From Streptomyces nodosus (GTDB lineage Bacteria > Actinomycetota > Actinomycetes > Streptomycetales > Streptomycetaceae): a stretch of 64,000 bases of DNA. The stretch lies in NCBI RefSeq assembly GCF_008704995.1, contig NZ_CP023747.1, positions 6,172,001-6,236,000 of the forward strand, read 5' to 3'. Position numbers and translations under genes: made by a program. Positions 1 through 64,000 of the stretch are shown one piece after another; the stretch's first letter is position 1; each line of letters opens with the position of its first letter. The notes beneath the pieces were generated by a model. The model ran no database searches. It saw nothing but the letters and a program-made list of their open reading frames with translations, and was not told the origin of the DNA.

Positions 1-3000
1 CCTGGCTGCGCTCGAGCTGCTCGGCGACCTTCGCCTTGAGCTGCTGGTAGGCGCCGATGTTGTTCAAGGCTGTGTAGCACTTGACCTCGACCAGGCGGCA
101 GGTGATCGTCCTGCGCCGGTCGTCGAGGTGGAACAGGGCCAGATCGCTGCGGTGGAAGGAGAGGGAGTCCCCCAGTTCTCGCACCTGGCGGCGTGCTTCG
201 CGATACAGCTCTGGATGTGCGTCCAATGGGACGATGATCTGGTTGGTGAGGACCCCCTGGTAGTCGAGGTAGAGCCGGGCGAGCGAGAGGCCGAGGACTT
301 CCGTGCGCTGGGTGGGAGCGGCGGACGCCAGCTTGAAGGCCAGGTTCCCCGACAGCAGCCGCAACTGATCGAAGAATGTGTGAAGGTGCCGCTGGTCGAC
401 ATTCAGGTCGTGGTCTGCGGCGACCGGACCGAGCAGGGCGCGCAGTTCGTCCACGGACTTGGAGCTGACCATGATCTGGTGGCCCAGAGTTCCGCCTGCC
501 TGCGGCACGTAGTCGATGACGTACTCGGGGCGTCCGTCATCGCCGGAGTGGTCGAAGTACTCCAGCCCCAAGGTCCGGTCGATGGTGACGACCCAGTCGC
601 TGACTTGATGGGCCTGGTACAGCAGAGCGCGGTCCGCGGTTTCCAGGGCGAGCACGGTGCAGGGGACGTGCCGCAGTGCGCGGCCTGCGGTGGCGACACT
701 CGCGGCGGCCGAGGCCATGAGCGCGGGGAGGTGGCCAAGAAGCGTGGTGAGGTCCTCGGCATCGTCCAGAACCGGTGCTTCGCCGTGCCGGGGGAACTTG
801 CGCCACGCGACCTGCTGTTCGTTCTCTACGTACCGCGATGCCATCGCCTGCACTAGTCCGTGGACCGGCGCGTGCGCGATGTCCTCGTGCTGGGTTGAGC
901 CGAGTTGTTCCCCGCCGAAGGCGTCGATGAGAACGGTGAGGTGCGCGTCGAATTCGCCAGGGTTGGCAGTGAACTCGTCCACCGACCGGACGGAGAAGGC
1001 CAGCTTCGCCTGGAACGCGCCCCCCGAAGGGTTGAGGAACGCCTCCGCCTCGGCGGCTGAGACCTGGGCCTCCGCGCGCAGCAGCTCAGCGAGCGCCTCT
1101 CCCGCCTCCGGCGCCTCCGGATCGCCAACACACAGACGCAGGTCGAAGCGCAGAGACCGCGTCACCTCCCGCCGTTGGAGCTCCAGCAGCATGTCGGCAA
1201 GCAGCTCACCGCGCCCCGCGTTCACGACGTTCATCACGAGGGTGTGGACATACGGATGCAGGCGCACATAGCGCTCCACGCGGTCTGCGAGATGCGTGCC
1301 CGACAGACCGGTGGACCCGGCACCGGTACCGGATGTAGCAGTCGGCAGTCGCAGTACTGAGGCCAGTTGGCCGAGCAGCCCGCGCGGGTCTTCCACCTCA
1401 CTGGGCAGATAGGCCCCCCAGTACGGAGTGAGGTTCTCCGCAGCCACCAGGAGGCGTCCGTCCCGCCGCGGCACCGCGAAGGGAAACCCCAGCGAGGACA
1501 GCTCGTCCATCAGCGAGCCGCGAGCGGCGACGACCTGGCGCCGGTCGGCGCCCGTCAGCCGCGTGATCCAGTCGGCGCCCAGGGCCGACCAGGTTGCCAG
1601 CCACAGGGCGCGTAGCGGGTGCGTAGGAGCCACGAGCAGGACGTGGTGGCGTTGTCCAAGCCCATCGGTGAGCGTCGCGGCCACGCAGTCGAACTGCAGG
1701 ATCTGGGCGAGACGGACGAGAACTGACGCCCGCTCCGTGTCCCCGGCCCGCTCCAGGTGGTGCAGCTGCGCCGCGATGAGCTCGGTGTACGCCTGCGCGT
1801 ACGCGGCGAGCTCTATGCGCACCGCCGAGAAGTCGACGGCCTCGGTGACCAGGAGACTCTCTTCTTCTGCCGCGTCGCCGGCGCCGCGGAGTGCGGAGAA
1901 ATAATCCCGCCTCGCCGCGAGGAAAGCGTCGAAGGCTTCGGCCGTCCGACCGGTCAGCGAGGCCACCAACCCGTCATCGGCATCGAGCACAGGGTCTCCG
2001 GCACTCCCCGGTCCCAGGCTGAGCTGCCACAGCCCCGGCCGGTCTGCCGCTGCGAGGATGCGCTGCTGAAGCACAGTGAGGGTGGGGGAGAGGCGGATGT
2101 CCACCGTCCCGGCGGCGCTGACCCGGGCGCTCAGCGTCCGTTGCTGGGCGCGGGCGGTGCCTGCCTTCCACCGGACTTCGCCGAGCGCGACACGTGCCGG
2201 GTCGTCACTGTTCGCTAGCGCCTGGAACTGAAGGTCGCGCAGGGCCTGTACGACACCCTCGTACCGGCCCGCACTGCGCTCTGGTGGCTCCTCCGTCTCC
2301 GCATCGGGCACGACGTAGAACCGCTCGCTCTGCCCCCCTGGCAGACCGTCGCCGGCCGACTCGACATCGAGAGGCTGCTCCTGGTCGTCGAGCGGTGTGA
2401 CGGTGAGGTAGTGCCATCCTTCGTCCCAGTCGATCTTCGTGAGTTTGGGCAGCTTCGCTTTGTGTTCGGCCTTGGCAGCCTTCTTCACTGAGGTGCTGCG
2501 GCCGATCGGCCCGGACTTCTCCGACGCGATCTCCACACGGAATCGGGCGAGCCCCTCCACCTTGCGAGGGAGGGGGTCGACCGTGAAGTGGGCGAGGAGC
2601 TCGCTGACGCCCTTCGGACCGGCCAGCAGATAGGGCTGGCCAGCTATGGCGGACAACGCGGGGTACGCGGCCAGATCGTCGGGCACGTCACCCGCGCGGG
2701 GCAGTCCGAGTTCCTGCACCTCGATGGAGATCGAGGCACGCTGGCGGTCGTCGAGGCGCCAGTTCCCGAAAGAAAGCGCCCAGTTCTCCCGGTCGACGAC
2801 GATACGCCGCGTCCACGCGACGCGGTCCTCCAGCCCGCAGCGGGCCACGAATCCGGCAAGGCGGCCGGCGAATTCCGAGTCAGTGAGCCCGAGTTCCAGC
2901 ACCCGCTGTCGCTCCGAGCGGGCGGACTCGGTCAGCTTGTCGACGAGGTCGCGATTACGGTCGGCTCGCTCCCGCACCTCGCTCGGTTGGGCAAACAGCT

Positions 3001-3628
3001 CGAAGTCCGGAACCAGGCCGAAATGGAAGACCGCGGCCCCGGCGGCCTGTTCTCCGTAGCCGTTGGCCTTGAGAGCGAGCAGGTACGCGGCACGGGCCCG
3101 TGCACTCGCGCGCTGGTCGGGGACCTCGCCCAGGAGCGCGAGCAGCTCCTCCACACTTGGTCGCAGCGTGGCCGGCACCTCGTCCAGCAGCTGGGCGGCG
3201 AGGAGGTCGTAGCTGTCTCCGAGAGAGATCTCCTCGAAGGTCGCGACACCGAAAGAGTCCTCTGCGCTGGCCCTGAGCCCCGGCGGCACGAAGACGAGCA
3301 GGGGTCCGGCAGCGCCGTCCGGCTGAGGCTGCTCCGTGCGGTTGCGCAACTCGACCAGCTTGGTGCTGGTCACTGTGACATCCCGCAGCTCGCTGCCTTC
3401 CTCGGTGTCCCGTGCAGGCCCCAGCAGACACACCTCGGCCCCCGAGCCGTTGGCGCTCCTGAGCCTGCGCACCAGACGCGCCGCGAGGGCGGCGTCCACT
3501 TCGGTCACCCGCATGCAGTGGCCCGCGTCGCGCGAGGCGAGCAGAGACGTGAGCCGGGGTACCAGCACGCCCTCCAGCGCATCGCGCAGATCTGCGGTGC
3601 TCGGCTCGGTCAGGCCCACAGTGCTCAC
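1..3628 (-). CDS. mad8: MAD8-like ATP-binding protein of the methylation-associated defence system, 3' end outside the window
   Basis: The last gene of the defence operon. About 1209 codons are visible and the frame is still open at base 1. The GTG start at 3628-3626 overlaps the TGA of the preceding gene (GTGA) and has a GGAGG upstream. The protein is large, acidic and mostly unrecognisable by eye. Near the window edge, reading RSDLALFHL then LVEVKCY, it has an Asp followed by a Glu-x-Lys pattern typical of PD-(D/E)XK nucleases (inference). In MADS the last gene is an ATP-binding protein; a Walker A motif is not seen in the visible part and would have to lie past the left edge. Size and position also recall DptH/DndH of phosphorothioate restriction systems. 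Confidence 0.7.
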   Translation of the reverse strand, partial: MSTVGLTEPSTADLRDALEGVLVPRLTSLLASRDAGHCMRVTEVDAALAARLVRRLRSANGSGAEVCLLGPARDTEEGSELRDVTVTSTKLVELRNRTEQPQPDGAAGPLLVFVPPGLRASAEDSFGVATFEEISLGDSYDLLAAQLLDEVPATLRPSVEELLALLGEVPDQRASARARAAYLLALKANGYGEQAAGAAVFHFGLVPDFELFAQPSEVRERADRNRDLVDKLTESARSERQRVLELGLTDSEFAGRLAGFVARCGLEDRVAWTRRIVVDRENWALSFGNWRLDDRQRASISIEVQELGLPRAGDVPDDLAAYPALSAIAGQPYLLAGPKGVSELLAHFTVDPLPRKVEGLARFRVEIASEKSGPIGRSTSVKKAAKAEHKAKLPKLTKIDWDEGWHYLTVTPLDDQEQPLDVESAGDGLPGGQSERFYVVPDAETEEPPERSAGRYEGVVQALRDLQFQALANSDDPARVALGEVRWKAGTARAQQRTLSARVSAAGTVDIRLSPTLTVLQQRILAAADRPGLWQLSLGPGSAGDPVLDADDGLVASLTGRTAEAFDAFLAARRDYFSALRGAGDAAEEESLLVTEAVDFSAVRIELAAYAQAYTELIAAQLHHLERAGDTERASVLVRLAQILQFDCVAATLTDGLGQRHHVLLVAPTHPLRALWLATWSALGADWITRLTGADRRQVVAARGSLMDELSSLGFPFAVPRRDGRLLVAAENLTPYWGAYLPSEVEDPRGLLGQLASVLRLPTATSGTGAGSTGLSGTHLADRVERYVRLHPYVHTLVMNVVNAGRGELLADMLLELQRREVTRSLRFDLRLCVGDPEAPEAGEALAELLRAEAQVSAAEAEAFLNPSGGAFQAKLAFSVRSVDEFTANPGEFDAHLTVLIDAFGGEQLGSTQHEDIAHAPVHGLVQAMASRYVENEQQVAWRKFPRHGEAPVLDDAEDLTTLLGHLPALMASAAASVATAGRALRHVPCTVLALETADRALLYQAHQVSDWVVTIDRTLGLEYFDHSGDDGRPEYVIDYVPQAGGTLGHQIMVSSKSVDELRALLGPVAADHDLNVDQRHLHTFFDQLRLLSGNLAFKLASAAPTQRTEVLGLSLARLYLDYQGVLTNQIIVPLDAHPELYREARRQVRELGDSLSFHRSDLALFHLDDRRRTITCRLVEVKCYTALNNIGAYQQLKAKVAEQLERSQ

Positions 3629-5268
3629 CGGACCACCTCCGCGCCGAGCGTCGTACCCATGGAGTAGCGAGGAGTGATGGTCTGCGTCAGATAGGCGTCC
3701 GACATGTCCTGGTAGTAGCCGATCTCGCGGAGGCGATGGGTGAAAGCGGTGGAGTTCGCTCGCAGCGCGGACTGGTCGTCGAGGTCGGCGCCCGTGAAGC
3801 CGTCCGAGTCGGGCAGCTGGTCGACGTACAGGCCGTAGCGCTCGCGCAGCACGGCGAGGAACTCGTCGATACGCATGGGTGAGGTCGACAGATTCCCGTC
3901 AGGCCCAGGGCGCAGCAGCGAAATCTGCAGCAGAATCTCCAGCAGCCGTGCGTCGAGGACGAAGCGGCGCTCCCCCCGGGTGCCACGCGGCTGGGCCAGC
4001 AATGCGCCGGGCCGGTTCTTCAGTAGCAGGGAGTCCAGGCAGTCGACGATGTATCCGCGGTGGTATCGGCCCTTGTAGTGCAGCAGCATCTCGATGTATT
4101 CGTCGAACGGGCTCAGGCCCAGGTCCGCGATCTGCCGTACCTCGGAGGGCGGGTCGGTCTCGTCGTCCAGCACCCCGTTCACGCGCTGGTCGAAGAAGTT
4201 GTCCCGCTCACTCTTGTACCCCTTGCCGAGCAAGGTCAGGACTTCGGCGGCCGAGAAGTAGGGACGGTCCTGGGGAGCGGTGAGCTTGCGACGCTTGGTC
4301 ATCAGGTGCTCGGCGAACTCGTCCAGCTTCTTCACCTCGAACGTGGCTTTGACGAACCGCTGGATGCGGCCATACCACACGCTGGCGCTGTGCTCTGCGA
4401 GAAGGGCAGCCGAGGTGCCGGGGACACCCTCGACGTCCACGAAGAGGTGGACGCGGTAGGGGCATTGATGGGCCGCATCCGCTCCCTTGTGCCCACTCGC
4501 ACACGAGGTGTCCACGGCGCCGGCGGCCACCGCTCTGGGCAGCAGTTTGATCATCCGCAAGTGGTAAAGCGCCAGATGGAAGGCGAAGAGGATCTTCAAG
4601 TACTCTACAAGGACCGTGCGCGGCATGTGCTCCTGGTGGTAGAGCAGCCGCATGACGTCCTCCGCGAGCAGCCGCGCGGGCTCCCGGCACAGCAGCGGAT
4701 AGGGCCTGCGGGGCTTGCTCGTGTCCGGCCGGTCCTCGACCTTGCCGTACGCCTTGCTCACCAGGTGCAGCAGCGCCTGCGTCTCCACGTCGGTGTCAGG
4801 ACCCGGTTTGATCGCACCGGTGGTCCGGTCCACGTCAGAGAAGAAGAACGACCGCAGCTCCTGCAGCGCACTGGGCGTCTCGGCGAGCATCTCGTAGAGC
4901 TGCTCATCGGCCCCGTACGGACGGGACTTGCGACTGTTGCGGAAGCGGTAGGTGAAGCCGTGAAGAGGGCGGGGGCCCGCCACGGCCTCGTTCACCCGGC
5001 CCCGGTTGACCAGATCCATCAGGTGTGTGTTCACCCAGCGGGTCGTCGTGTCCCGGTCGAAGCCCTCGAAGACATCAGGGTTGGCCAGGAAGAGGTCCAC
5101 GAAGTCGTCGACGGTGAGATCTCCGGCGCGACTGAGCTTGCTCGGCAGACCGCGATGCCACAAGCGAGCCAGGAAAGCGGTCAGAACCCGGTCCATGTGG
5201 AGCGTCTTGTAGTCGACACGGCTCACCCCGGGATGGTGGAACTTGCTGTGCACACTGGTCAGCGCCAT
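3625..5268 (-). CDS. mad7: MAD7-like defence protein of unknown biochemical role
   Basis: A 547-residue protein beginning MALTSVHSKFHHPG, with ATG at 5268 preceded by a strong GGAGGAG. It overlaps the end of the kinase gene by 8 bp and the next gene by 4 bp, so it is translationally coupled on both sides. No enzymatic motif is visible; it looks like a helical, all-cytoplasmic protein with a Cys/His-containing patch (CASGHKGADAAHQCPY, about residues 258-273). The name rests on its place between the kinase and the large ATP-binding gene, which is the MADS order. The same place in DndFGH systems is filled by DptG, so a structural scaffold between two ATPases is a reasonable guess, not more. Confidence 0.65.
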   Translation of the reverse strand: MALTSVHSKFHHPGVSRVDYKTLHMDRVLTAFLARLWHRGLPSKLSRAGDLTVDDFVDLFLANPDVFEGFDRDTTTRWVNTHLMDLVNRGRVNEAVAGPRPLHGFTYRFRNSRKSRPYGADEQLYEMLAETPSALQELRSFFFSDVDRTTGAIKPGPDTDVETQALLHLVSKAYGKVEDRPDTSKPRRPYPLLCREPARLLAEDVMRLLYHQEHMPRTVLVEYLKILFAFHLALYHLRMIKLLPRAVAAGAVDTSCASGHKGADAAHQCPYRVHLFVDVEGVPGTSAALLAEHSASVWYGRIQRFVKATFEVKKLDEFAEHLMTKRRKLTAPQDRPYFSAAEVLTLLGKGYKSERDNFFDQRVNGVLDDETDPPSEVRQIADLGLSPFDEYIEMLLHYKGRYHRGYIVDCLDSLLLKNRPGALLAQPRGTRGERRFVLDARLLEILLQISLLRPGPDGNLSTSPMRIDEFLAVLRERYGLYVDQLPDSDGFTGADLDDQSALRANSTAFTHRLREIGYYQDMSDAYLTQTITPRYSMGTTLGAEVVR

Positions 5269-8200
5269 GTCTCCTCCTCATCCCCGTCACCGGACACGGC
5301 GGACAGGTCCTCCATGTGCAGCGCATGATCCGGTGTGCGGTGGACCCGGCGCAGATCGTGTCCGTGGGCGGTGAGCAACACTTCCTGGTACGGCACCGAG
5401 GCGAGCCGATTCTTGAACACGGAGAGGGCGAGCTGCTGCCCCTGCACGTCGGCGACGCCCGGCCGGTACCCCTGGGCGAAGCGCTGCAGCAGTTCGAACA
5501 GGTCGAGCCCGATGGCCAGTTCAGCCTCCGCTCCCTGACGTCCGTCAGGATCCTGGAAGCGCAGTCGCAGTGCCGTCCGGCTGCCTTCGACGTATATCGA
5601 GGCCGGGGCGTCCCCGGGCTCCAGCGTGAAGCCAGCCGCAGGGAACAGCCGGAAGCTGCGTACCGTGCCGTGCGGCACGGTACGCAGCTTCAACGCCATG
5701 GCCTCACCGATCCGGTCCGGCGCTGCCAGCCCCTCTCCCCGGTTGAGCGCGTACAGCAGCTCGTCCCGGGCCGCCGCAGCAGCCGTCGGTGAGGCGAGCA
5801 GAGAAAGAAATCGCAGCGCGGACGGGTAGGGCAGCATGCGCTCGGCACGCGCGTCGTCCCGGAGCTCGAAGTAGAGCAGCCGCCGCGCCGCGCCCAGATG
5901 GCGGCGGTGCGCGAGGATGTCCTCCGACAGCGCGGAGGTGGACCGCGCCAGCATGGCGAACTGCGCCGCGATCAGCTGCCTGTCCCGATCGGAGCGTCCG
6001 TCGATGGCGACCAAGGCGCGGTCGTCGATGAGCCCGGTGTAGTCGAGCCGCCGGTCCAGCTGCGGCTGGGGCGAAGCGGCAACGTCCGTCTCCCGAAGCA
6101 GCCTCAGTAGTCGGTCCCGCTCTCTGGGCAGTCCGTTCGGAGCCGGTGGGGTGCCCAGGTAGGCGGAGAAGTAGTAGCTGTCGAGCAGGGGTTGCGCCTC
6201 GTCTGCCGCGTGCACTGCGTGAATCTCCGCGCAGTCTCGTCCCGAGGTGAGCGTGTAGGCGAGAGCGGAACGCAGATCGCGCAGGGTGATGTGGAGCCGG
6301 CCGCGCAGTTGGGTGAGCTCGTAGACCCTGCGCAGCCGACGCTTGACCTGTGGACCCGCGTCGGGGTGGCGGAACGTCTGGGCGTTGTGCCGCGCGTAGC
6401 AGGTGTCGGCGATGTCGCAGGACGCGCACACCTCCCAGAAGCGCTCATGCGTCATGCGGTCCAGCATCCGCTCCAGAATCGACTCGTCGTCGACAGGGTT
6501 GCCTTCCTCGTCGGCCGGGCGGGCGGTCACATCACGTGTGTTGAGGTTGACCACGGCGACCGCGTCACCGGTTTCCCCGCCCGCCAGGCCGATGTTGACC
6601 AGCTTGGACAGGAGCGGGAAGCGCTCGTGGTGGTGGCTGAGAAAGTCCACCAGGCGTCCCTCGTTCACCGCGATCAGGCGAGTTTCCCTTTGCCCCGCCC
6701 AGCCGGTGGCGTCTTCGCCGGCGTACGGTGCGAAGAAGTCCTCCAGTACGTGGTCGCTGGCGGCGTCGGCCTCGTCCTGGCTGCCGTCGTGGTTGGTTCG
6801 GAAGCGATGTCCGTCGAGCGTGAAATCACTGCCGTTGAGGCGATCGGGTCCGAACTGGGCATCGAGTTTGCGCGCCTGGGCCTCGAAGCTCTCCAGGAAC
6901 GCGGTTTTCCCATCACCCGCGTTACCGGTGACGATGACCAGCGCGTGCTTTCCCGCGCGCAGAGCAGGGACCAACGCGCGGTCCAGGGCCGTCTCGACGT
7001 ACACCTGCATGCCCTGAGGGTCGAGACCGCGGGTGCCGCGGTTGCTGCGGTGGCTCTGGCTGTAGAGCGTCTGCAAGTGGGCTACGTACGGGTTGGTGTT
7101 GGGCGCCGGTTCGGCAGCCGGGGCGGCCGGGGACACACTGGCAGGGTCGGCATCCTCTGGCTGGGCGGACCGAGGCACAGGCACACGGGCGGCTCCCAGA
7201 GTCTCCAGCGCGGAGAGTAGTTCCTCGGCCGAGCTGAAGCGCTCCGCACGGTACGGCGAGGCGGCCCTCAGCAGGATTTCCACCAGCCCAGGCGAGAGAT
7301 CGCCGAAGCCGCTGAAGATGGTGCGCGGATCAAGGGCCTGCATGCCGGGCGGCGGCTGACCGGCGTCTCCCCACGGGTACTGTCCGCCCGTGAGAGCCTC
7401 GTACATCGTGACGCCCAGGGCGAACAGATCACGGTCGGCGAAACCGCTGCCGTCGGCAGGCACCTCATCCAGATCGGGCGGGGTATAGCGGGGACTGGTG
7501 TGGGTGTGCCCCTCGGAGGAGTCCGCGGTCTTGGCGATTCCGAAGTCGATGAGCTTGACGCCGTCGTCGGTCCACAGCAGGTTGCTGGGCTTGATGTCGC
7601 AGTGCCACACACCGAGCCGGTGGATATGCGCGAGCCCCCGGGCCGTGTCGGTTCCGAGGCGCAGTACATCGGCCGGGCCGAGCCGACCGTCGCGGATCAC
7701 CTCGCTGACGTCCCTGCCCTCGACGAACGCGAACACGAGATAGGGATAGTTGTCCGGAGGCAGCAACCGGTCAGCGTCCACCATCGCCACCACATTGGGG
7801 TGCGGAGCGCTGGTCAGACGCTCCAGAACGCTCGCCTCGCGGCGCAGCCGCTCCAGCGGCGAGTCGCGGTCGTGCAGGACGAGCTTCACTGCCCGGTCGA
7901 CGTTCCTTATCGTGTCGTACACCCGGTAGGCGACACCGAAGGAACCGGGGCGGCCCAGCCGGTTGCGCACGATGTACTTCGTGCCGAGCTGGAAGTCGGC
8001 GGCCAGGTTCTTGAAGAACGAGGGGTCGCGGGGCCCGTCGGCAGCTGCCGCAGGTGCCGGTGGCGGAGTGCCGGGCGGCGTGGGGGGAGCCGCGGAACTC
8101 AGACGTTTCCGCGGGGCACGCTGCGCGCCCACCGCGAGATTCAGTCTGCGCAGAGCTTCGACAGCTGTCGGGCGCTCGTTCGGATCCGTGGCGCACAACG

Positions 8201-9542
8201 TCTGCAGCCAGTGCGCCAGCTCGGTGCGAACACCGGCGGCTTCGAGCTCACTGGCGGGCAGCCGGCCGTCTGCACTGGCCTGCTTCGTGGCGGAGGAGAA
8301 CGGCACATGCCCGGTGAGCAACTCGAAGCCGATGACGCCTACGGCGTAGATGTCCGCGGGTTCGAGCATCCGTCTCGGATCGGCATGGCACTCAGGCGCC
8401 AGGTATGCCGTCTCGGCCGCGGCACGGGCCTGGTGCATCACGGTGTGGCCGCGCTGCTGCGCCGTCTTCGCGTAGTCGAAGCCCGTGAGCACGGCCCGGC
8501 CGTCCTGCGTGATCAGGACGGTGGACGGGCTGAGCTCGCGGTGCGCGATGCGGCGGCTGTGCGCGTGGGCCAGGCCGAGCAGGATGTGACGGATGGTCCG
8601 CAACTTCGCGTCCGCCGTGAGAGGATCGTCGGCGCCCTCACCCAGATGAAGCCGCAGGGCATGGCCCGGAACGTCGTCGTAGACGGTGACGTACGCGCTC
8701 TCGTCATCCAGCGCGAAGAAGTCCCGCACCCCGACGATATGCGGGTGGGGAGGCAGCTTGCCGAGTGCCTCGTACGCGATCCCGATCTGCTTCTGCCGCA
8801 TCAACCGGTCCGCGGCGGGAGCGTACGGGTCGGCGGCGCGTACCGAGAGCCGTACCGTGCCCGAACCCTGCACAGCGAGGGCGTTCTTCGCCCGGTACTC
8901 GTCCAGTACGTCGATGCCGGGAGCGCGCTGGGACTCGCTGAGCCGCTCGATCACCTCCCAGCTCCCGAAGCGGAGCGGGCCGGACGGGGCACGGGAGCTG
9001 CCCTGGACAGTGCCGACGATAGTCGCGTGGTGCGCCGAGATGTCGGCATCCACAGGACGGGTCGCTACAGGAACGCGGCCGGCGTCGGCGAGACGACCGA
9101 TCAGCTCGGGCAGCGTCACGGTCGCCTTGAGGTCCCGTTGGTCCGGCGTGTGATCGACCAGTACTGCGTCAGGGGCCGGCAGCACGACGAGCGCATCCGT
9201 GTAGACACGGGCCAGTTGCGGGTGCGCGTTTTCCAGGATGCTCTTCAGCTTCTTGGCGTGGCCGCGCAGCTTTGGCAACGGGCTCCTGAACGGCGCGCGC
9301 CTCGCCGGATGCCACCGGCTTCCCTCGACCTCGATGCGGCCCCGGGTGCCCTTGACGTCGATGACGTACACGGCATGCCCGGTGACCACAACGAGGTCGA
9401 CCTCAAACAGCTCGTCTCGCTGCGGTATTTCGACAGAGTGCAGGACCGTCCAGTCGTCCGGGCCCTGATCGCGCAGATGCGCGATCACCCGCCGCTCGGC
9501 ATCGTTGACGGCCTCCCCAACAGCAACGATCCTGGCTCCCAT
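5259..9542 (-). CDS. mad6: MAD6-like NERD / pseudokinase / Ser-Thr kinase / P-loop ATPase fusion protein
   Basis: A 1427-residue multidomain protein; ATG at 9542 overlaps the TGA of the specificity gene (ATGA), so the longer open frame upstream is not used. A NERD domain (about 15-130) carries the D49...D62-x-K64 nuclease-like pattern. A first kinase fold (about 190-470) has HRE instead of HRD (334-336) and GFD instead of DFG (354-356), so it is probably a pseudokinase. A second kinase (about 530-780) keeps the VAIK-type Lys (553), HCDIKPSN (647-654) and DFG (666-668) and should be active. The C-terminal third has a Walker A, GNAGDGKT (873-880), and a Cys cluster near 1039-1048. The family is known as the MADS kinase; PglW of BREX type 2 shares only the NERD-kinase part. 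Confidence 0.85.
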   Translation of the reverse strand: MGARIVAVGEAVNDAERRVIAHLRDQGPDDWTVLHSVEIPQRDELFEVDLVVVTGHAVYVIDVKGTRGRIEVEGSRWHPARRAPFRSPLPKLRGHAKKLKSILENAHPQLARVYTDALVVLPAPDAVLVDHTPDQRDLKATVTLPELIGRLADAGRVPVATRPVDADISAHHATIVGTVQGSSRAPSGPLRFGSWEVIERLSESQRAPGIDVLDEYRAKNALAVQGSGTVRLSVRAADPYAPAADRLMRQKQIGIAYEALGKLPPHPHIVGVRDFFALDDESAYVTVYDDVPGHALRLHLGEGADDPLTADAKLRTIRHILLGLAHAHSRRIAHRELSPSTVLITQDGRAVLTGFDYAKTAQQRGHTVMHQARAAAETAYLAPECHADPRRMLEPADIYAVGVIGFELLTGHVPFSSATKQASADGRLPASELEAAGVRTELAHWLQTLCATDPNERPTAVEALRRLNLAVGAQRAPRKRLSSAAPPTPPGTPPPAPAAAADGPRDPSFFKNLAADFQLGTKYIVRNRLGRPGSFGVAYRVYDTIRNVDRAVKLVLHDRDSPLERLRREASVLERLTSAPHPNVVAMVDADRLLPPDNYPYLVFAFVEGRDVSEVIRDGRLGPADVLRLGTDTARGLAHIHRLGVWHCDIKPSNLLWTDDGVKLIDFGIAKTADSSEGHTHTSPRYTPPDLDEVPADGSGFADRDLFALGVTMYEALTGGQYPWGDAGQPPPGMQALDPRTIFSGFGDLSPGLVEILLRAASPYRAERFSSAEELLSALETLGAARVPVPRSAQPEDADPASVSPAAPAAEPAPNTNPYVAHLQTLYSQSHRSNRGTRGLDPQGMQVYVETALDRALVPALRAGKHALVIVTGNAGDGKTAFLESFEAQARKLDAQFGPDRLNGSDFTLDGHRFRTNHDGSQDEADAASDHVLEDFFAPYAGEDATGWAGQRETRLIAVNEGRLVDFLSHHHERFPLLSKLVNIGLAGGETGDAVAVVNLNTRDVTARPADEEGNPVDDESILERMLDRMTHERFWEVCASCDIADTCYARHNAQTFRHPDAGPQVKRRLRRVYELTQLRGRLHITLRDLRSALAYTLTSGRDCAEIHAVHAADEAQPLLDSYYFSAYLGTPPAPNGLPRERDRLLRLLRETDVAASPQPQLDRRLDYTGLIDDRALVAIDGRSDRDRQLIAAQFAMLARSTSALSEDILAHRRHLGAARRLLYFELRDDARAERMLPYPSALRFLSLLASPTAAAAARDELLYALNRGEGLAAPDRIGEAMALKLRTVPHGTVRSFRLFPAAGFTLEPGDAPASIYVEGSRTALRLRFQDPDGRQGAEAELAIGLDLFELLQRFAQGYRPGVADVQGQQLALSVFKNRLASVPYQEVLLTAHGHDLRRVHRTPDHALHMEDLSAVSGDGDEEETWR

Positions 9543-10957
9543 CAGGCAGCGGCCTCCTCGATGGCTTCGGTCAGCAGGGCGAGCGCCTGGTCTTCGAGGA
9601 CATCGGCGCGGTCGCGGTTGCGGTAGGCGCGGCGGACTGTTTCGGCGATGCGGTGGCGGTCTTCGGGGGCGGCGATGGGGATGGGAATCTCGGCTCGCAG
9701 AGCTTCGTGGATGTCCTGCTGCTTGCCTCCGGTGCTCATGGAGCGAAGGAGACGAAAGGCGGCCTCGGAGCGGAAGAAGGCGAAGAGATAGGCGCCGGGG
9801 ATATCTGGGTCGCCGCTGAGGATGCGGAGGAAGTCCTCCGAAAAGGCGTACTGGGTCCAGGAACCTGCCGCCAGGATCGGGCGGCAGTAGACTTCGTTCT
9901 CGCCCAGCGTGCCGCGAGCGGCGACGAGGATCGTCTCGTCCTCCGCGAACACTTCCTCTGGGGTCGCTGCTGTACTGATCCACCGACCTTCCGGCCGGAG
10001 CCAGAATGCCTGCCGTTGACCGACAAGTTGCACACCGTGCTCAGGATCGCTGTCGATGCGCTTGAAGCGAACTCCACGGCTCAGTTGGCCACCCGAGCAG
10101 ATCTCGCCCAGTGTTTTGTTGGGCGCTGTGTCGAGCTTTTCGATGAGACGCCGGGCCCTTGGGGCGAAGTTGAGCGCACGCAAGGTGGTCGGTCCGACTT
10201 CCCCCACCTCGAATCCGAGGTCCCGCTCCTGCTGGTGCCAGCAAATGTCGATCAACTCAGGCAGGTCGACGCTCCTGAAGAAGTCCTCCGTCGCGGTCAC
10301 CAGCCCGGTCTGGAAGCGTGCGCGCAGGCGGGCGCTGAGCTCCACCATGCGGTGGATCCGCTCTTCCAAGTTCTCTTCGAACCGAGGTACGGGCAGGTCG
10401 GCGATGTGGTGCGGCTCGATGTGCTGGATGATCGCGCCGTACGCCGAACTCGCGATCATCGGGACGCCGAACTTGCTGCGCAGGAAGGTGTACAGGTAGC
10501 CGGACGGGATCCGTTCTGTGTTCGCTGCCACCTTCATGACGTGCTGGGAAGACCAGATGCCAGCCATGTCTGGGCGTACGTAGGCCATCCGCCCAACCGT
10601 TCCTGAGCACGAGATGAGCGTCATGCCCGGCTCGACTTCGAGGTACGGAAACTTGTCCGCGACCTTCGTGCTCAGCTGGGGCAGAAAGCTGAAGTCTGCC
10701 TCCATCATGTCGGTGCTACCCAAGAAGGGCACGGTGTGGTTCAGGTCATCCAGGTAAACCCTGCTGAACTTCGGTCCGTTGAAAATTCCCCCATTGTGTC
10801 CCGCGGTCATGTTGTTCAGACGCACGGTATTCGGCAACCGCTCCAACAGCTTCCGAGCCTCCAACGCCCCCGACAAATAGGGCGAAGGATCCAGCCGGAA
10901 CCCCTGGTCGGCGAGCCAATCCGACGTGACCGGGTGGGACAGGCTGACAAGCTTCAC
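9542..10957 (-). CDS. mad5: Type I restriction specificity subunit (HsdS-like), MAD5
   Basis: A 471-residue protein with the two-half layout of type I S subunits: two target-recognition regions (about residues 40-180 and 270-420), each followed by a helical stretch (EERIHRMVELSARLRARF; DRHRIAETVRRAYRNRDRADV) that acts as the conserved spacer. It would choose the DNA sequence methylated by the adjacent methylase. GTG at 10957 overlaps the preceding TGA (GTGA). No HsdR is encoded nearby, so the subunit is expected to serve the MADS methylase and its ATPase/kinase partners instead of a classical type I restriction complex. Confidence 0.85.
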   Translation of the reverse strand: MKLVSLSHPVTSDWLADQGFRLDPSPYLSGALEARKLLERLPNTVRLNNMTAGHNGGIFNGPKFSRVYLDDLNHTVPFLGSTDMMEADFSFLPQLSTKVADKFPYLEVEPGMTLISCSGTVGRMAYVRPDMAGIWSSQHVMKVAANTERIPSGYLYTFLRSKFGVPMIASSAYGAIIQHIEPHHIADLPVPRFEENLEERIHRMVELSARLRARFQTGLVTATEDFFRSVDLPELIDICWHQQERDLGFEVGEVGPTTLRALNFAPRARRLIEKLDTAPNKTLGEICSGGQLSRGVRFKRIDSDPEHGVQLVGQRQAFWLRPEGRWISTAATPEEVFAEDETILVAARGTLGENEVYCRPILAAGSWTQYAFSEDFLRILSGDPDIPGAYLFAFFRSEAAFRLLRSMSTGGKQQDIHEALRAEIPIPIAAPEDRHRIAETVRRAYRNRDRADVLEDQALALLTEAIEEAAA

Positions 10958-11598
10958 GAGGCGTACTCCGGGGGGAACCAGGTGCGGAGGATGGACTGTA
11001 GGCGCTGGAACGCGGGATCGGTGCAGCCGTTGGTGGACAGCGCGGCAACCCGCTTGAAGACGGCGTTGGACTTGTCCGCGCGATACTGCTTGCTCTTCCG
11101 CAGGAATTGCAACGCTTCTTTGGGGTCGGTCGGTTTTGCCTTACCAGGTGGCCAGGAAGCGGGCCCCATGGCGGGCAACAGCTCCCGGACCGGCGTGCCG
11201 CGGTGCTGCCGGGGGAGATTCAGTACCGTTCCGAGCTCGGGGTGATCGCGCCAGAACCACACCTCTAGCTCGGGGTCAAGAACGATCACGGCGGAGCTCT
11301 TCCATACCCCGTCGAGCTGTTCTTCGACCCGCGCTCGGATCGCGGCTGCGCCGGGGCTGCCCTCCCACTGGGCGTCGACGAGTACGACGGCGTAGGACTC
11401 GTCGCGCTCGTACGGTCGGAGCAGTTCACGTGCTGTGTTGTAGACGCCCGGATCCTTAGTGGGGGCCACGACCGTCTCGTACGTGAACGAGGCACAACCG
11501 AGCCGCTTGTGGAATTGGTCCCGGCCGAAGAAGCCGAGCAGCATCTGTTCCATCGCCCCGTCGGCCAGCAGGAAGATGACCCGTCGTTCCGTCGTCAA
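10954..11598 (-). CDS. mad4: MAD4-like small protein, possible TOPRIM/DUF4276-type fold
   Basis: A 214-residue protein starting at a TTG that overlaps the ATPase stop codon (TTGA); no better ATG or GTG is available near it. The opening reads RRVIFLLADGAMEQMLL, and later AVVLVDAQWEGSP and AVIVLDPELEVWFW, a spacing of acidic residues after hydrophobic strands that resembles TOPRIM-like proteins encoded beside OLD/AAA ATPases. It directly follows an AAA15-type ATPase gene, the usual arrangement for such pairs. Assignment as MAD4 rests on position. Whether it is a nuclease is not known from the sequence. Confidence 0.65.
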   Translation of the reverse strand: MTTERRVIFLLADGAMEQMLLGFFGRDQFHKRLGCASFTYETVVAPTKDPGVYNTARELLRPYERDESYAVVLVDAQWEGSPGAAAIRARVEEQLDGVWKSSAVIVLDPELEVWFWRDHPELGTVLNLPRQHRGTPVRELLPAMGPASWPPGKAKPTDPKEALQFLRKSKQYRADKSNAVFKRVAALSTNGCTDPAFQRLQSILRTWFPPEYAS

Positions 11599-12878
11599 CT
11601 CAGTACCCCCGCCGCGAACAGCGTGCCGATGTCGAGTGCCCCTTGCCAGTCCTTGAGCCGCGGATGCTGGTCGCCCGGGACAACGGTGACCTGTCCGTCA
11701 CCGTTGAGGCGGGCGGCCAGCACGTCACTCAGCTCTACGTGAGCCAGAACCAGCGGCGAATGGGTGGATACCCACACCTGGGTGTCGTACATCGATGCCA
11801 GCGACTGGACGACGGTCTCGATCGCCCGTGGATGGATGCCGTTCTCAGGTTCTTCGGTGACGAGTATCCGTGGAGGTTCCGGAAGATAGGGCAAAAGGGT
11901 CAGCGCCAGCACCCGTAGGGTGCCATCGGACAGGCCGCTGCTAGTAACGCGGTGGCCCCCCTGGTACTGGACGTCGAAGTAGGCGTAACGGTCCTCGTCC
12001 CGTACGCGCACATCCACCGTGTCGATCTGGGGCAGCGCGGTCTGGATGTGCTCCACCCACGCCTGGTAGCTGTCCGGATCCTGTTCCCGCAGGCCGAGCG
12101 CCAACCATGGGACGTTGCGGCCGTCACCACGCAGCGGCAACAGGCGGTCGCCGGGAGGGGATGCCTTGCGTAGTATCCCCCAGTCGGGGGCATACGAGAC
12201 GGCGTTCTGCTGGACCAGCTCGATGAACCAGAGGGCCGCGGGGTACTGGTCGCGGTCCTGCGGGAGCGTCGCCAGTGCGAGCTGGTCCGCAGGGACGCGC
12301 CTGGTGGCACCGGGTGCCTTGCGTGGCAGCTCCGGGCGGAAGTACGGGTCGTCGCCGCGCTCGCGACGGACGACGTAACGCCATTCGCGGTGCGCCGGCA
12401 TCCGGTTCGCGCCGGTAGGCCGTCCCTGCAGGGTGCTGCCGAGCAGCGGCCGGTTGCGATGTTCGTTGAACAGCAACAGATACTCTTCGGCGACCTGGAG
12501 CGTGTCGTTGAAGATTTCCAGGCTCACCTCGTACCGCAGGTGGGTTGGGGGGTGCGGCCCGGCCGTTTCCGCCGCGAACTCCCGGGCGAGCTCGTCGGGC
12601 AGCTGTGCTTCCACCGTGAGCGTGAAGGTATTGCCACGGTTGCAGTGCACCAGCTCCCGGAGCGTGTGTGTGCGGGGGACGGCCGCGTTGTCCTGCGGCA
12701 CGAGGAACGCGTCGGCTACGGTCTGCCGCGGTCGTAGCAGATCACCCAGCAGCCCCGGGATGTCCAGCAGCGTCGTCTTGCCGGCGCCGTTGGGTCCGGC
12801 GAGCACTTGAAACTGGCCGAGGTCCACAGCTAGCGCACGGAAGCAGCGGTACTGGTACGCCTCGATTCTGGTGATCAT
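11595..12878 (-). CDS. mad3: AAA family ATPase (AAA15/OLD-like), MAD3
   Basis: A 427-residue ATP-binding protein of the RecF/OLD-like class. The N-terminus has YQYRCFRALAVDLGQFQVL followed by Walker A AGPNGAGKTTL (about 28-38). The C-terminal half has the ABC-type signature region SSGLSDGTLRVLAL, Walker B ILVTEEPENGIHP and the H-loop VWVSTHSPLVL. No TOPRIM domain is fused; that role may fall to the next gene. ATG at 12878 overlaps the methylase stop codon (ATGA). In MADS this ATPase is called MAD3; in other systems similar proteins (Gabija GajA, OLD) sense or cut DNA. Confidence 0.85.
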   Translation of the reverse strand: MITRIEAYQYRCFRALAVDLGQFQVLAGPNGAGKTTLLDIPGLLGDLLRPRQTVADAFLVPQDNAAVPRTHTLRELVHCNRGNTFTLTVEAQLPDELAREFAAETAGPHPPTHLRYEVSLEIFNDTLQVAEEYLLLFNEHRNRPLLGSTLQGRPTGANRMPAHREWRYVVRRERGDDPYFRPELPRKAPGATRRVPADQLALATLPQDRDQYPAALWFIELVQQNAVSYAPDWGILRKASPPGDRLLPLRGDGRNVPWLALGLREQDPDSYQAWVEHIQTALPQIDTVDVRVRDEDRYAYFDVQYQGGHRVTSSGLSDGTLRVLALTLLPYLPEPPRILVTEEPENGIHPRAIETVVQSLASMYDTQVWVSTHSPLVLAHVELSDVLAARLNGDGQVTVVPGDQHPRLKDWQGALDIGTLFAAGVLS

Positions 12879-15025
12879 GCCGGGCTGCCAGCGGATGCGG
12901 CACGGGGATCGGCCCCTGGCATGGGGTACTTCGCGCGGAACTCCCGGTACTTCTCAGCGATGACCGGCAGGTCGTTGTCGACGACCGGCCGGCTCCGCTT
13001 CAGCTCGCGGACCTCGTCTTTTCCGTTGATCCGGATCCGCTCACGCTCAACCGTCGCCTCCATTACCACGTCACCATTCGGGTGGCGCTTGTACAGCTCA
13101 TTGCCGCGCCGGTCGAAGCCCACCTTTTCGGCGACGGCCATGAACACCGGGTAGGGCTTCTCGGTGCCGATTCGGTGGTTGCGCACCTCTTGGGCGGTCT
13201 TCTTCTTCAGGAAGAGCAGCGTAGTCAGGATGTTGACGTTGGCGTCGACGATGAAGGTCTCCACCGGCAGCTCGACGCTGGCAAGGACCCAGCACTGCTC
13301 CAGGATGTAGCGGCGGATCGCTTCGGCAGTGGGGCCGGGGTTGGACAGAACACCGTTGGGCAGGACGATGCCGATACGGCCTCCGGGTTTGACCCATTCA
13401 ATGGCCCGCTGGATGAACAGCTCTTCGGGAGCCATGCTCGTCGGCTTGCTGATGCTCTCGACGAGCTCGCCGGTGTCCTTGTCTCGCCCCCAGGACTTGG
13501 CGACGCCGTCGCGGAACGACCCCAGCACCGATTCGTCGCTGATCGGGATGTCCGCGCCGAAGGGAGGGTTGGTGAGCAGCACATCCACGGTCTCGCCGAG
13601 CGGGATCTTCGCCTTTGCGGGCTCCACACCCGACAGATGCCCCCGCGGGAAGGCGAGGGAATCCATGTGGAAGACGTTCCCCGTGGTGTCCGCCAGGGTC
13701 ATGATGTTCATGGTGGTGGCGCGCACCAGGAACGGGTCGAAGTCCGAACCGAACAGGTGCTTGTCGGCGTAGGCACGGAGCTTGTCCCGGTAGCGCTCCG
13801 TCTGCTCGGGGCTGTCCGGGAAGCCGTACGTCCCGTCTTCCTTCTGCCAGGTGTGGTGCAGGTGGTTGAGCGTGGCCTGAAGGAAGCCGCCGGTGCCGCA
13901 GGTCGGGTCTAGGACGGTCTCGTCCTCCTGCGGGTTGAGAATCTCCACCATCAGCCGAACAGCGCCACGGGGAGTGAAGTACTGGCCCCGGTCCCCGCGC
14001 AGGTTGGTGCCAACCAGCTCCTGGTAGGCGATGCCCTTGGCATCGACGTCGGTGCCGCCGAGGTCGTAGGGGGCAAGCTCGCTCACGATGAACGCCAGGG
14101 CCCGGTCGGAGAGTGTGATCTCGTCCGTCTGCTTGAAGACGTTCAGCGGCGCGTACTCGGCTTTGACCTCCTCGAAGAGACTCTCGATCCGTTTCCGGAT
14201 GGCGGCCCGGCCCTCGTCGGAGAACGGCTCAGTCATGTCCGTCCGGAATCGGGCGCGGCCCGTTCCGCGGCTCTTGCGCTCGTCGTACATCTTGGCGAAG
14301 AGGAGGTAGAGGAACTGCCAGAACGCGGCGTCCTTCGGCATGCCTTCATTGCCGTGAATGTAGTTGTGGCAGCGGCGGAAGGTCGTCTTGAGCATCTCCG
14401 GCTCGGCTCGGCGTAGCCGCTGATGGGAGACGACCGTACGGCTGCCGACGCTCTCGGGCGCGACGTCCCAGTCGCTGCGGTCCTCATACGTTGCGCCGAA
14501 CTTGTTGACGATCTTCTTGAGGAAGAAGAAGTCGACCCCATCGGTCCACATGCCGTCGGTACACTGCGGGCGATCCTCAGCGCCGAGCAGATCCTTAAGC
14601 TCCTGAAGATCCTTCTGCGCCTGAGCAGGCTCACGGAGCTTCACCACATTCTTGCCGCGCTTGGGCTCCGGCTTGCAGACGACGACCCGCCGGAGGTTCT
14701 CCTCGGAGCGCTCGGACGGCTTTGTGCCGTGCACGAAGATCGCGATGTCGGCCTTCTTCTTCCGGGCACGGGCACCGTCTGTACTGACCGTAATGGGAAA
14801 GTCCGCCGCCATGTCGCCCGGTGAGATGCCGTGCTCGTGGAACAGGGCACGGGCGATGCGCTGGCGGACCCTCTCCTTCGGGGTGTCCTTGACCGGAGTG
14901 TTGGTGATGTAGTCGACGATCTGGCCCTCGCCGAGCGTCGTGACCTGGGGCTGGGGCACCGCCTCCGGGGACACTTCCGGTTCCGTAGGACGCGGAATTT
15001 CCAGGTCCAAGGTCAACTCCTCCAT
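12875..15025 (-). CDS. mad2: N6-adenine DNA methyltransferase (HsdM-like), MAD2
   Basis: A 716-residue methylase. Motif I is LDPTCGTGG (about 371-379) and the catalytic motif IV is NPPF (about 486-489), the pattern of type I N6-adenine methylases. The roughly 370-residue N-terminal extension includes a region like the HsdR N-terminal nuclease fold (KADIAIFVHG ... VVVCKPEPKR), but the usual Glu before Cys-Lys is Val, so cleavage is doubtful. ATG at 15025 is preferred over the in-frame TTG just upstream; the ribosome binding site is weak. It is the first gene of the MADS operon and should protect host DNA at the sites picked by the S subunit. Confidence 0.88.
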   Translation of the reverse strand: MEELTLDLEIPRPTEPEVSPEAVPQPQVTTLGEGQIVDYITNTPVKDTPKERVRQRIARALFHEHGISPGDMAADFPITVSTDGARARKKKADIAIFVHGTKPSERSEENLRRVVVCKPEPKRGKNVVKLREPAQAQKDLQELKDLLGAEDRPQCTDGMWTDGVDFFFLKKIVNKFGATYEDRSDWDVAPESVGSRTVVSHQRLRRAEPEMLKTTFRRCHNYIHGNEGMPKDAAFWQFLYLLFAKMYDERKSRGTGRARFRTDMTEPFSDEGRAAIRKRIESLFEEVKAEYAPLNVFKQTDEITLSDRALAFIVSELAPYDLGGTDVDAKGIAYQELVGTNLRGDRGQYFTPRGAVRLMVEILNPQEDETVLDPTCGTGGFLQATLNHLHHTWQKEDGTYGFPDSPEQTERYRDKLRAYADKHLFGSDFDPFLVRATTMNIMTLADTTGNVFHMDSLAFPRGHLSGVEPAKAKIPLGETVDVLLTNPPFGADIPISDESVLGSFRDGVAKSWGRDKDTGELVESISKPTSMAPEELFIQRAIEWVKPGGRIGIVLPNGVLSNPGPTAEAIRRYILEQCWVLASVELPVETFIVDANVNILTTLLFLKKKTAQEVRNHRIGTEKPYPVFMAVAEKVGFDRRGNELYKRHPNGDVVMEATVERERIRINGKDEVRELKRSRPVVDNDLPVIAEKYREFRAKYPMPGADPRAASAGSPA

Positions 15026-15251
15026 CAAGGTCCACTCATCTCTGTGTATCCGGGCTCATGCGGCGCAGATGGGCCAGTGACCGATCCCGCTCCACCAGCG
15101 ATTTTACGGCCGCGGAAGCGGACACTCCCCGCTCTTCAGCACGCGGGGTGAGCCTACTGGGCACCACTGACAATCGTCTGCTGAGCGTGAAGGACAGGAC
15201 GGTGTGTGATACGCGGCGTGCAGGGTACCTGCGTCACAGCAGGTGGGAGAT
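15026..15251. promoter_or_regulatory. Intergenic region expected to hold the mad2 promoter
   Basis: This 226-bp gap precedes the mad operon and follows the AIPR gene. It contains a short GC-rich hairpin (arms 15127-15132 and 15143-15148) without a T-run, which could slow readthrough from the AIPR gene. No mad1-like HTH gene fits here. I could not fix a -10/-35 pair with confidence. Confidence 0.4.
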
Positions 15252-17375
15252 TTACCCTTCCTCGTCTGTCTCGCTCACCACCAGGCCTTGCTCGGCGCGC
15301 ACCGCGTCGGCGAGGAAGCTGAGTGATCCCTCTTCGGGGACGTACCAGTGCTCGGGGCCCTGTGCGGCGATGTCCTTCCCTGACGCCATGCGGCGCATCT
15401 GCCGTACCAGACCGCTGGGCGAGTACCACTGCATATCGGCGTGCCACTGCAGCTGCTTCGAAGCGGAATTCCGCCACACGGCCAGACCCCGGGCGGGTTC
15501 CTCGGCCAGCCATTCCGTCATCTCGCGACGCTGCGGCCTGCTGCTCGGGCGGAACTCCAGCACCGTGCCGTCGGGTATGCGGTCGGCGGTCACCAGCGTT
15601 TTAACGGCATCCACCTGTCGGCCCTTCGGCTCGTCGCTGTCCGCGACCTGGTACTCCGCGTCCAACGGCGGGGCGGGGTGGCCGGCCAGCATGCCTCGTA
15701 CGGCGGTGCGCGCCACCCTCTGCATGCGCTCGGTATTCCGTACAGCCGCGATCATGTGACTGGTGGGCCCGTACTCCTTATCGATGGCCTGCAGAGCCCA
15801 GCCGAGAGCGTCCTCGACGAGCGCGGGAACGCGAGCGAGCTGCACGTCCCAGTCGGTGTCCGGGTCCTGGATGGTGCTGGTGTCGAGCTGGCGGTACACG
15901 ACATGAGCGATCAAGAGGTCACCGTAACTTGCCGCTGCCTCTGCCCGTCCGCGCAGCCCATCCCGCAGTTCGGTGAGTCGATCGCGGACAGCACGCAGCA
16001 GTTGAACGGAACGCCACACCTTGTGCACATTGAGCGAAGAGCCGAAAAGCTCCTTATATGTGTCGTCTCCCCAGAGTGCGGAGAGGTCGCGCTTGGCCAG
16101 TGCGGCAAACTCCGCGTTGGGATGAGCGGCCGCAAGTGCCTCGGCTGCCTCGGTGATCGAGCAGCCGTGCTCGCGGTCGGGTTTCGGCTCGCCACGCTTG
16201 ATGACGTAACTGCGGTGCAGAATGAGCGCGAAGTCCTCGCGCAGCTTGATCTGGCCTGGATCGAGGGACTTGAAGTCGCGGTCCTCGATGGGGTTCTGCG
16301 TGTTCGTACTCATGGTGACCTGGTCGCCAAAGCCGGGCGGGCAATTCTCCAGGGAGATCAGGCGTACCAACACCCGCCCTCTGGAGGTCTTCTCGGCGTC
16401 GGTTGTGTAGGCCTTGTGGATCGCGCTAACGGTCTGGGCCCCGTTCACCACGCTGACGCCCTTGAGGTTGAAGTCACCCACGCCACCCGGCACTACCGAG
16501 GGCCCAGCTGGCTTGATGTTATCGCAGAGCATCGTGATGCCGTTGCTGAAGTACCAGAAGTGCTCGGGGTGTTCGAGCAGGGTGTTTCGGATCTTGATAT
16601 TGACATCGGTCAGGTCCAGGGCGTCACGGATGTTCCTGGCGAACAGCCCCCGGCGGTGCTCGGTGAACAGGGCGGCGACTTCCGGTATGGACATCGTGCC
16701 GTACATGGCCTGGTACGGCATCGACTCGTATCCGAAGCCTTCGAGGCGCACACGGGTGTCGATCTTCGGTGCAGCGGCGTTGCCGAGGATCTCGCGGTGG
16801 AAGTCACGCAGATCGAGGATCTTGTAGTCGACCATGTCCACAATCCGGTTGTGCTTGTCTATGCCCTCCTGGAGGAGCTGGAGCACTTCGGAGTTGAGTG
16901 GCTCGGTGCGCACCAGCGCGAGCACGAGGGTGATCTTCGGAGTTCCGCCCTCGGTGTCGAAGGCCTGCTCAAGCTGTGGTACATGCCGCTGAAAGCGGCG
17001 ATTGAACCGGTTGAAGTCGAGGTGCAGGATCAGATCCAGCCCGCGCAGCATCTTGTGGACTTCGTCCTCGCCGAACTTGGCTCTGCCCTGGTGGTTCCAC
17101 TTGGCCTGGACGAGGGAGATCCGCGGTTGAGAGGACCGTAGTTCGACAGCGATGGCGTCCAAGCCGCGGTCGTCCTGCCCGTCGAAGACGGCCTGGGCGG
17201 CAATCCCGTCGCTGCACGGGTGCTCGATTTGGGTGGCTAGGGCGGCGAGGCTACGGCTGAGGAAGTCATCCTCGCGGTGCTTCTCTGTGGGCCACTTCTT
17301 GTCCGTCAGGTCGATCAGATCCGTGAAGCGCTCTTCGAGCACCTTACGGACGTATCGGACCTGCACCACGCTCAT
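15252..17375 (-). CDS. AIPR (abortive infection phage resistance) family nuclease-like protein
   Basis: A 707-residue protein with the AIPR family layout. The N-terminal domain has QDDRGLDAIAV then RISLVQAKWNHQG, giving the GxD...QxK pattern of Mrr-like PD-(D/E)XK nucleases (D73, Q90, K92). The middle carries AIPR-typical FARNIRDALDLTDVNIKIRNTL and FWYFSNGITMLCDNI, and then VNGAQTVSAI. ATG at 17375 follows GAGGAG at a good distance; the longer open frame upstream overlaps operator-like DNA. AIPR proteins act in phage defence, either alone or in multi-gene systems such as Mza. Here the gene lies 226 bp upstream of the MADS operon on the same strand and may be an add-on effector or an independent system. 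Confidence 0.85.
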   Translation of the reverse strand: MSVVQVRYVRKVLEERFTDLIDLTDKKWPTEKHREDDFLSRSLAALATQIEHPCSDGIAAQAVFDGQDDRGLDAIAVELRSSQPRISLVQAKWNHQGRAKFGEDEVHKMLRGLDLILHLDFNRFNRRFQRHVPQLEQAFDTEGGTPKITLVLALVRTEPLNSEVLQLLQEGIDKHNRIVDMVDYKILDLRDFHREILGNAAAPKIDTRVRLEGFGYESMPYQAMYGTMSIPEVAALFTEHRRGLFARNIRDALDLTDVNIKIRNTLLEHPEHFWYFSNGITMLCDNIKPAGPSVVPGGVGDFNLKGVSVVNGAQTVSAIHKAYTTDAEKTSRGRVLVRLISLENCPPGFGDQVTMSTNTQNPIEDRDFKSLDPGQIKLREDFALILHRSYVIKRGEPKPDREHGCSITEAAEALAAAHPNAEFAALAKRDLSALWGDDTYKELFGSSLNVHKVWRSVQLLRAVRDRLTELRDGLRGRAEAAASYGDLLIAHVVYRQLDTSTIQDPDTDWDVQLARVPALVEDALGWALQAIDKEYGPTSHMIAAVRNTERMQRVARTAVRGMLAGHPAPPLDAEYQVADSDEPKGRQVDAVKTLVTADRIPDGTVLEFRPSSRPQRREMTEWLAEEPARGLAVWRNSASKQLQWHADMQWYSPSGLVRQMRRMASGKDIAAQGPEHWYVPEEGSLSFLADAVRAEQGLVVSETDEEG

Positions 17376-17405
17376 GCCATCGCTCCTCGTCAAGAGTGTC
17401 AGACA

Positions 17406-17487
17406 GATCACTCTATCGAGGGATCGTTGCGCGGCGCAGTGGGTTGCTGATCTTCCTCTGCTTTGAAGAAGATCACACTATGTGATC
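17406..17487. promoter_or_regulatory. Operator-like repeats in front of the AIPR gene
   Basis: A perfect 7-bp inverted repeat with a 3-bp spacer, GATCACACTATGTGATC, lies at 17471-17487. Its left half with spacer (GATCACACTA) recurs with one change as GATCACTCTA at 17406-17415. The two lie 65 bp apart just upstream of the AIPR start, where a repressor would act. The cognate regulator is not apparent in the window. Confidence 0.5.
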
Positions 17488-17800
17488 ACCTGGGACCGGC
17501 CGGTAGTGCAGCACGCAGCAGATGACGGGCACTCGGTGCTCGAGACACAGCCGCCGCCGAGCTGGCCATCGAGCCTCGCCGCCAACGCCGTACGGCACGG
17601 CCACGCGCCCGGCTGGGACTTCCACCTCCTGCTGACGGCAATCTCCGACAACGGCGAAGCGCTGAGCCGGCGGGTGAACAGACCGACTTCTCCGGACGTG
17701 CGGTCCGAGGCCGATCAAGGGAACTCAGCCGCTCCACGGTCCATCGCCGGCGGCGTCACGGCACTGATCGCCTTCTTTCTCTGTCACGTGTCGAGTGTGA
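17482..17800 (+). pseudogene. Remnant of an RsbW-like ATP-binding (anti-sigma regulatory factor type) gene
   Basis: On the plus strand one frame reads ARDTAAAELAIE and the next frame continues LAANAVRHGHAPGWDFHLLLTA. Together these reproduce the N-box region of Streptomyces RsbW-like HATPase proteins (usual form: ...TELVTNAVRHG...). A frameshift near 17571 and the absence of a recognisable C-terminal G-box show it is broken. It separates the AIPR gene from the PLD operon. Confidence 0.5.
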
Positions 17801-20438
17801 ACAGGCGACTGACCAACTCCGGGTAGGTGAGGCCTGATTCGGCGAGAATCTTCATGAGCGCTTCCGGCGGGCCCTTCTGCAGCGGGGCCGAACTGACTCG
17901 GCCGGGCACTGCGGAAAGGTCGCCGCCACTGAACCGTGATTCCGGTGTGGCAGGGGGGCGTACCTGGTAGGTGAACCAGACGCGCGCCGGGGGATTCAGC
18001 AGGACCAAGTAGGGGTCCGCCCACGCCATGAAGGCCCAGCGGCTCTTGCTGCGGGCTCGTACAAGCACGCCGTCGGCCTGGTGCCGCCCGAGTCGTTCGG
18101 CGGCCTTGGCCACGACCGGAAGCGGATTGCCGAAGGAGCCCGTGATCTCCCAGAGCCCGTCCTCGCACACGACCGACCAGCCAGCCGCGGTGAGCCCGTC
18201 GATCACCTCCGCGTAGGGGTCGTCCTCCTGCGCCAGAGCGATGAGTCTGTCCACCTCGCTCCAGGGCGCGACGCGGGCGAGCGCCCGCTCCGGCGGGATC
18301 ATCAGGTCCTCCGCCTCGGCGGGCTCGGCACGCGCGATCATCGCCTTGCTGCCGTGCCAGGCGCGGGCCGCGAGTACGTCGTGCTCGCCGCCGCCGGTGA
18401 ACGTGGCGTCCTGGACGAGCAGTGTCATCACCACGGCCGCCACCGCGTCCAGCCGTCGCCGGGTCTCGGGCGGAGTCTCGTGATCCGCCTCGGCTGCTGG
18501 GTCTTCGGAACGGAGTGCTTCGAGGAGGCGGCTGAGACCGTCGCGCCAGCTCTGGTCCTGCTCGTCCCAGACTCCGGCGGCCAGCAGCTGGACATACAGG
18601 TTGGCCACGAGCAGCCGGACCGGAACCGGTGCCGCGGCTGAACCGGCAGGGCCCGTGAGCGCCCCGACCCAGCGCTGGGCCCAGGCGCGACAACGGGCAC
18701 GCTGCTCTGGCGCGACGTACGGGGCGAGCGGCTCGCTCGTGGTGGGGAGGTCCACCTCCTCCGTCCCGTCCTCGTGCTCTTCGTCGTCCTCCTCCCGCAC
18801 GCCAAGAGTGACCGCCGACACGATCCACCGCGACGAGGGTGCCTGCGGCAGGTCGAGCGGCGGGGTACCGAACGCCAGATCCGTCAACGGCGCCCCGATC
18901 ATCCGGCGGCAGTCGGCGAGGTAGGCGTCCCAGCGGTCGACACCGCTGGATGTCACCGAGCCGGCTGTCGTTTCACCCGCCGGGCTCACCCGGGGAGCGG
19001 ACGTTCCGGCGGTGAGTTCGCGCAGGCGCAGCAGATCGGTTTCGAAACGGCGTGCGGCACGCTCGTCGGCGAACAGGGTTTGCGCCGTGTAGTCGTATCT
19101 GAGCCGGGGACCGCTGTCGGCGCTGTGGCGCCGGGCGCAGTGCACGGGGCTGTAGACGAAGACGACGGCGGATTCGGCTGTGGTGCCGTCAGGGCGCGCG
19201 CACGTGGCGCGAACCGCCGCACCGGGAACCTCGGGCAGCGGGAAGGAACGGGCCGACGACCGCGCCGGAATGGTTCCGGTCTGCGTCCAGGAACCCGGTG
19301 AACCGTCCGGAGACGTGCTGATCACCACGGGCACGGGCTGCGGGTGCGCCAGAGAGACGTGCAGGCCTTCGCTGTCCGTCTTCGCACCCAACAGGACGAG
19401 CGTGTGACCGGTGGACAGGAAGGGCCGGATGGTGCGGCCCGTCAGGCTCGCGAGTTGGGTGATGCGCCCCTGTTCGGGAAGCAGCGGCGCGGTGTCGGCG
19501 GCGATTACGGCGAGCTCGCAGTTGCCGCCGTCCCGGGTGCTGGTACACAGCGCGGCGCGGGTGAGATTCGGGCTCCCGGTGAGAGCGTATCGGCGGCCGC
19601 CGACCTGCCATTCGACGAATTTGCCGTGCCGCATCCGAGTCTCCTCGAGGAAACGGATCTGCGCGTCGAAGCCGCCGAGTGCCCTCTTGATCGCTCCGGC
19701 GTCGTAGCTGGACCAGCGAGGCTGGAGCCCGAGGACGGTGCGGCGGGGTGTCAGACGGCCGACCAGCCCGCTGAGGGCATGACCGGCCTCGTCGACGAAC
19801 GGGGCGTACGCGTGCAGTTCGTCGACAGGACCGAGAGGCAGTTGGTCCAACAGACTCTCCTGGAGGTTGTGCAGAAGCCGGGCACCTGATTCCGGTCCGG
19901 CCGGGGCGTTGACATGCCGTTCGGTCAGAAGGGCAGCCAGTTCCGTCAGATGACTCGCCGACCAAGGGGCCAGTTCCACGGCGGAGGGCAGTGCGTCCAA
20001 CCAGTCGGCGAGGTCGGCCAGGAGCGCGTGGGAGTCGTCGTCCTCGGTTTCCACCACCGTCCACAGCTCGTCGTTGGCGCCCCAGCCGGACAGCGTCGGG
20101 TTCCCCGAACCCACTGCGAGCCGGCAGGCGTGTTCTCCGACCAGAAGGACGACCTTGGGGTGGAACGCACGCTGGCAGGAGGCCAGGCCGTGCAGATAGC
20201 TGCGGCCGGCCATGCGCACATCGACCGGGTCGTACAGCCCTTGGGCCGCATCACCGATCACCGCAGTGCGGGCACCAAGGCCACGGGCGACGGGTATGGC
20301 GACCTTCTCCAGGAAGGGAAGATCAACTGTGAAACCGAGGAAGAGCGCTTCGTGCAGCGCCTGCTGATCACTGCGTTCGCTCCACTCTCTCAGCAGCGTG
20401 ACGGGAGATGCGAACCGGGTGTGCTGTGCCGCGCTCAT
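17784..20438 (-). CDS. Phospholipase D-like protein with two HKD-type motifs, candidate defence nuclease
   Basis: An 884-residue protein. The N-terminal third has two PLD-type catalytic half-sites: HPK (H93, K95) followed by GSGNPTLSG, and HGK (H271, K273) followed by TGSPNLTRA. These are the paired H-x-K...N pattern seen in PLD-family nucleases and in restriction proteins. The C-terminal 500 residues are unrecognised. ATG at 20438 overlaps the stop of the upstream gene (ATGA), so the two are co-translated. The location in a defence island suggests it cuts nucleic acid (inference); a phospholipase or membrane role cannot be excluded. DISARM DrmC is also a PLD protein but is much shorter and none of its partners are here. 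Confidence 0.7.
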   Translation of the reverse strand: MSAAQHTRFASPVTLLREWSERSDQQALHEALFLGFTVDLPFLEKVAIPVARGLGARTAVIGDAAQGLYDPVDVRMAGRSYLHGLASCQRAFHPKVVLLVGEHACRLAVGSGNPTLSGWGANDELWTVVETEDDDSHALLADLADWLDALPSAVELAPWSASHLTELAALLTERHVNAPAGPESGARLLHNLQESLLDQLPLGPVDELHAYAPFVDEAGHALSGLVGRLTPRRTVLGLQPRWSSYDAGAIKRALGGFDAQIRFLEETRMRHGKFVEWQVGGRRYALTGSPNLTRAALCTSTRDGGNCELAVIAADTAPLLPEQGRITQLASLTGRTIRPFLSTGHTLVLLGAKTDSEGLHVSLAHPQPVPVVISTSPDGSPGSWTQTGTIPARSSARSFPLPEVPGAAVRATCARPDGTTAESAVVFVYSPVHCARRHSADSGPRLRYDYTAQTLFADERAARRFETDLLRLRELTAGTSAPRVSPAGETTAGSVTSSGVDRWDAYLADCRRMIGAPLTDLAFGTPPLDLPQAPSSRWIVSAVTLGVREEDDEEHEDGTEEVDLPTTSEPLAPYVAPEQRARCRAWAQRWVGALTGPAGSAAAPVPVRLLVANLYVQLLAAGVWDEQDQSWRDGLSRLLEALRSEDPAAEADHETPPETRRRLDAVAAVVMTLLVQDATFTGGGEHDVLAARAWHGSKAMIARAEPAEAEDLMIPPERALARVAPWSEVDRLIALAQEDDPYAEVIDGLTAAGWSVVCEDGLWEITGSFGNPLPVVAKAAERLGRHQADGVLVRARSKSRWAFMAWADPYLVLLNPPARVWFTYQVRPPATPESRFSGGDLSAVPGRVSSAPLQKGPPEALMKILAESGLTYPELVSRLFTLDT

Positions 20439-21973
20439 GGGTTCGTCTCCAGGATGCGCCGTCCCTCCGCGGTGAGGGTGTGGCAGTTGTCGCGGACGGC
20501 GAAGAGCCCCAGCTGCGCCGCCAGGGAGCCCAGTTGGGGGATGCGGGTGCCGATGTCGGAGTCTCCTTCGTCACCGGTCTTGAAATAACGCTCGTTGCGA
20601 AGGTGTAGACGGGAGAAGATCTTCAGCCCGCCGGTCGCGGGGTCGGTGCGCAGCTTCGCGAGGGCGACTCTGCGGGACTGGGCGAGCATGTCGTCCACCA
20701 GCCGGGCGGCCAGGTCGCGGACCGGCCGGTCGGCGTAGTCGTCGATGAGGCCGTCGACCCACGTCGGGTCGAGGAACTCGGCCCAGCGCCGCTGACGGCC
20801 CAGGAAGACGGCCCGTACGTCGTCTGGCAGATGACCCTCTCGGGAGCGCAGCGCACCCACCATCAGGAGCAGCACATTGGTTATCGGGGCATCGGCACCC
20901 TGCGTCAGGAGTTGCCGTTCGACCGGCAGCAACTGACCTGCCGCGTTCTTGAGCGGAGGCAGGTCGTCCAGGACCCGCCGCACATTCGCATCCGGGGCCT
21001 GTTGTGCCAGCCAGTCGCGCAGTTCCTCAGCCGACCGGTCGGCCTCGCCGTCCTTGGAGCCGACACCGGCCACCAGTGCCGCCCACAGCCGACGCCAGGC
21101 GCCGACGGAGTAATGACGCAGCAGCACTCCCCGCCAACCGGCCGTCTCGGGAATCGCCGCCAGAGCGGGATCCGTTGTCGCCTCGCCACCGAAGGCCACC
21201 GCGGAGCGCAGCGTCTCCTGATACCCGTCGCCCTCATGACCGTGGAGATCGATCGCCCGACCGAGGATACGGAGGGTCGCACGCCGAGTGCGGTCGGACG
21301 CCTCCCAGTCCCCCTGCGCGTGGGTTCCTCCACCGCGAGTTGCGGCCAGCACGTCCGTCAGCCATGCCCGCTCGGCGGGACACGGGACACCAAGAGCCGC
21401 CTGCCCCGCTGTCTCCAGGTCGGCGAAGGACACGACATCCCGCTCCGCGAGAGACAGCAGAGGGGCGAAGAGCTCCTTGACCGCGGGAGGGCACGCGTGC
21501 CAGCCGGGTCTGAGCACTCCGTCCCGGGCGTGCACGGTGCCGAGCACCGTGGCGGGTCCGCCGTACTGGTCCCAAAAGCCCCAGCGGCGTGGTGAGTACG
21601 ACTGGCTCAACTGCTCCTCGTCGGCGGCTCGCGCAAGTTCCAGTTCGCCCGTGCAGAAGCGCCGCACCCGGTCGACCCCGTGGGCCAGCCATGCTGGATC
21701 TGTCTCCGTGTGGTGCTGAAGCGCCGCCAGCAGGACCTCGCTGCGGCGGACCGCCCGGCGGCACGCGGTGATGTCCCACGCGTTCCGTTCCGCATGCGCC
21801 GCGATCGCCGCATACAGCGAGTGGTAACGGATGTAGCGGGTCACCGTGGACACTCCGGGAACCAACCGGTCCACCGCCCGCATCACCGGGCCCTCCACCG
21901 CCAGGGGATAGCGCCCGGACCGCACGCCCAATCCCTCGAGTGCCCATGCCGGCCCACGGACATCCGCTGTCAC
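20435..21973 (-). CDS. Unrecognised 512-aa partner of the PLD-like protein
   Basis: GTG at 21973 (VTADVRGPAWAL) with AAGGGG upstream is chosen, because the open frame further upstream runs into a remnant with different reading. The protein is predominantly helical, with no catalytic motif I can name. The opening, including GVSTVTRYIRYHSLYAAI and a following helix RRAVRRSEVLLAAL, loosely resembles DUF6361-type proteins, which are also found near PLD-like genes. The C-terminus (LGLFAVRDNCHTLTAEGRRIL) looks like a small winged-helix or restriction-associated tail. It overlaps the PLD gene by 4 bp, so a complex or sensor/effector pair is likely. Function unknown. Confidence 0.6.
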   Translation of the reverse strand: MTADVRGPAWALEGLGVRSGRYPLAVEGPVMRAVDRLVPGVSTVTRYIRYHSLYAAIAAHAERNAWDITACRRAVRRSEVLLAALQHHTETDPAWLAHGVDRVRRFCTGELELARAADEEQLSQSYSPRRWGFWDQYGGPATVLGTVHARDGVLRPGWHACPPAVKELFAPLLSLAERDVVSFADLETAGQAALGVPCPAERAWLTDVLAATRGGGTHAQGDWEASDRTRRATLRILGRAIDLHGHEGDGYQETLRSAVAFGGEATTDPALAAIPETAGWRGVLLRHYSVGAWRRLWAALVAGVGSKDGEADRSAEELRDWLAQQAPDANVRRVLDDLPPLKNAAGQLLPVERQLLTQGADAPITNVLLLMVGALRSREGHLPDDVRAVFLGRQRRWAEFLDPTWVDGLIDDYADRPVRDLAARLVDDMLAQSRRVALAKLRTDPATGGLKIFSRLHLRNERYFKTGDEGDSDIGTRIPQLGSLAAQLGLFAVRDNCHTLTAEGRRILETNP

Positions 21974-22031
21974 TTGCCACCCCTTGTCGGCTGCCGGAGC
22001 CTTGCATCGGCAGGAGCTGCCTGACTCTGCC

Positions 22032-22222
22032 TCAGGGTAGATGCTGACTTCGGACGAGGGGCCAGTACCGTCGACTGGATTCGGGAAGTTGCCGGGACGC
22101 GCCCGATCTCGCCTCAAGGCCGTCCGCGACTTGGCTTTCGGCATCGCCCGAGTTGAGTTCGGTGCTGACGCAGGCGATCGATTCACGAATCCCATGGGCA
22201 GCGACGACAGACAGCGCATTAG
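22032..22222 (-). pseudogene. 3' part of a small reading frame split by the IS1380 element
   Basis: Minus-strand frame NALSVVAAHGIRESIACVSTE...SQHLP, ending at 22032. Removing the IS and one TTAG copy joins it in frame to DVDGMAKSA on the far side (23884-23963). The identity of the protein is unknown. Confidence 0.4.
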
Positions 22223-23883
22223 CCTCGAACTTTCGTGATGGTCCGCCGACGGAGTTGGCGGACCATTTCTCGTTCTGCGGTTGAGGGCGGGCAGGGCTGC
22301 GGCCCGGGTGTCGCCTCGGGTAGGCGCCGGGTTCCACTGCTCCGGGTCGGGTGGTGCTGCTTGTCGGGACAGGGAATCTGCTGGTCAGCCGGGGTTCGGG
22401 AGGTGCGCGAGCCGGTCGAGGGCGGCAGTGATGTGGCTGGTCCAGGGCCAGTGCCGGGCGAGACGGAGGATCCGCCGGCGCCCGGTGGTGACGAGTTGCC
22501 CGGCCGCGGTGAACAGGCGGAGCCGCAGGCGGCGGGGTTCCCAGAGTCTGGCCTTGCCGGTCAGCGCGAGCATCGGCATCCAGGCCAGCAGGTCCAGCGC
22601 GATCTGGACGATCTCGAGCCAGATGCGGTTCTGGGCGGTGTGGTGCAGGGGCAGGTTCCGCAGCCCGGTGGCCCGGGCGGCCCGGATGCGGTCCTCGGCC
22701 CGGGCCCGCAGCCGGTGACGGAGTTCGAGGTCGGCGATCGGCCGGGTAACGGTGTTGGTGGCGAAGCAGGTCAGCCGCATGCCGTCCGCGTCGGTGAGCC
22801 TCAACTGGGCGCCCGGGTGAGGTCGTTCCTTGCGGACGATCAGCCGCATGCCCTTCGGCCAGCCGGCCAGGACGTCGCCGGTGAGTTCGGCAACCCAGGC
22901 GCCGTCCCGGATCTCGCCGTCCGGCTCGACGGCCGGTGTCCAGGCCGAGGTCGGGACCTTCAGCACGTGCTGGTGGATCGCGTCGGTGATCACCATGCCG
23001 ACGGAGTAGGACAGCCAGCGCCCGCGCTGGGCGAGCCAGGCGACGAAGTCGTGGGTGCCGCCTGCGGAGTCGGTGCGGATCAGGGTCTGCCGTCCGCGCC
23101 GGTACTTCTTCGGCAGTTGAGCGAGGGCCAGGCGGGCTGCGGTGATGTGGTCACAGGCGGTGTTCGATCCCGCGTTCCCGGGCCTGAGCAGGGCCGCGAC
23201 GGGTTCCCCGGTGCCGGCCGGGCCGTGGTCGACGAACCCCATCAGCGGGTGGTGGCCGTAGGTCCGCTTCCAGGTCGGGGCGGCGTCCTGTTTGTCGGAG
23301 TGCGCGATCACCAGCACCCCGTCCAGGTCGATGGTCACCGTCCCGTCCGCGTCTGGCGCCTTCCGGCCAGCCAACTCCCAGACTTTGTCGCGGACTTCGG
23401 CCCGAGCGGACCGGATGGCCTGCAAGGCGGTGTCGCCGGAGGCGGCGAGGGTGTCGATCAGGCGGGAGACCGTCGGGTCGGAGGCGACCGGCCCGAACAC
23501 GGCCGGCTCGGCCCGCAGCATGCCCACGTCGGCCAAGCAGTCCCCGCCCATCGCGACCGCCAGGGCGAGGTCCAGGACGACCTTCCCCGGGTCGTGGAGG
23601 GCCCGCGGCCTCCGCCACGGAGCAAGCACGGCGGATATCACCTGGTCGAGACCGGCCTTGCGGACCGTTTCCACCAGCAGGACCGAACCTGCCTGCGAGA
23701 CCACCTGACGGCCGTCCCCCTGGACACGGACACGCGGGTACGACGAGATAGGCTCTCTCACCTGGAAAGTGCTCTTTTCCTTGCAGCCAACAGGACCCTC
23801 AGCAAGTCCTATCGTTGCAGGTCAAGGGCGCTTTCCTCGTTTCTGGTCAGCCCTTGGACAGCCCGCTTCGTGAAAGCCCGAGG
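22223..23883 (-). mobile_element. IS1380-family insertion sequence, complete, 1661 bp
   Basis: The 18-bp ends at 22223-22240 and 23866-23883 are imperfect inverted repeats (CCTCGAACTTTCGTGATG against CCTCGGGCTTTCACGAAG). They are flanked by the direct repeat TTAG at 22219-22222 and 23884-23887. A 4-bp duplication and 1.6-1.7 kb length fit the IS1380 family. The single transposase gene is intact. Confidence 0.85.
22385..23761 (-). CDS. IS1380-family transposase
   Basis: A 458-residue DDE transposase. The sequence carries the family features: the N-terminal DVGMLRAEPAVFGPVASDPTVSRLID region, the first catalytic Asp in VTIDLDGVLVIAHSDKQDA, the second in TLIRTDSAGGTHDF, and the helical C-terminus with NRIWLEIVQIALDLLAW. 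It mobilises the element bounded at 22223-23883. It appears intact, without frameshift, suggesting a recent arrival. Confidence 0.9.
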   Translation of the reverse strand: MREPISSYPRVRVQGDGRQVVSQAGSVLLVETVRKAGLDQVISAVLAPWRRPRALHDPGKVVLDLALAVAMGGDCLADVGMLRAEPAVFGPVASDPTVSRLIDTLAASGDTALQAIRSARAEVRDKVWELAGRKAPDADGTVTIDLDGVLVIAHSDKQDAAPTWKRTYGHHPLMGFVDHGPAGTGEPVAALLRPGNAGSNTACDHITAARLALAQLPKKYRRGRQTLIRTDSAGGTHDFVAWLAQRGRWLSYSVGMVITDAIHQHVLKVPTSAWTPAVEPDGEIRDGAWVAELTGDVLAGWPKGMRLIVRKERPHPGAQLRLTDADGMRLTCFATNTVTRPIADLELRHRLRARAEDRIRAARATGLRNLPLHHTAQNRIWLEIVQIALDLLAWMPMLALTGKARLWEPRRLRLRLFTAAGQLVTTGRRRILRLARHWPWTSHITAALDRLAHLPNPG

Positions 23884-24241
23884 TTAGCCGACTTCGCCAT
23901 GCCGTCTACATCCAGGACGGTTGCAAGTTCCCGGATCTCAGATGCCTTGCGGGAGCGCTGTGGTCAGGGCGACTTTGAGGCTGCTATGCGGCCGCCGGTG
24001 TCCGCGATCTTTAGCAGCGTGCGATTCCCGCGTGCCCAACGGGTCTCGTCGGCCCGCACCACGAGCCGTCGGTCCCGGCCAGATCATTGCAGGTGGGGGC
24101 GTCGTCCCTCCGTTGTGAGACCGTCAGTTCACCGGGAGACAGAGCCCGTAGCTGCATACACGAGGTTCATGCCGTTCTTGTCGGACGTCAGCCGTAGGCT
24201 GTTGTTGAAATCAAGGGGGAGACGATGACCGACGCTCGCAA
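23884..24241. other. Remnant DNA between two insertion sequences
   Basis: Contains the upstream fragment of the split frame (minus strand, 23884-23963). Beyond an in-frame stop there is another coding-like minus-strand stretch, RLVVRADETRWARGNRTLL, that I cannot identify. At the right end, on the plus strand, a GGGGGAG ribosome binding site precedes ATG 24225 (MTDAR), cut off after five codons by the next element. Confidence 0.45.
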
Positions 24242-25142
24242 GGCAGTGAGGCTTGTCCATCATTGGTCTGAGCTGGCCAGATGCAGAGTGAGGACGGCCT
24301 GGACGAGGCAGGTGATCCGGGTGGTCGAGCACCGGATCTTGCGGAGGAGCCGCCAGGACTTGAGGGTGGCCATGGCCTGCTCGACGAGTGCGCGGATCTT
24401 CGCGTGGGACCGGTTCACCGCCTGCTGGCCTGTGGAAAGGGTCTCCCATCGCCCCCAGCACGGGGTACGGACCGTGCCGCCGGCACCCCGGTAGCCTTTG
24501 TCGGCCCAGCACTTGATGTCGGCCTCGGCAAGGGCGTCGACGATGCCGTGTTCGCGGGCCGCACGGACGTCGTGGACGGCGCCGGGCAGGGCCGGCGAGG
24601 CCCGCAACAGCCGGCCGAAGGGATCGGCGAGGACCTGCACGTTCATCCCGTGCCTCTTGTGTTTGCCGGAGTAGAAGGGCCGGTCCGCGGCGATGCGGTC
24701 GATCGGCAGGAGTGTGCCGTCCAGGAGCAGATACGCCTTCGCCGACGCGGTGCGGACGGCGTCGGCCAGGCTGGGTGCGAGGGCGGCCAGTAGGTCGACG
24801 GCCTCGGTGACGTAGCGGTATACGGTCGTGGTTCCGACGCCGAATCCGGCCGCGAGCTGGGCATAGGTATGCCCCACCCGCAGATGGGCGAGTGCGAGGA
24901 GGGCCTGACGACCGGCGCTCAGCCGCCGCCAACGGGAACCGATCACACGGCGGTGCCGCCGCAACTCCTGAGCGAGGAAGCGAAGGGCAGAGCTGGACAC
25001 GTCGATGCCGGACGGGTAAACAAGCACGTGAAGCCTCTGGTGGAGACGGTTCTCTTGGTCGAAAACCCATCTACCAGGGGCTTCACCACGTTGTCAGCCC
25101 AACTGCCAAGCTCGGACCTCAAGTTGGAAAGGGCTCAGTCGT
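24242..25142 (-). mobile_element. IS5-family insertion sequence, copy 1, about 901 bp
   Basis: Imperfect inverted ends: AGTGAGGCTTGTCCA at 24245 and, reversed, ACTGAGCCCTTTCCA ending near 25139 (11 of 15 match). By comparison with copy 2 the outer limits are about 24242 and 25142. No target duplication is seen, so one flank may have changed. It lies inside the 5' end of the gene that continues at 25143. Confidence 0.7.
24260..25027 (-). CDS. IS5-family transposase, copy 1
   Basis: A 255-residue transposase with an N-terminal HTH_Tnp_4-type domain (YAQLAAGFGVGTTTVYRYV) and a DDE_Tnp_4 core: YLLLDGTLLPIDRI (first Asp), CWADKGYRGAGGTV (second Asp) and a C-terminal helix with HAKIRALVEQAMATLKSW that supplies the Glu. 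About three quarters of residues match the second copy at 27036-27806, so the two are related but not recent duplicates of each other. Confidence 0.88.
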   Translation of the reverse strand: MLVYPSGIDVSSSALRFLAQELRRHRRVIGSRWRRLSAGRQALLALAHLRVGHTYAQLAAGFGVGTTTVYRYVTEAVDLLAALAPSLADAVRTASAKAYLLLDGTLLPIDRIAADRPFYSGKHKRHGMNVQVLADPFGRLLRASPALPGAVHDVRAAREHGIVDALAEADIKCWADKGYRGAGGTVRTPCWGRWETLSTGQQAVNRSHAKIRALVEQAMATLKSWRLLRKIRCSTTRITCLVQAVLTLHLASSDQ

Positions 25143-26424
25143 TCCGGTGTGGACGCTGGCGACCGGTGACGTCCGGGTGCCGGCATTGGCCGGAGGCGAG
25201 CCGATGACGACTGAGCGCCTGGCTGAACTGCGCGGTGTGCTGGCCGCCCTGGCCGACGCGCCGATCACCACACTTGAGGTGCATCCGCTGCCCGACAAGC
25301 TCGATCACAGCCGAGGTATCCCGCTCGATGCCGCGAGTCCCCTGGCGCAGCACCTGTCACAGTTCATCACGCAATCGACGCGAAGTTCCCTTACGGCGGC
25401 CAGGGCGACCGCTGCCGGCGAAAACCTGTATCGCATGGTGGTTCCGGCGAAGGTTGCCGCCCAGTTCGGCCAGGGCATCGTTCGCCCGATGGCGTCGAGG
25501 GCGGCGGCCGGTGGCATCCACAGTGCACTCATGAACTCGACGGGCATCGCCGCCAATGCGACGTTCGTGCCAGTCGGCAAAGCGGCGGCAGCAGGCGCGG
25601 TCGGCGGAGCCGGTGCGACAGCCGGCGTCGCGGCCGCGGGCAGCGCGGCGCTCACCGTGGCCGCGCCGCTCGTGCTCATGGCCGTAGCGGTGGGCGTGAG
25701 CGCGCATGCCGACTACAAGCGCCAGCAGGCTATCGAGCACATCACAGAGCTGCTGGAGCAGCTGCACGAACAGAAGCTCGAAGAGGAGCACAGCGACCTC
25801 GACGGCTGCCGCGATGCCATCGACAAAGCCACCGCCATTCTGCTCGACCAGGGCAAGCTCGGAGCCTCCCTGGGACTGGACTCGGCAGTACACGCCATCA
25901 ACACGGCGCTGGGCGCCGCTGACCGCCGCCTTGCCCGGTGGCGGAGCGCACTCGACAAGCTGCCCGAGGGCAAGTCCGTCGAGATCAGCACGCTGGCCAA
26001 GTCATTCCCCGGCATCGACGAGCATGGCGGCATGTTCCGCGCCCACCTCGAACTCGCTGCCCTGGCCATTGCGCTGAAGCGGCGGGTTGTCGTCCTGCAG
26101 GCTGTCGAGCATGCCCAGGACCACCCTGACAACTTGTTCGAGAACTTCACTCGCGAGCTCAAGCGCGACCAGCAGCGCCTCGACGAACTGGAGTCGAGCA
26201 TTGCCGGTGTCCTGGAGCGCTTGTCGGCGCTGGAGCTGGCAGGTCCGCAAGGTCTGCGCCCCGTCTTCACGACCGGTGAAGTCGATCGCCTGATGCGCGC
26301 GGCAAACCGGATTCGCAAGCTGGGCGACGGCGTCATGGTCGACAGCCGCACGACAGACGTGGCGATTGAGATTGCCCGCAACAAGGACGGCTCGGTGGTC
26401 GTGTTCCCTGCGTTGTCCGCGTAG
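25143..26424 (+). CDS. Glycine-zipper membrane protein with coiled coil, N-terminus separated by an IS
   Basis: From ATG 25204 (RBS GGAGG 8 bp upstream) it encodes 406 residues. Residues about 120-170 form a long Ala/Gly-rich, zipper-like hydrophobic segment (AAAAGAVGGAGATAGVAAAG then LTVAAPLVLMAVAVGV), followed by charged helices likely to form coiled coils. The frame is open back to 25143 with good codon use (VWTLATGDVRVPALAGGEP), and MTDAR with a strong RBS lies just left of the IS, in frame. The gene was therefore probably about 20 codons longer before insertion. Zipper segments of this kind occur in pore-forming or membrane-disrupting effectors, but function is unknown. Confidence 0.6.
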
Positions 26425-26784
26425 GCGTAGGCGCGCTCGCACTCACGTGGTGCGTGGTGCGGGGTTGCCCGAAACCTCGAACGCGATGGTGGCCCTACGG
26501 CCACCCGGTCGACGTAGCTGAGGGTGATGCTGGCCTTTTGCGACCGGCCTAGCTTGGTCCAAGGTGAAATCGGGGTCCTCCAGCTCAAGCAGCCTGTGCG
26601 AGCTGTGAGACACAGAGCGTGCCTGCATGGAAGCTGCGCGGACGAGCCACCTCACGGGCACAGCGCATCCCATCAAAACAATTGCGTGTGCATATTCTCG
26701 AGGGATGATCTTGCGGCTCGCGGGAACCTCAACATCAATAAGTCCTGTTGCGGCTGGTCAAAGGATCTCGTGAACGTCCCACAA
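26425..26784. other. Gap without a recognisable gene
   Basis: No supported gene. Short open frames on both strands lack start signals and family resemblance. Base composition drops near 26670-26780, suggesting decayed foreign DNA. Confidence 0.4.
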
Positions 26785-27020
26785 TCACTGAGGATACGCA
26801 GAAGAGGACCTCGACCTGACGGTCGTGGTCCTCTTTGTGTTCGTAGCTGAAGGCGATGTCCAGGCATCGGCGGCTTGGATCAGCTGTGCGATGTCGCCGA
26901 GCCTCTCAGCGATCGCCTGGATCTGGTCGGTGGTGACGGGAGATTCCTTCTTCAGGCTGACTGCGGGCGGCACCTCGAGCTTCTTCTGCACCGCGTCCTT
27001 GTCTTGCTGCGCCGCGTTGA
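26785..27020 (-). pseudogene. C-terminal remnant of a serine recombinase (part 2)
   Basis: Minus-strand frame NAAQQDKDAVQKKLE...TTDQIQAIAERLGDIAQLIQAADA, matching the tail of large serine recombinases (usual form ...LGDIVAVLEEADP). It joins in frame with 27924-28075 when the IS5 copy 2 and one TGA repeat are removed. The last 20 or so residues look frameshifted. Confidence 0.6.
26804..26833. terminator. Hairpin terminator within the recombinase remnant
   Basis: Arms GAGGACCTCGACC (26804-26816) and GGTCGTGGTCCTC (26821-26833) pair at 12 of 13 positions, with TTTGTGTT following on the plus strand. It could serve either strand. Confidence 0.55.
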
Positions 27021-27923
27021 TCCACTGAGGTCTTTTCAACCTGCTGGTGAGCTGGCGTGATGCAGGGTGAGGACAGCTTGGACCAGGCCCGTGATGCGGG
27101 TGGTCGAGCAGCGGAGTTTGCGAAGGAGTCGCCAGTTCTTGAGGGTAGCCATGGCTTGTTCGACGAGGGCACGGATTTTGGCCTGGGATCGGTTCACGGC
27201 CTGCTGACCTGTGGAAAGTGTCTCCCATCGGCCGCGGAACGGAACCCGGACCGTACCGCGGGCGCCCTGGTAGCCCTTGTCCGCCCAGCAAGGGATTCGG
27301 GCCTGGTCGAGGGCGTTGATGATGCCGTGTTCGCGGGCCGCCCGAACGTCGTGAACGGCTCCTGGCAGTGCGGGCGAGGCCCATAGCAGCCGGCCGAACG
27401 GATCGGCGATGACCTGCACGTTCATGCCGTGCTTCTTATGCTTCCCCGAGTAGAAGGGCCGGTCGGCGGCGATCCGGTCGATGGGGAGGAGCGTCCCGTC
27501 GAGCAGGACGTACGCTTTCGTCGAAGCAGCCCGGACGGCCTCGTCGAGGGTCGGTGCCAGTGCGGCCAGCAGGTCGACGGCCTCGCTGATGTAGCGGTAG
27601 ACCGTGCTCGTCCCGACCCCGAAACCCGCCGCGAGCTGGGCGTACGTGGTTCCGTTCCGCAGATGCGCCAACACCAGCAGGGCTTGACGGCCGACCGGGA
27701 GCCGGCGCCAGCGGCTCTTGATCCGACGATGGTGTTCTCGCAGGCGAGCAGCGAGGAAGGACAGGGATCGACTGGACACGTCCAGCCCACACGGGTAGAC
27801 AAGCATGCGAAGCCTCTGGTGGGTACCGGGTGATCTTGGTCGTGAACCCGTCTACCAGGGGCTTCACTCATCTGTCGACCCAACTGACCAGCTCACGAGG
27901 CAAGTTGGCAAAGGCTCACTGGG
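27021..27923 (-). mobile_element. IS5-family insertion sequence, copy 2, 903 bp
   Basis: Ends TCCACTGAGGTCTTTTCAAC and, reversed, CCCAGTGAGCCTTTGCCAAC are imperfect inverted repeats. A 3-bp direct repeat TGA is present at 27018-27020 and 27924-27926, fitting the TNA duplications of some IS5 groups. It is inserted in the serine recombinase remnant. Confidence 0.78.
27036..27806 (-). CDS. IS5-family transposase, copy 2
   Basis: A 256-residue DDE transposase closely related to the one at 24260-25027: HTH YAQLAAGFGVGTSTVYRYI, first Asp in YVLLDGTLLPIDRI, second in CWADKGYQGARGTV, and the C-terminal SQAKIRALVEQAMATLKNW helix. It is intact and on the same strand as copy 1. The two copies flank 25143-26784, so they could act together, but their divergence argues for separate arrivals. 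Confidence 0.88.
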   Translation of the reverse strand: MLVYPCGLDVSSRSLSFLAARLREHHRRIKSRWRRLPVGRQALLVLAHLRNGTTYAQLAAGFGVGTSTVYRYISEAVDLLAALAPTLDEAVRAASTKAYVLLDGTLLPIDRIAADRPFYSGKHKKHGMNVQVIADPFGRLLWASPALPGAVHDVRAAREHGIINALDQARIPCWADKGYQGARGTVRVPFRGRWETLSTGQQAVNRSQAKIRALVEQAMATLKNWRLLRKLRCSTTRITGLVQAVLTLHHASSPAG

Positions 27924-28075
27924 TGACGACGCCCGGATCGGCTCCGGCGTCGAGAGCGGCCTGGCAGCGGGCGAACCGCCACCTGCATACCTTGATCGCC
28001 TGGCGGGCCTGGAACTGCTCGGAGTGGATCCGTGCGGTGCTGGCTGCGATGCTTGCCCGGCTGGGCGCGGTCAGT
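27924..28075 (-). pseudogene. C-terminal remnant of a serine recombinase (part 1)
   Basis: Minus-strand frame SEQFQARQAIKVCRWRFARCQAALDAGADPGVV, a helical region close to that of large serine recombinases (RYRAALDAGADPAVV). It continues in frame into 27020-26785 once the IS5 element is removed. An in-frame stop near 28070 truncates it upstream; the catalytic N-terminus is missing. Confidence 0.6.
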
Positions 28076-28359
28076 CAACTCGCAGCTTTCGCAGGGATTC
28101 TGAGGGACGGTTGGCGGTGCGAGTGCGTTAGCAGCGGGGACTGGAGCTGTTTTGAGCCGTAGCTTTCGCAGATGCTGGACAGCAGACGGCGCGCTTGTTC
28201 TAGCGTTCCTCTTTCTTGCGGTAGAGCCTCTGGTTCGGTAGTCATATTGGGCCCATGCAAGGCTCTGGTTATTTGCTGTTCGTGTCGTATGGGGCAGTCA
28301 GGAGGAAGTTGGCAGGTGATCGCCCTGCCGGCCACCCTGTCAATGAAGGAGTGAGACGA

Positions 28360-28926
28360 GTGGGGCGTTACCGCAGCATCAAGTCCGGGGTGATTCTCTG
28401 GAGAAGGTCGTTCAAGCTGCTTTCGTGGCTCACGCCCATTGTGTACGTAGGTGTGGCTGCTGACGCCGCTTTGGACGGGTTCAGGAAAAGGGAAACGGAT
28501 GGGCTGCAGGTGGCGGTGATGGCTCTCGTTTTGGGTGCCGCCGTGTACAGTTTGGTAAGGTCCCGTGTGCACCTGACGTCTACGGGGATCCTGGTTGTGA
28601 ATTGCGTGTTCTGGCGCGAGATTCCTTACAGCCTCCTGAAAAAGGCAGAGGCGGGGCGCGGCCGAGGTCTGGCGGTGTATGTCAAGGGGGCTCTCGAGCA
28701 AGACGCCGAGGTTTACTCAATCGGATTTGCCGGATCGCTCATAGATCAACATTTCCGTACGGCGGAAAGGGCGGCGAAGGTGATCAATAAGGCCAAGAAA
28801 AAGGCTCGCCGCACACAGGATGTCAACCCAGTCGTGGGGCGCGGGATTGTTCGAGACATGGTCGTCGAAATATCCATGGCGATAGCCTTTGTGTTGGCGA
28901 TCACCTCTCTTTTCGTTGGCCGCTAA
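28360..28926 (+). CDS. Small membrane protein with a PH-like middle domain
   Basis: GTG at 28360 after AAGGAG gives 188 residues; the open frame upstream lacks a good start. Two hydrophobic segments near the N-terminus (LLSWLTPIVYVGVAADAAL; VAVMALVLGAAVYSLV) precede a soluble part beginning VHLTSTGILVVNCVFWREIPYSLL, which resembles bacterial PH domains, and a C-terminal hydrophobic helix closes the protein (MAIAFVLAITSLFVG). Codon use is less GC-biased than in neighbouring core genes, a sign of transfer. Function unknown. Confidence 0.6.
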   Translation: MGRYRSIKSGVILWRRSFKLLSWLTPIVYVGVAADAALDGFRKRETDGLQVAVMALVLGAAVYSLVRSRVHLTSTGILVVNCVFWREIPYSLLKKAEAGRGRGLAVYVKGALEQDAEVYSIGFAGSLIDQHFRTAERAAKVINKAKKKARRTQDVNPVVGRGIVRDMVVEISMAIAFVLAITSLFVGR

Positions 28927-29039
28927 AGACGCCAGAACGGCCATCCGCGGGACCTGAGGAGCCCTGAGGGCGTGGACCGTGGGGGCGCGTGCTCCATGAC
29001 GAACGGGACGGTCATGGTCCCCAAGGAAGTAAAGGTGCC

Positions 29040-29282
29040 GTGAAACCGATAGAGGAAATCAAGGAACTCGCGCAGGAATTCATTGATGGTCGTGACCGGT
29101 CGATGAGATTGGTAGGGAAGATTGAAAATATCCTGATCTCTGAATTCCTTGACGCGGATCTATATGAGAAATTGACTGAGGCGGTTTCCCTGTATCGCCC
29201 AGGGGAGGGGCTTCCCTATTATAGCGAGCAAGACATGAAGGAGGCACTGGAAGGGGCGCTCGGGATCGGCCCCAACTCCTAG
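29040..29282 (+). CDS. Small acidic helical protein, possibly colicin-immunity-like
   Basis: GTG at 29040 with GGAAG upstream gives 80 residues (KPIEEIKELAQEFIDGRDRSM...). It is acidic and helical, with YRPGEGLPYYSEQDMKEALEGAL near the end, a layout recalling colicin-D-type immunity domains (short ELAxxFIxG start, tyrosine-rich loop). No toxin gene is adjacent. It sits in a run of small, lower-GC genes. The immunity reading is a guess from pattern only. Confidence 0.5.
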   Translation: MKPIEEIKELAQEFIDGRDRSMRLVGKIENILISEFLDADLYEKLTEAVSLYRPGEGLPYYSEQDMKEALEGALGIGPNS

Positions 29283-29331
29283 GTCTGCCTGAGCACTATC
29301 GGGCGTGTAGTACCGGAGCTGAAAGGTGACC

Positions 29332-29585
29332 ATGTCCAGGAAGCAGAAGGTGGAGGCGGCGGCACGTACCGCGCGTCGGATTGCCGAGGAGACGGAAGGC
29401 TTCGGATCGTCGCTATCGGGGCTGACTCAGGCGGTGGGGCGCTTCTCGACGATCGACAGCTCGAAGTGGCCGACTCCTCCGGGGAGCACGAGGCTTACGT
29501 TCAGGTGCAACTTGAGTTCAGGTACCGTGACTCGCTGCAAAAGCACCGCGTGATTTTGAGATCTCGCAGGAGTAAGTTTAGCTAG
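29332..29585 (+). pseudogene. Small gene with a frameshift, ends coupled to the next gene
   Basis: ATG 29332 opens a frame with strongly GC-rich third positions (MSRKQKVEAAARTARRIAEE...). After about 29440 the coding pattern moves to the next frame (DDRQLEVADSSGEHEAYVQV...), ending at TAG 29583-29585, which overlaps the GTG of the following gene. Each half alone is short. A one-base indel near 29440-29460 would explain both halves. No family is recognised. Confidence 0.45.
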
Positions 29586-30025
29586 TGACATACCAGCTGG
29601 TGGATGGTCATCTCCCTCTGAGCCTCCGGGGAATTTTCAAACCGTGGGCTATTGAGGTAGGCCACAGTAAAATCCTGATTCGCGGTTTCTTGGGCGGTGA
29701 GGAAGGGGGCGTCCCTAGGGTCTTCGATGTCGTATTCCAGGATGTTTCCCGGATCTCGCTGGCCGACCAGTACTTAGGTCTTAGTGTGTCGGATGCGGGC
29801 CCAGATGTTTTGCGAACTGAAGAGCAGAGGGCTGGGCGTAGATGGCGAGAGAGTAAACTCTTTCGAGTCTCCGAGGATAATCCGCTTGATTATATTGTTG
29901 CGGGCTGTATCTTCTGGGCTGAAGTTTTTATCCTCGCTACAGAGTCAAGCCCCCTGATGCAGGAATCCCCTAGTCCTGACGCAATCAAGGGCGGCAAGGT
30001 TTTCCGGGTACGGGCGGACCGGTAG
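29585..30025 (+). CDS. Hypothetical 146-aa protein
   Basis: GTG at 29585 overlaps the preceding TAG (TAGTG), implying translational coupling. The protein is a soluble, strand-rich domain (WAIEVGHSKILIRGFLGG; RVFDVVFQDVSRISLADQYLGL) ending before a hairpin terminator. It resembles no family I know. Like its two upstream neighbours it has lower GC than the rest of the window, so the three probably moved in together. Confidence 0.55.
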   Translation: MTYQLVDGHLPLSLRGIFKPWAIEVGHSKILIRGFLGGEEGGVPRVFDVVFQDVSRISLADQYLGLSVSDAGPDVLRTEEQRAGRRWRESKLFRVSEDNPLDYIVAGCIFWAEVFILATESSPLMQESPSPDAIKGGKVFRVRADR

Positions 30026-30037
30026 CCATAGTGAAAT

Positions 30038-30072
30038 TGAAGCCCCGTCAGGTGTGTCCTGGCGGGGCTTCA
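30038..30072. terminator. Strong hairpin terminator between convergent genes
   Basis: Arms TGAAGCCCCGTCAGG (30038-30052) and CCTGGCGGGGCTTCA (30058-30072) pair at 14 of 15 positions around a 5-base loop, between the convergent genes ending at 30025 and 30142. Confidence 0.8.
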
Positions 30073-30141
30073 GCGTGGGGGTGACGGTAGTAGTGGACGG
30101 CAACGGCAGTGGTCCTGCCCTCGGTTCGGTTCTCGGTGTGT

Positions 30142-31554
30142 TCAGCCCCCGAAGCGGGCCATCCATGATTCGACCTCAGCCGCGGACCGTGGCAGGCCCG
30201 CGGACAGATTCTCGTGGCCGTCGGCGGTGACGAGCAGGTCGTCCTCGATGCGTACGCCGATGCCGCGCCACTCCTGAGGCACGGTCAGGTCGTCCGGCTG
30301 GAAGTACAGGCCGGGCTCGACGGTGAGCACCATGCCCGGCTCCAGTACGCCGTCGACGTACTCCTCGGTCCGGGCCTGTGCGCAGTCGTGGACGTCCAGG
30401 CCGAGCATATGACCGGTACCGGCCATCGTGAAGCGGCGCTGGAGGCCCAGCTCGTAGGCGCGGTCGGCAGGCCCCTCGATGAAACCCCACTCGACCAGCC
30501 GTGCCGCCAGGGAACGCTGGGCCGCCTCATGGAAGTCCCGATACGCGGCACCCGGCTTGACGGCCGCCATGCCCGCCTCCTGGGCCTCGTACACCGCGTC
30601 GTAGACCTGGCGCTGGACGGGGGTGAAGGTGCCGCTGATCGGCAGAGTGCGCGTGACGTCGGCGGTGTACAGGGTCCGTGACTCCACGCCCGCGTCGAGC
30701 AGGAGCAGTTCCCCGGGGCGGACCGGTCCGTCGTTGTCGGTCCAGTGCATGATCGTGGCGTGCTCGCCCGCGGCGCAGATCGTGCCATAGCCCACGGCGT
30801 TGCCCTCGAGGCGGGCGCGACGGAAGAAGGTGCCCTCGATCCACCGCTCGGACGACGCGATCGCCCGCGACAGCTCACCGACGACATCCGTGAAGCTGCG
30901 CACCGTGGAGTCCACGGCCGAGCGGATCTCCTTGATCTCCCACTCGTCCTTCACGATGCGTAGATCGCTGAGGGCCTCTTCCAGCTCCGCGTCCCGTTCC
31001 GCCTCGGTGGTGACGGCGGCCTCCAGGGACGGGTCGACACCGCGGACGATGCGGGTCGGTGTGCCGGAGACGGCTGCCAGGTCGGCGGCCGCCGTGCGGA
31101 CGTCCCGGCACTCCAGGCCGAGCACGCGCTCCGCCTCGGCGAGGGAGCGGCGCCGGCCCATCCACAGCTCTGCCGTGGCACCGGTCCAGAACTCGTTGTC
31201 GTCCCTGCTGTCCCGTGGGAGCTGGTAGCAGTAGGCGTCGTGGCCGCCGTCCGCCCGGGGTTCGAGGACAAGGGCGCCGTCCCGGGCCTGGTCGCCGGTC
31301 ATGTGCACATAGCCGGAGTACGGCCGGAACGGGTAGGTGTCGTCGTTCGAACGGACCTTGAGGTTCCCCGAGGGGATCACCAGCCGTTCACCCGGGAAGC
31401 GCGCGGAGAGCGCGGCCCGGCGTGCGGCCGCGTACGGGGCCTGCTCGTCGAGCGGCAGTTCGTGCCGTTCGGTGTCCGCCCAGCCCGTCCGCATCGACGC
31501 GGACAGTTCCTCGGAGATCCCTGAGTACAAACCGTTCTTCCGGCCCTTCGCCAC
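30142..31554 (-). CDS. pepP: Aminopeptidase P family protein (M24B)
   Basis: A 470-residue metallopeptidase that removes an N-terminal residue preceding proline. The N-terminal creatinase-like domain (about 40-190) is followed by the pita-bread catalytic domain with the metal ligands in LLLDAGVESRTLYTADVTRT (two Asp), GTGHMLGLDVHD (His), MVLTVEPGLYF (Glu) and GIGVRIEDDLLV (Glu). Length and architecture match Xaa-Pro aminopeptidases of Streptomyces. GTG at 31554. It is divergent from the regulator at 31691, which may control it. Confidence 0.92.
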   Translation of the reverse strand: MAKGRKNGLYSGISEELSASMRTGWADTERHELPLDEQAPYAAARRAALSARFPGERLVIPSGNLKVRSNDDTYPFRPYSGYVHMTGDQARDGALVLEPRADGGHDAYCYQLPRDSRDDNEFWTGATAELWMGRRRSLAEAERVLGLECRDVRTAAADLAAVSGTPTRIVRGVDPSLEAAVTTEAERDAELEEALSDLRIVKDEWEIKEIRSAVDSTVRSFTDVVGELSRAIASSERWIEGTFFRRARLEGNAVGYGTICAAGEHATIMHWTDNDGPVRPGELLLLDAGVESRTLYTADVTRTLPISGTFTPVQRQVYDAVYEAQEAGMAAVKPGAAYRDFHEAAQRSLAARLVEWGFIEGPADRAYELGLQRRFTMAGTGHMLGLDVHDCAQARTEEYVDGVLEPGMVLTVEPGLYFQPDDLTVPQEWRGIGVRIEDDLLVTADGHENLSAGLPRSAAEVESWMARFGG

Positions 31555-31641
31555 GGTGTCCGCCTTCCTGGGAATCGAGCGCCGCCGCGTGCCGACGGCT
31601 CGGTGACGTTATCCCGCGGCGCCCACGTTTGGTGCGCAGTG

Positions 31642-31654
31642 GTGCCACTGGCAC
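31642..31654. promoter_or_regulatory. Short inverted repeat between pepP and its divergent regulator
   Basis: GTGCCACTGGCAC is a 5-bp inverted repeat with a 3-bp centre in the 136-bp divergent region. It could be the regulator's operator; support is positional only. Confidence 0.3.
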
Positions 31655-31690
31655 AGATCGGCCACGCCCGGCCGGCCGCGGCCGTCGATA

Positions 31691-32683
31691 ATGCGGCTCA
31701 TGACGAACGCGAATCTCGGCGAGGCACTGCGTCTCCTGGGCGTCGGCCAGGCGGCTACCCGGGTCTATCTCACCCTGCTGGAGCTGGCCCCCGCGCCGCT
31801 GAGCGAGATCGCCGCCGCGGCCGGTCTGGACGGCCCCGGCCTGGCCGCGGCGTACGCCGAGCTCGTCGACGCCGGTCTGGCCGCTGCCGCCGAGAGGGAC
31901 GAGGATGTGGTGGCGCCGGTGGTGCCGGCCGCCGGTCTCGAGGTCCTCGCCCGGCGTCGTGTGGCCGATGTCGAGAAGTCCCGCATCGCGGTCTCGGGCG
32001 CCTTCGACTCGTTCCGGCGCCGGCGGCTCGCGGCCCACGACGACCACCTCGTCGAGATCGTCACCGGCGACGCCGTCGGCCCCAGGATGCGGCAGGCCTG
32101 GGCCAGTGCCCGCCACCAGATCCGGCAGTTGGAGTCACCCCCCTACTCTCCCGTGGCTGGTGCCACCGACGACGCACTGGCCACGCTGGCCCGCGGTGTC
32201 ACGCAACGCGTCGTGTACTCCCGCGAGTCGCTGGAACGCCCGGACCACCTCAGACATGTCATCGAACCGTGCATCGACGCCGGTGAGCAGGCCAGAGTGC
32301 TGCCGTCCGTCCCCGTCAAGCTCCTGATCATCGACGAGGCGTACGCGCTGGTGTCACTGTCGATCAAGGAGGCCGACGTGCACAACACCATGCTGGTCGT
32401 ACAGCCGTGCGGTCTGCTCTCCGCCCTCATCGCGTTGTTCGAGCAGTCGTGGCAGCAGGCTCTGCCCTTCCACGGCGGCACGACCCGCCCAGGGGGTCTG
32501 CCCCCTGCCGACCGCCGTCTGCTGTGGCTCCTGGCCGGCGGTACGAGCGACGACCTCATCGCCCGAGAACTGGGAATCAGCCGCCGTACGCTGTTCCGCC
32601 GCCTTCAGATCCTGATGGCCCGGCTCGGCGCCGCGAACCGTTTCCAACTGGCCCTGCAGGCCCAGCGCAACGGATGGTTGTGA
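31691..32683 (+). CDS. TrmB-like / LuxR-type HTH transcriptional regulator
   Basis: A 330-residue regulator with two DNA-binding-type ends. The N-terminus is a TrmB-like winged helix (LLGVGQAATRVYLTLLEL...LSEIAAAAGLDGPGLAAAYAELVDAGL). The centre is a sensor domain with a PLD-like or TrmB effector fold. The C-terminus is a LuxR-type HTH (LPPADRRLLWLLAGGTSDDLIARELGISRRTLFRRLQ). This double architecture is common in Streptomyces. ATG 31691 or 31700 are both possible; neither has a clear RBS, so the message may be leaderless. Confidence 0.8.
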   Translation: MRLMTNANLGEALRLLGVGQAATRVYLTLLELAPAPLSEIAAAAGLDGPGLAAAYAELVDAGLAAAAERDEDVVAPVVPAAGLEVLARRRVADVEKSRIAVSGAFDSFRRRRLAAHDDHLVEIVTGDAVGPRMRQAWASARHQIRQLESPPYSPVAGATDDALATLARGVTQRVVYSRESLERPDHLRHVIEPCIDAGEQARVLPSVPVKLLIIDEAYALVSLSIKEADVHNTMLVVQPCGLLSALIALFEQSWQQALPFHGGTTRPGGLPPADRRLLWLLAGGTSDDLIARELGISRRTLFRRLQILMARLGAANRFQLALQAQRNGWL

Positions 32684-32762
32684 CGGCAGGCCTTCGGCGG
32701 CCAGGCCCGTTCAGACGCTTCGGACCCCACCGGAGCCGGCGGCCTCGGCCGTCCCCTCCCGG

Positions 32763-33866
32763 TCACCGGCCGGTCCCCGTCCTGAGCGAGGAGTTGCGGA
32801 TGATCAGCTCCGGCAGGACCAGGACGCGCTGTGCCGGGCGGCGTTTGCCCTCCAGCAGCCTGGAGACCATCATCTCCACGGCGACCCGGCCCACCCGGGC
32901 CTTGGGCGGGCGGACCGCCGTCATGGCCGGCTCGGCGAGCTGGGCCACCTCGTCGTCGTAACTGACGAGGGCCAGGTCGTCCGGGATCGCGATGCCCTGT
33001 TCGGCGGCGTACTGGGCGACGGACATCGCGTCCTGGTCGCTGTGCACGATGAGCGCGGTGGTCCGGGACCGGCGGCAGCGGAGCAGGATCTCCTCGATGA
33101 TCTGCCGGTGGCCGGGTATGTCGAGGGCCACGCTCTCGCGGACCACGAAGTCGCCGGGCAGGCCGAGTTCCGCGCAGGCCCGCAGCCAGCCCTGGGCGAG
33201 GTGTGTCGAGGTCGGGCTGCCGTTCGCGAGCACCAACCCGATCCGGCGGTGGCCGTGTTCGTGCAGATGGCGAACTGCCGTCTCCAGGCCCAGCGCGTGG
33301 TCGCTGCGTACCCATTCGAGCTGTCGCGGTGTCGGGGTCCAGGGCGGGGTCTGCCGTTCCACGAGGATGGTCGGCACCGGCAGCCTGCCGATCCAGTCGA
33401 TCATCTCGTCGGCGCCGTCGGCCTCCAGGCTGGGCGCCAGCAGCAGTCCCTGCACCTGCTTGGCCTCGATCAGCCGGCTGATCTGCCTGCGGTCCTCGGC
33501 CCGGTCGTAGCTGGACCCGCGCAGCTGGATCTGGACGCCCAACGCGACCGAGGCCGCCCGGGCGCCGGTCACGATGGCCGGCCAGTAGTAGTCCAGCGAG
33601 GGGACGACCATGCCGATGGTGAACGGCGTGGATCCGGGGCGGATCCGGCGCTGGGGAGCCGAGTCGGTCTCGGTCGGGAGGGTGGCGCCTCCGTGCACCT
33701 TGGTGAGCAGACCGCGGTCGGCGAGTGCGGCGATGTCGCGCCGCACCGTCAGTTCACTGACCTCGAGCATGAGGGCCAGCTCGCGGACCCGGACGGCGCC
33801 GTGCTGGCGCAGTTCGTCCATGAGCCGTTCCCTGCGTTGCAGAGCGAAGAGCCGGTCACCGGCCAT
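32763..33866 (-). CDS. DeoR/LacI hybrid transcriptional repressor of the sugar operon
   Basis: A 367-residue regulator. Residues 1-60 are a DeoR-type winged HTH (RRERLMDELRQHGAVRVRELALMLEVSELTVRRDI, ending KVHGGA). The rest is a LacI-type periplasmic-binding fold with FTIGMVVPSLDYYWPAI, GHRRIGLVLANG, and AIPDDLALVSYDDEVAQLAEPAMTAVRPP. ATG 33866 follows GGGAGGG; the long frame upstream is rejected. It is divergent from the uptake operon and presumably represses it until the sugar binds. Confidence 0.88.
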   Translation of the reverse strand: MAGDRLFALQRRERLMDELRQHGAVRVRELALMLEVSELTVRRDIAALADRGLLTKVHGGATLPTETDSAPQRRIRPGSTPFTIGMVVPSLDYYWPAIVTGARAASVALGVQIQLRGSSYDRAEDRRQISRLIEAKQVQGLLLAPSLEADGADEMIDWIGRLPVPTILVERQTPPWTPTPRQLEWVRSDHALGLETAVRHLHEHGHRRIGLVLANGSPTSTHLAQGWLRACAELGLPGDFVVRESVALDIPGHRQIIEEILLRCRRSRTTALIVHSDQDAMSVAQYAAEQGIAIPDDLALVSYDDEVAQLAEPAMTAVRPPKARVGRVAVEMMVSRLLEGKRRPAQRVLVLPELIIRNSSLRTGTGR

Positions 33867-33902
33867 CGGTCCACCCTCCCCCGATCCTGTGTGTTCGACC
33901 CT

Positions 33903-33920
33903 GAACGAATCGCTTCGTTC
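33903..33920. promoter_or_regulatory. Operator palindrome between repressor and sugar operon
   Basis: GAACGAA TCGC TTCGTTC is a perfect 7-bp inverted repeat with a 4-bp centre, 37 bp upstream of the repressor start and 117 bp upstream of the dehydrogenase. It is the natural site for the DeoR/LacI hybrid. Confidence 0.65.
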
Positions 33921-34036
33921 CTGTACGAGCCGTAGCGGGTCTGTGCCCATCACCACTATCTCTTTCCCCACGCGACCGGCAAGGGGCGCTCGCCGGCACC
34001 GGTGTGGAACCGGCCGAGGGAAGGACTCGACGCTTG

Positions 34037-35056
34037 ATGCAGACGACCCCATCCGCATTGGTCGTGATGAGCAGGGAGAGCTTCGAAGCGCACTTCGACG
34101 CCGCCCGTCTCGCGCGGCTGGCGGACCTGGTGACGCTGGGTGATCCGGTCTGGACCGACGACCTCGACACACCGGCGGTACGGGCCCGGCTGGCGGACGT
34201 CGAGGTGATGCTGACGTCCTGGGGGGCTCCCCGGCTGACACCGGAGCGGCTCGATGCGGCGCCCGCGCTGCGCATGGTGCTGCACTGCGCCGGCAGCGTG
34301 CGGGGCCTGGTGGGGGACGATGTGTGGCGGCGGGGGATCCGGATCACCAGCGCGGCCGACACCAACGCCGTTCCCGTGGCCGAGTACACCTTGGCGGCCA
34401 TCATCTTCGCGGGCAAGAAGGTTCCCTTCATCGCCGCCGACGAGCGCCTCGCGTATGAGGGGTGGGGCAGGGTGACCGGTTACGGGGACCTGTCGAACTT
34501 CGCGCAGACCGTGGGAATCGTCGGATTCTCCCGCATCGGCCGCAAGGTGGTCGAACTCCTCAAGGTTCTCGACGACACCACCTGTCTGGTCGCGGATCCG
34601 TACGCCGATCCGGCGGAGGTCGCGGCGGCCGGCGCGACCCTGGTCGAGCTGCGGGAGCTGCTGCCCAGAGTCGACGTATTGTCCCTGCACGCCCCCGAGT
34701 TGCAGGAGACCCGGCACCTCATCGGTGCCGAGCAACTGCGTCTGCTTCCGGACCATGCGACGGTCATCAACACGGCGCGCGGCAGCCTGGTCGACTCCGA
34801 CGCACTCGCCGCCGAGTGCGCGTCCGGCCGCCTCTTCGCCATCCTCGATGTGACCGATCCGGAGCCGCTGCCCGCGAGTTCACCGTTGCGGCGGCTGGCC
34901 CAGGTCATGGTCACCCCGCATGTGGCGGGGTCGCTCGGTTCGGAGATCGGGCGCCTCACCGACCACACCATCGACGAGCTGGCCCGGTGGCTCGGGCAGC
35001 AGCCGCTGCGGGGAGAGGTCACCGCGGAGTCCTGGGCCCTTGGACTGAGTGCCTGA
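34037..35056 (+). CDS. D-isomer-specific 2-hydroxyacid dehydrogenase
   Basis: A 339-residue NAD(P)-dependent oxidoreductase that would interconvert a 2-hydroxy acid and a 2-oxo acid. The Rossmann motif is VGIVGFSRIGRKVVELL (about 157-173). The catalytic residues are in INTARGSLVD (Arg), LDVTDPEPLP (Glu) and VTPHVAGSLG (His). ATG 34037 is preferred over upstream in-frame codons. It is the first gene of the sugar operon, so its substrate may derive from a sugar acid (inference). Confidence 0.88.
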   Translation: MQTTPSALVVMSRESFEAHFDAARLARLADLVTLGDPVWTDDLDTPAVRARLADVEVMLTSWGAPRLTPERLDAAPALRMVLHCAGSVRGLVGDDVWRRGIRITSAADTNAVPVAEYTLAAIIFAGKKVPFIAADERLAYEGWGRVTGYGDLSNFAQTVGIVGFSRIGRKVVELLKVLDDTTCLVADPYADPAEVAAAGATLVELRELLPRVDVLSLHAPELQETRHLIGAEQLRLLPDHATVINTARGSLVDSDALAAECASGRLFAILDVTDPEPLPASSPLRRLAQVMVTPHVAGSLGSEIGRLTDHTIDELARWLGQQPLRGEVTAESWALGLSA

Positions 35057-35099
35057 GCCGATGTCTTCCATTCGCCGAACACCGAAGGAGATACGCACC

Positions 35100-36359
35100 A
35101 TGAGACGACCCGCCAAGGTCCTGACGGCAGCCATTGCGCTGGCTCTGCTCACCGCCGGGTGCGGCAGCGGTGGTTCCGACACCACCGCCGACGGCAAGAA
35201 GGTGCTCCGGATCGCCCTGTGGAACTACGACCAGACACCCGAGTTCAAGGCGCTGATCGACGGGTTCAAGGCGAAGTACCCGGACATCGAGGTCCGCCCG
35301 GTCGACATCCTCTCCGACGACTACTCCGAGAAGGTCACCACCATGCTGGCCGGTGGTGACACCACCGATGTGCTGACGATGAAGACCCTCACCGACTACG
35401 CCCGGTTCGGGACACGGGGTCAGCTGCAGTCGGTCACCGACGAGGCCGCCAAGCTGGACAAGGCGAAGTACGGCGGGCTCGACGCCTACGACATGGACGG
35501 CGAGTACTACGCACTGCCCTACCGGCAGGATTTCTACGTCCTCTACTACAACAAGTCGCTGCTCAAGGACAGCGGCGCTGACCTGTCCGGGCTGACCTGG
35601 CCCGACTACGCCGCGCTGGCGAAGCAGCAGACCAGGGGCAGCGGCGGGTCGAAGGTCTACGGCACCTACCAGCACACCTGGCGTTCCCTCGTCCAGGCGA
35701 TCGCGGCGGCGCAGACCGGTGGTGACCTGCTCGGGGGTGACTACGGGTTCTTCAAGGACCAGTACGCCATGGCCCTCGACCTGCAGAAGTCCGGTGCCGC
35801 CATGCCATGGGCCACGGCCAACAGCCAGAAGGTCACCTACAAGACGATGTTCACCACCGACAAGACCGTGATGATGCCGATGGGCACCTGGTTCGCCGCG
35901 GTCCTGCTGCAGGAGAAGGCCGCGGGCAACTTCAAGGACGACTGGGGCATGGCGCCGCTGCCGCAGCTCACCGCCGACGGCAAGGCGACCACGTTCGGCG
36001 CACCGACCGCGTTCGCCGTCAACAAGAAGGCGAAGAACTCCGACGCGGCCCGGAAGTTCCTCTCCTTCGCGTCCGGTCCCGAGGGTGCCGCCGCGGTTGC
36101 GAAGATCGGTATCACCCCGTCCTACACCGACGAGGCGATCATGAACACCTACTTCTCCAACCAGGGCATGCCCTCCGACGACCTCACCAAGAAGGCCATG
36201 CACCCGGACACGGTGAAGCTGGAGATGCCGATCAGTGAGAAGTCCTCCGACGTCGACACCATCCTCACCGAGGAACACCAACTCGTGATGACGGGCGAGA
36301 AGTCGCTCGACGCGGGCATCAAGGAGATGGACTCCCGAGTGAAGTCCGAAGTCGGATGA
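35100..36359 (+). CDS. ABC transporter sugar-binding lipoprotein
   Basis: A 419-residue extracellular solute-binding protein (family 1). The signal peptide ends in a lipobox, LLTAGCGSGG, with Cys at about 21. The mature part has the typical VLRIALWNYDQTPEFKALIDGF opening, DVLTMKTLTDYARFG and the sugar-binding YALPYRQDFYVLYYNKSLL. ATG 35100 with AAGGAG. It delivers oligosaccharide to the two permeases that follow with a 4-bp overlap. Confidence 0.93.
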   Translation: MRRPAKVLTAAIALALLTAGCGSGGSDTTADGKKVLRIALWNYDQTPEFKALIDGFKAKYPDIEVRPVDILSDDYSEKVTTMLAGGDTTDVLTMKTLTDYARFGTRGQLQSVTDEAAKLDKAKYGGLDAYDMDGEYYALPYRQDFYVLYYNKSLLKDSGADLSGLTWPDYAALAKQQTRGSGGSKVYGTYQHTWRSLVQAIAAAQTGGDLLGGDYGFFKDQYAMALDLQKSGAAMPWATANSQKVTYKTMFTTDKTVMMPMGTWFAAVLLQEKAAGNFKDDWGMAPLPQLTADGKATTFGAPTAFAVNKKAKNSDAARKFLSFASGPEGAAAVAKIGITPSYTDEAIMNTYFSNQGMPSDDLTKKAMHPDTVKLEMPISEKSSDVDTILTEEHQLVMTGEKSLDAGIKEMDSRVKSEVG

Positions 36360-37258
36360 GCCCCGAGTCCGGCGCGACGGCACTCAAGCGGCGACAGCGG
36401 CGCACCACACTGGTCGGCTGGAGTTTCATCCTTCCGAACTTCCTCGGTTTCGCGGCCCTGACCCTGATACCGGTGCTCGCGACGCTGCTGCTGGCGTTCA
36501 CCGACTGGAACTCCTACTCCACGCCCCAGTGGGTCGGGCTCGAGAACTTCCGCAGGATGCTCGACAGCGACACCTTCTGGGTCGCGCTGAGCAACACCGG
36601 GTGGTACGCCGTCGGCCATATCCCGCTCACGCTGGCGGCGTCCCTCGGCCTGGCCGTGCTGCTCAACCAGAAGCTCCGCGGCGTCGGGTTCCTGCGCACG
36701 GCCTTCTTCTTCCCGTACGTCACCTCGCTGGTCGCGGTGGCAGTGGTGTGGAACATGCTCCTCAGCCCCGACCTGGGCCCCGTGAACCAGCTGCTGAAGG
36801 CCGTGGGGGTCGGCCATCCACCGGGGTGGACCACCTCCACCGACTGGGCGATGCCCGCGGTCGTCATCACCAGTGTGTGGCGGGACATGGGCTACTACAT
36901 GGTGCTCTATCTCGCCGGACTCCAGGCCATCCCGGCGGAGTTGTACGAGGCGGCGCGGGTGGACGGGGCCGGCCCCTGGCAGCGGTTCCGGCACATCACC
37001 GTCCCGGCCCTCCGGCCCACCACGTTCTTTGTGCTGGTCATGCTGACGATCTCCAGCTTCAAGGTCTTCGACCTGGTGCAGATCATGACCGAGGGAGGTC
37101 CCGGCCGGTCGACCCTGGTGCTGTCCCAGGTGATCTTCCGGGAGGGCATCAAGCAGGGGCGCTTCGGCTACTCCTCGGCGATTTCCCTGGTGCTCTTCGT
37201 CATCGTGCTGACGATCACCGTGGTCCAGTTCCGGTTCCAGCGGAGGAACGAGCGATGA
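36356..37258 (+). CDS. ABC sugar transporter permease (MalF-like)
   Basis: A 300-residue inner-membrane permease with six predicted helices, starting at ATG 36356 inside the binding-protein stop (ATGA). The EAA loop reads LYEAARVDGAGPWQRFRHITVPALRP, the contact site for the ATPase. No ATPase is encoded in the operon, as is usual in Streptomyces, where the shared MsiK ATPase serves many sugar importers. Confidence 0.93.
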   Translation: MSPESGATALKRRQRRTTLVGWSFILPNFLGFAALTLIPVLATLLLAFTDWNSYSTPQWVGLENFRRMLDSDTFWVALSNTGWYAVGHIPLTLAASLGLAVLLNQKLRGVGFLRTAFFFPYVTSLVAVAVVWNMLLSPDLGPVNQLLKAVGVGHPPGWTTSTDWAMPAVVITSVWRDMGYYMVLYLAGLQAIPAELYEAARVDGAGPWQRFRHITVPALRPTTFFVLVMLTISSFKVFDLVQIMTEGGPGRSTLVLSQVIFREGIKQGRFGYSSAISLVLFVIVLTITVVQFRFQRRNER

Positions 37259-38175
37259 ACACGAGCGTGCTGCCCGAGGACAGCACAACGGGTGGGGCGG
37301 CGCGGCCACTCGGCGGTGACGGGGCGGGCCGCTCCGGTCCCGCCGCGCGCCGCCGGGCGGTGCGGCTGCTGGGCCGCGTCCTGCTCCACGCGGCTCTGAT
37401 CGCGCTGGCGGCGGCGATCCTGGTCCCCTTCGCCTGGATGCTGGTCTCCTCGGTCAAACGGGACAGCGACGTGCTCACGGTGCCGATCCAATGGATCCCC
37501 GAGGAGTTCCGCTGGGACAACTTCACCCACATCTGGACCCGGATCCCGCTGCTCACCTACCTGGGGAACTCGCTGTTCCTCAGTGTCACGATCACCGGGC
37601 TGCAGGTGCTGACCGGGAGCTTCGCGGCCTACGGCTTCGCCAAGACCCGTTTCCCCGGGCGCGATGCCCTGTTCCTCGCCTATGTCAGCACCATCGCGGT
37701 GCCGTGGCAGGCGTACATGGTGCCGCAGTACATCATCATGGAGCGCCTGGGACTGGTGAACACCCGCCTTTCGCTGATCCTGCTGCAGGCGTTCGGCGCG
37801 TTCGGGGTGTTCCTGATGCGCCAGTACTACCTGACGATCCCGGACGAGATCAGCGAGGCAGCGCGGCTGGACGGACTCAGCGAGTACGGCATCTGGGCAC
37901 GGATCGTGCTGCCCCTGTCCAAGCCCGCGCTGGCCGGCCTCGCCCTGCTGACCTTCGTCAACACCTGGAACGACTACATGGGGCCGTTCATCTACCTGAC
38001 CGACAACGAGCTGTGGACGGTGCAGCTCGGACTGCGGCAGTTCGTCGGCGTCTACGACTCCCAGTACGCCATGATCATGACCGGTTCGGTGGTGTCGGTA
38101 CTGCCGATCCTGGTCGTCTTCCTGGCCGGACAGCGCTACTTCGTCCAGGGCATCGCCACCAGCGGAATGAAGTGA
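37255..38175 (+). CDS. ABC sugar transporter permease (MalG-like)
   Basis: A 306-residue second permease; ATG 37255 overlaps the first permease's stop by 4 bp. After a cytoplasmic Arg-rich stretch it has six helices and the EAA loop ISEAARLDGLSEYGIWARIVLPLSKP. Ends with the FVQGIATSGMK tail typical of MalG-type proteins. It pairs with the MalF-like permease to form the channel. Confidence 0.93.
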   Translation: MNTSVLPEDSTTGGAARPLGGDGAGRSGPAARRRAVRLLGRVLLHAALIALAAAILVPFAWMLVSSVKRDSDVLTVPIQWIPEEFRWDNFTHIWTRIPLLTYLGNSLFLSVTITGLQVLTGSFAAYGFAKTRFPGRDALFLAYVSTIAVPWQAYMVPQYIIMERLGLVNTRLSLILLQAFGAFGVFLMRQYYLTIPDEISEAARLDGLSEYGIWARIVLPLSKPALAGLALLTFVNTWNDYMGPFIYLTDNELWTVQLGLRQFVGVYDSQYAMIMTGSVVSVLPILVVFLAGQRYFVQGIATSGMK

Positions 38176-38182
38176 GGCGGCC

Positions 38183-38917
38183 ATGAACAACCCCGTCGCC
38201 GGCCGGCGCCCCGGGCTCAATCTCGACCACGGGTCCTGGGAGCTGGTCTGGTCGCACATCCACCGGGTCCTGGTCGTCAACCTGGGCCTGGCGGTGACGA
38301 ACGCGCCGTTGCTGCTCGCCCTGGGCGTGGTGCACCGGCCGTGGCAGTACCCGGTCTTCTTCGTACTGCTGTCCTTCGGCCTCGGGCCCTCCCTCGCCGC
38401 CGCCTTCCACTATCTGCGCCGGACCATCGAGGACGACCGGGCCCCGGTGGCCGACCTGTTCCGCGGCTACCGGCGCCTGTTCGTCCCGGCGCTGCTCGGC
38501 TGGGCGCCATGGGTGCTGTTGGTCGCGGTGGCGGCCACCGACATGGCCGTCCTCCGGAGGACCGCACCCGGGCCGGCCCTGGTACCGCTGCTGGTCGTCG
38601 TCGCGCTCGTCGCCGCGAGCTCCGGCACCGTGACGATGGCCGCCCTGGGGGACGAGCCGCGGATCTCACCGCGCACCCTGCTGACCGCGTGCTACGCCTC
38701 GGTGCGGCGCTGGTGGCTGGGGCTGCTGAACCTCGCTCTGCTCGGCATCACCCTCGTCCTCGTCAACCAGGCGCCCCTGCTCGGCCTCGCCGTGCTGCCG
38801 GGCTGCACCCTCTTCGTCGTACGGCGCAACAGCGACGCGATGCTCACGACGGTGGCACCGGCCGCCGATCTCGCCCTCAGCCATGCCCATCGAGACCCTG
38901 TGGGAGCCCAGGCATGA
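38183..38917 (+). CDS. YesL-like (DUF624) membrane protein
   Basis: A 244-residue membrane protein with five or six hydrophobic segments. DUF624/YesL proteins are regularly encoded beside sugar ABC importers, as yesL is beside yesOPQ in Bacillus subtilis, but their role is not known. ATG 38183 lies 8 bp after the permease stop. Its stop overlaps the next start (ATGA). Confidence 0.8.
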   Translation: MNNPVAGRRPGLNLDHGSWELVWSHIHRVLVVNLGLAVTNAPLLLALGVVHRPWQYPVFFVLLSFGLGPSLAAAFHYLRRTIEDDRAPVADLFRGYRRLFVPALLGWAPWVLLVAVAATDMAVLRRTAPGPALVPLLVVVALVAASSGTVTMAALGDEPRISPRTLLTACYASVRRWWLGLLNLALLGITLVLVNQAPLLGLAVLPGCTLFVVRRNSDAMLTTVAPAADLALSHAHRDPVGAQA

Positions 38918-40929
38918 CCATCCACCCCCGTACGACCGTCCCGGAGGACCGGATCCGCTCCCCGTACACCGGGTGGACCCGCGACCACTGGACCGCGCTC
39001 GCGGACCGGATGCTCGCCGCCCTCGAGCCGTACCGCTCCCCGGCCGGTGCCCGCATCGCCCTGCCGGGCCCCACCAGCATGTACGGCACCGACTCCGACG
39101 GCCTGGAGGGCTTCGCCCGCACCTTTCTGCTGGCCGGCTTCCGGATCGCCGGGGAGAAGGGCGCCGACCCCGGCGGACTGCTGGACCGGTACGCCCGCGG
39201 CCTGGCGGCGGGCACCGACCCCCGTTCACCGGAGGCCTGGCCGCGCCCCGACCGACTCGGCCAGGCCAAGGTCGAGGCCGCGTCCATAGCCCTGGTGCTG
39301 CAACTGACCCGGCCCTGGCTGTGGGACCGGCTCGACGACGGGGTGCGCGAGCGGACCGTCGACTGGCTGGCGACCGTCCTCGGACAGCCGTACCCGCGGA
39401 ACAACTGGGTCTGGTTCAGGATCGTCGTGGAGTCCTTCCTGCGCGAGGCGGGCGGCCCGTGGTCGGCCGCCGACATCCAGGAGGACCTCGATTTCCACGC
39501 CGCGATGCGCAGGCCCGGCGGCTGGCTCAGCGACGGCGAGGAACGCTCCTACGACCACTACACCGGCTGGGCCCTGCACCTCTACCCGCTGCTGTGGGCC
39601 CACCTTTTCGACGTCACCGGCTCGCTCTGCCCGCCGCGGCTGCGCGAGACCTGGGCGGCGGATCTGCGTGACTACCTCGACGACGCGGTGCGCCTGGTCG
39701 GAGCGGACGGCTCCCCGCTGCTGCAGGGCCGCAGCCTCACCTACCGGTTCGCCGCCGCCGCGCCGTTCTGGGTCGGCGCGGTCACCGGAGCCGGAGGGCA
39801 ACCGCCGGGCCTGGTACGCCGCGTGACCGGAGGCATCGTCCGGCACTTCACCGACCGGGGCGCTCCCGACCGGGACGGGCTGCTGACGCTCGGCTGGCAC
39901 CATCCCTGGCCGGCGATGCGCCAGTCCTACTCAGGCTCCGGCTCACCGTACTGGGCGTCCAAGGGCATGCTCGGACTGATGCTGCCCGCCGGCCATCCGG
40001 TGTGGACGGACACCGAACTACCACTCCCCATCGAGATCGCCGACACGGAGCGGGTCCTCACCGCTCCCGGCTGGCTGCTCTCCGCCCGCCACCGCGACGG
40101 GATCGCGGTGGTCCTCAACCACGGCACCGACCATGCCCGCCCCGGCGACACCAGCGCGGACTCGCCCCCGTACGCACGGCTCGGCTACTCCACCGCCACG
40201 GTCCCCCCGCTGACCGCGGACGCGGTGGCCTCACCGACGGACAACACGGTCGTACTGCTCGACGACGCCGGCCGGGCCTCCCACCGCTCCGGGTTCGAGC
40301 AGCTCTTCGCCCGGGAGTTGCCGGGCGGCGTACTGGCCGCCGCCTCCCGCGGACCGGCGCACTGGGTCGACACCGACGCCGACGACTCCCCCGACTACGG
40401 CTCCGGACGGCGGGGGCCGGTGACCCCGGGGCCGACGGTCACCGTCGCCTCGGTGCTGCGCGACGGGGTGGAGATCCGTCTCGCCCGGGTCGACGCACCC
40501 GCGACCACCGGGGCGAACCCGTCCTGGCGCACCGTCCGCCTGGGCGGCTGGCCGGTGGCGGCCGACACTCGGCCGGACACACGGGTCACCCCCGGCGAGC
40601 CGGGCCCGTCCGCCGAGGCCCGAACGGCGTCACTGCGCTCGGGCCTGCGCACCCTGCGCGGATTCGACCATGCCGGGATCACCACCGAGCAGGGCACCAG
40701 CCCCCTCGGTTCCTGGACGGCGATCCCCTGGCTCGCCACGGACGGAGAACTGCCGTACGGCGAGGTGCTCGCCGCAGTGGTGCTGCTGGACCGGGGAGCC
40801 CCGGACGTCACCGACCCCGCACTGACGGTGCGGCCGACGCCCGACGGCGGCCGGCTCATCACGCTCGTCTGGCCGGACGGCATGCGCACCGAGATCGACC
40901 TGCCCGCCGCGCCCACGGCGACCGGGTGA
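38914..40929 (+). CDS. DUF2264 domain protein, probable oligosaccharide-degrading enzyme
   Basis: A 671-residue protein whose first 400 residues match DUF2264: SPYTGWTRDHWTALADRML, MYGTDSDGLEGFARTFLLAGFR, NNWVWFRIVVESFL, DGEERSYDHYTGWALHLYPLLW and GRSLTYRFAAAAPFW. This fold is an alpha/alpha toroid related to polysaccharide lyases and glycosidases. No signal peptide is seen, so it should act in the cytoplasm on imported oligosaccharide, perhaps uronate-containing (inference from the YesL neighbour and the dehydrogenase). The C-terminal domain is strand-rich. Confidence 0.82.
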   Translation: MTIHPRTTVPEDRIRSPYTGWTRDHWTALADRMLAALEPYRSPAGARIALPGPTSMYGTDSDGLEGFARTFLLAGFRIAGEKGADPGGLLDRYARGLAAGTDPRSPEAWPRPDRLGQAKVEAASIALVLQLTRPWLWDRLDDGVRERTVDWLATVLGQPYPRNNWVWFRIVVESFLREAGGPWSAADIQEDLDFHAAMRRPGGWLSDGEERSYDHYTGWALHLYPLLWAHLFDVTGSLCPPRLRETWAADLRDYLDDAVRLVGADGSPLLQGRSLTYRFAAAAPFWVGAVTGAGGQPPGLVRRVTGGIVRHFTDRGAPDRDGLLTLGWHHPWPAMRQSYSGSGSPYWASKGMLGLMLPAGHPVWTDTELPLPIEIADTERVLTAPGWLLSARHRDGIAVVLNHGTDHARPGDTSADSPPYARLGYSTATVPPLTADAVASPTDNTVVLLDDAGRASHRSGFEQLFARELPGGVLAAASRGPAHWVDTDADDSPDYGSGRRGPVTPGPTVTVASVLRDGVEIRLARVDAPATTGANPSWRTVRLGGWPVAADTRPDTRVTPGEPGPSAEARTASLRSGLRTLRGFDHAGITTEQGTSPLGSWTAIPWLATDGELPYGEVLAAVVLLDRGAPDVTDPALTVRPTPDGGRLITLVWPDGMRTEIDLPAAPTATG

Positions 40930-40978
40930 CCGACCGCCTGTACATGGTCCTCAGCCGAGCGGTGTCGAGCCCGGCGCC

Positions 40979-42178
40979 TCAGCCGTCCCGAGGCTCGCCG
41001 CGCCGGTGAGGCGGCTGCTCGCGGGCGTCGGACCCACCGGCGTCGGGCACGTCCGGGGCCGGTGGCGGCGTTCCGTACGGCCCGTACATGCCCTGCGATT
41101 GCTGGTACGGCCCGTAGGGACTCTGCGGCTGCGCGTACGAGCCGTACGGGCCCTGCGGTTGCGCGTACGGGCCGTAGGGACCCTGCGGTTGCGCGTACGG
41201 GCCGTACGGGCCGTACGGATGCGGTGCCTGCGGGTACGGAAGGGAGGGCGCGGTCGGTGCCGGGGCCGGGGGAGACACGTTCAGCGGAGCACGGCGCCGG
41301 GCCAGCCACAGCACGATCGCGGCATAGACCGCGACCGTCGACATGTCGGCGACGGCCAGTTGCCAGGGGGCGTCGGCCGCCGTGTCGTCGGACGCGAGGC
41401 CGTCCACGAACGCGGCGGACAGACCGAAGGCCAGCAGGTTGTTCATCACATGCAGGGCGACGGATGCCTCCAGGCCACCCGTGCGGATGGTCAGCCAGCC
41501 GGCCACCAGGCCGAAGAACACCAGATCGGCGAAGCCCCAGGCCGTTCCCCAGCCGTGCGCGGCCGCGAAGAGCACCGCCTGCGGCAGCACCGCGAACCAC
41601 GGGGAGCGGACGAAGCTCCCTGCCGCCTGCAACAGCCAGCCCCGGAAGACATACTCCTCCGCCGCGGCCTGCAGAGGCACCAGGGCGGCCAACATGGCCA
41701 GGGAGAGGAGGAACGTCTGCCACCCCACCCATACATCGGCCGCTCCGGCGTCGCCCTGCTCGTCCGGAAGAAAGATCGAGACCGCCGGCAGCAGCATCAT
41801 GGCGGGGACCGCTGCCAGCAGGCACCAGGCCAGCCATCGCCACCGCGGACGCCCGGTCACCGACGACACCGTGCCGGCCGGACGCCGGCCCACCCAGCGG
41901 ACGGTCAGCAGGACCAGCGGAAGATCCAGGGCTATGAACGCCAGATCCATGGCCGTGCCCGGAATCGGACCGAAGTCGACGTCCCCGTTCGGCAGTTCCG
42001 GGTAGCCGGCGGCCCTGCCGAGCACATCGGCGAGGATGTACAGGAAGGCCGAGACCAGGACCGACCCGCAGACCAGCAGCAGAGTGCCGAGCAGCGGTCG
42101 CCACCAGCGGTGGAAAGCGGTGTACCGGGCCATACGGTGATAGGGAAGCCCGGAGAGCTGAGGGGGCGTTGCTGTCAT
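40979..42178 (-). CDS. CPBP family intramembrane metalloprotease with a repeat tail
   Basis: A 399-residue membrane protein. The CPBP/CAAX-protease motifs are EEYVFRG (E174-E175, R179), H208 in AAAHGWG and H243 in ALHVMNNLL. Seven or eight hydrophobic segments lie in residues 25-300. The last 80 residues are a low-complexity tail with tandem PYGPYAQPQG-type repeats (about 320-365), unusual for the family and probably cytoplasmic. The substrate is unknown; relatives cleave prenylated or membrane proteins. Confidence 0.85.
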   Translation of the reverse strand: MTATPPQLSGLPYHRMARYTAFHRWWRPLLGTLLLVCGSVLVSAFLYILADVLGRAAGYPELPNGDVDFGPIPGTAMDLAFIALDLPLVLLTVRWVGRRPAGTVSSVTGRPRWRWLAWCLLAAVPAMMLLPAVSIFLPDEQGDAGAADVWVGWQTFLLSLAMLAALVPLQAAAEEYVFRGWLLQAAGSFVRSPWFAVLPQAVLFAAAHGWGTAWGFADLVFFGLVAGWLTIRTGGLEASVALHVMNNLLAFGLSAAFVDGLASDDTAADAPWQLAVADMSTVAVYAAIVLWLARRRAPLNVSPPAPAPTAPSLPYPQAPHPYGPYGPYAQPQGPYGPYAQPQGPYGSYAQPQSPYGPYQQSQGMYGPYGTPPPAPDVPDAGGSDAREQPPHRRGEPRDG

Positions 42179-42255
42179 GAGCGATATCGTGCCCGGTCGG
42201 ACGTGGGCAGATGTACGAATTACTCAGCCGCAGCCCGACCGTCGACCACCTTGAG

Positions 42256-43218
42256 TCACCCGCCTTGGGGCTGGACCCTTTCCGTCCTTGCGGCACGTCG
42301 GTGCTGCCTGGACCAGAGCCACTTCTGGGCCAGCAGCGTGAGCGTGCTCGCCAGGACGATGCCGAGCAGGTTCAGCAGGAGCTGTTCGCTGGAGCCCCAC
42401 GCCTGACGGTACTCGTCGTAGGAGAAGGCCACGGCCGCATTGGCCGCCGCGGGGACGGTGGTCACCGAGATCGCGACGCCGACCAGCGCACCCGACTTCG
42501 CGGACGTCAGCGACAGCGTGCCGGCGATGCCCGCCAGGACGGCGACCACGAACGAGAACGGGTCCGGATGGTAGATGAAGTTGGTGTTCGGGCGCACGGC
42601 CTCCAGTTGGACCTTGCTGAACAGGTCCAACGCGTCCATGAAGTAGGTGAAGCCGACCGTCACCAGCATGGCTGCCGCGAAGCCCACCAGCAGCGCGGTC
42701 AGCGAGCGGAGTGCCTGCCGTGGCGTCCGCTGCACCAGCGCCGTGCTGATTCCCGCCAGCGGGCCGAACTCCGGGCCCACCGCCATCGCGCCCACGATCA
42801 GGATCGCGTTGTCGAGGACGACACCGCAGGCCGCGATCATCGTGGCGAGGGTGATGAAGGCGACATAGGTGACCGAGAGCGTCGACTCCTCGTGCGTCTC
42901 GTCCGCGAGCTGTTCCCACAGCACCGCGTCCGCGCCGTCGCCCGGTGCCTCCTCCTCGGCCTTGTCGGCGCGCCGGGACAGCGACAGGTCGATGTTCTCG
43001 ATCGCGATCGAACCCGTCTCCTCCAGCCCCAGACCCTTCAGTCCGCCGATCAGTTCCTCTCCCGACTCGCGGGCGACGTCGCACATCACCACGTCCCCGG
43101 CGGGATTGCGGGCGGCACCCCGCACCACGATCAGATGGGTGGTGCCGACCGTCTCTTCGATCAGGCGCACCACCTCGTCGGTCTTCTCCACCGGGGCTAT
43201 CAGACGCAGATGCAGCAT
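42256..43218 (-). CDS. DUF389 membrane protein
   Basis: A 320-residue protein. A small N-terminal domain (MLHLRLIAPVEKTDEVVRLIE...GDVVMCDVARESGEELI) is followed by the DUF389 membrane part, with six hydrophobic segments including TMIAACGVVLDNAILIVGAMAVGPEFGPLAG and a second half ending near SYDEY and LLLNLLGIVLASTLTLLAQKWLW. Function is unknown. It is transcribed away from the tRNA-like gene. Confidence 0.85.
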   Translation of the reverse strand: MLHLRLIAPVEKTDEVVRLIEETVGTTHLIVVRGAARNPAGDVVMCDVARESGEELIGGLKGLGLEETGSIAIENIDLSLSRRADKAEEEAPGDGADAVLWEQLADETHEESTLSVTYVAFITLATMIAACGVVLDNAILIVGAMAVGPEFGPLAGISTALVQRTPRQALRSLTALLVGFAAAMLVTVGFTYFMDALDLFSKVQLEAVRPNTNFIYHPDPFSFVVAVLAGIAGTLSLTSAKSGALVGVAISVTTVPAAANAAVAFSYDEYRQAWGSSEQLLLNLLGIVLASTLTLLAQKWLWSRQHRRAARTERVQPQGG

Positions 43219-43356
43219 GGTGCCTTTTTCTCACAGGTCCGGTGCTTCCCGCGTACGGCCCTGCTGCTCGCGCAGGTTCAGGCCGGACACGGACACCGGC
43301 ACGGGCGCGTCCCGTGATCGAACATGTCTGCGGCAGCCACTATGCTCACCAGCGGC

Positions 43357-43432
43357 AAGGCCGTAGCGCAGAGGTCGTCGCGCCCTAGCTGCGAGCTGGA
43401 GGACGTCGGTTCGAATCCGACCGGCCTTGCCA
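43357..43432 (+). tRNA. tRNA-like gene, anticodon would be GCG (Arg), imperfect
   Basis: A 7-bp acceptor (AAGGCCG with CGGCCTT) encloses TA at positions 8-9, a D arm GCGC/GCGC, an anticodon arm with loop CTGCGAG, and a perfect T arm GTCGG-TTCGAAT-CCGAC, then G and an encoded CCA. Oddities: base 26 is missing, the outer anticodon-stem pair mismatches, and the acceptor helix can extend three more pairs upstream. A GCG anticodon is uncommon in bacteria. It may be a real unusual tRNA, a pseudo-tRNA or a tRNA-like RNA. Confidence 0.5.
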
Positions 43433-43496
43433 CCCTTGCGATTCCGCCGTCCGCCCTGCACCGGGGCGTCGGCCAGGACGGACCGGTGGAGTGGTG

Positions 43497-44633
43497 ATGA
43501 CGCAGCCGACACCCGTACGCTGCCCTGCTGTTGAGCATCCGGACCTTCCACTCGCCGATCCGGCGCGACTCGATCCGCTCCTCGTCCGGCTGGAGTCGCC
43601 GCTGCCCGTCGCCGCGGACGAGGCGTTTCCGCTCGGCACGGTGCGCGCGGACGGGCGGATCGATCTGTGCAAGCAGGGACTCGGGGCGGCCGGCGCGACC
43701 AGGCTGCTGCCCGTGGCGGCCGCTTCGCCGCACGCCGTTCATCTGCTTCTGGGCACCAACGCCGTCGGGGACCGCGGTGCCCGTACCGTCGCCGACGCCC
43801 TGGTGCCCGGGCACGGGCTGCGCACGCTCTACCTCGGCTGCAACCGGATCGGCCCCGACGGTGTCACGGCCCTCGCCGAGACGCTGGCCTCGGACGAAAC
43901 CGTCCACGCCCTGTGGCTCAAGCGCAACCCGGCCGGTGACGACGGTGTCCGCGCCCTGGCCGCGATGCTGCGCACCAACGCCACGCTGCGCACCCTCGAT
44001 CTGGTCAACACCGGGATCGGGCCCGACGGGCTGCGCGCCCTCCTGGAGGCCCTGACGGGACGCTCCCGTCCCCTGGAACGGCTGTTCCTCGGGGGCAACG
44101 GGCTCACCGCCGAGGCCGCGCCGCTGCTCGCCGCACTCGTCCGCGACGCCGGGGTCCGCGAACTGTATCTGCCCGCCAACCACCTCGGCGACGAGGGCGC
44201 CGCCGTCCTCGCCGCGGTCGCCGGCGACCCCGGCCGCCCGGTCCGCCTCGGGCTGGGCGGCAACGGCATCGGGCCCGTCGGCACGCGCGCCCTCGCGGGG
44301 GCTCTCGGCGGTATCGAGATGCTCGACCTGGGACGTCCGCCGTCCGAGCGGAGCCTCGGCGCACCCGCCAACACGTCCGGCGACGCAGGCGTCCACGCCC
44401 TGGCCGCGGCCCTGCCCGGCAGCCCGCTGCGCCGCCTGGAACTGCGGCACACCGGCCTGACTGGACGAGGCGCCAAGGCCCTGCTGTCCGCGGTGGAGGA
44501 GCGGTCCTGCCTGGAATACGTGGGGCTGGGGCCGGGTCTGCCGCGCAAGGTGAAGCGGTCCTTCGCGCGCCGCCTGCGGCCCGCGTCCGCCGCACACCCC
44601 GATCTGCGCGCGATAGGGAGCGTCTACCGGTGA
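43497..44633 (+). CDS. Leucine-rich-repeat protein (ribonuclease-inhibitor type)
   Basis: A 378-residue protein; ATG 43497 with GGTGGAG. From about residue 60 on it consists of 28-residue repeats of the RNase-inhibitor/NLR type (LRTLYLGCNRIGPDGVTALAETL; LRTLDLVNTGIGPDGLRALLEAL; VRELYLPANHLGDEGAAVLAAV). Such curved repeats bind proteins. It begins a four-gene operon with ankyrin, MoxR and VWA proteins; GTGA overlap with the next gene. A recognition or scaffold role is inferred. Confidence 0.85.
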   Translation: MTQPTPVRCPAVEHPDLPLADPARLDPLLVRLESPLPVAADEAFPLGTVRADGRIDLCKQGLGAAGATRLLPVAAASPHAVHLLLGTNAVGDRGARTVADALVPGHGLRTLYLGCNRIGPDGVTALAETLASDETVHALWLKRNPAGDDGVRALAAMLRTNATLRTLDLVNTGIGPDGLRALLEALTGRSRPLERLFLGGNGLTAEAAPLLAALVRDAGVRELYLPANHLGDEGAAVLAAVAGDPGRPVRLGLGGNGIGPVGTRALAGALGGIEMLDLGRPPSERSLGAPANTSGDAGVHALAAALPGSPLRRLELRHTGLTGRGAKALLSAVEERSCLEYVGLGPGLPRKVKRSFARRLRPASAAHPDLRAIGSVYR

Positions 44634-46408
44634 CCCCGCGCCCGGTCCCTGCGGCCTTCCCCCGGGACGAGCAGTCGTCCTGGCGGCGCATCCGGCGCCA
44701 TGCCGTGCCCCGGTGGATGATCGAGCAGTCGGAGCGCCGTCGCCGCGCCGGCGACTGGGCCGGAGCCTGTGCCGTCTGCCTGGTGGACGTCACCTTCACC
44801 TTGGAGGACATCTCCCGGACGCACGGCGGGCAGGTCGCCGTCCGGCTGGAGGAGGACCTGCGGCACCTGGTGCCCGACCTGGTCCGCTGGCATCTGCCCC
44901 GGGCGCTGGGCGGGCGGACGACGCTGGCCACGGCGCGAACCGTGGTCCTGGCCGAATACGGCACCAGCGACGCGCAGTTGCATCTGACCACACCCGCGAT
45001 GACCAAGGGGCCTCAGCGGGTGTCGCTCCGATTCGGGAAGCCCCGCCCGGGGACCGGGTCGTACCGGTCGGCCCCCGGGGTCGAGGACTGGACCGTGGCC
45101 CGCCATCTGTGGGACGCCCGGTACGCGCACGAGCTCCGGGAGCGCTGCGGCGGCGGTCCGGACCGCGCACCGTTCTTCCTTCCCGACGGCACCCCGCGCG
45201 ATCCGGCCCGGCTTCCGGTCGAGGACCCCGGTCCCGACGACATCGCCGCCCGCACCGAATGGATCACGTTGCTCCGCGAACGGGACGGCGTCGAGGCCGG
45301 GTTCGCCGCCGCAGGCATCGGCCTTGACCTCGTCCCCGTCAAGATCAACAAGTGGCATGAGCGGGAACCTCTTCCCATCGTGGAGCGGCTGGCGCTCGAT
45401 CTGGCCGGCCTCGACCGTGAACTCCGGCGCATCACGGCCCGCACCGGTGACGAACGGTGGCTCGTGGCCGGCGACTGGAGCAGCGTCGTACTCCTTGAAC
45501 GCAACGGCCCACGGGGTGACTTGAGGGCCCGGGTGGTGGGCCGCGCGGAGGCCGAGGCGACGCCCGCCCTGGCCGAGGGCGTCTGGCGGCGGCTCCCCGA
45601 TCTCGACCTGCTGCGTGTCGGGGGAGTGGAGCCTGCCCAGCTGCACCCCTTGGTCGCCGCGTCCCTGTTCCCCCGACTCCCCGTCGGCGAAGGTCCGGTC
45701 GGTCCGCCCGCACCCGCCGCCCCACAGCCCGTCCGGGTACGCTGCCGGGACGCCGTCTGGCATCAACTGATCGTGCGTGAAGGGCGGCTGGACATGCCGC
45801 ACACCGAGGAGGAGCAGCGCCGGGAGCAGGCGATGCGGGCCTTCGGCGGCGCGGTCACCGGCTGCTTCGCGGTCCAGCAGGCATGGCGGTCGGGCGAGGG
45901 CCGGCTGCCCAAGGCGCTGCGACTCCAGCGGCAGGAACTGTTCCAGTGCGTGGAGCACGGCGACACCCCGAGCGTCCTGGCCCTGCTGGACGCGGGCATG
46001 GATCCGCAGGTCCGTGACGCAAGAGGGCGCACGCTGCTGCATGTGCTGCACCTGCTGGACCACCAGGCGCTGCTGCCCCGGCTCCTGAAGGCCGGCCTCG
46101 GCCTGGAGGCGAAGGACAGACAGGGTCGCACGCCCCTCTACTCGGTCGTCCAGGACGGCGGTTCGCGGGCGCTGGTGGAGGCACTGCTCACGGCCGGCGC
46201 CCGGATCGACGTCGTCGCGCCGACCGACGCCTACAGCAAGATGGATCTGTCGCTCGCCCAGACGATCCGGCGGTACAAGCGGACCGACCTGGACTTCCTC
46301 GCCCAGCGGGTCCGCGCCGAGCACCCGGGCGTCGGCGACGAGTGGTGGGACGAGTATCACGACGCGTACGTGGACGAGGACGAAAGTCCGGAGGACGAGA
46401 ACCAGTGA
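44630..46408 (+). CDS. Ankyrin-repeat protein with a large unknown N-terminal part
   Basis: A 592-residue protein starting at GTG 44630 inside the LRR stop. The first 420 residues are unrecognised but contain conserved-looking blocks (WRRIRRHAVPRWMIEQSERRRRAGDWAGACAVC). Residues about 435-540 form ankyrin repeats (LFQCVEHGDTPSVLALLDAG; DARGRTLLHVLHLLDHQALLPRLLKAG; DRQGRTPLYSVVQDGGSRALVEALLTAGA). The C-terminus is acidic. It overlaps the MoxR gene by 4 bp (GTGA), so all three are made together. Confidence 0.82.
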   Translation: MTPRPVPAAFPRDEQSSWRRIRRHAVPRWMIEQSERRRRAGDWAGACAVCLVDVTFTLEDISRTHGGQVAVRLEEDLRHLVPDLVRWHLPRALGGRTTLATARTVVLAEYGTSDAQLHLTTPAMTKGPQRVSLRFGKPRPGTGSYRSAPGVEDWTVARHLWDARYAHELRERCGGGPDRAPFFLPDGTPRDPARLPVEDPGPDDIAARTEWITLLRERDGVEAGFAAAGIGLDLVPVKINKWHEREPLPIVERLALDLAGLDRELRRITARTGDERWLVAGDWSSVVLLERNGPRGDLRARVVGRAEAEATPALAEGVWRRLPDLDLLRVGGVEPAQLHPLVAASLFPRLPVGEGPVGPPAPAAPQPVRVRCRDAVWHQLIVREGRLDMPHTEEEQRREQAMRAFGGAVTGCFAVQQAWRSGEGRLPKALRLQRQELFQCVEHGDTPSVLALLDAGMDPQVRDARGRTLLHVLHLLDHQALLPRLLKAGLGLEAKDRQGRTPLYSVVQDGGSRALVEALLTAGARIDVVAPTDAYSKMDLSLAQTIRRYKRTDLDFLAQRVRAEHPGVGDEWWDEYHDAYVDEDESPEDENQ

Positions 46409-47586
46409 CGACCAGCCCCCTGGACGCGGCGGACGACCTCAACGCCCGCCTCCGCGCCCGCCGTGGCGAGCCCTCGGCCGACCCTCAGCTGGAGGCCCTG
46501 TCCCTGGCGGTGACGGCCAATCAGCCGGTGCTGCTGTGGGGCGAGCCCGGTATCGGGAAGTCGGCCGGTATCGAGCAGCTCGCCGCCGGGCTCGGCTGCC
46601 CGCTGGAGACCGTCATCGCCAGCGTCCATGAGCCGTCCGACTTCGCCGGTCTGCCGATCGTGGGCGACGACCCGGCCACCACCGGTGTGCCGATGGCCCC
46701 ACCGGACTGGGCGGTACGACTCGCCCGCACCGGACAGGGCCTGCTCTTCTTCGACGAGCTGTCCTCCGCCCCGCCGGCCGTGCAGGCCGCACTGCTGCGG
46801 GTGGTCCTCGAACGCCGTGTCGGCAGCCTGGTCCTGCCCGAGCCGGTCAGGATCGTCGCCGCGGCCAACCCGCCGTCCAGCGCCGCCGACGGCTGGCACC
46901 TCAGCCCGCCGCTCGCCAACCGCTTCGTCCACCTCCACTGGACGCACGACCCCCGCACCGTCGCACGCGGGATGACGGGCACCTGGCCACAGTTCACGGT
47001 GCCGGTCGTCGACCGCGCCAGGGTGCCGGGCGCCGTCGCCCGGGCACGTGGGGCGGTCTCCGGCTTCCTCACCGCTCGGCCCGGCCTGGTCCACCATCTG
47101 CCGGGGGACGCGCAGTCCCGGGGGCGCGCCTGGCCCTCGCCGCGCACCTGGGAGATGGCGCTGAAGCTGCTCGCCACCGGGTACGCGACCGGAGTCGGCC
47201 ACGAGGCGGTGGCCGCCGCGCTCACCGGAGCGGTCGGGGACGGGGCCGGTATGGAGTTTCTGTCCTACCTCGAGAATCTCGACCTGCCCGATCCCGACCG
47301 GGTCCTGGCCGACCCCGACGCCTTCGCCCTGCCGGAGCGGGGAGACCGTCAGCTCGCCTTCCTCATCGCGGTGGTCGCCGCGGTCCAGAGCCACCTCACC
47401 CGCGAGCGCTGGGAGGCCGGCTGGGCCGTCCTGGCCAAGGCCGTCGACCGAGGGGTGCCCGATGTCGCCGCCCGCGCGGCGGTCGATCTGGCCGCGCTCC
47501 GGGACACCGACTGGCCCGTGCCGGACGGCATCGACGCCTTTCTCGACCTGCTGCAGCTGTCCGGCGCGCTGCCCGGCGGCAACTGA
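46405..47586 (+). CDS. MoxR-like AAA+ ATPase
   Basis: A 393-residue AAA+ ATPase. Walker A is GEPGIGKS (46-53), Walker B LLFFDELSSAPP (about 113-124), and sensor-1 RIVAAANPP follows. The MoxR class acts as a chaperone-like remodeller and is typically encoded next to a VWA protein, as here. It starts with GTG 46405 within the ankyrin stop. The C-terminal helical region (residues 230-393) is longer than in minimal MoxR proteins. Confidence 0.9.
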   Translation: MTTSPLDAADDLNARLRARRGEPSADPQLEALSLAVTANQPVLLWGEPGIGKSAGIEQLAAGLGCPLETVIASVHEPSDFAGLPIVGDDPATTGVPMAPPDWAVRLARTGQGLLFFDELSSAPPAVQAALLRVVLERRVGSLVLPEPVRIVAAANPPSSAADGWHLSPPLANRFVHLHWTHDPRTVARGMTGTWPQFTVPVVDRARVPGAVARARGAVSGFLTARPGLVHHLPGDAQSRGRAWPSPRTWEMALKLLATGYATGVGHEAVAAALTGAVGDGAGMEFLSYLENLDLPDPDRVLADPDAFALPERGDRQLAFLIAVVAAVQSHLTRERWEAGWAVLAKAVDRGVPDVAARAAVDLAALRDTDWPVPDGIDAFLDLLQLSGALPGGN

Positions 47587-47609
47587 TCGGGCCGGCGAGG
47601 GCACGGCAC

Positions 47610-48809
47610 ATGACGCAGCCTCACAAAGACCCCGACCGGATCGACATGACCAAGCTGCTCGCCGCCCGCTACCGGGCGGCCACCGACCGGCCGTACCTCG
47701 CCTCCGCGTTGTACGCCCTCACCGTCGTGCCGAGTTCGCGGGTCCCGACCATGGGGGTGGACCGTCACTGGCGCTGTTATGTCTCGCCCGGATTCGTCCG
47801 GGCCACGCCGGTCGACGAACTGGCGGCGGTGTGGATCCATGAGGTGGCACATCTGCTGCGTGACCACCACGGCCGTGCCGGCCGACTGCCCGCGGGCGAC
47901 CAGCGGGACGCTCTCCGGCTCAATGTCGCACAGGACTGCGAGATCAACGACGACCTGATCGCGGACGGCCTTCCGCTGCCCGCCGGCCGGATGGAACCAC
48001 GCCTCTTCGGACTGCCCACGGGCGGCATGTTCGAGGCGTACCTCTCCCGCATACCGCACAGCCACGATCTGTCGCTCGACTGCGGCTCGGGAGCCCATGG
48101 CTCTCCGGCACCGTGGGAGCTCGACGGGAACGACGGACCCGCGCGGCTCGGCCCCGCCGAGGCGGAGGCGTTGCGCCGGACCACCGCCGAGGCGATGCGG
48201 GCCCACCAGCGGGGCCGGGGCACCCTCCCGGGTGGCTGGCAGCGCTGGGCCGAGCAGGTTCTGGAGCCCACCGTGGACTGGCGGCAGGTCCTCGCCGGGG
48301 CCGTCCGTGAGGCGGCAGCCTGGGCGGGCGGGGCCGTCGACTACACCTACCGTCGTCCGTCGCGCCGTACCCCGGCACTGCGCGGCATCGTCCTGCCCAG
48401 CCTGCGCCGGCCGCTTCCCCGGGTGGCCGTGGTCGTCGACACCTCCGGCTCGATGGGGGAGGAGGAACTCGACGCCGCCCTCGGAGAGATCACCGGCGTG
48501 CTGAGTGAGGTCGGGTTGCGCGGCAATCGCGTCACCGTACTGGCCTGCGACGCCGATGTGCAGGCGGTGTCCCGGGTGACCTCTGTGGACGAGGTCACGC
48601 TGGCCGGTGGGGGCGGCACCGACATGCGGGTGGGCATCGACGCGGCACTGGCACGGCCCGACCGCCCTGGCATCGTGGTCGTACTCACCGACGGACTGAC
48701 CCCGTGGCCCGCGGAGCCCGCGTCCTGTCGGCTGATCGCCGCACTGATCGGCGAAGGGGCCGAGCCACCACCCTCCTGGGTGGAGACGGTCCGGGTGGGC
48801 GGCGACTGA
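47610..48809 (+). CDS. Putative metallopeptidase with C-terminal VWA-like domain (DUF2201 type)
   Basis: A 399-residue protein. The N-terminal domain has a zinc-peptidase HEVAHLLRDHH (H77, E78, H81). The C-terminal domain is VWA-like with a complete MIDAS start DTSGS (277-281), then GGGGTDM and VLTDG. MoxR ATPases commonly work on VWA partners, so this is the likely effector or adaptor of the operon. RBS GAGGG lies before ATG 47610, 23 bp after the ATPase stop. Confidence 0.88.
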   Translation: MTQPHKDPDRIDMTKLLAARYRAATDRPYLASALYALTVVPSSRVPTMGVDRHWRCYVSPGFVRATPVDELAAVWIHEVAHLLRDHHGRAGRLPAGDQRDALRLNVAQDCEINDDLIADGLPLPAGRMEPRLFGLPTGGMFEAYLSRIPHSHDLSLDCGSGAHGSPAPWELDGNDGPARLGPAEAEALRRTTAEAMRAHQRGRGTLPGGWQRWAEQVLEPTVDWRQVLAGAVREAAAWAGGAVDYTYRRPSRRTPALRGIVLPSLRRPLPRVAVVVDTSGSMGEEELDAALGEITGVLSEVGLRGNRVTVLACDADVQAVSRVTSVDEVTLAGGGGTDMRVGIDAALARPDRPGIVVVLTDGLTPWPAEPASCRLIAALIGEGAEPPPSWVETVRVGGD

Positions 48810-48962
48810 GCGCGCGAAGGCCACCGCGCCCGCGCGGCGTTCGGAGGCCCGGCTCGGAGACAGCGCCTGCGACGTACCACCGCGGGGGCGTCGGGCCCCC
48901 GGAATTCCCCCAGTTCAAGGGCGGTCGAGTTGGCGGAACGTTGACCAACGGAAGAGAGAACG

Positions 48963-49676
48963 GTGGCGATCTCGGAATGTATGTTCACCCCCGTGCCCCC
49001 ACAACCCCCGCTCTCACGCCTGCCCGTGCTCCCGTATCGCAAGCCCACGCGCGGCCGTGACTACTGGATCCTCGACGACGTCCTGCCCAACGTGGACGAG
49101 ATACGGGCCCGTTGTCTCGCCAGAGACGAGGACGACTGGACCAAGGGGTACCCCTACACACAGGAGAGCTGGCCGGGGCTGCGGACCATGCCGGGGCTCG
49201 AACCGGGTGAACTCGCCCGGCTCGAACGGCTGGTGTGCCGGGAGACCGGCGCGCGGAAGCTGTGGCAGGAGACCGCGCCCGGCGGCGGCACCCTGAACCA
49301 CAACTGTGTCCAGGTCGTCGGCAGAACCGAGGGCGAACCACGTCCGCACACCGACTCGCGTGCCCTGTGCCGCTATGCCGCAGTGCTCTACCTCAGCCCG
49401 AACATCCCCAAGGACTGCGGTACGAGCTTCTACCGGCAGAACCTGCCCGGCGGCGTCCTCGGCGGCAACATGGTCCAGGCACCGCACAACAACCTGGTCG
49501 AGGCGCTGGGTACGCGGTACGTTCCCTCGGACGCGTTCACCGAGGACATCCGCGTCCCCCAGCGCTACAACCGGCTGCTCCTCTACAAGGCCAACATCAT
49601 GCACAGCGCGACCGGTTACTGGGGCAGCGACCTGGCGGAGAGGCGTATGACGGCCGTCTTCTTCTGGATGGCCTGA
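48963..49676 (+). CDS. 2OG-Fe(II) oxygenase-like protein (DUF6445 type)
   Basis: A 237-residue protein. PHTDSR (H129, D131) and the distal NIMHSATG (H214), followed by Arg 227/228, reproduce the HxD...H...R pattern of Fe(II)/2-oxoglutarate enzymes with a double-stranded beta-helix. GTG 48963 is used here; an ATG seven codons in is also possible. It follows the VWA gene by 153 bp on the same strand but is probably a separate unit. Substrate unknown. Confidence 0.72.
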   Translation: MAISECMFTPVPPQPPLSRLPVLPYRKPTRGRDYWILDDVLPNVDEIRARCLARDEDDWTKGYPYTQESWPGLRTMPGLEPGELARLERLVCRETGARKLWQETAPGGGTLNHNCVQVVGRTEGEPRPHTDSRALCRYAAVLYLSPNIPKDCGTSFYRQNLPGGVLGGNMVQAPHNNLVEALGTRYVPSDAFTEDIRVPQRYNRLLLYKANIMHSATGYWGSDLAERRMTAVFFWMA

Positions 49677-50041
49677 CCCGCCCTCCACCGGCTCTCCAGA
49701 GGAGCTCGACCCGCGCCGCCGACCCTGAGGTGACTTTCGGCGGGCAGCAGGAGGGTGGCGGGAATGTCCGGACCGGCGGTGCGGGGCGGCGCGGCGACAT
49801 GGGAGGGGCTGCGGCGCAGGCTCCGGGGCACGGCTGTGCTGCCGCGCGCTCACCGAGGCCGGCGTGGCGCCCGAGGAACTCGAGGAAACGGGCCGGTCCG
49901 GTGGCGCGACGGGGGCCCGCCACCGGACCGGGTCCGGGAACCTCCTGGTCGTCGGCGCGTCCGCACCGACGACCAGGAGTACCGCCACGGCCTCTCGTCC
50001 GGATCGGGCCGGGCTGATCCGGCCTCATCCGCACGAAGGCC
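49677..50041. other. Gap with terminator and possible decayed frame
   Basis: Apart from the hairpin at 49942-49979, a coding-like stretch on the plus strand changes frame (MSGPAVRGGAATWEGLRRRL; ALTEAGVAPEELEETG) and may be a broken small gene. I cannot identify it. Confidence 0.35.
49942..49979. terminator. Perfect 14-bp hairpin terminator
   Basis: Arms CTCCTGGTCGTCGG (49942-49955) and CCGACGACCAGGAG (49966-49979) pair perfectly around a 10-base loop, between the convergent genes ending at 49676 and 50042. Confidence 0.75.
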
Positions 50042-51625
50042 TCAGGGCTGCCGCACCGACGGCCGCGCCGCGGGCGTCGCCACCCCGCTGTCGCCCGGAC
50101 CCGCCGCGTCCACCCGCACTTCGGCGGTCGCCTCCTCGGCCGTCTCGTCGATGGGCTCCACCCGCCCGGCGGGCAGTACGAACGCCACCGCCGCCGACAG
50201 CACATACAGCCCGACGACCACCCACAGCCCGACCTCCGCCGAACGCACCGGAGAGTGCCCGTCCTCCAACTGCCCGAAGTACACGGTGCCGATGAGCGCC
50301 ACACCGGCCGCCACGCCCACCTGGATGGTGGTGTTGACCAGGGACGAGGCCGGTCCGGAGTGCTCCCGCGGCACCTTCGCCAGCACGATGTTGACCAGCG
50401 TGCCGGCCACCATCGCCATGCCGAAGCCGGAGATGACGAGCCCCGGGATCAACTGCCAGGAGTGCAGCCCGCTGCCGTAGCGGTCGATGGTGAGCAGCAC
50501 CACCGTCATGCCGACCGCCATGACGAGGGACCCGGCCGCCACCAGCCGCCGCCCCAGCACCATCAGTTGGGGCGCGAACCCGGAGCCGGCACCCACACCG
50601 ACGGTGAACGGGATCATCGACAGCGCGGTGTGCAGCGGCGAGTAGCCGATGCCGGTCTGCAGATGGACGGTGAGCACCAGCGTGTACGCGGTGCCGCCGA
50701 AGAAGACCACCGCGACCAGCAGCCCGCCGACCGCGCCGCGGAAGCGGAACAGGTCAGGGTCGATCAGCGGCGCCCTGCCGCGCCGGACCACGCCCTGCTC
50801 GTACCGGTGGAAGAGGAACAGAATCACCGGGCACAGCAGCATGAGCACCACCGTCCACCACGGCCAGTCCAGGGTGCGCCCCTCGACCAGCGGGTAGAGC
50901 AGGGCCACCAGGCCGGCGGTGACGATGAGCGTGCCGGTCGGGTCGGCGCCCGGCGCGCCCTCCCGGCGGGACTCGCGGGCCAGCAGCCAGGCGCCCAGCA
51001 GGCCGAGCAGTCCGATCGGCACATTGACGTAGAAGATCGGCCGCCAGCCCTCGCCGAACAGGTCCGCGTCCAGCAGTACACCGCCGAGCAGCGGCCCGCC
51101 CAGGCCGCCGAGCGCGAACGTCATGCCGTACATCGACATCGCCTTCGGCTGCTCGGCCTTGGGGAACTCCACCTGCACCATGGCGAGGACCTGCGGCACC
51201 ATCAGCGCGGCGGAGGCACCTTGCAGCACCCGGGTGGCGATCAGCATGTCGGGCCCGTCGGCGAGCCCCGCCAGCGCGGATGTGACGGTGAAGGCGGCCA
51301 GGCCCACCATGAAGATCAGCCGCCGGCCGTAGCGGTCGCCGAGCCGGCCGCCGGCGATCATCCCGGCGGCGAACGCCAGGGTGTAGCCGGCCACCGACCA
51401 CTCGAGCTGGGTGGAGGAGGCGTGCAGGTCCTCGCGCAGCGACGGCAGCGCGACGTTGATCACGGTCGCGTCGACCATGTCCATCAGGACCGCGAGCAGG
51501 GTCACCGCCAGCGCGAGCCAGCGTTTGGGGCTGTAGCGGGGCTCGGGGGCGACCAGGGGCGCGGGGGAGAAGGGGGGCCCGGCTGCCGAGGCTGCCAGGT
51601 CCTGGGGGAGGGCGTTGTCGGGCAT
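50042..51625 (-). CDS. MFS drug exporter, DHA2 family (14 helices)
   Basis: A 527-residue efflux protein of the EmrB/QacA type. ATG 51625 (MPDNALPQD) is chosen; the longer frame enters the operator region. Motif A appears as GGRLGDRYGRRLIFMVGLAAF, motif D1 as DMVDATVINVALPSL, and motif C as LGGLGGPLLGGVLL. Fourteen hydrophobic segments are readable. It is divergent from a MarR regulator across a clear palindromic operator, the classic drug-responsive export pair. Confidence 0.92.
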   Translation of the reverse strand: MPDNALPQDLAASAAGPPFSPAPLVAPEPRYSPKRWLALAVTLLAVLMDMVDATVINVALPSLREDLHASSTQLEWSVAGYTLAFAAGMIAGGRLGDRYGRRLIFMVGLAAFTVTSALAGLADGPDMLIATRVLQGASAALMVPQVLAMVQVEFPKAEQPKAMSMYGMTFALGGLGGPLLGGVLLDADLFGEGWRPIFYVNVPIGLLGLLGAWLLARESRREGAPGADPTGTLIVTAGLVALLYPLVEGRTLDWPWWTVVLMLLCPVILFLFHRYEQGVVRRGRAPLIDPDLFRFRGAVGGLLVAVVFFGGTAYTLVLTVHLQTGIGYSPLHTALSMIPFTVGVGAGSGFAPQLMVLGRRLVAAGSLVMAVGMTVVLLTIDRYGSGLHSWQLIPGLVISGFGMAMVAGTLVNIVLAKVPREHSGPASSLVNTTIQVGVAAGVALIGTVYFGQLEDGHSPVRSAEVGLWVVVGLYVLSAAVAFVLPAGRVEPIDETAEEATAEVRVDAAGPGDSGVATPAARPSVRQP

Positions 51626-51706
51626 GACCTCGCTCTTTCCGGAGCTCTTTCCGGGCACTTGGTGGCCTGTGGCGACGCCTCGGGCTAGCATCGTCACAAG
51701 GAAAAT

Positions 51707-51727
51707 GCTTTGCTTTGAGAGCAAAGC
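51707..51727. promoter_or_regulatory. MarR operator between exporter and regulator
   Basis: GCTTTGCT TTGAG AGCAAAGC, a perfect 8-bp inverted repeat with a 5-bp centre, lies in the 120-bp divergent region, 19 bp before the MarR start. The AT-rich surrounding sequence suits overlapping promoters. Confidence 0.8.
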
Positions 51728-51745
51728 TATTTGGAAGTGTGAGGC

Positions 51746-52237
51746 ATGTCAACCGATCCTGAGCCTGCCGAGGACGCGGGCGCGCCGGACGTGGACGAGG
51801 CGATCCGCGCGATCCTGCTGCTGATGCCGCGCGTGGTCGCCCGCACCAAGCGGACGCCCCCGCCTCCCGGGCTGCGCTCCTTCAACCTCGCGCCGCGCCA
51901 TCTGTCGCTCATGGGCTACCTGGTCTTCGACGGGCCGCTCGGCGTCAACGAGCTGGCCCGCCGCCTGGAGGTGGCGCCCACCACGGTGAGCCTCATGGTC
52001 GGCGATCTCACCCGGCAGGGCGTGCTGGAGCGCCGCGAAGACCCCTCCGACCGGCGCCGCGCCATCATCGCCATCGCCTCCGAACAACAGGACGCCGTCG
52101 AGGACTGGCTCGCCGCCGGCGCGGTCGCCTGGCGCGCCGCTTTCGAGAGGCTCACCCCGCGGGAACGCGGCCTTTTCCTCGACACCTTGCGCGTCTACGA
52201 ATCCACCATGGCCGCGGCCCGTGGGGAGGACTCCTGA
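51746..52237 (+). CDS. MarR family transcriptional regulator
   Basis: A 163-residue winged-helix repressor. The DNA-binding part reads LGVNELARRLEVAPTTVSLMVGDLTRQGVLERREDPSDRRRAIIAI, with the wing motif DPSDRR typical of MarR. It most likely represses itself and the divergent exporter through the palindrome at 51707-51727, released by a toxic ligand. Confidence 0.92.
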   Translation: MSTDPEPAEDAGAPDVDEAIRAILLLMPRVVARTKRTPPPPGLRSFNLAPRHLSLMGYLVFDGPLGVNELARRLEVAPTTVSLMVGDLTRQGVLERREDPSDRRRAIIAIASEQQDAVEDWLAAGAVAWRAAFERLTPRERGLFLDTLRVYESTMAAARGEDS

Positions 52238-52330
52238 CCGGCTGACCTGACGCGGTGGTGGGGGCGCCATCAGAGGTACGGCGGTTCCCGGGGCTTGTGA
52301 TGTCCACGGGCCGTGGATCGAGGTGCTGAG

Positions 52331-53275
52331 TCAGGTCTGTCCGGTCCCGTTCCACGGACGGAGTTTCTCCGGGTTGCGGATCGCCCAGATGCGCGTGATG
52401 CGGTCGCCGTCGAGGCCGAACGCCGCCACGGTCACGGTGACGCCGGAGTGCTGGGCGACCAGCCCGGGCTGACCGTTGACCGTACGCTCCAGGAGCGTCA
52501 GCCCGGGGGCTCTGCCCGCGATATGGATCAGGTACTGGGCGATGTTCTCGCTGCCCTCGACCGGGCGGAGGACACTGCTGACCAGTCCGCCGCCGTCGGC
52601 GATCATCGTGGCGTGAGGGTCCAGGAGTCCGACGAGGGCCTCGATGTCCCTGGCCTCCCACGCCTCCTTGAAATGACGCACCAGACCGGCCTGCCCGGCT
52701 GTCGGAACCGCCGAAGCCTGCGCGGCGCCGATACGCCGCCGGCCCGAGGACGCCAGCTGTCGGCAGGCCCCCGGCGTCCGGCCGACGATCCCGGCGATCT
52801 CGGTGAAGGGGTAGCGGAAGACATCGTGCAGGACGAACGCCACGCGTTCGGCCGGCGTCATCGACTCGAGTACGACGAGAAACGCCATGCTCACCGATTC
52901 GTTCAGGGTGACCCGGTCGGCGGGGTCGGCCCCGTCGCCGCCCGCCGACCCGCTGACCCACTCCGTACGGTCGGGCAGCGGCTCGGGTATCCATTGGCCG
53001 ACGTAGCGCTCGCGCCGGACCCGCGCCGAGCCGAGCAGGTCCAGGCAGATACGGCCGGCCACCGTCGTCAGCCAGGCGCCGGGCGACTCGACGGCCTGCT
53101 GCTGTCGCCCGGACATCGCGTACCAGCGGGAGTAGGCCTCCTGCACGGCGTCCTCGGCCTCGGTCAGCGAACCGAGCAGCCGATAGGCGAGATTGATCAG
53201 TTGACGCCGCTCGCCGACGATCGCGCTCAGGCTCGGCTCGGACCGGTCGTGCCCTCGCTCGGGCGGGGTGCTCAT
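52331..53275 (-). CDS. sigJ: ECF41-type RNA polymerase sigma factor (SigJ-like)
   Basis: A 314-residue sigma factor. Region 2 (LINLAYRLLGSLTEAEDAVQEAYSRWY) and region 4 (MTPAERVAFVLHDVFRYPFTEIAGIVGRTPGACRQLASSGRRRI) are followed by a SnoaL-like domain with the ECF41 hallmarks IADGGG and NPEKL. In this group the C-terminal domain replaces a separate anti-sigma factor. The usual oxidoreductase or carboxymuconolactone-decarboxylase partner is absent; a small membrane protein is divergent instead. Confidence 0.92.
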   Translation of the reverse strand: MSTPPERGHDRSEPSLSAIVGERRQLINLAYRLLGSLTEAEDAVQEAYSRWYAMSGRQQQAVESPGAWLTTVAGRICLDLLGSARVRRERYVGQWIPEPLPDRTEWVSGSAGGDGADPADRVTLNESVSMAFLVVLESMTPAERVAFVLHDVFRYPFTEIAGIVGRTPGACRQLASSGRRRIGAAQASAVPTAGQAGLVRHFKEAWEARDIEALVGLLDPHATMIADGGGLVSSVLRPVEGSENIAQYLIHIAGRAPGLTLLERTVNGQPGLVAQHSGVTVTVAAFGLDGDRITRIWAIRNPEKLRPWNGTGQT

Positions 53276-53435
53276 GGCCGCGTTCGCTCCCTGGTCCTTC
53301 TCGTCCGCCTCTTTCGGTGAAATCCCGCGCCGGACCGTGAAGTTCGGCGCTTCGCCTCACATTTCGCGGGCCTGCGTCGTCGGACTACCCGGAGACTACC
53401 GATCAGCGCCGCGAGGCAGAGAAGAGGACAGCGTC

Positions 53436-53837
53436 ATGGCCACCACACGGACGACGGCAGAACAGCGCAGCCTCACGTTCCTACAGATCGCGATCGCCCT
53501 GCAGACCCTGGCCATCTTCTTCCAGGCGGTCACCGCCGGACTGCTGCTGTCCTCCTCCCACGGCGAGGTGCTGCACAGCGTCGGAGCGCGCGTGATGTAC
53601 GGCGCATCGATGCTGTACGTTCTTGCCGCGATCCTGGCGTGGCGGCCGGGCGGCGGGGCGCCACGGCCCATCCTGCACGCGTCCGGCTTTCTCGTACTCG
53701 CCTCGGTGCAGGTGGTGCTGGGCATCGCCCATGTGCCGTCGATCCATGTCCCCCTGGGCGTCCTGATGTTCGGCCTCAGCCTGCTGGCGCTGGGCCGGGC
53801 ACTGTCCGCCCGGTCGCCGAAGCGCTCCGACGGGTAG
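53436..53837 (+). CDS. Small four-helix membrane protein divergent from sigJ
   Basis: A 133-residue protein with four hydrophobic segments (FLQIAIALQTLAIFFQAVTAGLLL; MYGASMLYVLAAILAW; GFLVLASVQVVLGIA; LGVLMFGLSLLALGRAL). ATG 53436 lies after a GAGG-containing leader; upstream frame is rejected. Its position suggests it is an ECF41 target, but I see no direct proof. Confidence 0.7.
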   Translation: MATTRTTAEQRSLTFLQIAIALQTLAIFFQAVTAGLLLSSSHGEVLHSVGARVMYGASMLYVLAAILAWRPGGGAPRPILHASGFLVLASVQVVLGIAHVPSIHVPLGVLMFGLSLLALGRALSARSPKRSDG

Positions 53838-54060
53838 CCGCCACGCGAACCGACGTCGAACCGAGCGACCCCATTCCGAAACGCGCCCCGTCAAGCCGAG
53901 CTGCTGCATCGGGCGGCCTGGCGTTCCGCGACCAGAGCGAACAGGGCAAGAGAGAGGCGGCATCCACTGGGGAGGCCGCCCCTTGCCGGCCACAGCCCGA
54001 GCGAGGCCCCTGGCGGATATCCGGTGGCCGACATCACTTTGGTCCGTCACCCTGCCTGGT

Positions 54061-54615
54061 GTGACCCTCTTCTATCTGGTGCAGCACGCGGAGAAGGAAC
54101 CTCAGCCCGGCGATCCGGGCCTGACCGATCTGGGGCGACGCCAGGCTGCGCGAACAGCTGAGCGGCTGCGGCAGCTCGGCCTGCGCGCGGTGTTCAGCAG
54201 CCCTCTGCGGCGCGCTCGTCAGACGGCAGGGATCATTGCCGCGCCGACCGGCCTGCGTGTTCAGCAAGACGCTCGTATCCGCGAGCGGATGAACTGGGAC
54301 GGATCCCAGCCCATGGAAGACTTCCTCAAGGACTGGGCCGCCACAGTGGAGGACCGGGATCTGGTACCTGCCCGCGGTGACTCCTCCCGCGCTGCCGCCG
54401 AACGCCTGCGCGCATGCTTGACCGACTTGACCGAAGAACCTGGCCCCATCGCTCTGGTGACGCATGGCGGGGTCACCGTGGATCTGCTGCGCACCTTGAT
54501 CGGTGACCGCGCGGTACCGGACGACCTGATGCAACACAGTGTCCCCTCCTGCGCGATCACCACGCTGGATCACCTGTCCGTTGTCGACATCACCTCGGTG
54601 GCGCATCTGCAGTAA
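54061..54615 (+). CDS. Histidine phosphatase superfamily protein with altered catalytic motif
   Basis: A 184-residue protein of the phosphoglycerate-mutase/SixA type. The catalytic RHG box reads LVQHAEK: His 9 is kept but the preceding Arg is Gln. SSPLRRARQTA supplies the second Arg and VTHGGVT the second His. GTG 54061 is the only start giving the full N-terminal strand. Loss of the Arg may lower phosphatase activity or shift substrate. Confidence 0.82.
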   Translation: MTLFYLVQHAEKEPQPGDPGLTDLGRRQAARTAERLRQLGLRAVFSSPLRRARQTAGIIAAPTGLRVQQDARIRERMNWDGSQPMEDFLKDWAATVEDRDLVPARGDSSRAAAERLRACLTDLTEEPGPIALVTHGGVTVDLLRTLIGDRAVPDDLMQHSVPSCAITTLDHLSVVDITSVAHLQ

Positions 54616-55263
54616 TCGATTGCCTCTCCCCGTGACTCGCAGGTCGCCGAACCGTCCGAGATACGCACGCCGTCTTCGTGAGCTGCTATCAGCACGCTTC
54701 CGTCCCTTTCGGGCTCAGCCAGCCGCGGGCCCGGAGCTGCGCCGCCCCCAGACTGAAGCCGGGGACGCCGCGCGCGGTCAGCCGGCCTACAGCGTTTCAG
54801 GCCCGCCCATCAGGCAGTTTCACTTCTTTGTGCCTCGCAGACGCAGCTCCTCCACCGCGCTGCTGTGCGGGACGATCACCTTCACCGCCCCGACTGCCCA
54901 CGCGCAGCCACCGCCACGTGTTACGGCTTCTCGTGTAACGGTATCGAGCCCAGTGGTACGACGTGCGCCAATGACGCCATCACGGCCTCAAGCGGCGCCT
55001 ACCGTGAACGCCGCGTCGCCTCCGGAAATATCCACCAGCACAGGGTGATGGTGAACGACGCGGATATCACCTCATGCGCCTTCGGCTTCTCGCAACGAGA
55101 CCGTACTGCCGCACTGCACAGGCTCATATTGAGCCGCCGGACGATGCCTGACAGCACGAGATGTCGCGAGCGTTCCCCGCTCCTCCGAGGGAAGGCTCGG
55201 GGCTCAGGCTGCTCACGGGGAATGTCCTCCCTCAAGTACGTGCATGGGGTATGGCTGAGTGGC
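54616..55263. other. Gap of 648 bp with a decayed secreted-protein gene
   Basis: Outside the DUF2690-like remnant at about 54800-55015 I see no supported gene; long open frames here lack start sites and family resemblance. Confidence 0.4.
54800..55015 (+). pseudogene. Frameshifted secreted DUF2690-like gene
   Basis: One frame reads a signal-peptide-like stretch ending ITFTAPTAHAQP. The adjoining frame continues ATCYGFSCNGIEPSGTTCANDA, the Cys-rich pattern of DUF2690 (C-x-G-x-x-C-x-G-x-(D/E)-P...C). The frame change near 54915 and loss of pattern afterwards mark it as broken. Confidence 0.35.
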
Positions 55264-56295
55264 CTACTGGATGCTCCAGCGGTGCGGGTGGGTGGGCTCT
55301 TCGGGGCAGGTGAAGATGTTGAGTTCGCCCCAGCGGCCCACGGTGACCTCGGTCGGAGTGGCGGACAGGCGTGCTGGCAGGCCCTGTTCTTCCAGCGGCT
55401 TCCAGCTGCCGCTGCCACCGTCCCATTCCGAACTGTCGATGGTCAGCAGCAGGTCCATCGGTGTCGAGCAGGTCCGGCAGTTCATGGGGGACGGGTCGGT
55501 GGTGTGCCAGGAGGCGAAACCGCCGGCGCGCCATCCTGGTGGGATGGACAGGTCGTACTGGTAGCTCACCGGCTCCACGGCATCTTCGTCCGTCGACTGC
55601 TCGGCCTCTTCCTCCAGCGCTTCTTCCCAGGCGTCGATCCGGGCGCACAGGTCCTCCGGGAGGAGGCCGGCGAAGGGGTAGGTGGCCACCTGCTCCGGAT
55701 GAAGCACGCACGCCTCGGGCACGTACCCCTCGGAGCCGACGACCTGTGGCTGTGGCGGTGAGGTCTGCACTTCGGTGACCTCCCACGACCGGTGCCAGCG
55801 TAGGTCGAGCAGCATGCCGTAGCCGGTGGGGCCGTGTGCGTCGAAGGGGCACCAGAACACCTGGAGCAGATCACAGCCGTCCGGCCCGGCCGGCAGGTCG
55901 GGGATGTCCCTCCGGTACAGCTGGGCTAGGCCGATAAGCGGCAGCGGACTGTTCGCAGCGGACTCTTCAACGCGGTGTCCCTGGTCCAGTTGCTTCAGCA
56001 GCAGCCGTTCCTCGTCCGTGGGGCCGGAGCCCGGTTCACGGCGCCATGCAGAAGCCAGGATCTGCCGATACCGGTGAATGTCCGCCGGGCGACGACCACG
56101 CGAGTGGCGGTGGGACTCGGTGCATACCGGCCAGGGTTCGTGCACCGGCCACAGCAGCGGACCGCCCACGGAACTGTCCGCCACGTCGGGTCGGCCCGGG
56201 CGCGGATGGAGCCGGGTGGTGGTGCCCCGGTAGGCCGACAGCTCCGGGAACAGCGCCTCGACATCGAGCGGGCGCGGCGGTGTGGTCCTCGACAT
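55264..56295 (-). CDS. Hypothetical 343-aa protein, DUF1963/YwqG-like features
   Basis: A soluble protein starting MSRTTPPRPLDVEALFPEL at ATG 56295. Blocks such as SSVGGPLLWPVHEPWPVC, PLPLIGLAQLYRRDIPDLP, DLLQVFWCPFDA and the C-terminal LNIFTCPEEPTHPHRW resemble DUF1963-type proteins (GGxPxLP...FLAQLxxxxxP). Two Cys-x2-Cys-like spots suggest metal binding. Function unknown; it seems to be transcribed alone. Confidence 0.65.
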   Translation of the reverse strand: MSRTTPPRPLDVEALFPELSAYRGTTTRLHPRPGRPDVADSSVGGPLLWPVHEPWPVCTESHRHSRGRRPADIHRYRQILASAWRREPGSGPTDEERLLLKQLDQGHRVEESAANSPLPLIGLAQLYRRDIPDLPAGPDGCDLLQVFWCPFDAHGPTGYGMLLDLRWHRSWEVTEVQTSPPQPQVVGSEGYVPEACVLHPEQVATYPFAGLLPEDLCARIDAWEEALEEEAEQSTDEDAVEPVSYQYDLSIPPGWRAGGFASWHTTDPSPMNCRTCSTPMDLLLTIDSSEWDGGSGSWKPLEEQGLPARLSATPTEVTVGRWGELNIFTCPEEPTHPHRWSIQ

Positions 56296-56384
56296 GCATG
56301 TGACCTTAGACAGCCGCCGAGCCGCCAAGATGCGGCACCCTTGAAGGCAACTGCCTCTGCGCCAGTGTTGTCGGATGGATGCGC

Positions 56385-56711
56385 TCAGGAAGGATGTCGC
56401 CGCTGACGATCCTGGAGCTGTCGACGGGCGGTCGACCACACGACCTCGAAGTCATCGGCCGACAACCACTGCGGGTCGTGTCCCTCCCACTCAGAGATGG
56501 GCGGCTCGGCGGTCAGACCGTAGATGCTCTCGTATGCGGCCAACCGACCCTCTCTCTGGGCTTCTTGCCACTCGGCCAGCGAGGCGGCGGCCAATGCCTT
56601 GCCTCCGGGTTCCTGCAGTTCGACCTGCCGGAGCACGTACCCATCGGCGTCCAGCTCGAAGTAGAACCAGACGGAGTCCTCGTCCCAGAAACAGCGAACC
56701 CAGCGTGTCAT
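56385..56711 (-). CDS. Hypothetical 108-aa acidic protein
   Basis: Begins MTRWVRCFWDEDSVWFYFELDADGYVLRQVELQ, an aromatic-rich strand pair, then two charged helices. Small proteins opening this way occur in Streptomyces without known function (from memory). ATG 56711 lies 4 bp after the stop of the short gene at 56716-56871, so the two are coupled. Confidence 0.6.
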   Translation of the reverse strand: MTRWVRCFWDEDSVWFYFELDADGYVLRQVELQEPGGKALAAASLAEWQEAQREGRLAAYESIYGLTAEPPISEWEGHDPQWLSADDFEVVWSTARRQLQDRQRRHPS

Positions 56712-56715
56712 GGGT

Positions 56716-56871
56716 TCACCGCGTCGCAGGGCTCGTCATGAAGAGGCGACGGAACTCTTCAAAGCCAGGGAGCGTCTCGACTTCGGGGCCTGTCACCATC
56801 AGCCGGGCGATCTCCTGGTCGCCATGGTGGAGCCGCCACATACTGCCGGTGGTCAGGTTCGGGTTGGCCAT
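56716..56871 (-). CDS. Very small hypothetical protein (51 aa), coupled to the next gene
   Basis: ATG 56871 reads MANPNLTTGSMWRLHHGDQE...FMTSPATR and stops at 56716. The content (charged helix, LPGFEEFRRLF) is coding-like and the stop lies 4 bp before the next ATG. The RBS (GGGGA) is close to the start, so an upstream start cannot be ruled out. Confidence 0.5.
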   Translation of the reverse strand: MANPNLTTGSMWRLHHGDQEIARLMVTGPEVETLPGFEEFRRLFMTSPATR

Positions 56872-57181
56872 GTCCCCATGATGGCGGTCACCAGTGCCGC
56901 CAGGCGATCGAGTGCCGGCGCCGCTAGCCTGTCCTCAGCGGCCCAGGAAGAGTGGTCCGGGTAGGCGGCCGGAGGCGGCTCGCCCGGCCCGGGCCGGGAC
57001 AACTCGCAGGTGGGGCACTCATGGGTCCCGGACGGCTCCTGAAGGACAGTGGAACCCGTGAACGATCATCACGGCCCGGACACCCTCCATACCCCCTGCT
57101 GACCTGCACAGACGAGGAAGTCGGGGAAGACGGGGACGCTCGGGGGAGTCCGGGGCAACGCTCTGGCGAGGGGACAAGGCG
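56872..57181. other. Gap of 310 bp without a visible gene
   Basis: Divergent region between the 51-aa gene and the SnoaL-like gene. It must hold both promoters; I see no clear repeats. Confidence 0.4.
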
Positions 57182-57586
57182 ATGGATCCTGATATGCGGA
57201 CCAGGGCCGCACTCGAGGAACACTGGCGGGCATCGGAACGTGGGGATGTGGAAGCGGAGCACGCCATCTACGCCGCGGACGCGATCCTCGACTATCCCCA
57301 GTCGGGTGAACGGTTCCGGGGGCGCGCGACGATCTCGGCGCAACGCGGTGGGCACCCCGCCAGCCGGCACTTCACTGTCCAGCGGATCGTCGGCAGCGGG
57401 GATCTGTGGGTGAGCGAGTGCGTCATCACCTACGACGGGGTGCCCAGCCACTCGGTGAGCATCATGGAATTCGCCGACGGGCACGTGGTGCACGAGACGC
57501 AGTACTTCACGGACGCCTTCGGTGCGCCTGAATGGCGGACGGCACTCGCGGAGCCGATGCCGGGCAGGAGCATCGCCAGGGCCTGA
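57182..57586 (+). CDS. SnoaL-like / NTF2-fold protein
   Basis: A 134-residue protein with the SnoaL layout: helix RAALEEHWRASERGDVEAEHAIYAADAILDYPQSGERFRGRATI, then strands ending FADGHVVHETQYFTDAFGAPEWR. These conical domains bind small hydrophobic molecules or act as isomerases or hydrolases; the specific role is unknown. It ends before a strong terminator. Confidence 0.82.
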   Translation: MDPDMRTRAALEEHWRASERGDVEAEHAIYAADAILDYPQSGERFRGRATISAQRGGHPASRHFTVQRIVGSGDLWVSECVITYDGVPSHSVSIMEFADGHVVHETQYFTDAFGAPEWRTALAEPMPGRSIARA

Positions 57587-57604
57587 CCGACCCGGGGCCA
57601 CCCC

Positions 57605-57667
57605 GATCCGACCGAAACGACCGGCCCCGGCACGCCGTCGAAGAGGCGTGCCGGGGCCGGTCGGATC
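57605..57667. terminator. Very strong bidirectional terminator
   Basis: Inner arms CCGGCCCCGGCACGCC (57621-57636) and GGCGTGCCGGGGCCGG (57645-57660) pair perfectly; an outer pair GATCCGACC/GGTCGGATC (57605-57613, 57659-57667) extends or competes with it. It lies between convergent genes. Confidence 0.85.
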
Positions 57668-57717
57668 GCTGCGGCTCCTGCCGGGAGGAGAGAGGGGTGC
57701 CGGTGGCGGCTATGGGG

Positions 57718-57978
57718 TCAGCGGCGGCAGTCCTGGTGGGCGGGGCGCCAGACGCGGATCCAGTACCCGGCGTGCCGGTGGTGGTGCCGGTCCCGGTACT
57801 CCGGGTGCCAGCGCCGCTCCCAGTGGCCCACCGTCTTCTTGCAGTGGTGCGACGCCACCGGCGGCCGGTGGTGCTGCGGCGCGGCCGATGCGGTGCCGAC
57901 CGTGCCGGCGAGCGCGCCCGCCGCGAGGGCCACCGTCGCCGCTCCCAGGGCCGCGGCCCTCTTCAATCCGTTGATCAT
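57718..57978 (-). CDS. Small secreted His/Arg-rich protein
   Basis: An 86-residue protein with a clear signal peptide (MINGLKRAAALGAATVALAAGALAGTVGTASA, cleavage after ASA). The mature part is rich in His, Arg and Trp (HHRPPVASHHCKKTVGHWERRWHPEYRDRHHHRH) with two Cys that could form a disulfide. ATG 57978 with AAAGG; the frame further upstream is rejected. Metal or nucleic-acid binding is possible; function unknown. Confidence 0.72.
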   Translation of the reverse strand: MINGLKRAAALGAATVALAAGALAGTVGTASAAPQHHRPPVASHHCKKTVGHWERRWHPEYRDRHHHRHAGYWIRVWRPAHQDCRR

Positions 57979-58230
57979 GTTCAGGCCTTTCTGTGCGAGC
58001 CGGGGCTTCAACCCCGCCGTTTCCCGGACCTGTTCGGCCGGGGACGTGTCGATCCTGCCCCTCCGGAACCGGCAAATCCCCGAAAAGCGCCGACTGTTAC
58101 TGAATGCCAATGAACTCCTCATTCAGCTCAAATAGTCATATAAGTACATCGAGGGTGGTGCGCCACGGGTCGAGGGGCTCTCCGGTTGGCGACTTTGCAG
58201 GTCGTCCAGGGGGTGCGGCCGTCGGTTGTG

Positions 58231-58278
58231 GTGTAAAGGAACCCTTGACACGTCTAGAGATGTAAAGGCATCCTTTAC
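58231..58278. promoter_or_regulatory. Tandem operator-like palindromes before the HTH-DUF3887 gene
   Basis: GTAAAGG CAT CCTTTAC (58262-58278) is a perfect 7-bp inverted repeat. A second, imperfect one, GTGTAAAGGAACCCTTGACAC, lies at 58231-58251 and contains a TTGACA. Both share the GTAAAGG half-site, so cooperative autoregulation is likely. Confidence 0.65.
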
Positions 58279-58295
58279 GTGTGGACGATTCCCCG

Positions 58296-58910
58296 ATGAC
58301 TCTCACCGCCTTGAGCGCCCTGCTGGCCGAGCGTGCCGGGGGCCTGGCCGACGCGCTGGCCAGCCCCTTGCAACCGCAGGCCTATCTCGACCTGGTCCGG
58401 CGCTCCCAGGCGGTCGACGGCTTGGCGGAACAACTGCTCAAGCTGTGCGTGCAGCAGTCTCGCGACGCCGGCCACACCTGGCAGGAGATCGGGGACCTGC
58501 TGGGAGTCACCCGCCAAGCCGCCTTCCAGCGGTTCGGCAAACCCATCGATCCCCGGACGGGAGCACCCATGGACAAGACCGTGCACATGGCCGACGCTGC
58601 GGCCCGCGCCCTCACCGTCGTCACGGCGGTGCTGGAAGGCCGGATGGACGAAGCCCGGCGGTCGTTCAACGCCGAAGTCCTGGCGGCGTTCACCGACGAG
58701 GTGCGAGGCGACAGCCTCGCCACGGTCGCCGGCCTGGTCGGCGCGTTCGAGGGATTCGGCCAGGCCGAGTCGTTCGTCCGGCGCATCGGTGATCACACGG
58801 TCGTCGACATTCCGATGCGCTACGAGGCCGGCGACATGAAGGCCCGGGTCGCGTTCGACACGGACGAGAAGGTCGCCGGGATGTTCATTCTCCCGCCGGA
58901 GACGCCGTAA
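58296..58910 (+). CDS. HTH regulator with C-terminal DUF3887 domain
   Basis: From ATG 58296 ([16 protein letters not shown]) 204 residues; a GTG at 58281 is also open but touches the operator. The first 100 residues contain an HTH ([26 protein letters not shown]). The rest is DUF3887-like ([29 protein letters not shown]...[20 protein letters not shown]), a fold thought to sense small molecules. It heads a run ending with an ABC transporter and likely controls it and itself through the GTAAAGG palindromes. Confidence 0.75.
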
Positions 58911-59022
58911 CGCGTTCATCCATGATCCGCCGCCGGTGACATCGCCGGCCGCTGCCCGGTTCGCTAACACCCGCCGGTGGCCTGCGTCTCTGCATCCACC
59001 GCCCCACAGAGAGTTCTGTCTT

Positions 59023-59241
59023 GTGCAAGCTGCCATAGCCCATGCGTCGGGGATCCCCTGGGCTGCGATCGTCCCCTTGGCCGTCGCCGAGCTCGCTCTG
59101 GTCGCCTACTGCCTGGTCGACCTCGCCCGGCATGCCGACTCCCGCCATATGCCCCGCTGGGCCTGGGTGCTGCTGTGCCTGTTTGTGAACCCCTTCGGTG
59201 CCATCGCCTACCTCATGGTGGGCCGCGGCGAGGGCCGATGA
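59023..59241 (+). CDS. Small membrane protein with PLDc_N-type domain
   Basis: GTG 59023 gives 72 residues with two helices, IPWAAIVPLAVAELALVAYCLVDLAR and MPRWAWVLLCLFVNPFGAIAYLMVGR, the signature of the phospholipase-D N-terminal membrane domain (PF13396 type). It stands alone in small proteins beside ABC transporters. Its stop overlaps the start of the ABC ATPase (ATGA). Confidence 0.75.
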   Translation: MQAAIAHASGIPWAAIVPLAVAELALVAYCLVDLARHADSRHMPRWAWVLLCLFVNPFGAIAYLMVGRGEGR

Positions 59242-60218
59242 ACACGCCGGCGGTCACGACCACCGGCCTGGTGCGCGACTACGGCGACGGCGCGGGGCTG
59301 CACGGTGTGGACCTCGTCGTGCCCCGAGGCGGTGTCTACGGACTGGTCGGCCCGAACGGCGCCGGAAAGACGACGCTGCTGTCCATCGTCGCCGGCCTGC
59401 GCCGAGCCGACGCCGGTGAGGTCCGCCTGTCCCTCGGGACGGGCCGGCTCGCGGTCTGCCCCGACGCCCCCGAGTTCGAACCCTGGCTCACGGCGGCCGA
59501 GGTGGTACGTCAGTCGTACGGACTGGCCACCCGTTCCGGACGCGCGGCACGCGGGACACGGGACGCCGATCCCTCGTCCCCCGTTCCGGTCGCGCGGGTA
59601 CTGGCCGACGTCGGCCTGACCGAGGCCGCCGACCGGCGCACCGGCGGCTTCTCCCGCGGTATGACGCAACGGCTCGGCCTGGCGGTCGCGTTGATCCTGG
59701 AGCCCGAACTGCTCATCCTGGACGAACCCAGCAGTGCGCTGGACCCGGTCGGCCGGGCGGACATGCTGGCCCTGATAGCCCGGCTCGGCCGGGACCGCAC
59801 CGTGATCTTCTCCAGCCATGTCCTGGCGGACGTCCAGCGGGTCGCCGACACCGTGGGCGTGCTCGACCGCGGCACGATCCTCTTCCAGGGTCCGGTACGC
59901 GACCTGATCGACCGGCACCTCCGGCCGGCCTGGGAGCTGCGCGTGCGCGAGGAGACCGAGCAACCGCTGGTCGACCTGCTGCGGCGTCAGGAATGGGTCA
60001 CCTCGGTACAGGTGAAGGGCAACGGTTCGGTGCGTGTCGAGGCGGAGAGCACGGACGTCGGTGAACGGGAACTGCCCGGAGCGATCGCCGCGGCCGGTGC
60101 CGCACTGATCAGCCTTCGCCCCCTCGACGCCGACCTGGAAGCCGCCTTTCTGGCACTGACCCGTACACCACACCGGCCCCCCGAGGGACGGCGGACGGAC
60201 CAGGCAGGTGCGGTATGA
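59238..60218 (+). CDS. ABC transporter ATP-binding protein
   Basis: A 326-residue ATPase. Walker A GPNGAGKTT (about 36-44), signature GFSRGMTQR, Walker B LLILDEPSSALDP and H-loop VIFSSHVLADV are all intact. The C-terminal 90 residues form the extra domain seen in drug or lantibiotic-type exporters. It overlaps the upstream small gene and the downstream permease by 4 bp, so all are made in step. Confidence 0.93.
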   Translation: MNTPAVTTTGLVRDYGDGAGLHGVDLVVPRGGVYGLVGPNGAGKTTLLSIVAGLRRADAGEVRLSLGTGRLAVCPDAPEFEPWLTAAEVVRQSYGLATRSGRAARGTRDADPSSPVPVARVLADVGLTEAADRRTGGFSRGMTQRLGLAVALILEPELLILDEPSSALDPVGRADMLALIARLGRDRTVIFSSHVLADVQRVADTVGVLDRGTILFQGPVRDLIDRHLRPAWELRVREETEQPLVDLLRRQEWVTSVQVKGNGSVRVEAESTDVGERELPGAIAAAGAALISLRPLDADLEAAFLALTRTPHRPPEGRRTDQAGAV

Positions 60219-60979
60219 GGGAACTGTCGGTATGGCGTGTGGAGTGGCTGCGGCTGCTGCGCACCCGACGGCTGATCGCGCTGCTGGGCGTCTTCGTGCT
60301 CTTCGGGTTCACCGGCCCGTTGCTCGCCAGGTACACCCCGCAACTGCTCAAGCACGCCGGCAACCACGGCCAACAGGTGACGATCATCGTCCCGCCCCCC
60401 GTCCCGGCGGACGGGATAAGCCAGTATGTGAGCAGCGCGCTGCAGATCGGCCTCATCGTGACGGTCGTCGTGGCGGCGTACGCGTGCTCGGTCGACGCCA
60501 AGCCGGCGCTCTCGGTCTTCTACCGGTCCCGCACCGCGCGCTACCGCGATCTCCTCGTGCCGAGGCTAGTGGTCAGCGCCGTCGCGGCCGTGGGCGGTTA
60601 CCTCGCCGGGCTGCTCGCCGCGTGGTACGAGACCGCCGTACTGCTGGGAAACCCCGACACGGTCGCCATGGGGCAGACAGCGCTCGTCGGTGCGGTCTAT
60701 CTGGTGTTCGCGGTTGCCGTCACCGCGCTGGCCGGCACGCTGGCACGCACCACACTCGGCACCGTGGGCTACGCCCTTCTCGTCCTCTTCGGGCTTCCGC
60801 TCCTGGGCGCTCTGCCCCAGGTGTCGCACTGGCTTCCCACCATGCTGAGCGGGATGCCCGACCAGTTCCTGCGGCACACGGCGACCGACCACGCCCAGCG
60901 AGCACTCGCGACCGCCGCGGTGCTCATACTCGGCTCGGTGGCGGCGGCGGTCCTGCGCGGTGCACGCAGGGAGGCGTGA
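60215..60979 (+). CDS. ABC transporter permease (ABC-2 type)
   Basis: A 254-residue membrane protein with six hydrophobic segments starting LLRTRRLIALLGVFVLFGFTGPLLARY. ABC-2 type organisation fits an exporter of unknown cargo. It partners the ATPase with which it overlaps by 4 bp. The gene ends before a strong terminator. Confidence 0.85.
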   Translation: MRELSVWRVEWLRLLRTRRLIALLGVFVLFGFTGPLLARYTPQLLKHAGNHGQQVTIIVPPPVPADGISQYVSSALQIGLIVTVVVAAYACSVDAKPALSVFYRSRTARYRDLLVPRLVVSAVAAVGGYLAGLLAAWYETAVLLGNPDTVAMGQTALVGAVYLVFAVAVTALAGTLARTTLGTVGYALLVLFGLPLLGALPQVSHWLPTMLSGMPDQFLRHTATDHAQRALATAAVLILGSVAAAVLRGARREA

Positions 60980-61019
60980 ACCCGGAACCCGGTGCCGGAC
61001 GAAGGCATGGCCGGACACC

Positions 61020-61052
61020 GCGCCCGGGGCCGCTTCGAGCGGTCCCGGGCGC
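61020..61052. terminator. Hairpin terminator between convergent genes
   Basis: Arms GCGCCCGGGGCCGCT (61020-61034) and AGCGGTCCCGGGCGC (61038-61052) pair at 14 of 15 positions around a 3-base loop. Confidence 0.8.
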
Positions 61053-61076
61053 TCCGTGTTCCGGCGGAACCGGCGA

Positions 61077-61835
61077 TCAGGCGTCCTGGCGCGGGCCGCC
61101 GTGTCTGAGCCGGTCGGCGAGGGCGAGGAAGAGGAAGAGGTTCGGGACCTTCTTGATCTGCACCCTCGCCCAGGGCAGCTTCTTGCCCGACTTGCACAGC
61201 AGCAGCATTCCCTGCGCCATGTCGATCTTCTCGATCTCCGACCAGGTCAGGCTGCCCTTCGCCGTGGCCACACCGCCCAGGCTCACCGTGAGGCTCCCGT
61301 AGGCCAGGGTCCGGCCCTGCTCCAGCGCGGTGAGCAGCCCGGGCAGCTGCGCCCGGGTGATCTCCTGCTGGACCGCCGGGCCCCAGTGCTCGGGCTGGGC
61401 GTAGAAGTCGGTCACCTTGAGCCTCGTACCGTCCTCGCGGTAGAGCGTGTAGACATAGGTGGTCCCGACGTAGAGGCCGTTCGCGTACCGCTCGGTGATC
61501 TCCTGGGTCGCGGTCGTCGAGTCCCAGCGGAAGACGGAGACCTCGCCGTTCTTGCCCACCTCGGCCAGGCCGTGCTCGAAGAGGTGAAGTCGGCGGGCAG
61601 CCTGCTTGCTCGAGAGATCGGGCGTCTTGAGGGCGAGCCAGATGAAGTAGGCGCCCACGGGAGGAACGATCAGACCGACGATTCCCATGAGCAGCAGGGC
61701 GGTGATCCGCAGGGTGCCGAAGCGCTTCGGCAGGAATGTCTCCCGCAGTTGCCCCAGCCCTTCGGTCCCCGGGGGTGCCGCCTCAGGGGCCGCCGTCGTC
61801 CGCCCCGGGTCCTGCTGAGTGGTGGATCCTGCCAT
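61077..61835 (-). CDS. Membrane-anchored DUF6585-like protein
   Basis: A 252-residue protein. After a Pro-rich N-terminus and LRITALLLMGIVGLIVPPVGAYFIWLAL, a helical hairpin, come two PH-like strand-rich domains (RRLHLFEHGLAEVGKNGEVSVFRWDSTTATQEI; YGSLTVSLGGVATAKGSLTWSEIEKIDMAQG). This layout matches DUF6585 proteins common in actinomycetes; role unknown. Confidence 0.7.
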   Translation of the reverse strand: MAGSTTQQDPGRTTAAPEAAPPGTEGLGQLRETFLPKRFGTLRITALLLMGIVGLIVPPVGAYFIWLALKTPDLSSKQAARRLHLFEHGLAEVGKNGEVSVFRWDSTTATQEITERYANGLYVGTTYVYTLYREDGTRLKVTDFYAQPEHWGPAVQQEITRAQLPGLLTALEQGRTLAYGSLTVSLGGVATAKGSLTWSEIEKIDMAQGMLLLCKSGKKLPWARVQIKKVPNLFLFLALADRLRHGGPRQDA

Positions 61836-62108
61836 GAGCCGCGCTCCTCGCCGTGATGATCAGAGATAGGGCGATCATTCTGCGGCCGGGGCGGACGTAT
61901 GTACGCATCGGGGGGCTCTTGGCGGGCGCTCGCGGGGTTGAGGGCCCTGACGGCTCGTTGAGCCCGCATGTGCCGGCCACGAATCGAGGCGTCGCGACGG
62001 CGGGGGCCGCCGGCGAACCGGCGCCCCCGCCTTCCTGCTGCATGCCGAGAGGACCAGCGCTGTCACCGCGACAACGGCGACGGCTACGGGAACCGGGTGT
62101 GCTCGGGC

Positions 62109-62666
62109 TCAGTTACAGGACCCGACGGTTCCGTAGTTGTCCACGACGACCTTGCCGCTCGCATCCTTCATGTACGAGTAGACCTTGCCGCAGTATCCGC
62201 GCTTCTGGTACACCGGACCGGCGTAGGAGCTGAAGGTGCCGAAGTCCTCGTCCGCGGGATCCGCGGTGAAATTGGAGTACAGGCGCACGCCCATGGATCG
62301 ACTGGCGCCGGTGTCATTGAAGAAGACGGCACAGATCGGCTTGTCGTAGTACCCGGAGCCCGAAGTGCCATTGGTCCAGGTGTAAGTGGATCCGTAGGTG
62401 CCGTAGCGGTAAGCACCGGTAGAGATCGTGTAGCCGGAGCCACACACATTGGCAGCGGCGACAGCAGCGACGGAGTTGGCCTCGATGAGACGTCTCGTCT
62501 CTGCCGATGCCTCCGTGGACACCTGGATGCCGTTGATGTTCACGGTCGAGATGGGCGCATTCGCCTTGAGGGCAGGGTGCTCGGCCGCCGATGCAGCCGG
62601 AGTGGCCGTCATGAGGCCCAGCATCACGGTGGCGGCGATTCCTGAACGTATCACGGCAGACTTCAT
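62109..62666 (-). CDS. Small secreted protein of unknown function
   Basis: A 185-residue protein with a signal peptide (MKSAVIRSGIAATVMLGLMTATPAASA). The mature part begins with a short propeptide-like segment and then a Cys-containing, Tyr/Gly/Ser-rich domain (CGSGYTISTGAYRYGTYGSTY; GYYDKPICAVFFNDTGASRSMGVRLYSNF; KRGYCGKVYSYM; VGSCN) with four Cys, likely two disulfides. ATG 62666 with GGGAG 6 bp upstream. No family recognised. Confidence 0.78.
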   Translation of the reverse strand: MKSAVIRSGIAATVMLGLMTATPAASAAEHPALKANAPISTVNINGIQVSTEASAETRRLIEANSVAAVAAANVCGSGYTISTGAYRYGTYGSTYTWTNGTSGSGYYDKPICAVFFNDTGASRSMGVRLYSNFTADPADEDFGTFSSYAGPVYQKRGYCGKVYSYMKDASGKVVVDNYGTVGSCN

Positions 62667-63483
62667 TCTGACTCCCTTTATGGCATGGAGATGCCATTTC
62701 GACGAGTAAATGAACACACGGCAGCCGGCTGGCCAGAAAGGGGATCGACCGCAGGGTCGCCATCGCAAAATTCACACGGAAATGCTGACCGCATGGGTCG
62801 AGATATGGAGAAGCTCAGAGGAGTTCCCTGAGCGTCACAACACGTCAGCTGACACGTTGTGAACGGAATGCAACCCTCATGCCCGTCTCCCCCTGTCGCA
62901 CATTTGGTTGCCGTGCCTCGCGAGAAGGCCCCCGAGTGGGAGCCTCAACTCGCGACCAGTGGAGAGTAGATCAGCCGCACAAGTGGCGACAAGGGTTCTG
63001 GCCTGCGGGAATCACGATAGCGGCAACGCGCGTCACCGTGTGTCGCCGAAGCTGATCAACTTTGTCCCGGATTGCTGACGTTCTCGGCAGGCGGCCCGTC
63101 CTCGAGGTTCATCGAGACCGGACAGGCGGTTCTCGGCCACTCGCTCGTACTTCAGAAGCATTCCATGACGGCCGTGACCTCAAGAGTTTTGGGTGTGCGT
63201 GCAGTTATTGCTGGATCGTGAGATCCGGTCAAAGTCTACGGACTGAAGAGGTGAACGTTTCGATCCCGATCATCACGGGGGGTGACCCCCGCCTGGAATG
63301 TGATGTCGCTCACATGCGGGAAATGGTCGTCAATTCCGGCCGGATGTCTCGGGCGAGCGCACCGGGCGGGATTCACGCGGAGGCCTGCGGTTGCAATTGA
63401 CGAAGAGTCCGCGGAGAGATCACCGAACGCCGCTGCACGACACATGCCATGCGGACCACGACCTGGTGCCGGGCCGGGGAGTG
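62667..63483. other. Gene-poor region of 817 bp
   Basis: No supported gene. It contains the promoter of the secreted protein and the palindrome at 62836-62861. Short open frames near 63062-63487 on both strands lack RBS and family pattern. Confidence 0.45.
62836..62861. promoter_or_regulatory. 26-bp near-perfect palindrome
   Basis: CACAACACGTCAG followed by CTGACACGTTGTG, matching at 11 of 13 positions per arm with no spacer. It lies 170 bp upstream of the secreted-protein start. A dimeric regulator could bind it; no T-run follows, so it is not a terminator. Confidence 0.5.
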
Positions 63484-63894
63484 TCACCGTCCGCAGCGGT
63501 GGATCCAGTGTGCCCGGCGCTGGTACCGGGCGACCGGTGGGCCGGCCGGTGGGTGATCCGTGTGGGAAGGGTCGGTGGGGGAGGGCGGTGGTGGGGTGTC
63601 CTGGGGCGGGTGCAGGCCTTCCGTGGAGTACCGGGTGGTGGCGATGCTGTCCACGATCTGCTGCTCGGTGAAGTTCTCCGAGGCCGGCACATGAGGCACG
63701 AAACCGATGAGCACACCGTCGCTGACGATCTCCGCGTCCAGCCCCGATGCGCCGTCGATGTCCCAGAGCGCCTCGACGCCCTCGTCCAGCACGACCCTGA
63801 TGCCGAACTCGTAGACGCCCGCCTCCACGAGATGGGCCATCACCTTCCGGGCCCGCAGGGCCGCCACCACGCGCTGGGCACGATCGGAATCCAT
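63484..63894 (-). CDS. Hypothetical protein with Pro-rich tail
   Basis: ATG 63894 (MDSDRAQRVVAALRARKVMAHLVEAG) gives 136 residues; a GTG at 63906 overlaps the preceding stop (GTGA) but sits directly against the GGAGG, so the ATG is preferred. The first 90 residues look like a small folded domain (VYEFGIRVVLDEGVEALWDIDGASGLDAEIVSDGVLIGFVP). The rest is Pro/Thr-rich and disordered. Unknown role. Confidence 0.6.
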   Translation of the reverse strand: MDSDRAQRVVAALRARKVMAHLVEAGVYEFGIRVVLDEGVEALWDIDGASGLDAEIVSDGVLIGFVPHVPASENFTEQQIVDSIATTRYSTEGLHPPQDTPPPPSPTDPSHTDHPPAGPPVARYQRRAHWIHRCGR

Positions 63895-63902
63895 GACGGG
63901 CG

Positions 63903-64000
63903 TCACTCCTCCGAGTTCAGGGCTTCCGACGGGTTCAGGCCTTTACGGACTCGGCCGGCACCGGGCTTCTCGGGCTCCGCCGGAACCTGCTTCCCGGTGG
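63903..64000 (-). CDS. C-terminal end of a gene entering from the right edge
   Basis: The last 31 codons are visible (TGKQVPAEPEKPGAGRVRKG...ALNSEE, stop TGA 63905-63903). The tail is charged and probably disordered. It overlaps a possible GTG start of the next gene, so the two form an operon. Identity cannot be told from this piece. Confidence 0.55.
   Translation of the reverse strand, partial: TGKQVPAEPEKPGAGRVRKGLNPSEALNSEE

What the first reader, a model, noticed from the sequence alone, without database searches (positions are those of the whole stretch)
1..15025. MADS-type defence locus in an actinomycete, without a visible mad1 and without HsdR
Seven consecutive genes linked by 4-8 bp overlaps (ATGA, TTGA, GTGA, GTGA, ATGA, 8 bp, GTGA) match the order methylase, ATPase, small protein, S subunit, kinase, MAD7, ATP-binding protein of the methylation-associated defence system described in Pseudomonas. 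The HTH regulator expected before the methylase is not in the 226-bp upstream gap.
Basis: partly seen in the sequence, partly recalled or inferred. Interest (0 to 1): 0.75.

Follow-up and report, generated by a model that had tools for sequence, protein, structure and literature searches.

The report
Methylation-guarded anti-phage system in Streptomyces
This is a real, nearly complete MADS phage-defence operon in a Streptomyces-like bacterium; its 'restriction' half turns out to be a relative of the DndFGH/SspFGH nuclease-translocase machinery, and its missing regulator appears to have been replaced by the bacterium's own DNA-damage alarm promoter.

Summary
The locus is a MADS operon. All seven genes, mad2 to mad8, pass NCBI's MADS equivalog cut-offs in the type order. 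mad8 runs 1.9 kb past the window edge. mad1 is absent from the locus and no hit in the genome reaches its cut-off. The only HsdR-like gene belongs to a complete type I system about 200 kb away.

(1) MAD6-MAD7-MAD8 are homologous to SspF/DndF, SspG/DndG and SspH/DndH. MAD8 has a PD-(D/E)XK nuclease triad kept in 39/39 relatives plus a HerA-type ATPase. This supplies the missing restriction part; a 2026 review leaves that mechanism blank.
(2) In place of mad1, mad2 is preceded by a perfect RecA-NDp (PafBC, DNA-damage) promoter motif. It has 25 copies in this genome, including before recA, uvrA and uvrB, and is conserved before mad2 across the window's clade.
(3) An AIPR gene sits in the MADS locus of 17 of 20 MADS-positive Streptomyces genomes. 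MAD3/MAD4 are optional.

Best mechanism: MAD2/MAD5 adenine methylation marks self, and a DndFGH-like MAD6-8 complex attacks unmarked DNA. Nothing was tested at the bench. Novelty: new variant of a known kind.

The parts
12875..15025 (-). mad2: N6-adenine DNA methylase (HsdM-like), NPPF motif intact; degenerate HSDR_N-like N-terminus
   Evidence: NF047738 1016 bits vs cut-off 720; N6_Mtase 1.6e-32; NPPF invariant in 34/34
11595..12878 (-). mad3: OLD/RecF-type ABC ATPase, optional in relatives
   Evidence: NF047739 585 bits vs 420; AAA_21 5e-26
10954..11598 (-). mad4: small protein; published comparison lists MADS among OLD ABC-ATPase/Toprim pairs
   Evidence: NF047734 232 bits vs 160; literature PMC12409363
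9542..10957 (-). mad5: HsdS-like specificity subunit
   Evidence: NF047740 617 bits vs 400; PADLOC mad5 2.4e-38
5259..9545 (-). mad6: NERD nuclease + pseudokinase + active Ser/Thr kinase + DndF/SspF core (P-loop, Asn in Walker B, Cys cluster)
   Evidence: NF047741 768 bits vs 460; SspF 5.7e-30 at residues 847-1381; hhalign 99.6% to SspF; motifs invariant in 37/37
9177..9506 (-). NERD nuclease domain of MAD6 (D50, D/E63, K65)
   Evidence: Pfam NERD 5.2e-18; residues conserved 37/37
5538..7031 (-). DndF/SspF-like core of MAD6 (residues 839-1336)
   Evidence: hhalign 99.6%, E 1.2e-23
3625..5268 (-). mad7: DndG/SspG homologue, predicted wHTH DNA-binding protein
   Evidence: NF047733 654 bits vs 410; hhalign 95.8-97.7% to SspG C-terminus; model aligns to DndG 7exx Z 9.6 over 245 residues, next row 3.8
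1..3628 (-). mad8 (N-terminal 1209 of 1848 aa; gene continues to genome 6170082): DndH/SspH homologue with PD-(D/E)XK nuclease and HerA/FtsK-type ATPase
   Evidence: NF047742 222 bits vs 175; nuclease part vs SspH hhalign 94.3%; D/E/K and Walker A invariant 39/39
80..145 (-). Predicted nuclease motif of MAD8: D1162...E1181-V-K1183
   Evidence: conserved in 39/39 relatives from Actinomycetota, Pseudomonadota and Bacteroidota
15151..15173 (-). RecA-NDp / PafBC-type DNA-damage promoter motif TTGTCAGTG-N8-TAGGCT before mad2
   Evidence: only match in the window, 0 in 100 shuffles; conserved before mad2 in the clade
15252..17411 (-). AIPR (AbiU-like) gene, conserved companion of Streptomyces MADS, upstream of mad2
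   Evidence: PF10592 1.8e-33; only AIPR gene in the genome; in the MADS locus of 17/20 MADS-positive Streptomyces genomes

Best explanation
A MADS defence system. MAD2 (methylase) with MAD5 (specificity subunit) methylates adenine at a fixed site on the host chromosome. MAD6-MAD7-MAD8 form a DndFGH/SspFGH-type complex: MAD7 reads DNA by winged-helix domains, MAD6 is the nucleotide-binding hub with an attached NERD nuclease and Ser/Thr kinase, and MAD8 moves on DNA with its HerA-type ATPase and cuts or nicks DNA lacking the host mark. So no HsdR is needed. MAD3-MAD4 (OLD-type ABC ATPase plus small partner) and AIPR are likely back-up effectors. In this clade mad2-mad8 is switched on by a PafBC-type DNA-damage promoter instead of a local HTH regulator, tying defence to ssDNA exposed during infection or self-damage. 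Shown here: gene identities, homology of MAD6-8 to SspFGH/DndFGH, conserved catalytic residues, the conserved promoter motif, and AIPR co-occurrence. Inferred: enzymatic activities, division of labour, promoter function.
For: Seven equivalog hits over cut-off. MAD6 C-terminus vs SspF hhalign 99.6%, E 1e-23; MAD7 vs SspG 95.8%; MAD8 nuclease region vs SspH 94.3%, E 1e-7; unrelated pairings 4.3% or less and 2.0% or less. The four MAD8 segments match SspH best in the same order. The SspFGH comparators are Streptomyces F-G-H triplets named by PADLOC. MAD7 model vs DndG 7exx, Z 9.6, rmsd 6.7, 245 aligned, next row 3.8. MAD6 shows the NERD, inactive kinase, active kinase, P-loop order described for a subset of DndF proteins, with Asn in Walker B and a Cys cluster. 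SspFGH damages unmodified DNA and is toxic without the modification (PMC8092258). Promoter: 25 perfect motifs in the genome, 0 for the reversed control, before recA, uvrA, uvrB, ung, pcrA, an ogt-family gene and rpsF among others; PafBC acts through RecA-NDp and is activated by ssDNA in mycobacteria (PMC6789036, PMC11804915); a tandem WYL gene pair is present.
Against: Homology of MAD7 and MAD8 to SspG/SspH is strong only in parts (C-terminal 100 residues of MAD7; nuclease region of MAD8). Both models are low confidence (mean pLDDT 60.7 and 51.8) and plain Foldseek found nothing significant. No phage, methylation or expression data exist for this strain. The Maestri 2024 MADS paper could not be read, so published knock-out results were not weighed. 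The RecA-NDp consensus letters are from memory (Gamulin 2004); the passages read describe the promoter without printing the consensus.
Confidence: 0.75

Rival explanations
1. MADS defends mainly by abortive infection: the MAD6 kinase, the MAD3-MAD4 pair or AIPR kill or arrest the cell, and MAD8 is a sensor or DNA pump rather than the cutting enzyme.
For: Active-site residues of the second MAD6 kinase are invariant in 37/37; OLD-type ATPase/Toprim pairs such as PARIS act by tRNA cleavage and translation arrest (PMC12409363); AIPR/AbiU is an abortive-infection family by annotation.
Against: MAD3/MAD4 are absent from most relatives and AIPR from some, while MAD2-5-6-7-8 stay together; the MAD8 nuclease triad is invariant in 39/39.
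Confidence: 0.2
2. AIPR is only a neighbour in a defence island, not a functional part of the system.
For: In two relatives it lies on the opposite strand between mad5 and mad6, and in one downstream of mad8. It has a 226-bp gap to mad2. AIPR occurs in 111 of 393 genus genomes over cut-off.
Against: 17 of 20 MADS-positive genomes carry AIPR against 95 of 373 others (Fisher p about 1e-7, not corrected for shared ancestry), and all 17 have one inside the MADS locus. It is the only AIPR gene in this genome.
Confidence: 0.4
3. The RecA-NDp-like motif is an ordinary promoter and MADS is constitutively expressed.
For: No expression data; the motif contains a recognisable -10-like TAGGCT.
Against: Perfect TTGTCRGTG-N8-TANNNT occurs 25 times in 7.8 Mb and never in the reversed control; it sits before recA, uvrA, uvrB, ung and pcrA; it recurs before mad6 in a second clade.
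Confidence: 0.2
4. A type I restriction-modification system borrowing the distant HsdR for cleavage.
For: MAD2 and MAD5 are HsdM- and HsdS-like; an HsdR-like gene exists at genome 6381-6385 kb.
Against: That HsdR has its own adjacent HsdM and HsdS and lies about 210 kb away; MADS equivalog scores are far above cut-off.
Confidence: 0.03

Closest known systems
MADS of Pseudomonas aeruginosa (Maestri et al. 2024), through NCBIfam and PADLOC models, and the Piscinibacter gummiphilus plasmid locus (NZ_CP136338, MAD1-MAD8)
   Same: mad2 to mad8 in the same order, all above curated cut-offs; MAD2 53%, MAD3 46%, MAD7 48% and MAD8 44% identical to Piscinibacter
   Different: No MAD1; instead a RecA-NDp motif and an AIPR gene upstream of mad2. 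The P. aeruginosa sequence itself was not compared.
SspFGH / DndFGH restriction modules (phosphorothioate-linked or stand-alone)
   Same: MAD6 core, MAD7 and MAD8 are homologous and in the same gene order; MAD6 has the NERD + pseudokinase + kinase extension already noted for some DndF proteins (PMC10853773)
   Different: Coupled to adenine methylation (MAD2/MAD5); no DndC-type sulfur gene found in the genome
BREX type 2 / Pgl (PglW)
   Same: NERD + inactive kinase + active kinase N-terminus; PglW model E 1.6e-55 but 188 bits against a cut-off of 990
   Different: No PglZ, PglX or PglY named among the operon's proteins; C-terminus of MAD6 is DndF-like
PARIS / OLD-type ATPase-Toprim pairs
   Same: MAD3 hits AriA/AAA_21 models; literature groups MADS with OLD-Toprim systems
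   Different: MAD3/MAD4 are embedded in a methylation-based operon and are optional in relatives

Membership tests
MADS | MAD2 methylase with MAD5 specificity subunit | tested here: met
   NF047738 1016/720 bits, NF047740 617/400 bits
MADS | MAD6 kinase, MAD7 and MAD8 ATP-binding protein in this order | tested here: met
   768/460, 654/410, 222/175 bits; gene order
MADS | MAD3 ATPase and MAD4 (present in the type set; optional in relatives) | tested here: met
   585/420 and 232/160 bits
MADS | MAD1 HTH regulator (part of the eight-gene set; treated here as accessory, not defining, because no mad1 was seen in the window's clade or in a Hymenobacter locus) | tested here: not met
   NF047737 best 34 bits vs 80 in the whole genome; control: the Piscinibacter MAD1 scores 95
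MADS | Methylation-dependent phage restriction | not testable with these tools
   needs methylome and phage assays
DndFGH/SspFGH-type restriction module | DndF/SspF core with P-loop, Asn in Walker B and Cys cluster | tested here: met
   hhalign 99.6% to SspF; residues invariant 37/37
DndFGH/SspFGH-type restriction module | DndG/SspG winged-helix subunit | tested here: met
   hhalign 97.7% for the C-terminal domain only; 7exx Z 9.6, rmsd 6.7, 245 aligned, from a low-confidence model
DndFGH/SspFGH-type restriction module | DndH/SspH with PD-(D/E)XK nuclease and HerA ATPase | tested here: met
   nuclease region hhalign 94.3%; PADLOC mad8 model hits the SspH C-terminus at 4.8e-28; triad and Walker A invariant
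DndFGH/SspFGH-type restriction module | Inactive methylase domain before the nuclease (DndH) | tested here: inconclusive
   SAM-methylase-like alignments Z 6-7 in a low-confidence region
Phosphorothioate systems (Dnd/Ssp) | DndC sulfur-transfer enzyme | tested here: not met
   TIGR03183 no match in genome; SspBCD not searched
BREX type 2 | PglW equivalog | tested here: not met
   188 bits vs cut-off 990
Type I restriction-modification | HsdR next to HsdM/HsdS | tested here: not met
   only HsdR-like gene about 210 kb away, 122 bits vs 284, with its own M and S
RecA-NDp / PafBC regulon | TTGTCRGTG-N8-TANNNT upstream of the gene | tested here: met
   perfect match at 15151-15173; induction not testable here

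The most novel reading that the evidence does not exclude
MADS is a DndFGH-type nuclease-translocase re-coupled from DNA sulfur marking to adenine methylation. In Streptomyces this restriction machine has lost its private regulator and been wired at least twice (before mad2 in one clade, before mad6 in another) into the PafBC ssDNA-triggered DNA-damage response, with AIPR as a lineage-specific companion.
Probability: 0.55. Interest if true: 0.75.

Novelty: new variant of a known kind. Interest (0 to 1): 0.6.

Why it matters
A 2026 review (PMC12904381) leaves the restriction mechanism of MADS blank. Homology of MAD6-8 to SspFGH/DndFGH gives a concrete candidate nuclease with named catalytic residues. 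It also suggests that one restriction module has been paired with different self-marks, sulfur in Dnd/Ssp and adenine methylation here. The promoter finding predicts that phage infection or self-damage raises expression of the system through PafBC. Both ideas can be tested with a few deletions and point mutants.

Tried and rejected
Key MADS paper: not held. PADLOC mad1 as a marker: too generic, rings in all 14 controls, replaced by NF047737. MAD7 in viral contigs: no relatives. Foldseek of the MAD7 and MAD8 models against the PDB: nothing significant; VIA-align second look used instead, with MAD8 rows below Z 8 treated as weak. hmmsearch of the MAD7 profile against PDB sequences: only chance-level HEPN hits. 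SspG queries against plasmids: no match. Rfam over 1-24000: nothing. Idea that Actinomadura loci lack mad2/mad5: rejected, they lie further upstream behind an insert. MAD2 N-terminus as a hidden nuclease: rejected, the motif is not conserved. A published link between RecA-NDp/PafBC promoters and MADS: none seen in the titles and abstracts listed from the held library.
Full report
What is there. The window is bases 6172001-6236000 of a single 7.77-Mb contig; relatives of its MAD7 found by name are Streptomyces and close genera, so the host is taken to be a Streptomyces. Seven co-directional genes occupy 15025 down to window position -1918. The last, mad8, is 1848 aa and runs out of the window. 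NCBIfam names them MAD2 to MAD8, all over curated cut-offs, and PADLOC mad2 to mad8 agree. MAD1 is absent: no match above cut-off in the genome, while the same model scores the Piscinibacter plasmid MAD1 at 95 bits against 80.

Distribution. MAD7 is over cut-off in 20 of 393 genomes of the genus, and in an even sample of 396 genomes of the phylum only in three, all of this genus. Tracing gene content in these loci, in GTDB loci and in plasmid loci shows a constant core MAD2-MAD5-MAD6-MAD7-MAD8. MAD3-MAD4 are optional: missing from all the window's closest relatives examined and from two Bacteroidota plasmid loci, present in a second Streptomyces clade, in Actinomadura (partly divergent) and in Piscinibacter. 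In trees of MAD6-7-8 and of MAD2-5 the window is sister to the MAD3/4-less group. Its MAD3 is about as far from the second clade (49-52%) as its MAD6-8 are (46-50%). Ancestral retention is therefore likelier than recent import; this is an inference.

The restriction half. MAD6 reads NERD nuclease, pseudokinase (HR then mostly not D), active kinase (HxD, DF), then a P-loop region. That last region matches SspF at 5.7e-30 and 99.6% by profile comparison. Its P-loop, an Asn in the Walker B position and three Cys are invariant in 37 sequences from three phyla. Rakesh, Aravind and Krishnan (PMC10853773) described this NERD-kinase-kinase extension and these features for a subset of DndF proteins, without mention of MADS or HsdS in the main text. 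MAD7's C-terminus matches SspG (97.7%), and its low-confidence model aligns to the DndG structure 7exx with Z 9.6, far above the next row at 3.8. MAD8's nuclease region matches SspH (94.3%, E 1e-7), and the other MAD8 segments match SspH weakly but best in the same order, with off-diagonal pairs at 2.0% or less. The D...ExK triad and the ATPase P-loop are invariant in 39/39. Weak structural rows put Shedu, McrBC and HamA nucleases on this region (Z 5.7-7.3). The comparators were F-G-H triplets from other Streptomyces, identified by PADLOC. SspFGH is known to damage DNA lacking the host mark and to harm cells without it (PMC8092258). The same logic with methylation as the mark is the best account of MADS. 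MAD2 keeps NPPF in 34/34, and its HSDR_N-like N-terminus is degenerate.

The missing regulator. The 226-bp gap before mad2 contains TTGTCAGTG-N8-TAGGCT (15151-15173, minus strand), the only match in the window and none in 100 shuffles. The pattern occurs 25 times in the genome and never in the reversed control. Genes just downstream of other copies include recA, uvrA, uvrB, ung, pcrA, an ogt-family gene and rpsF; the others were not all named. It is conserved at the same place in the relatives: perfect in 16 of 19 GTDB loci with one mismatch in the other three, and likewise in the genus genomes of this clade. In the clade G653/G580/G634 it stands 72-128 bp before mad6 instead. It is not found in the MAD3/4-bearing second clade, before Actinomadura mad6 or in Piscinibacter. 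RecA-NDp promoters precede DNA-damage genes in Streptomyces (PMC5087735) and are activated by PafBC (PMC6789036), which in mycobacteria is triggered by ssDNA (PMC11804915). Two tandem WYL genes at 1709669-1710864 are PafBC candidates. The exact consensus letters are from memory of Gamulin 2004; the enrichment at recA and uvr genes supports them independently.

AIPR. The gene at 15252-17411 is the only AIPR gene of the genome. Seventeen of 20 MADS-positive genus genomes have AIPR, against 95 of 373 others (Fisher p about 1e-7, inflated by shared ancestry), and in all 17 a copy lies inside the MADS locus. Its position varies: before mad2, inverted before mad6, or inverted after mad8. Three of four Actinomadura loci have it too. 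It is a conserved companion; whether it is a working part is open.

HsdR. The only HsdR-like gene (6382 kb) belongs to a separate cluster with its own methylases and specificity subunit. No DndC was found.

Limits. No experiment, methylome or expression data; the founding MADS paper was not readable; the two structure models are weak. Novelty statements rest on the held library only.

Noticed in passing
genome 6168530-6170116 (L005:530-2116, minus strand; just downstream of mad8): A 528-aa ORF with no Pfam, PADLOC or NCBIfam match overlaps the end of mad8; residues 35-102 are 84% identical right after mad8 in Actinacidiphila paucisporea (L046), with no match reported beyond that stretch.
   Followed up: partly
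L112-L118 (other Streptomyces): SspF-G-H-like triplets; several (e.g. L113, L115) lie next to a predicted C5-cytosine methylase, suggesting other methylation-coupled DndFGH-type systems.
   Followed up: partly
L111:23097-23762 (Bacteroides finegoldii plasmid): A PP2C phosphatase gene directly follows mad8 in a MADS locus whose MAD6 is a Ser/Thr kinase; possible antagonist of the kinase.
   Followed up: no
L125-L128 (Actinomadura), between mad5 and mad6: An extra cassette with an ABC-type ATPase and unknown partners is inserted between the methylation half and the MAD6-8 half.
   Followed up: partly
window 17784-20438 and 22385-23761: Upstream genes beyond AIPR include an 884-aa protein with a weak PLD-nuclease/ZacB match and a DDE transposase, consistent with a mobile defence neighbourhood.
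   Followed up: no
G761:C1:5757000-5776000: A MADS locus broken into many frame fragments in a low-completeness genome; probably sequencing error rather than decay.
   Followed up: no
G480:C1:2131000-2166700: A MADS remnant keeping only part of mad6 plus mad7 and mad8; no mad2-mad5 or AIPR found upstream.
   Followed up: no
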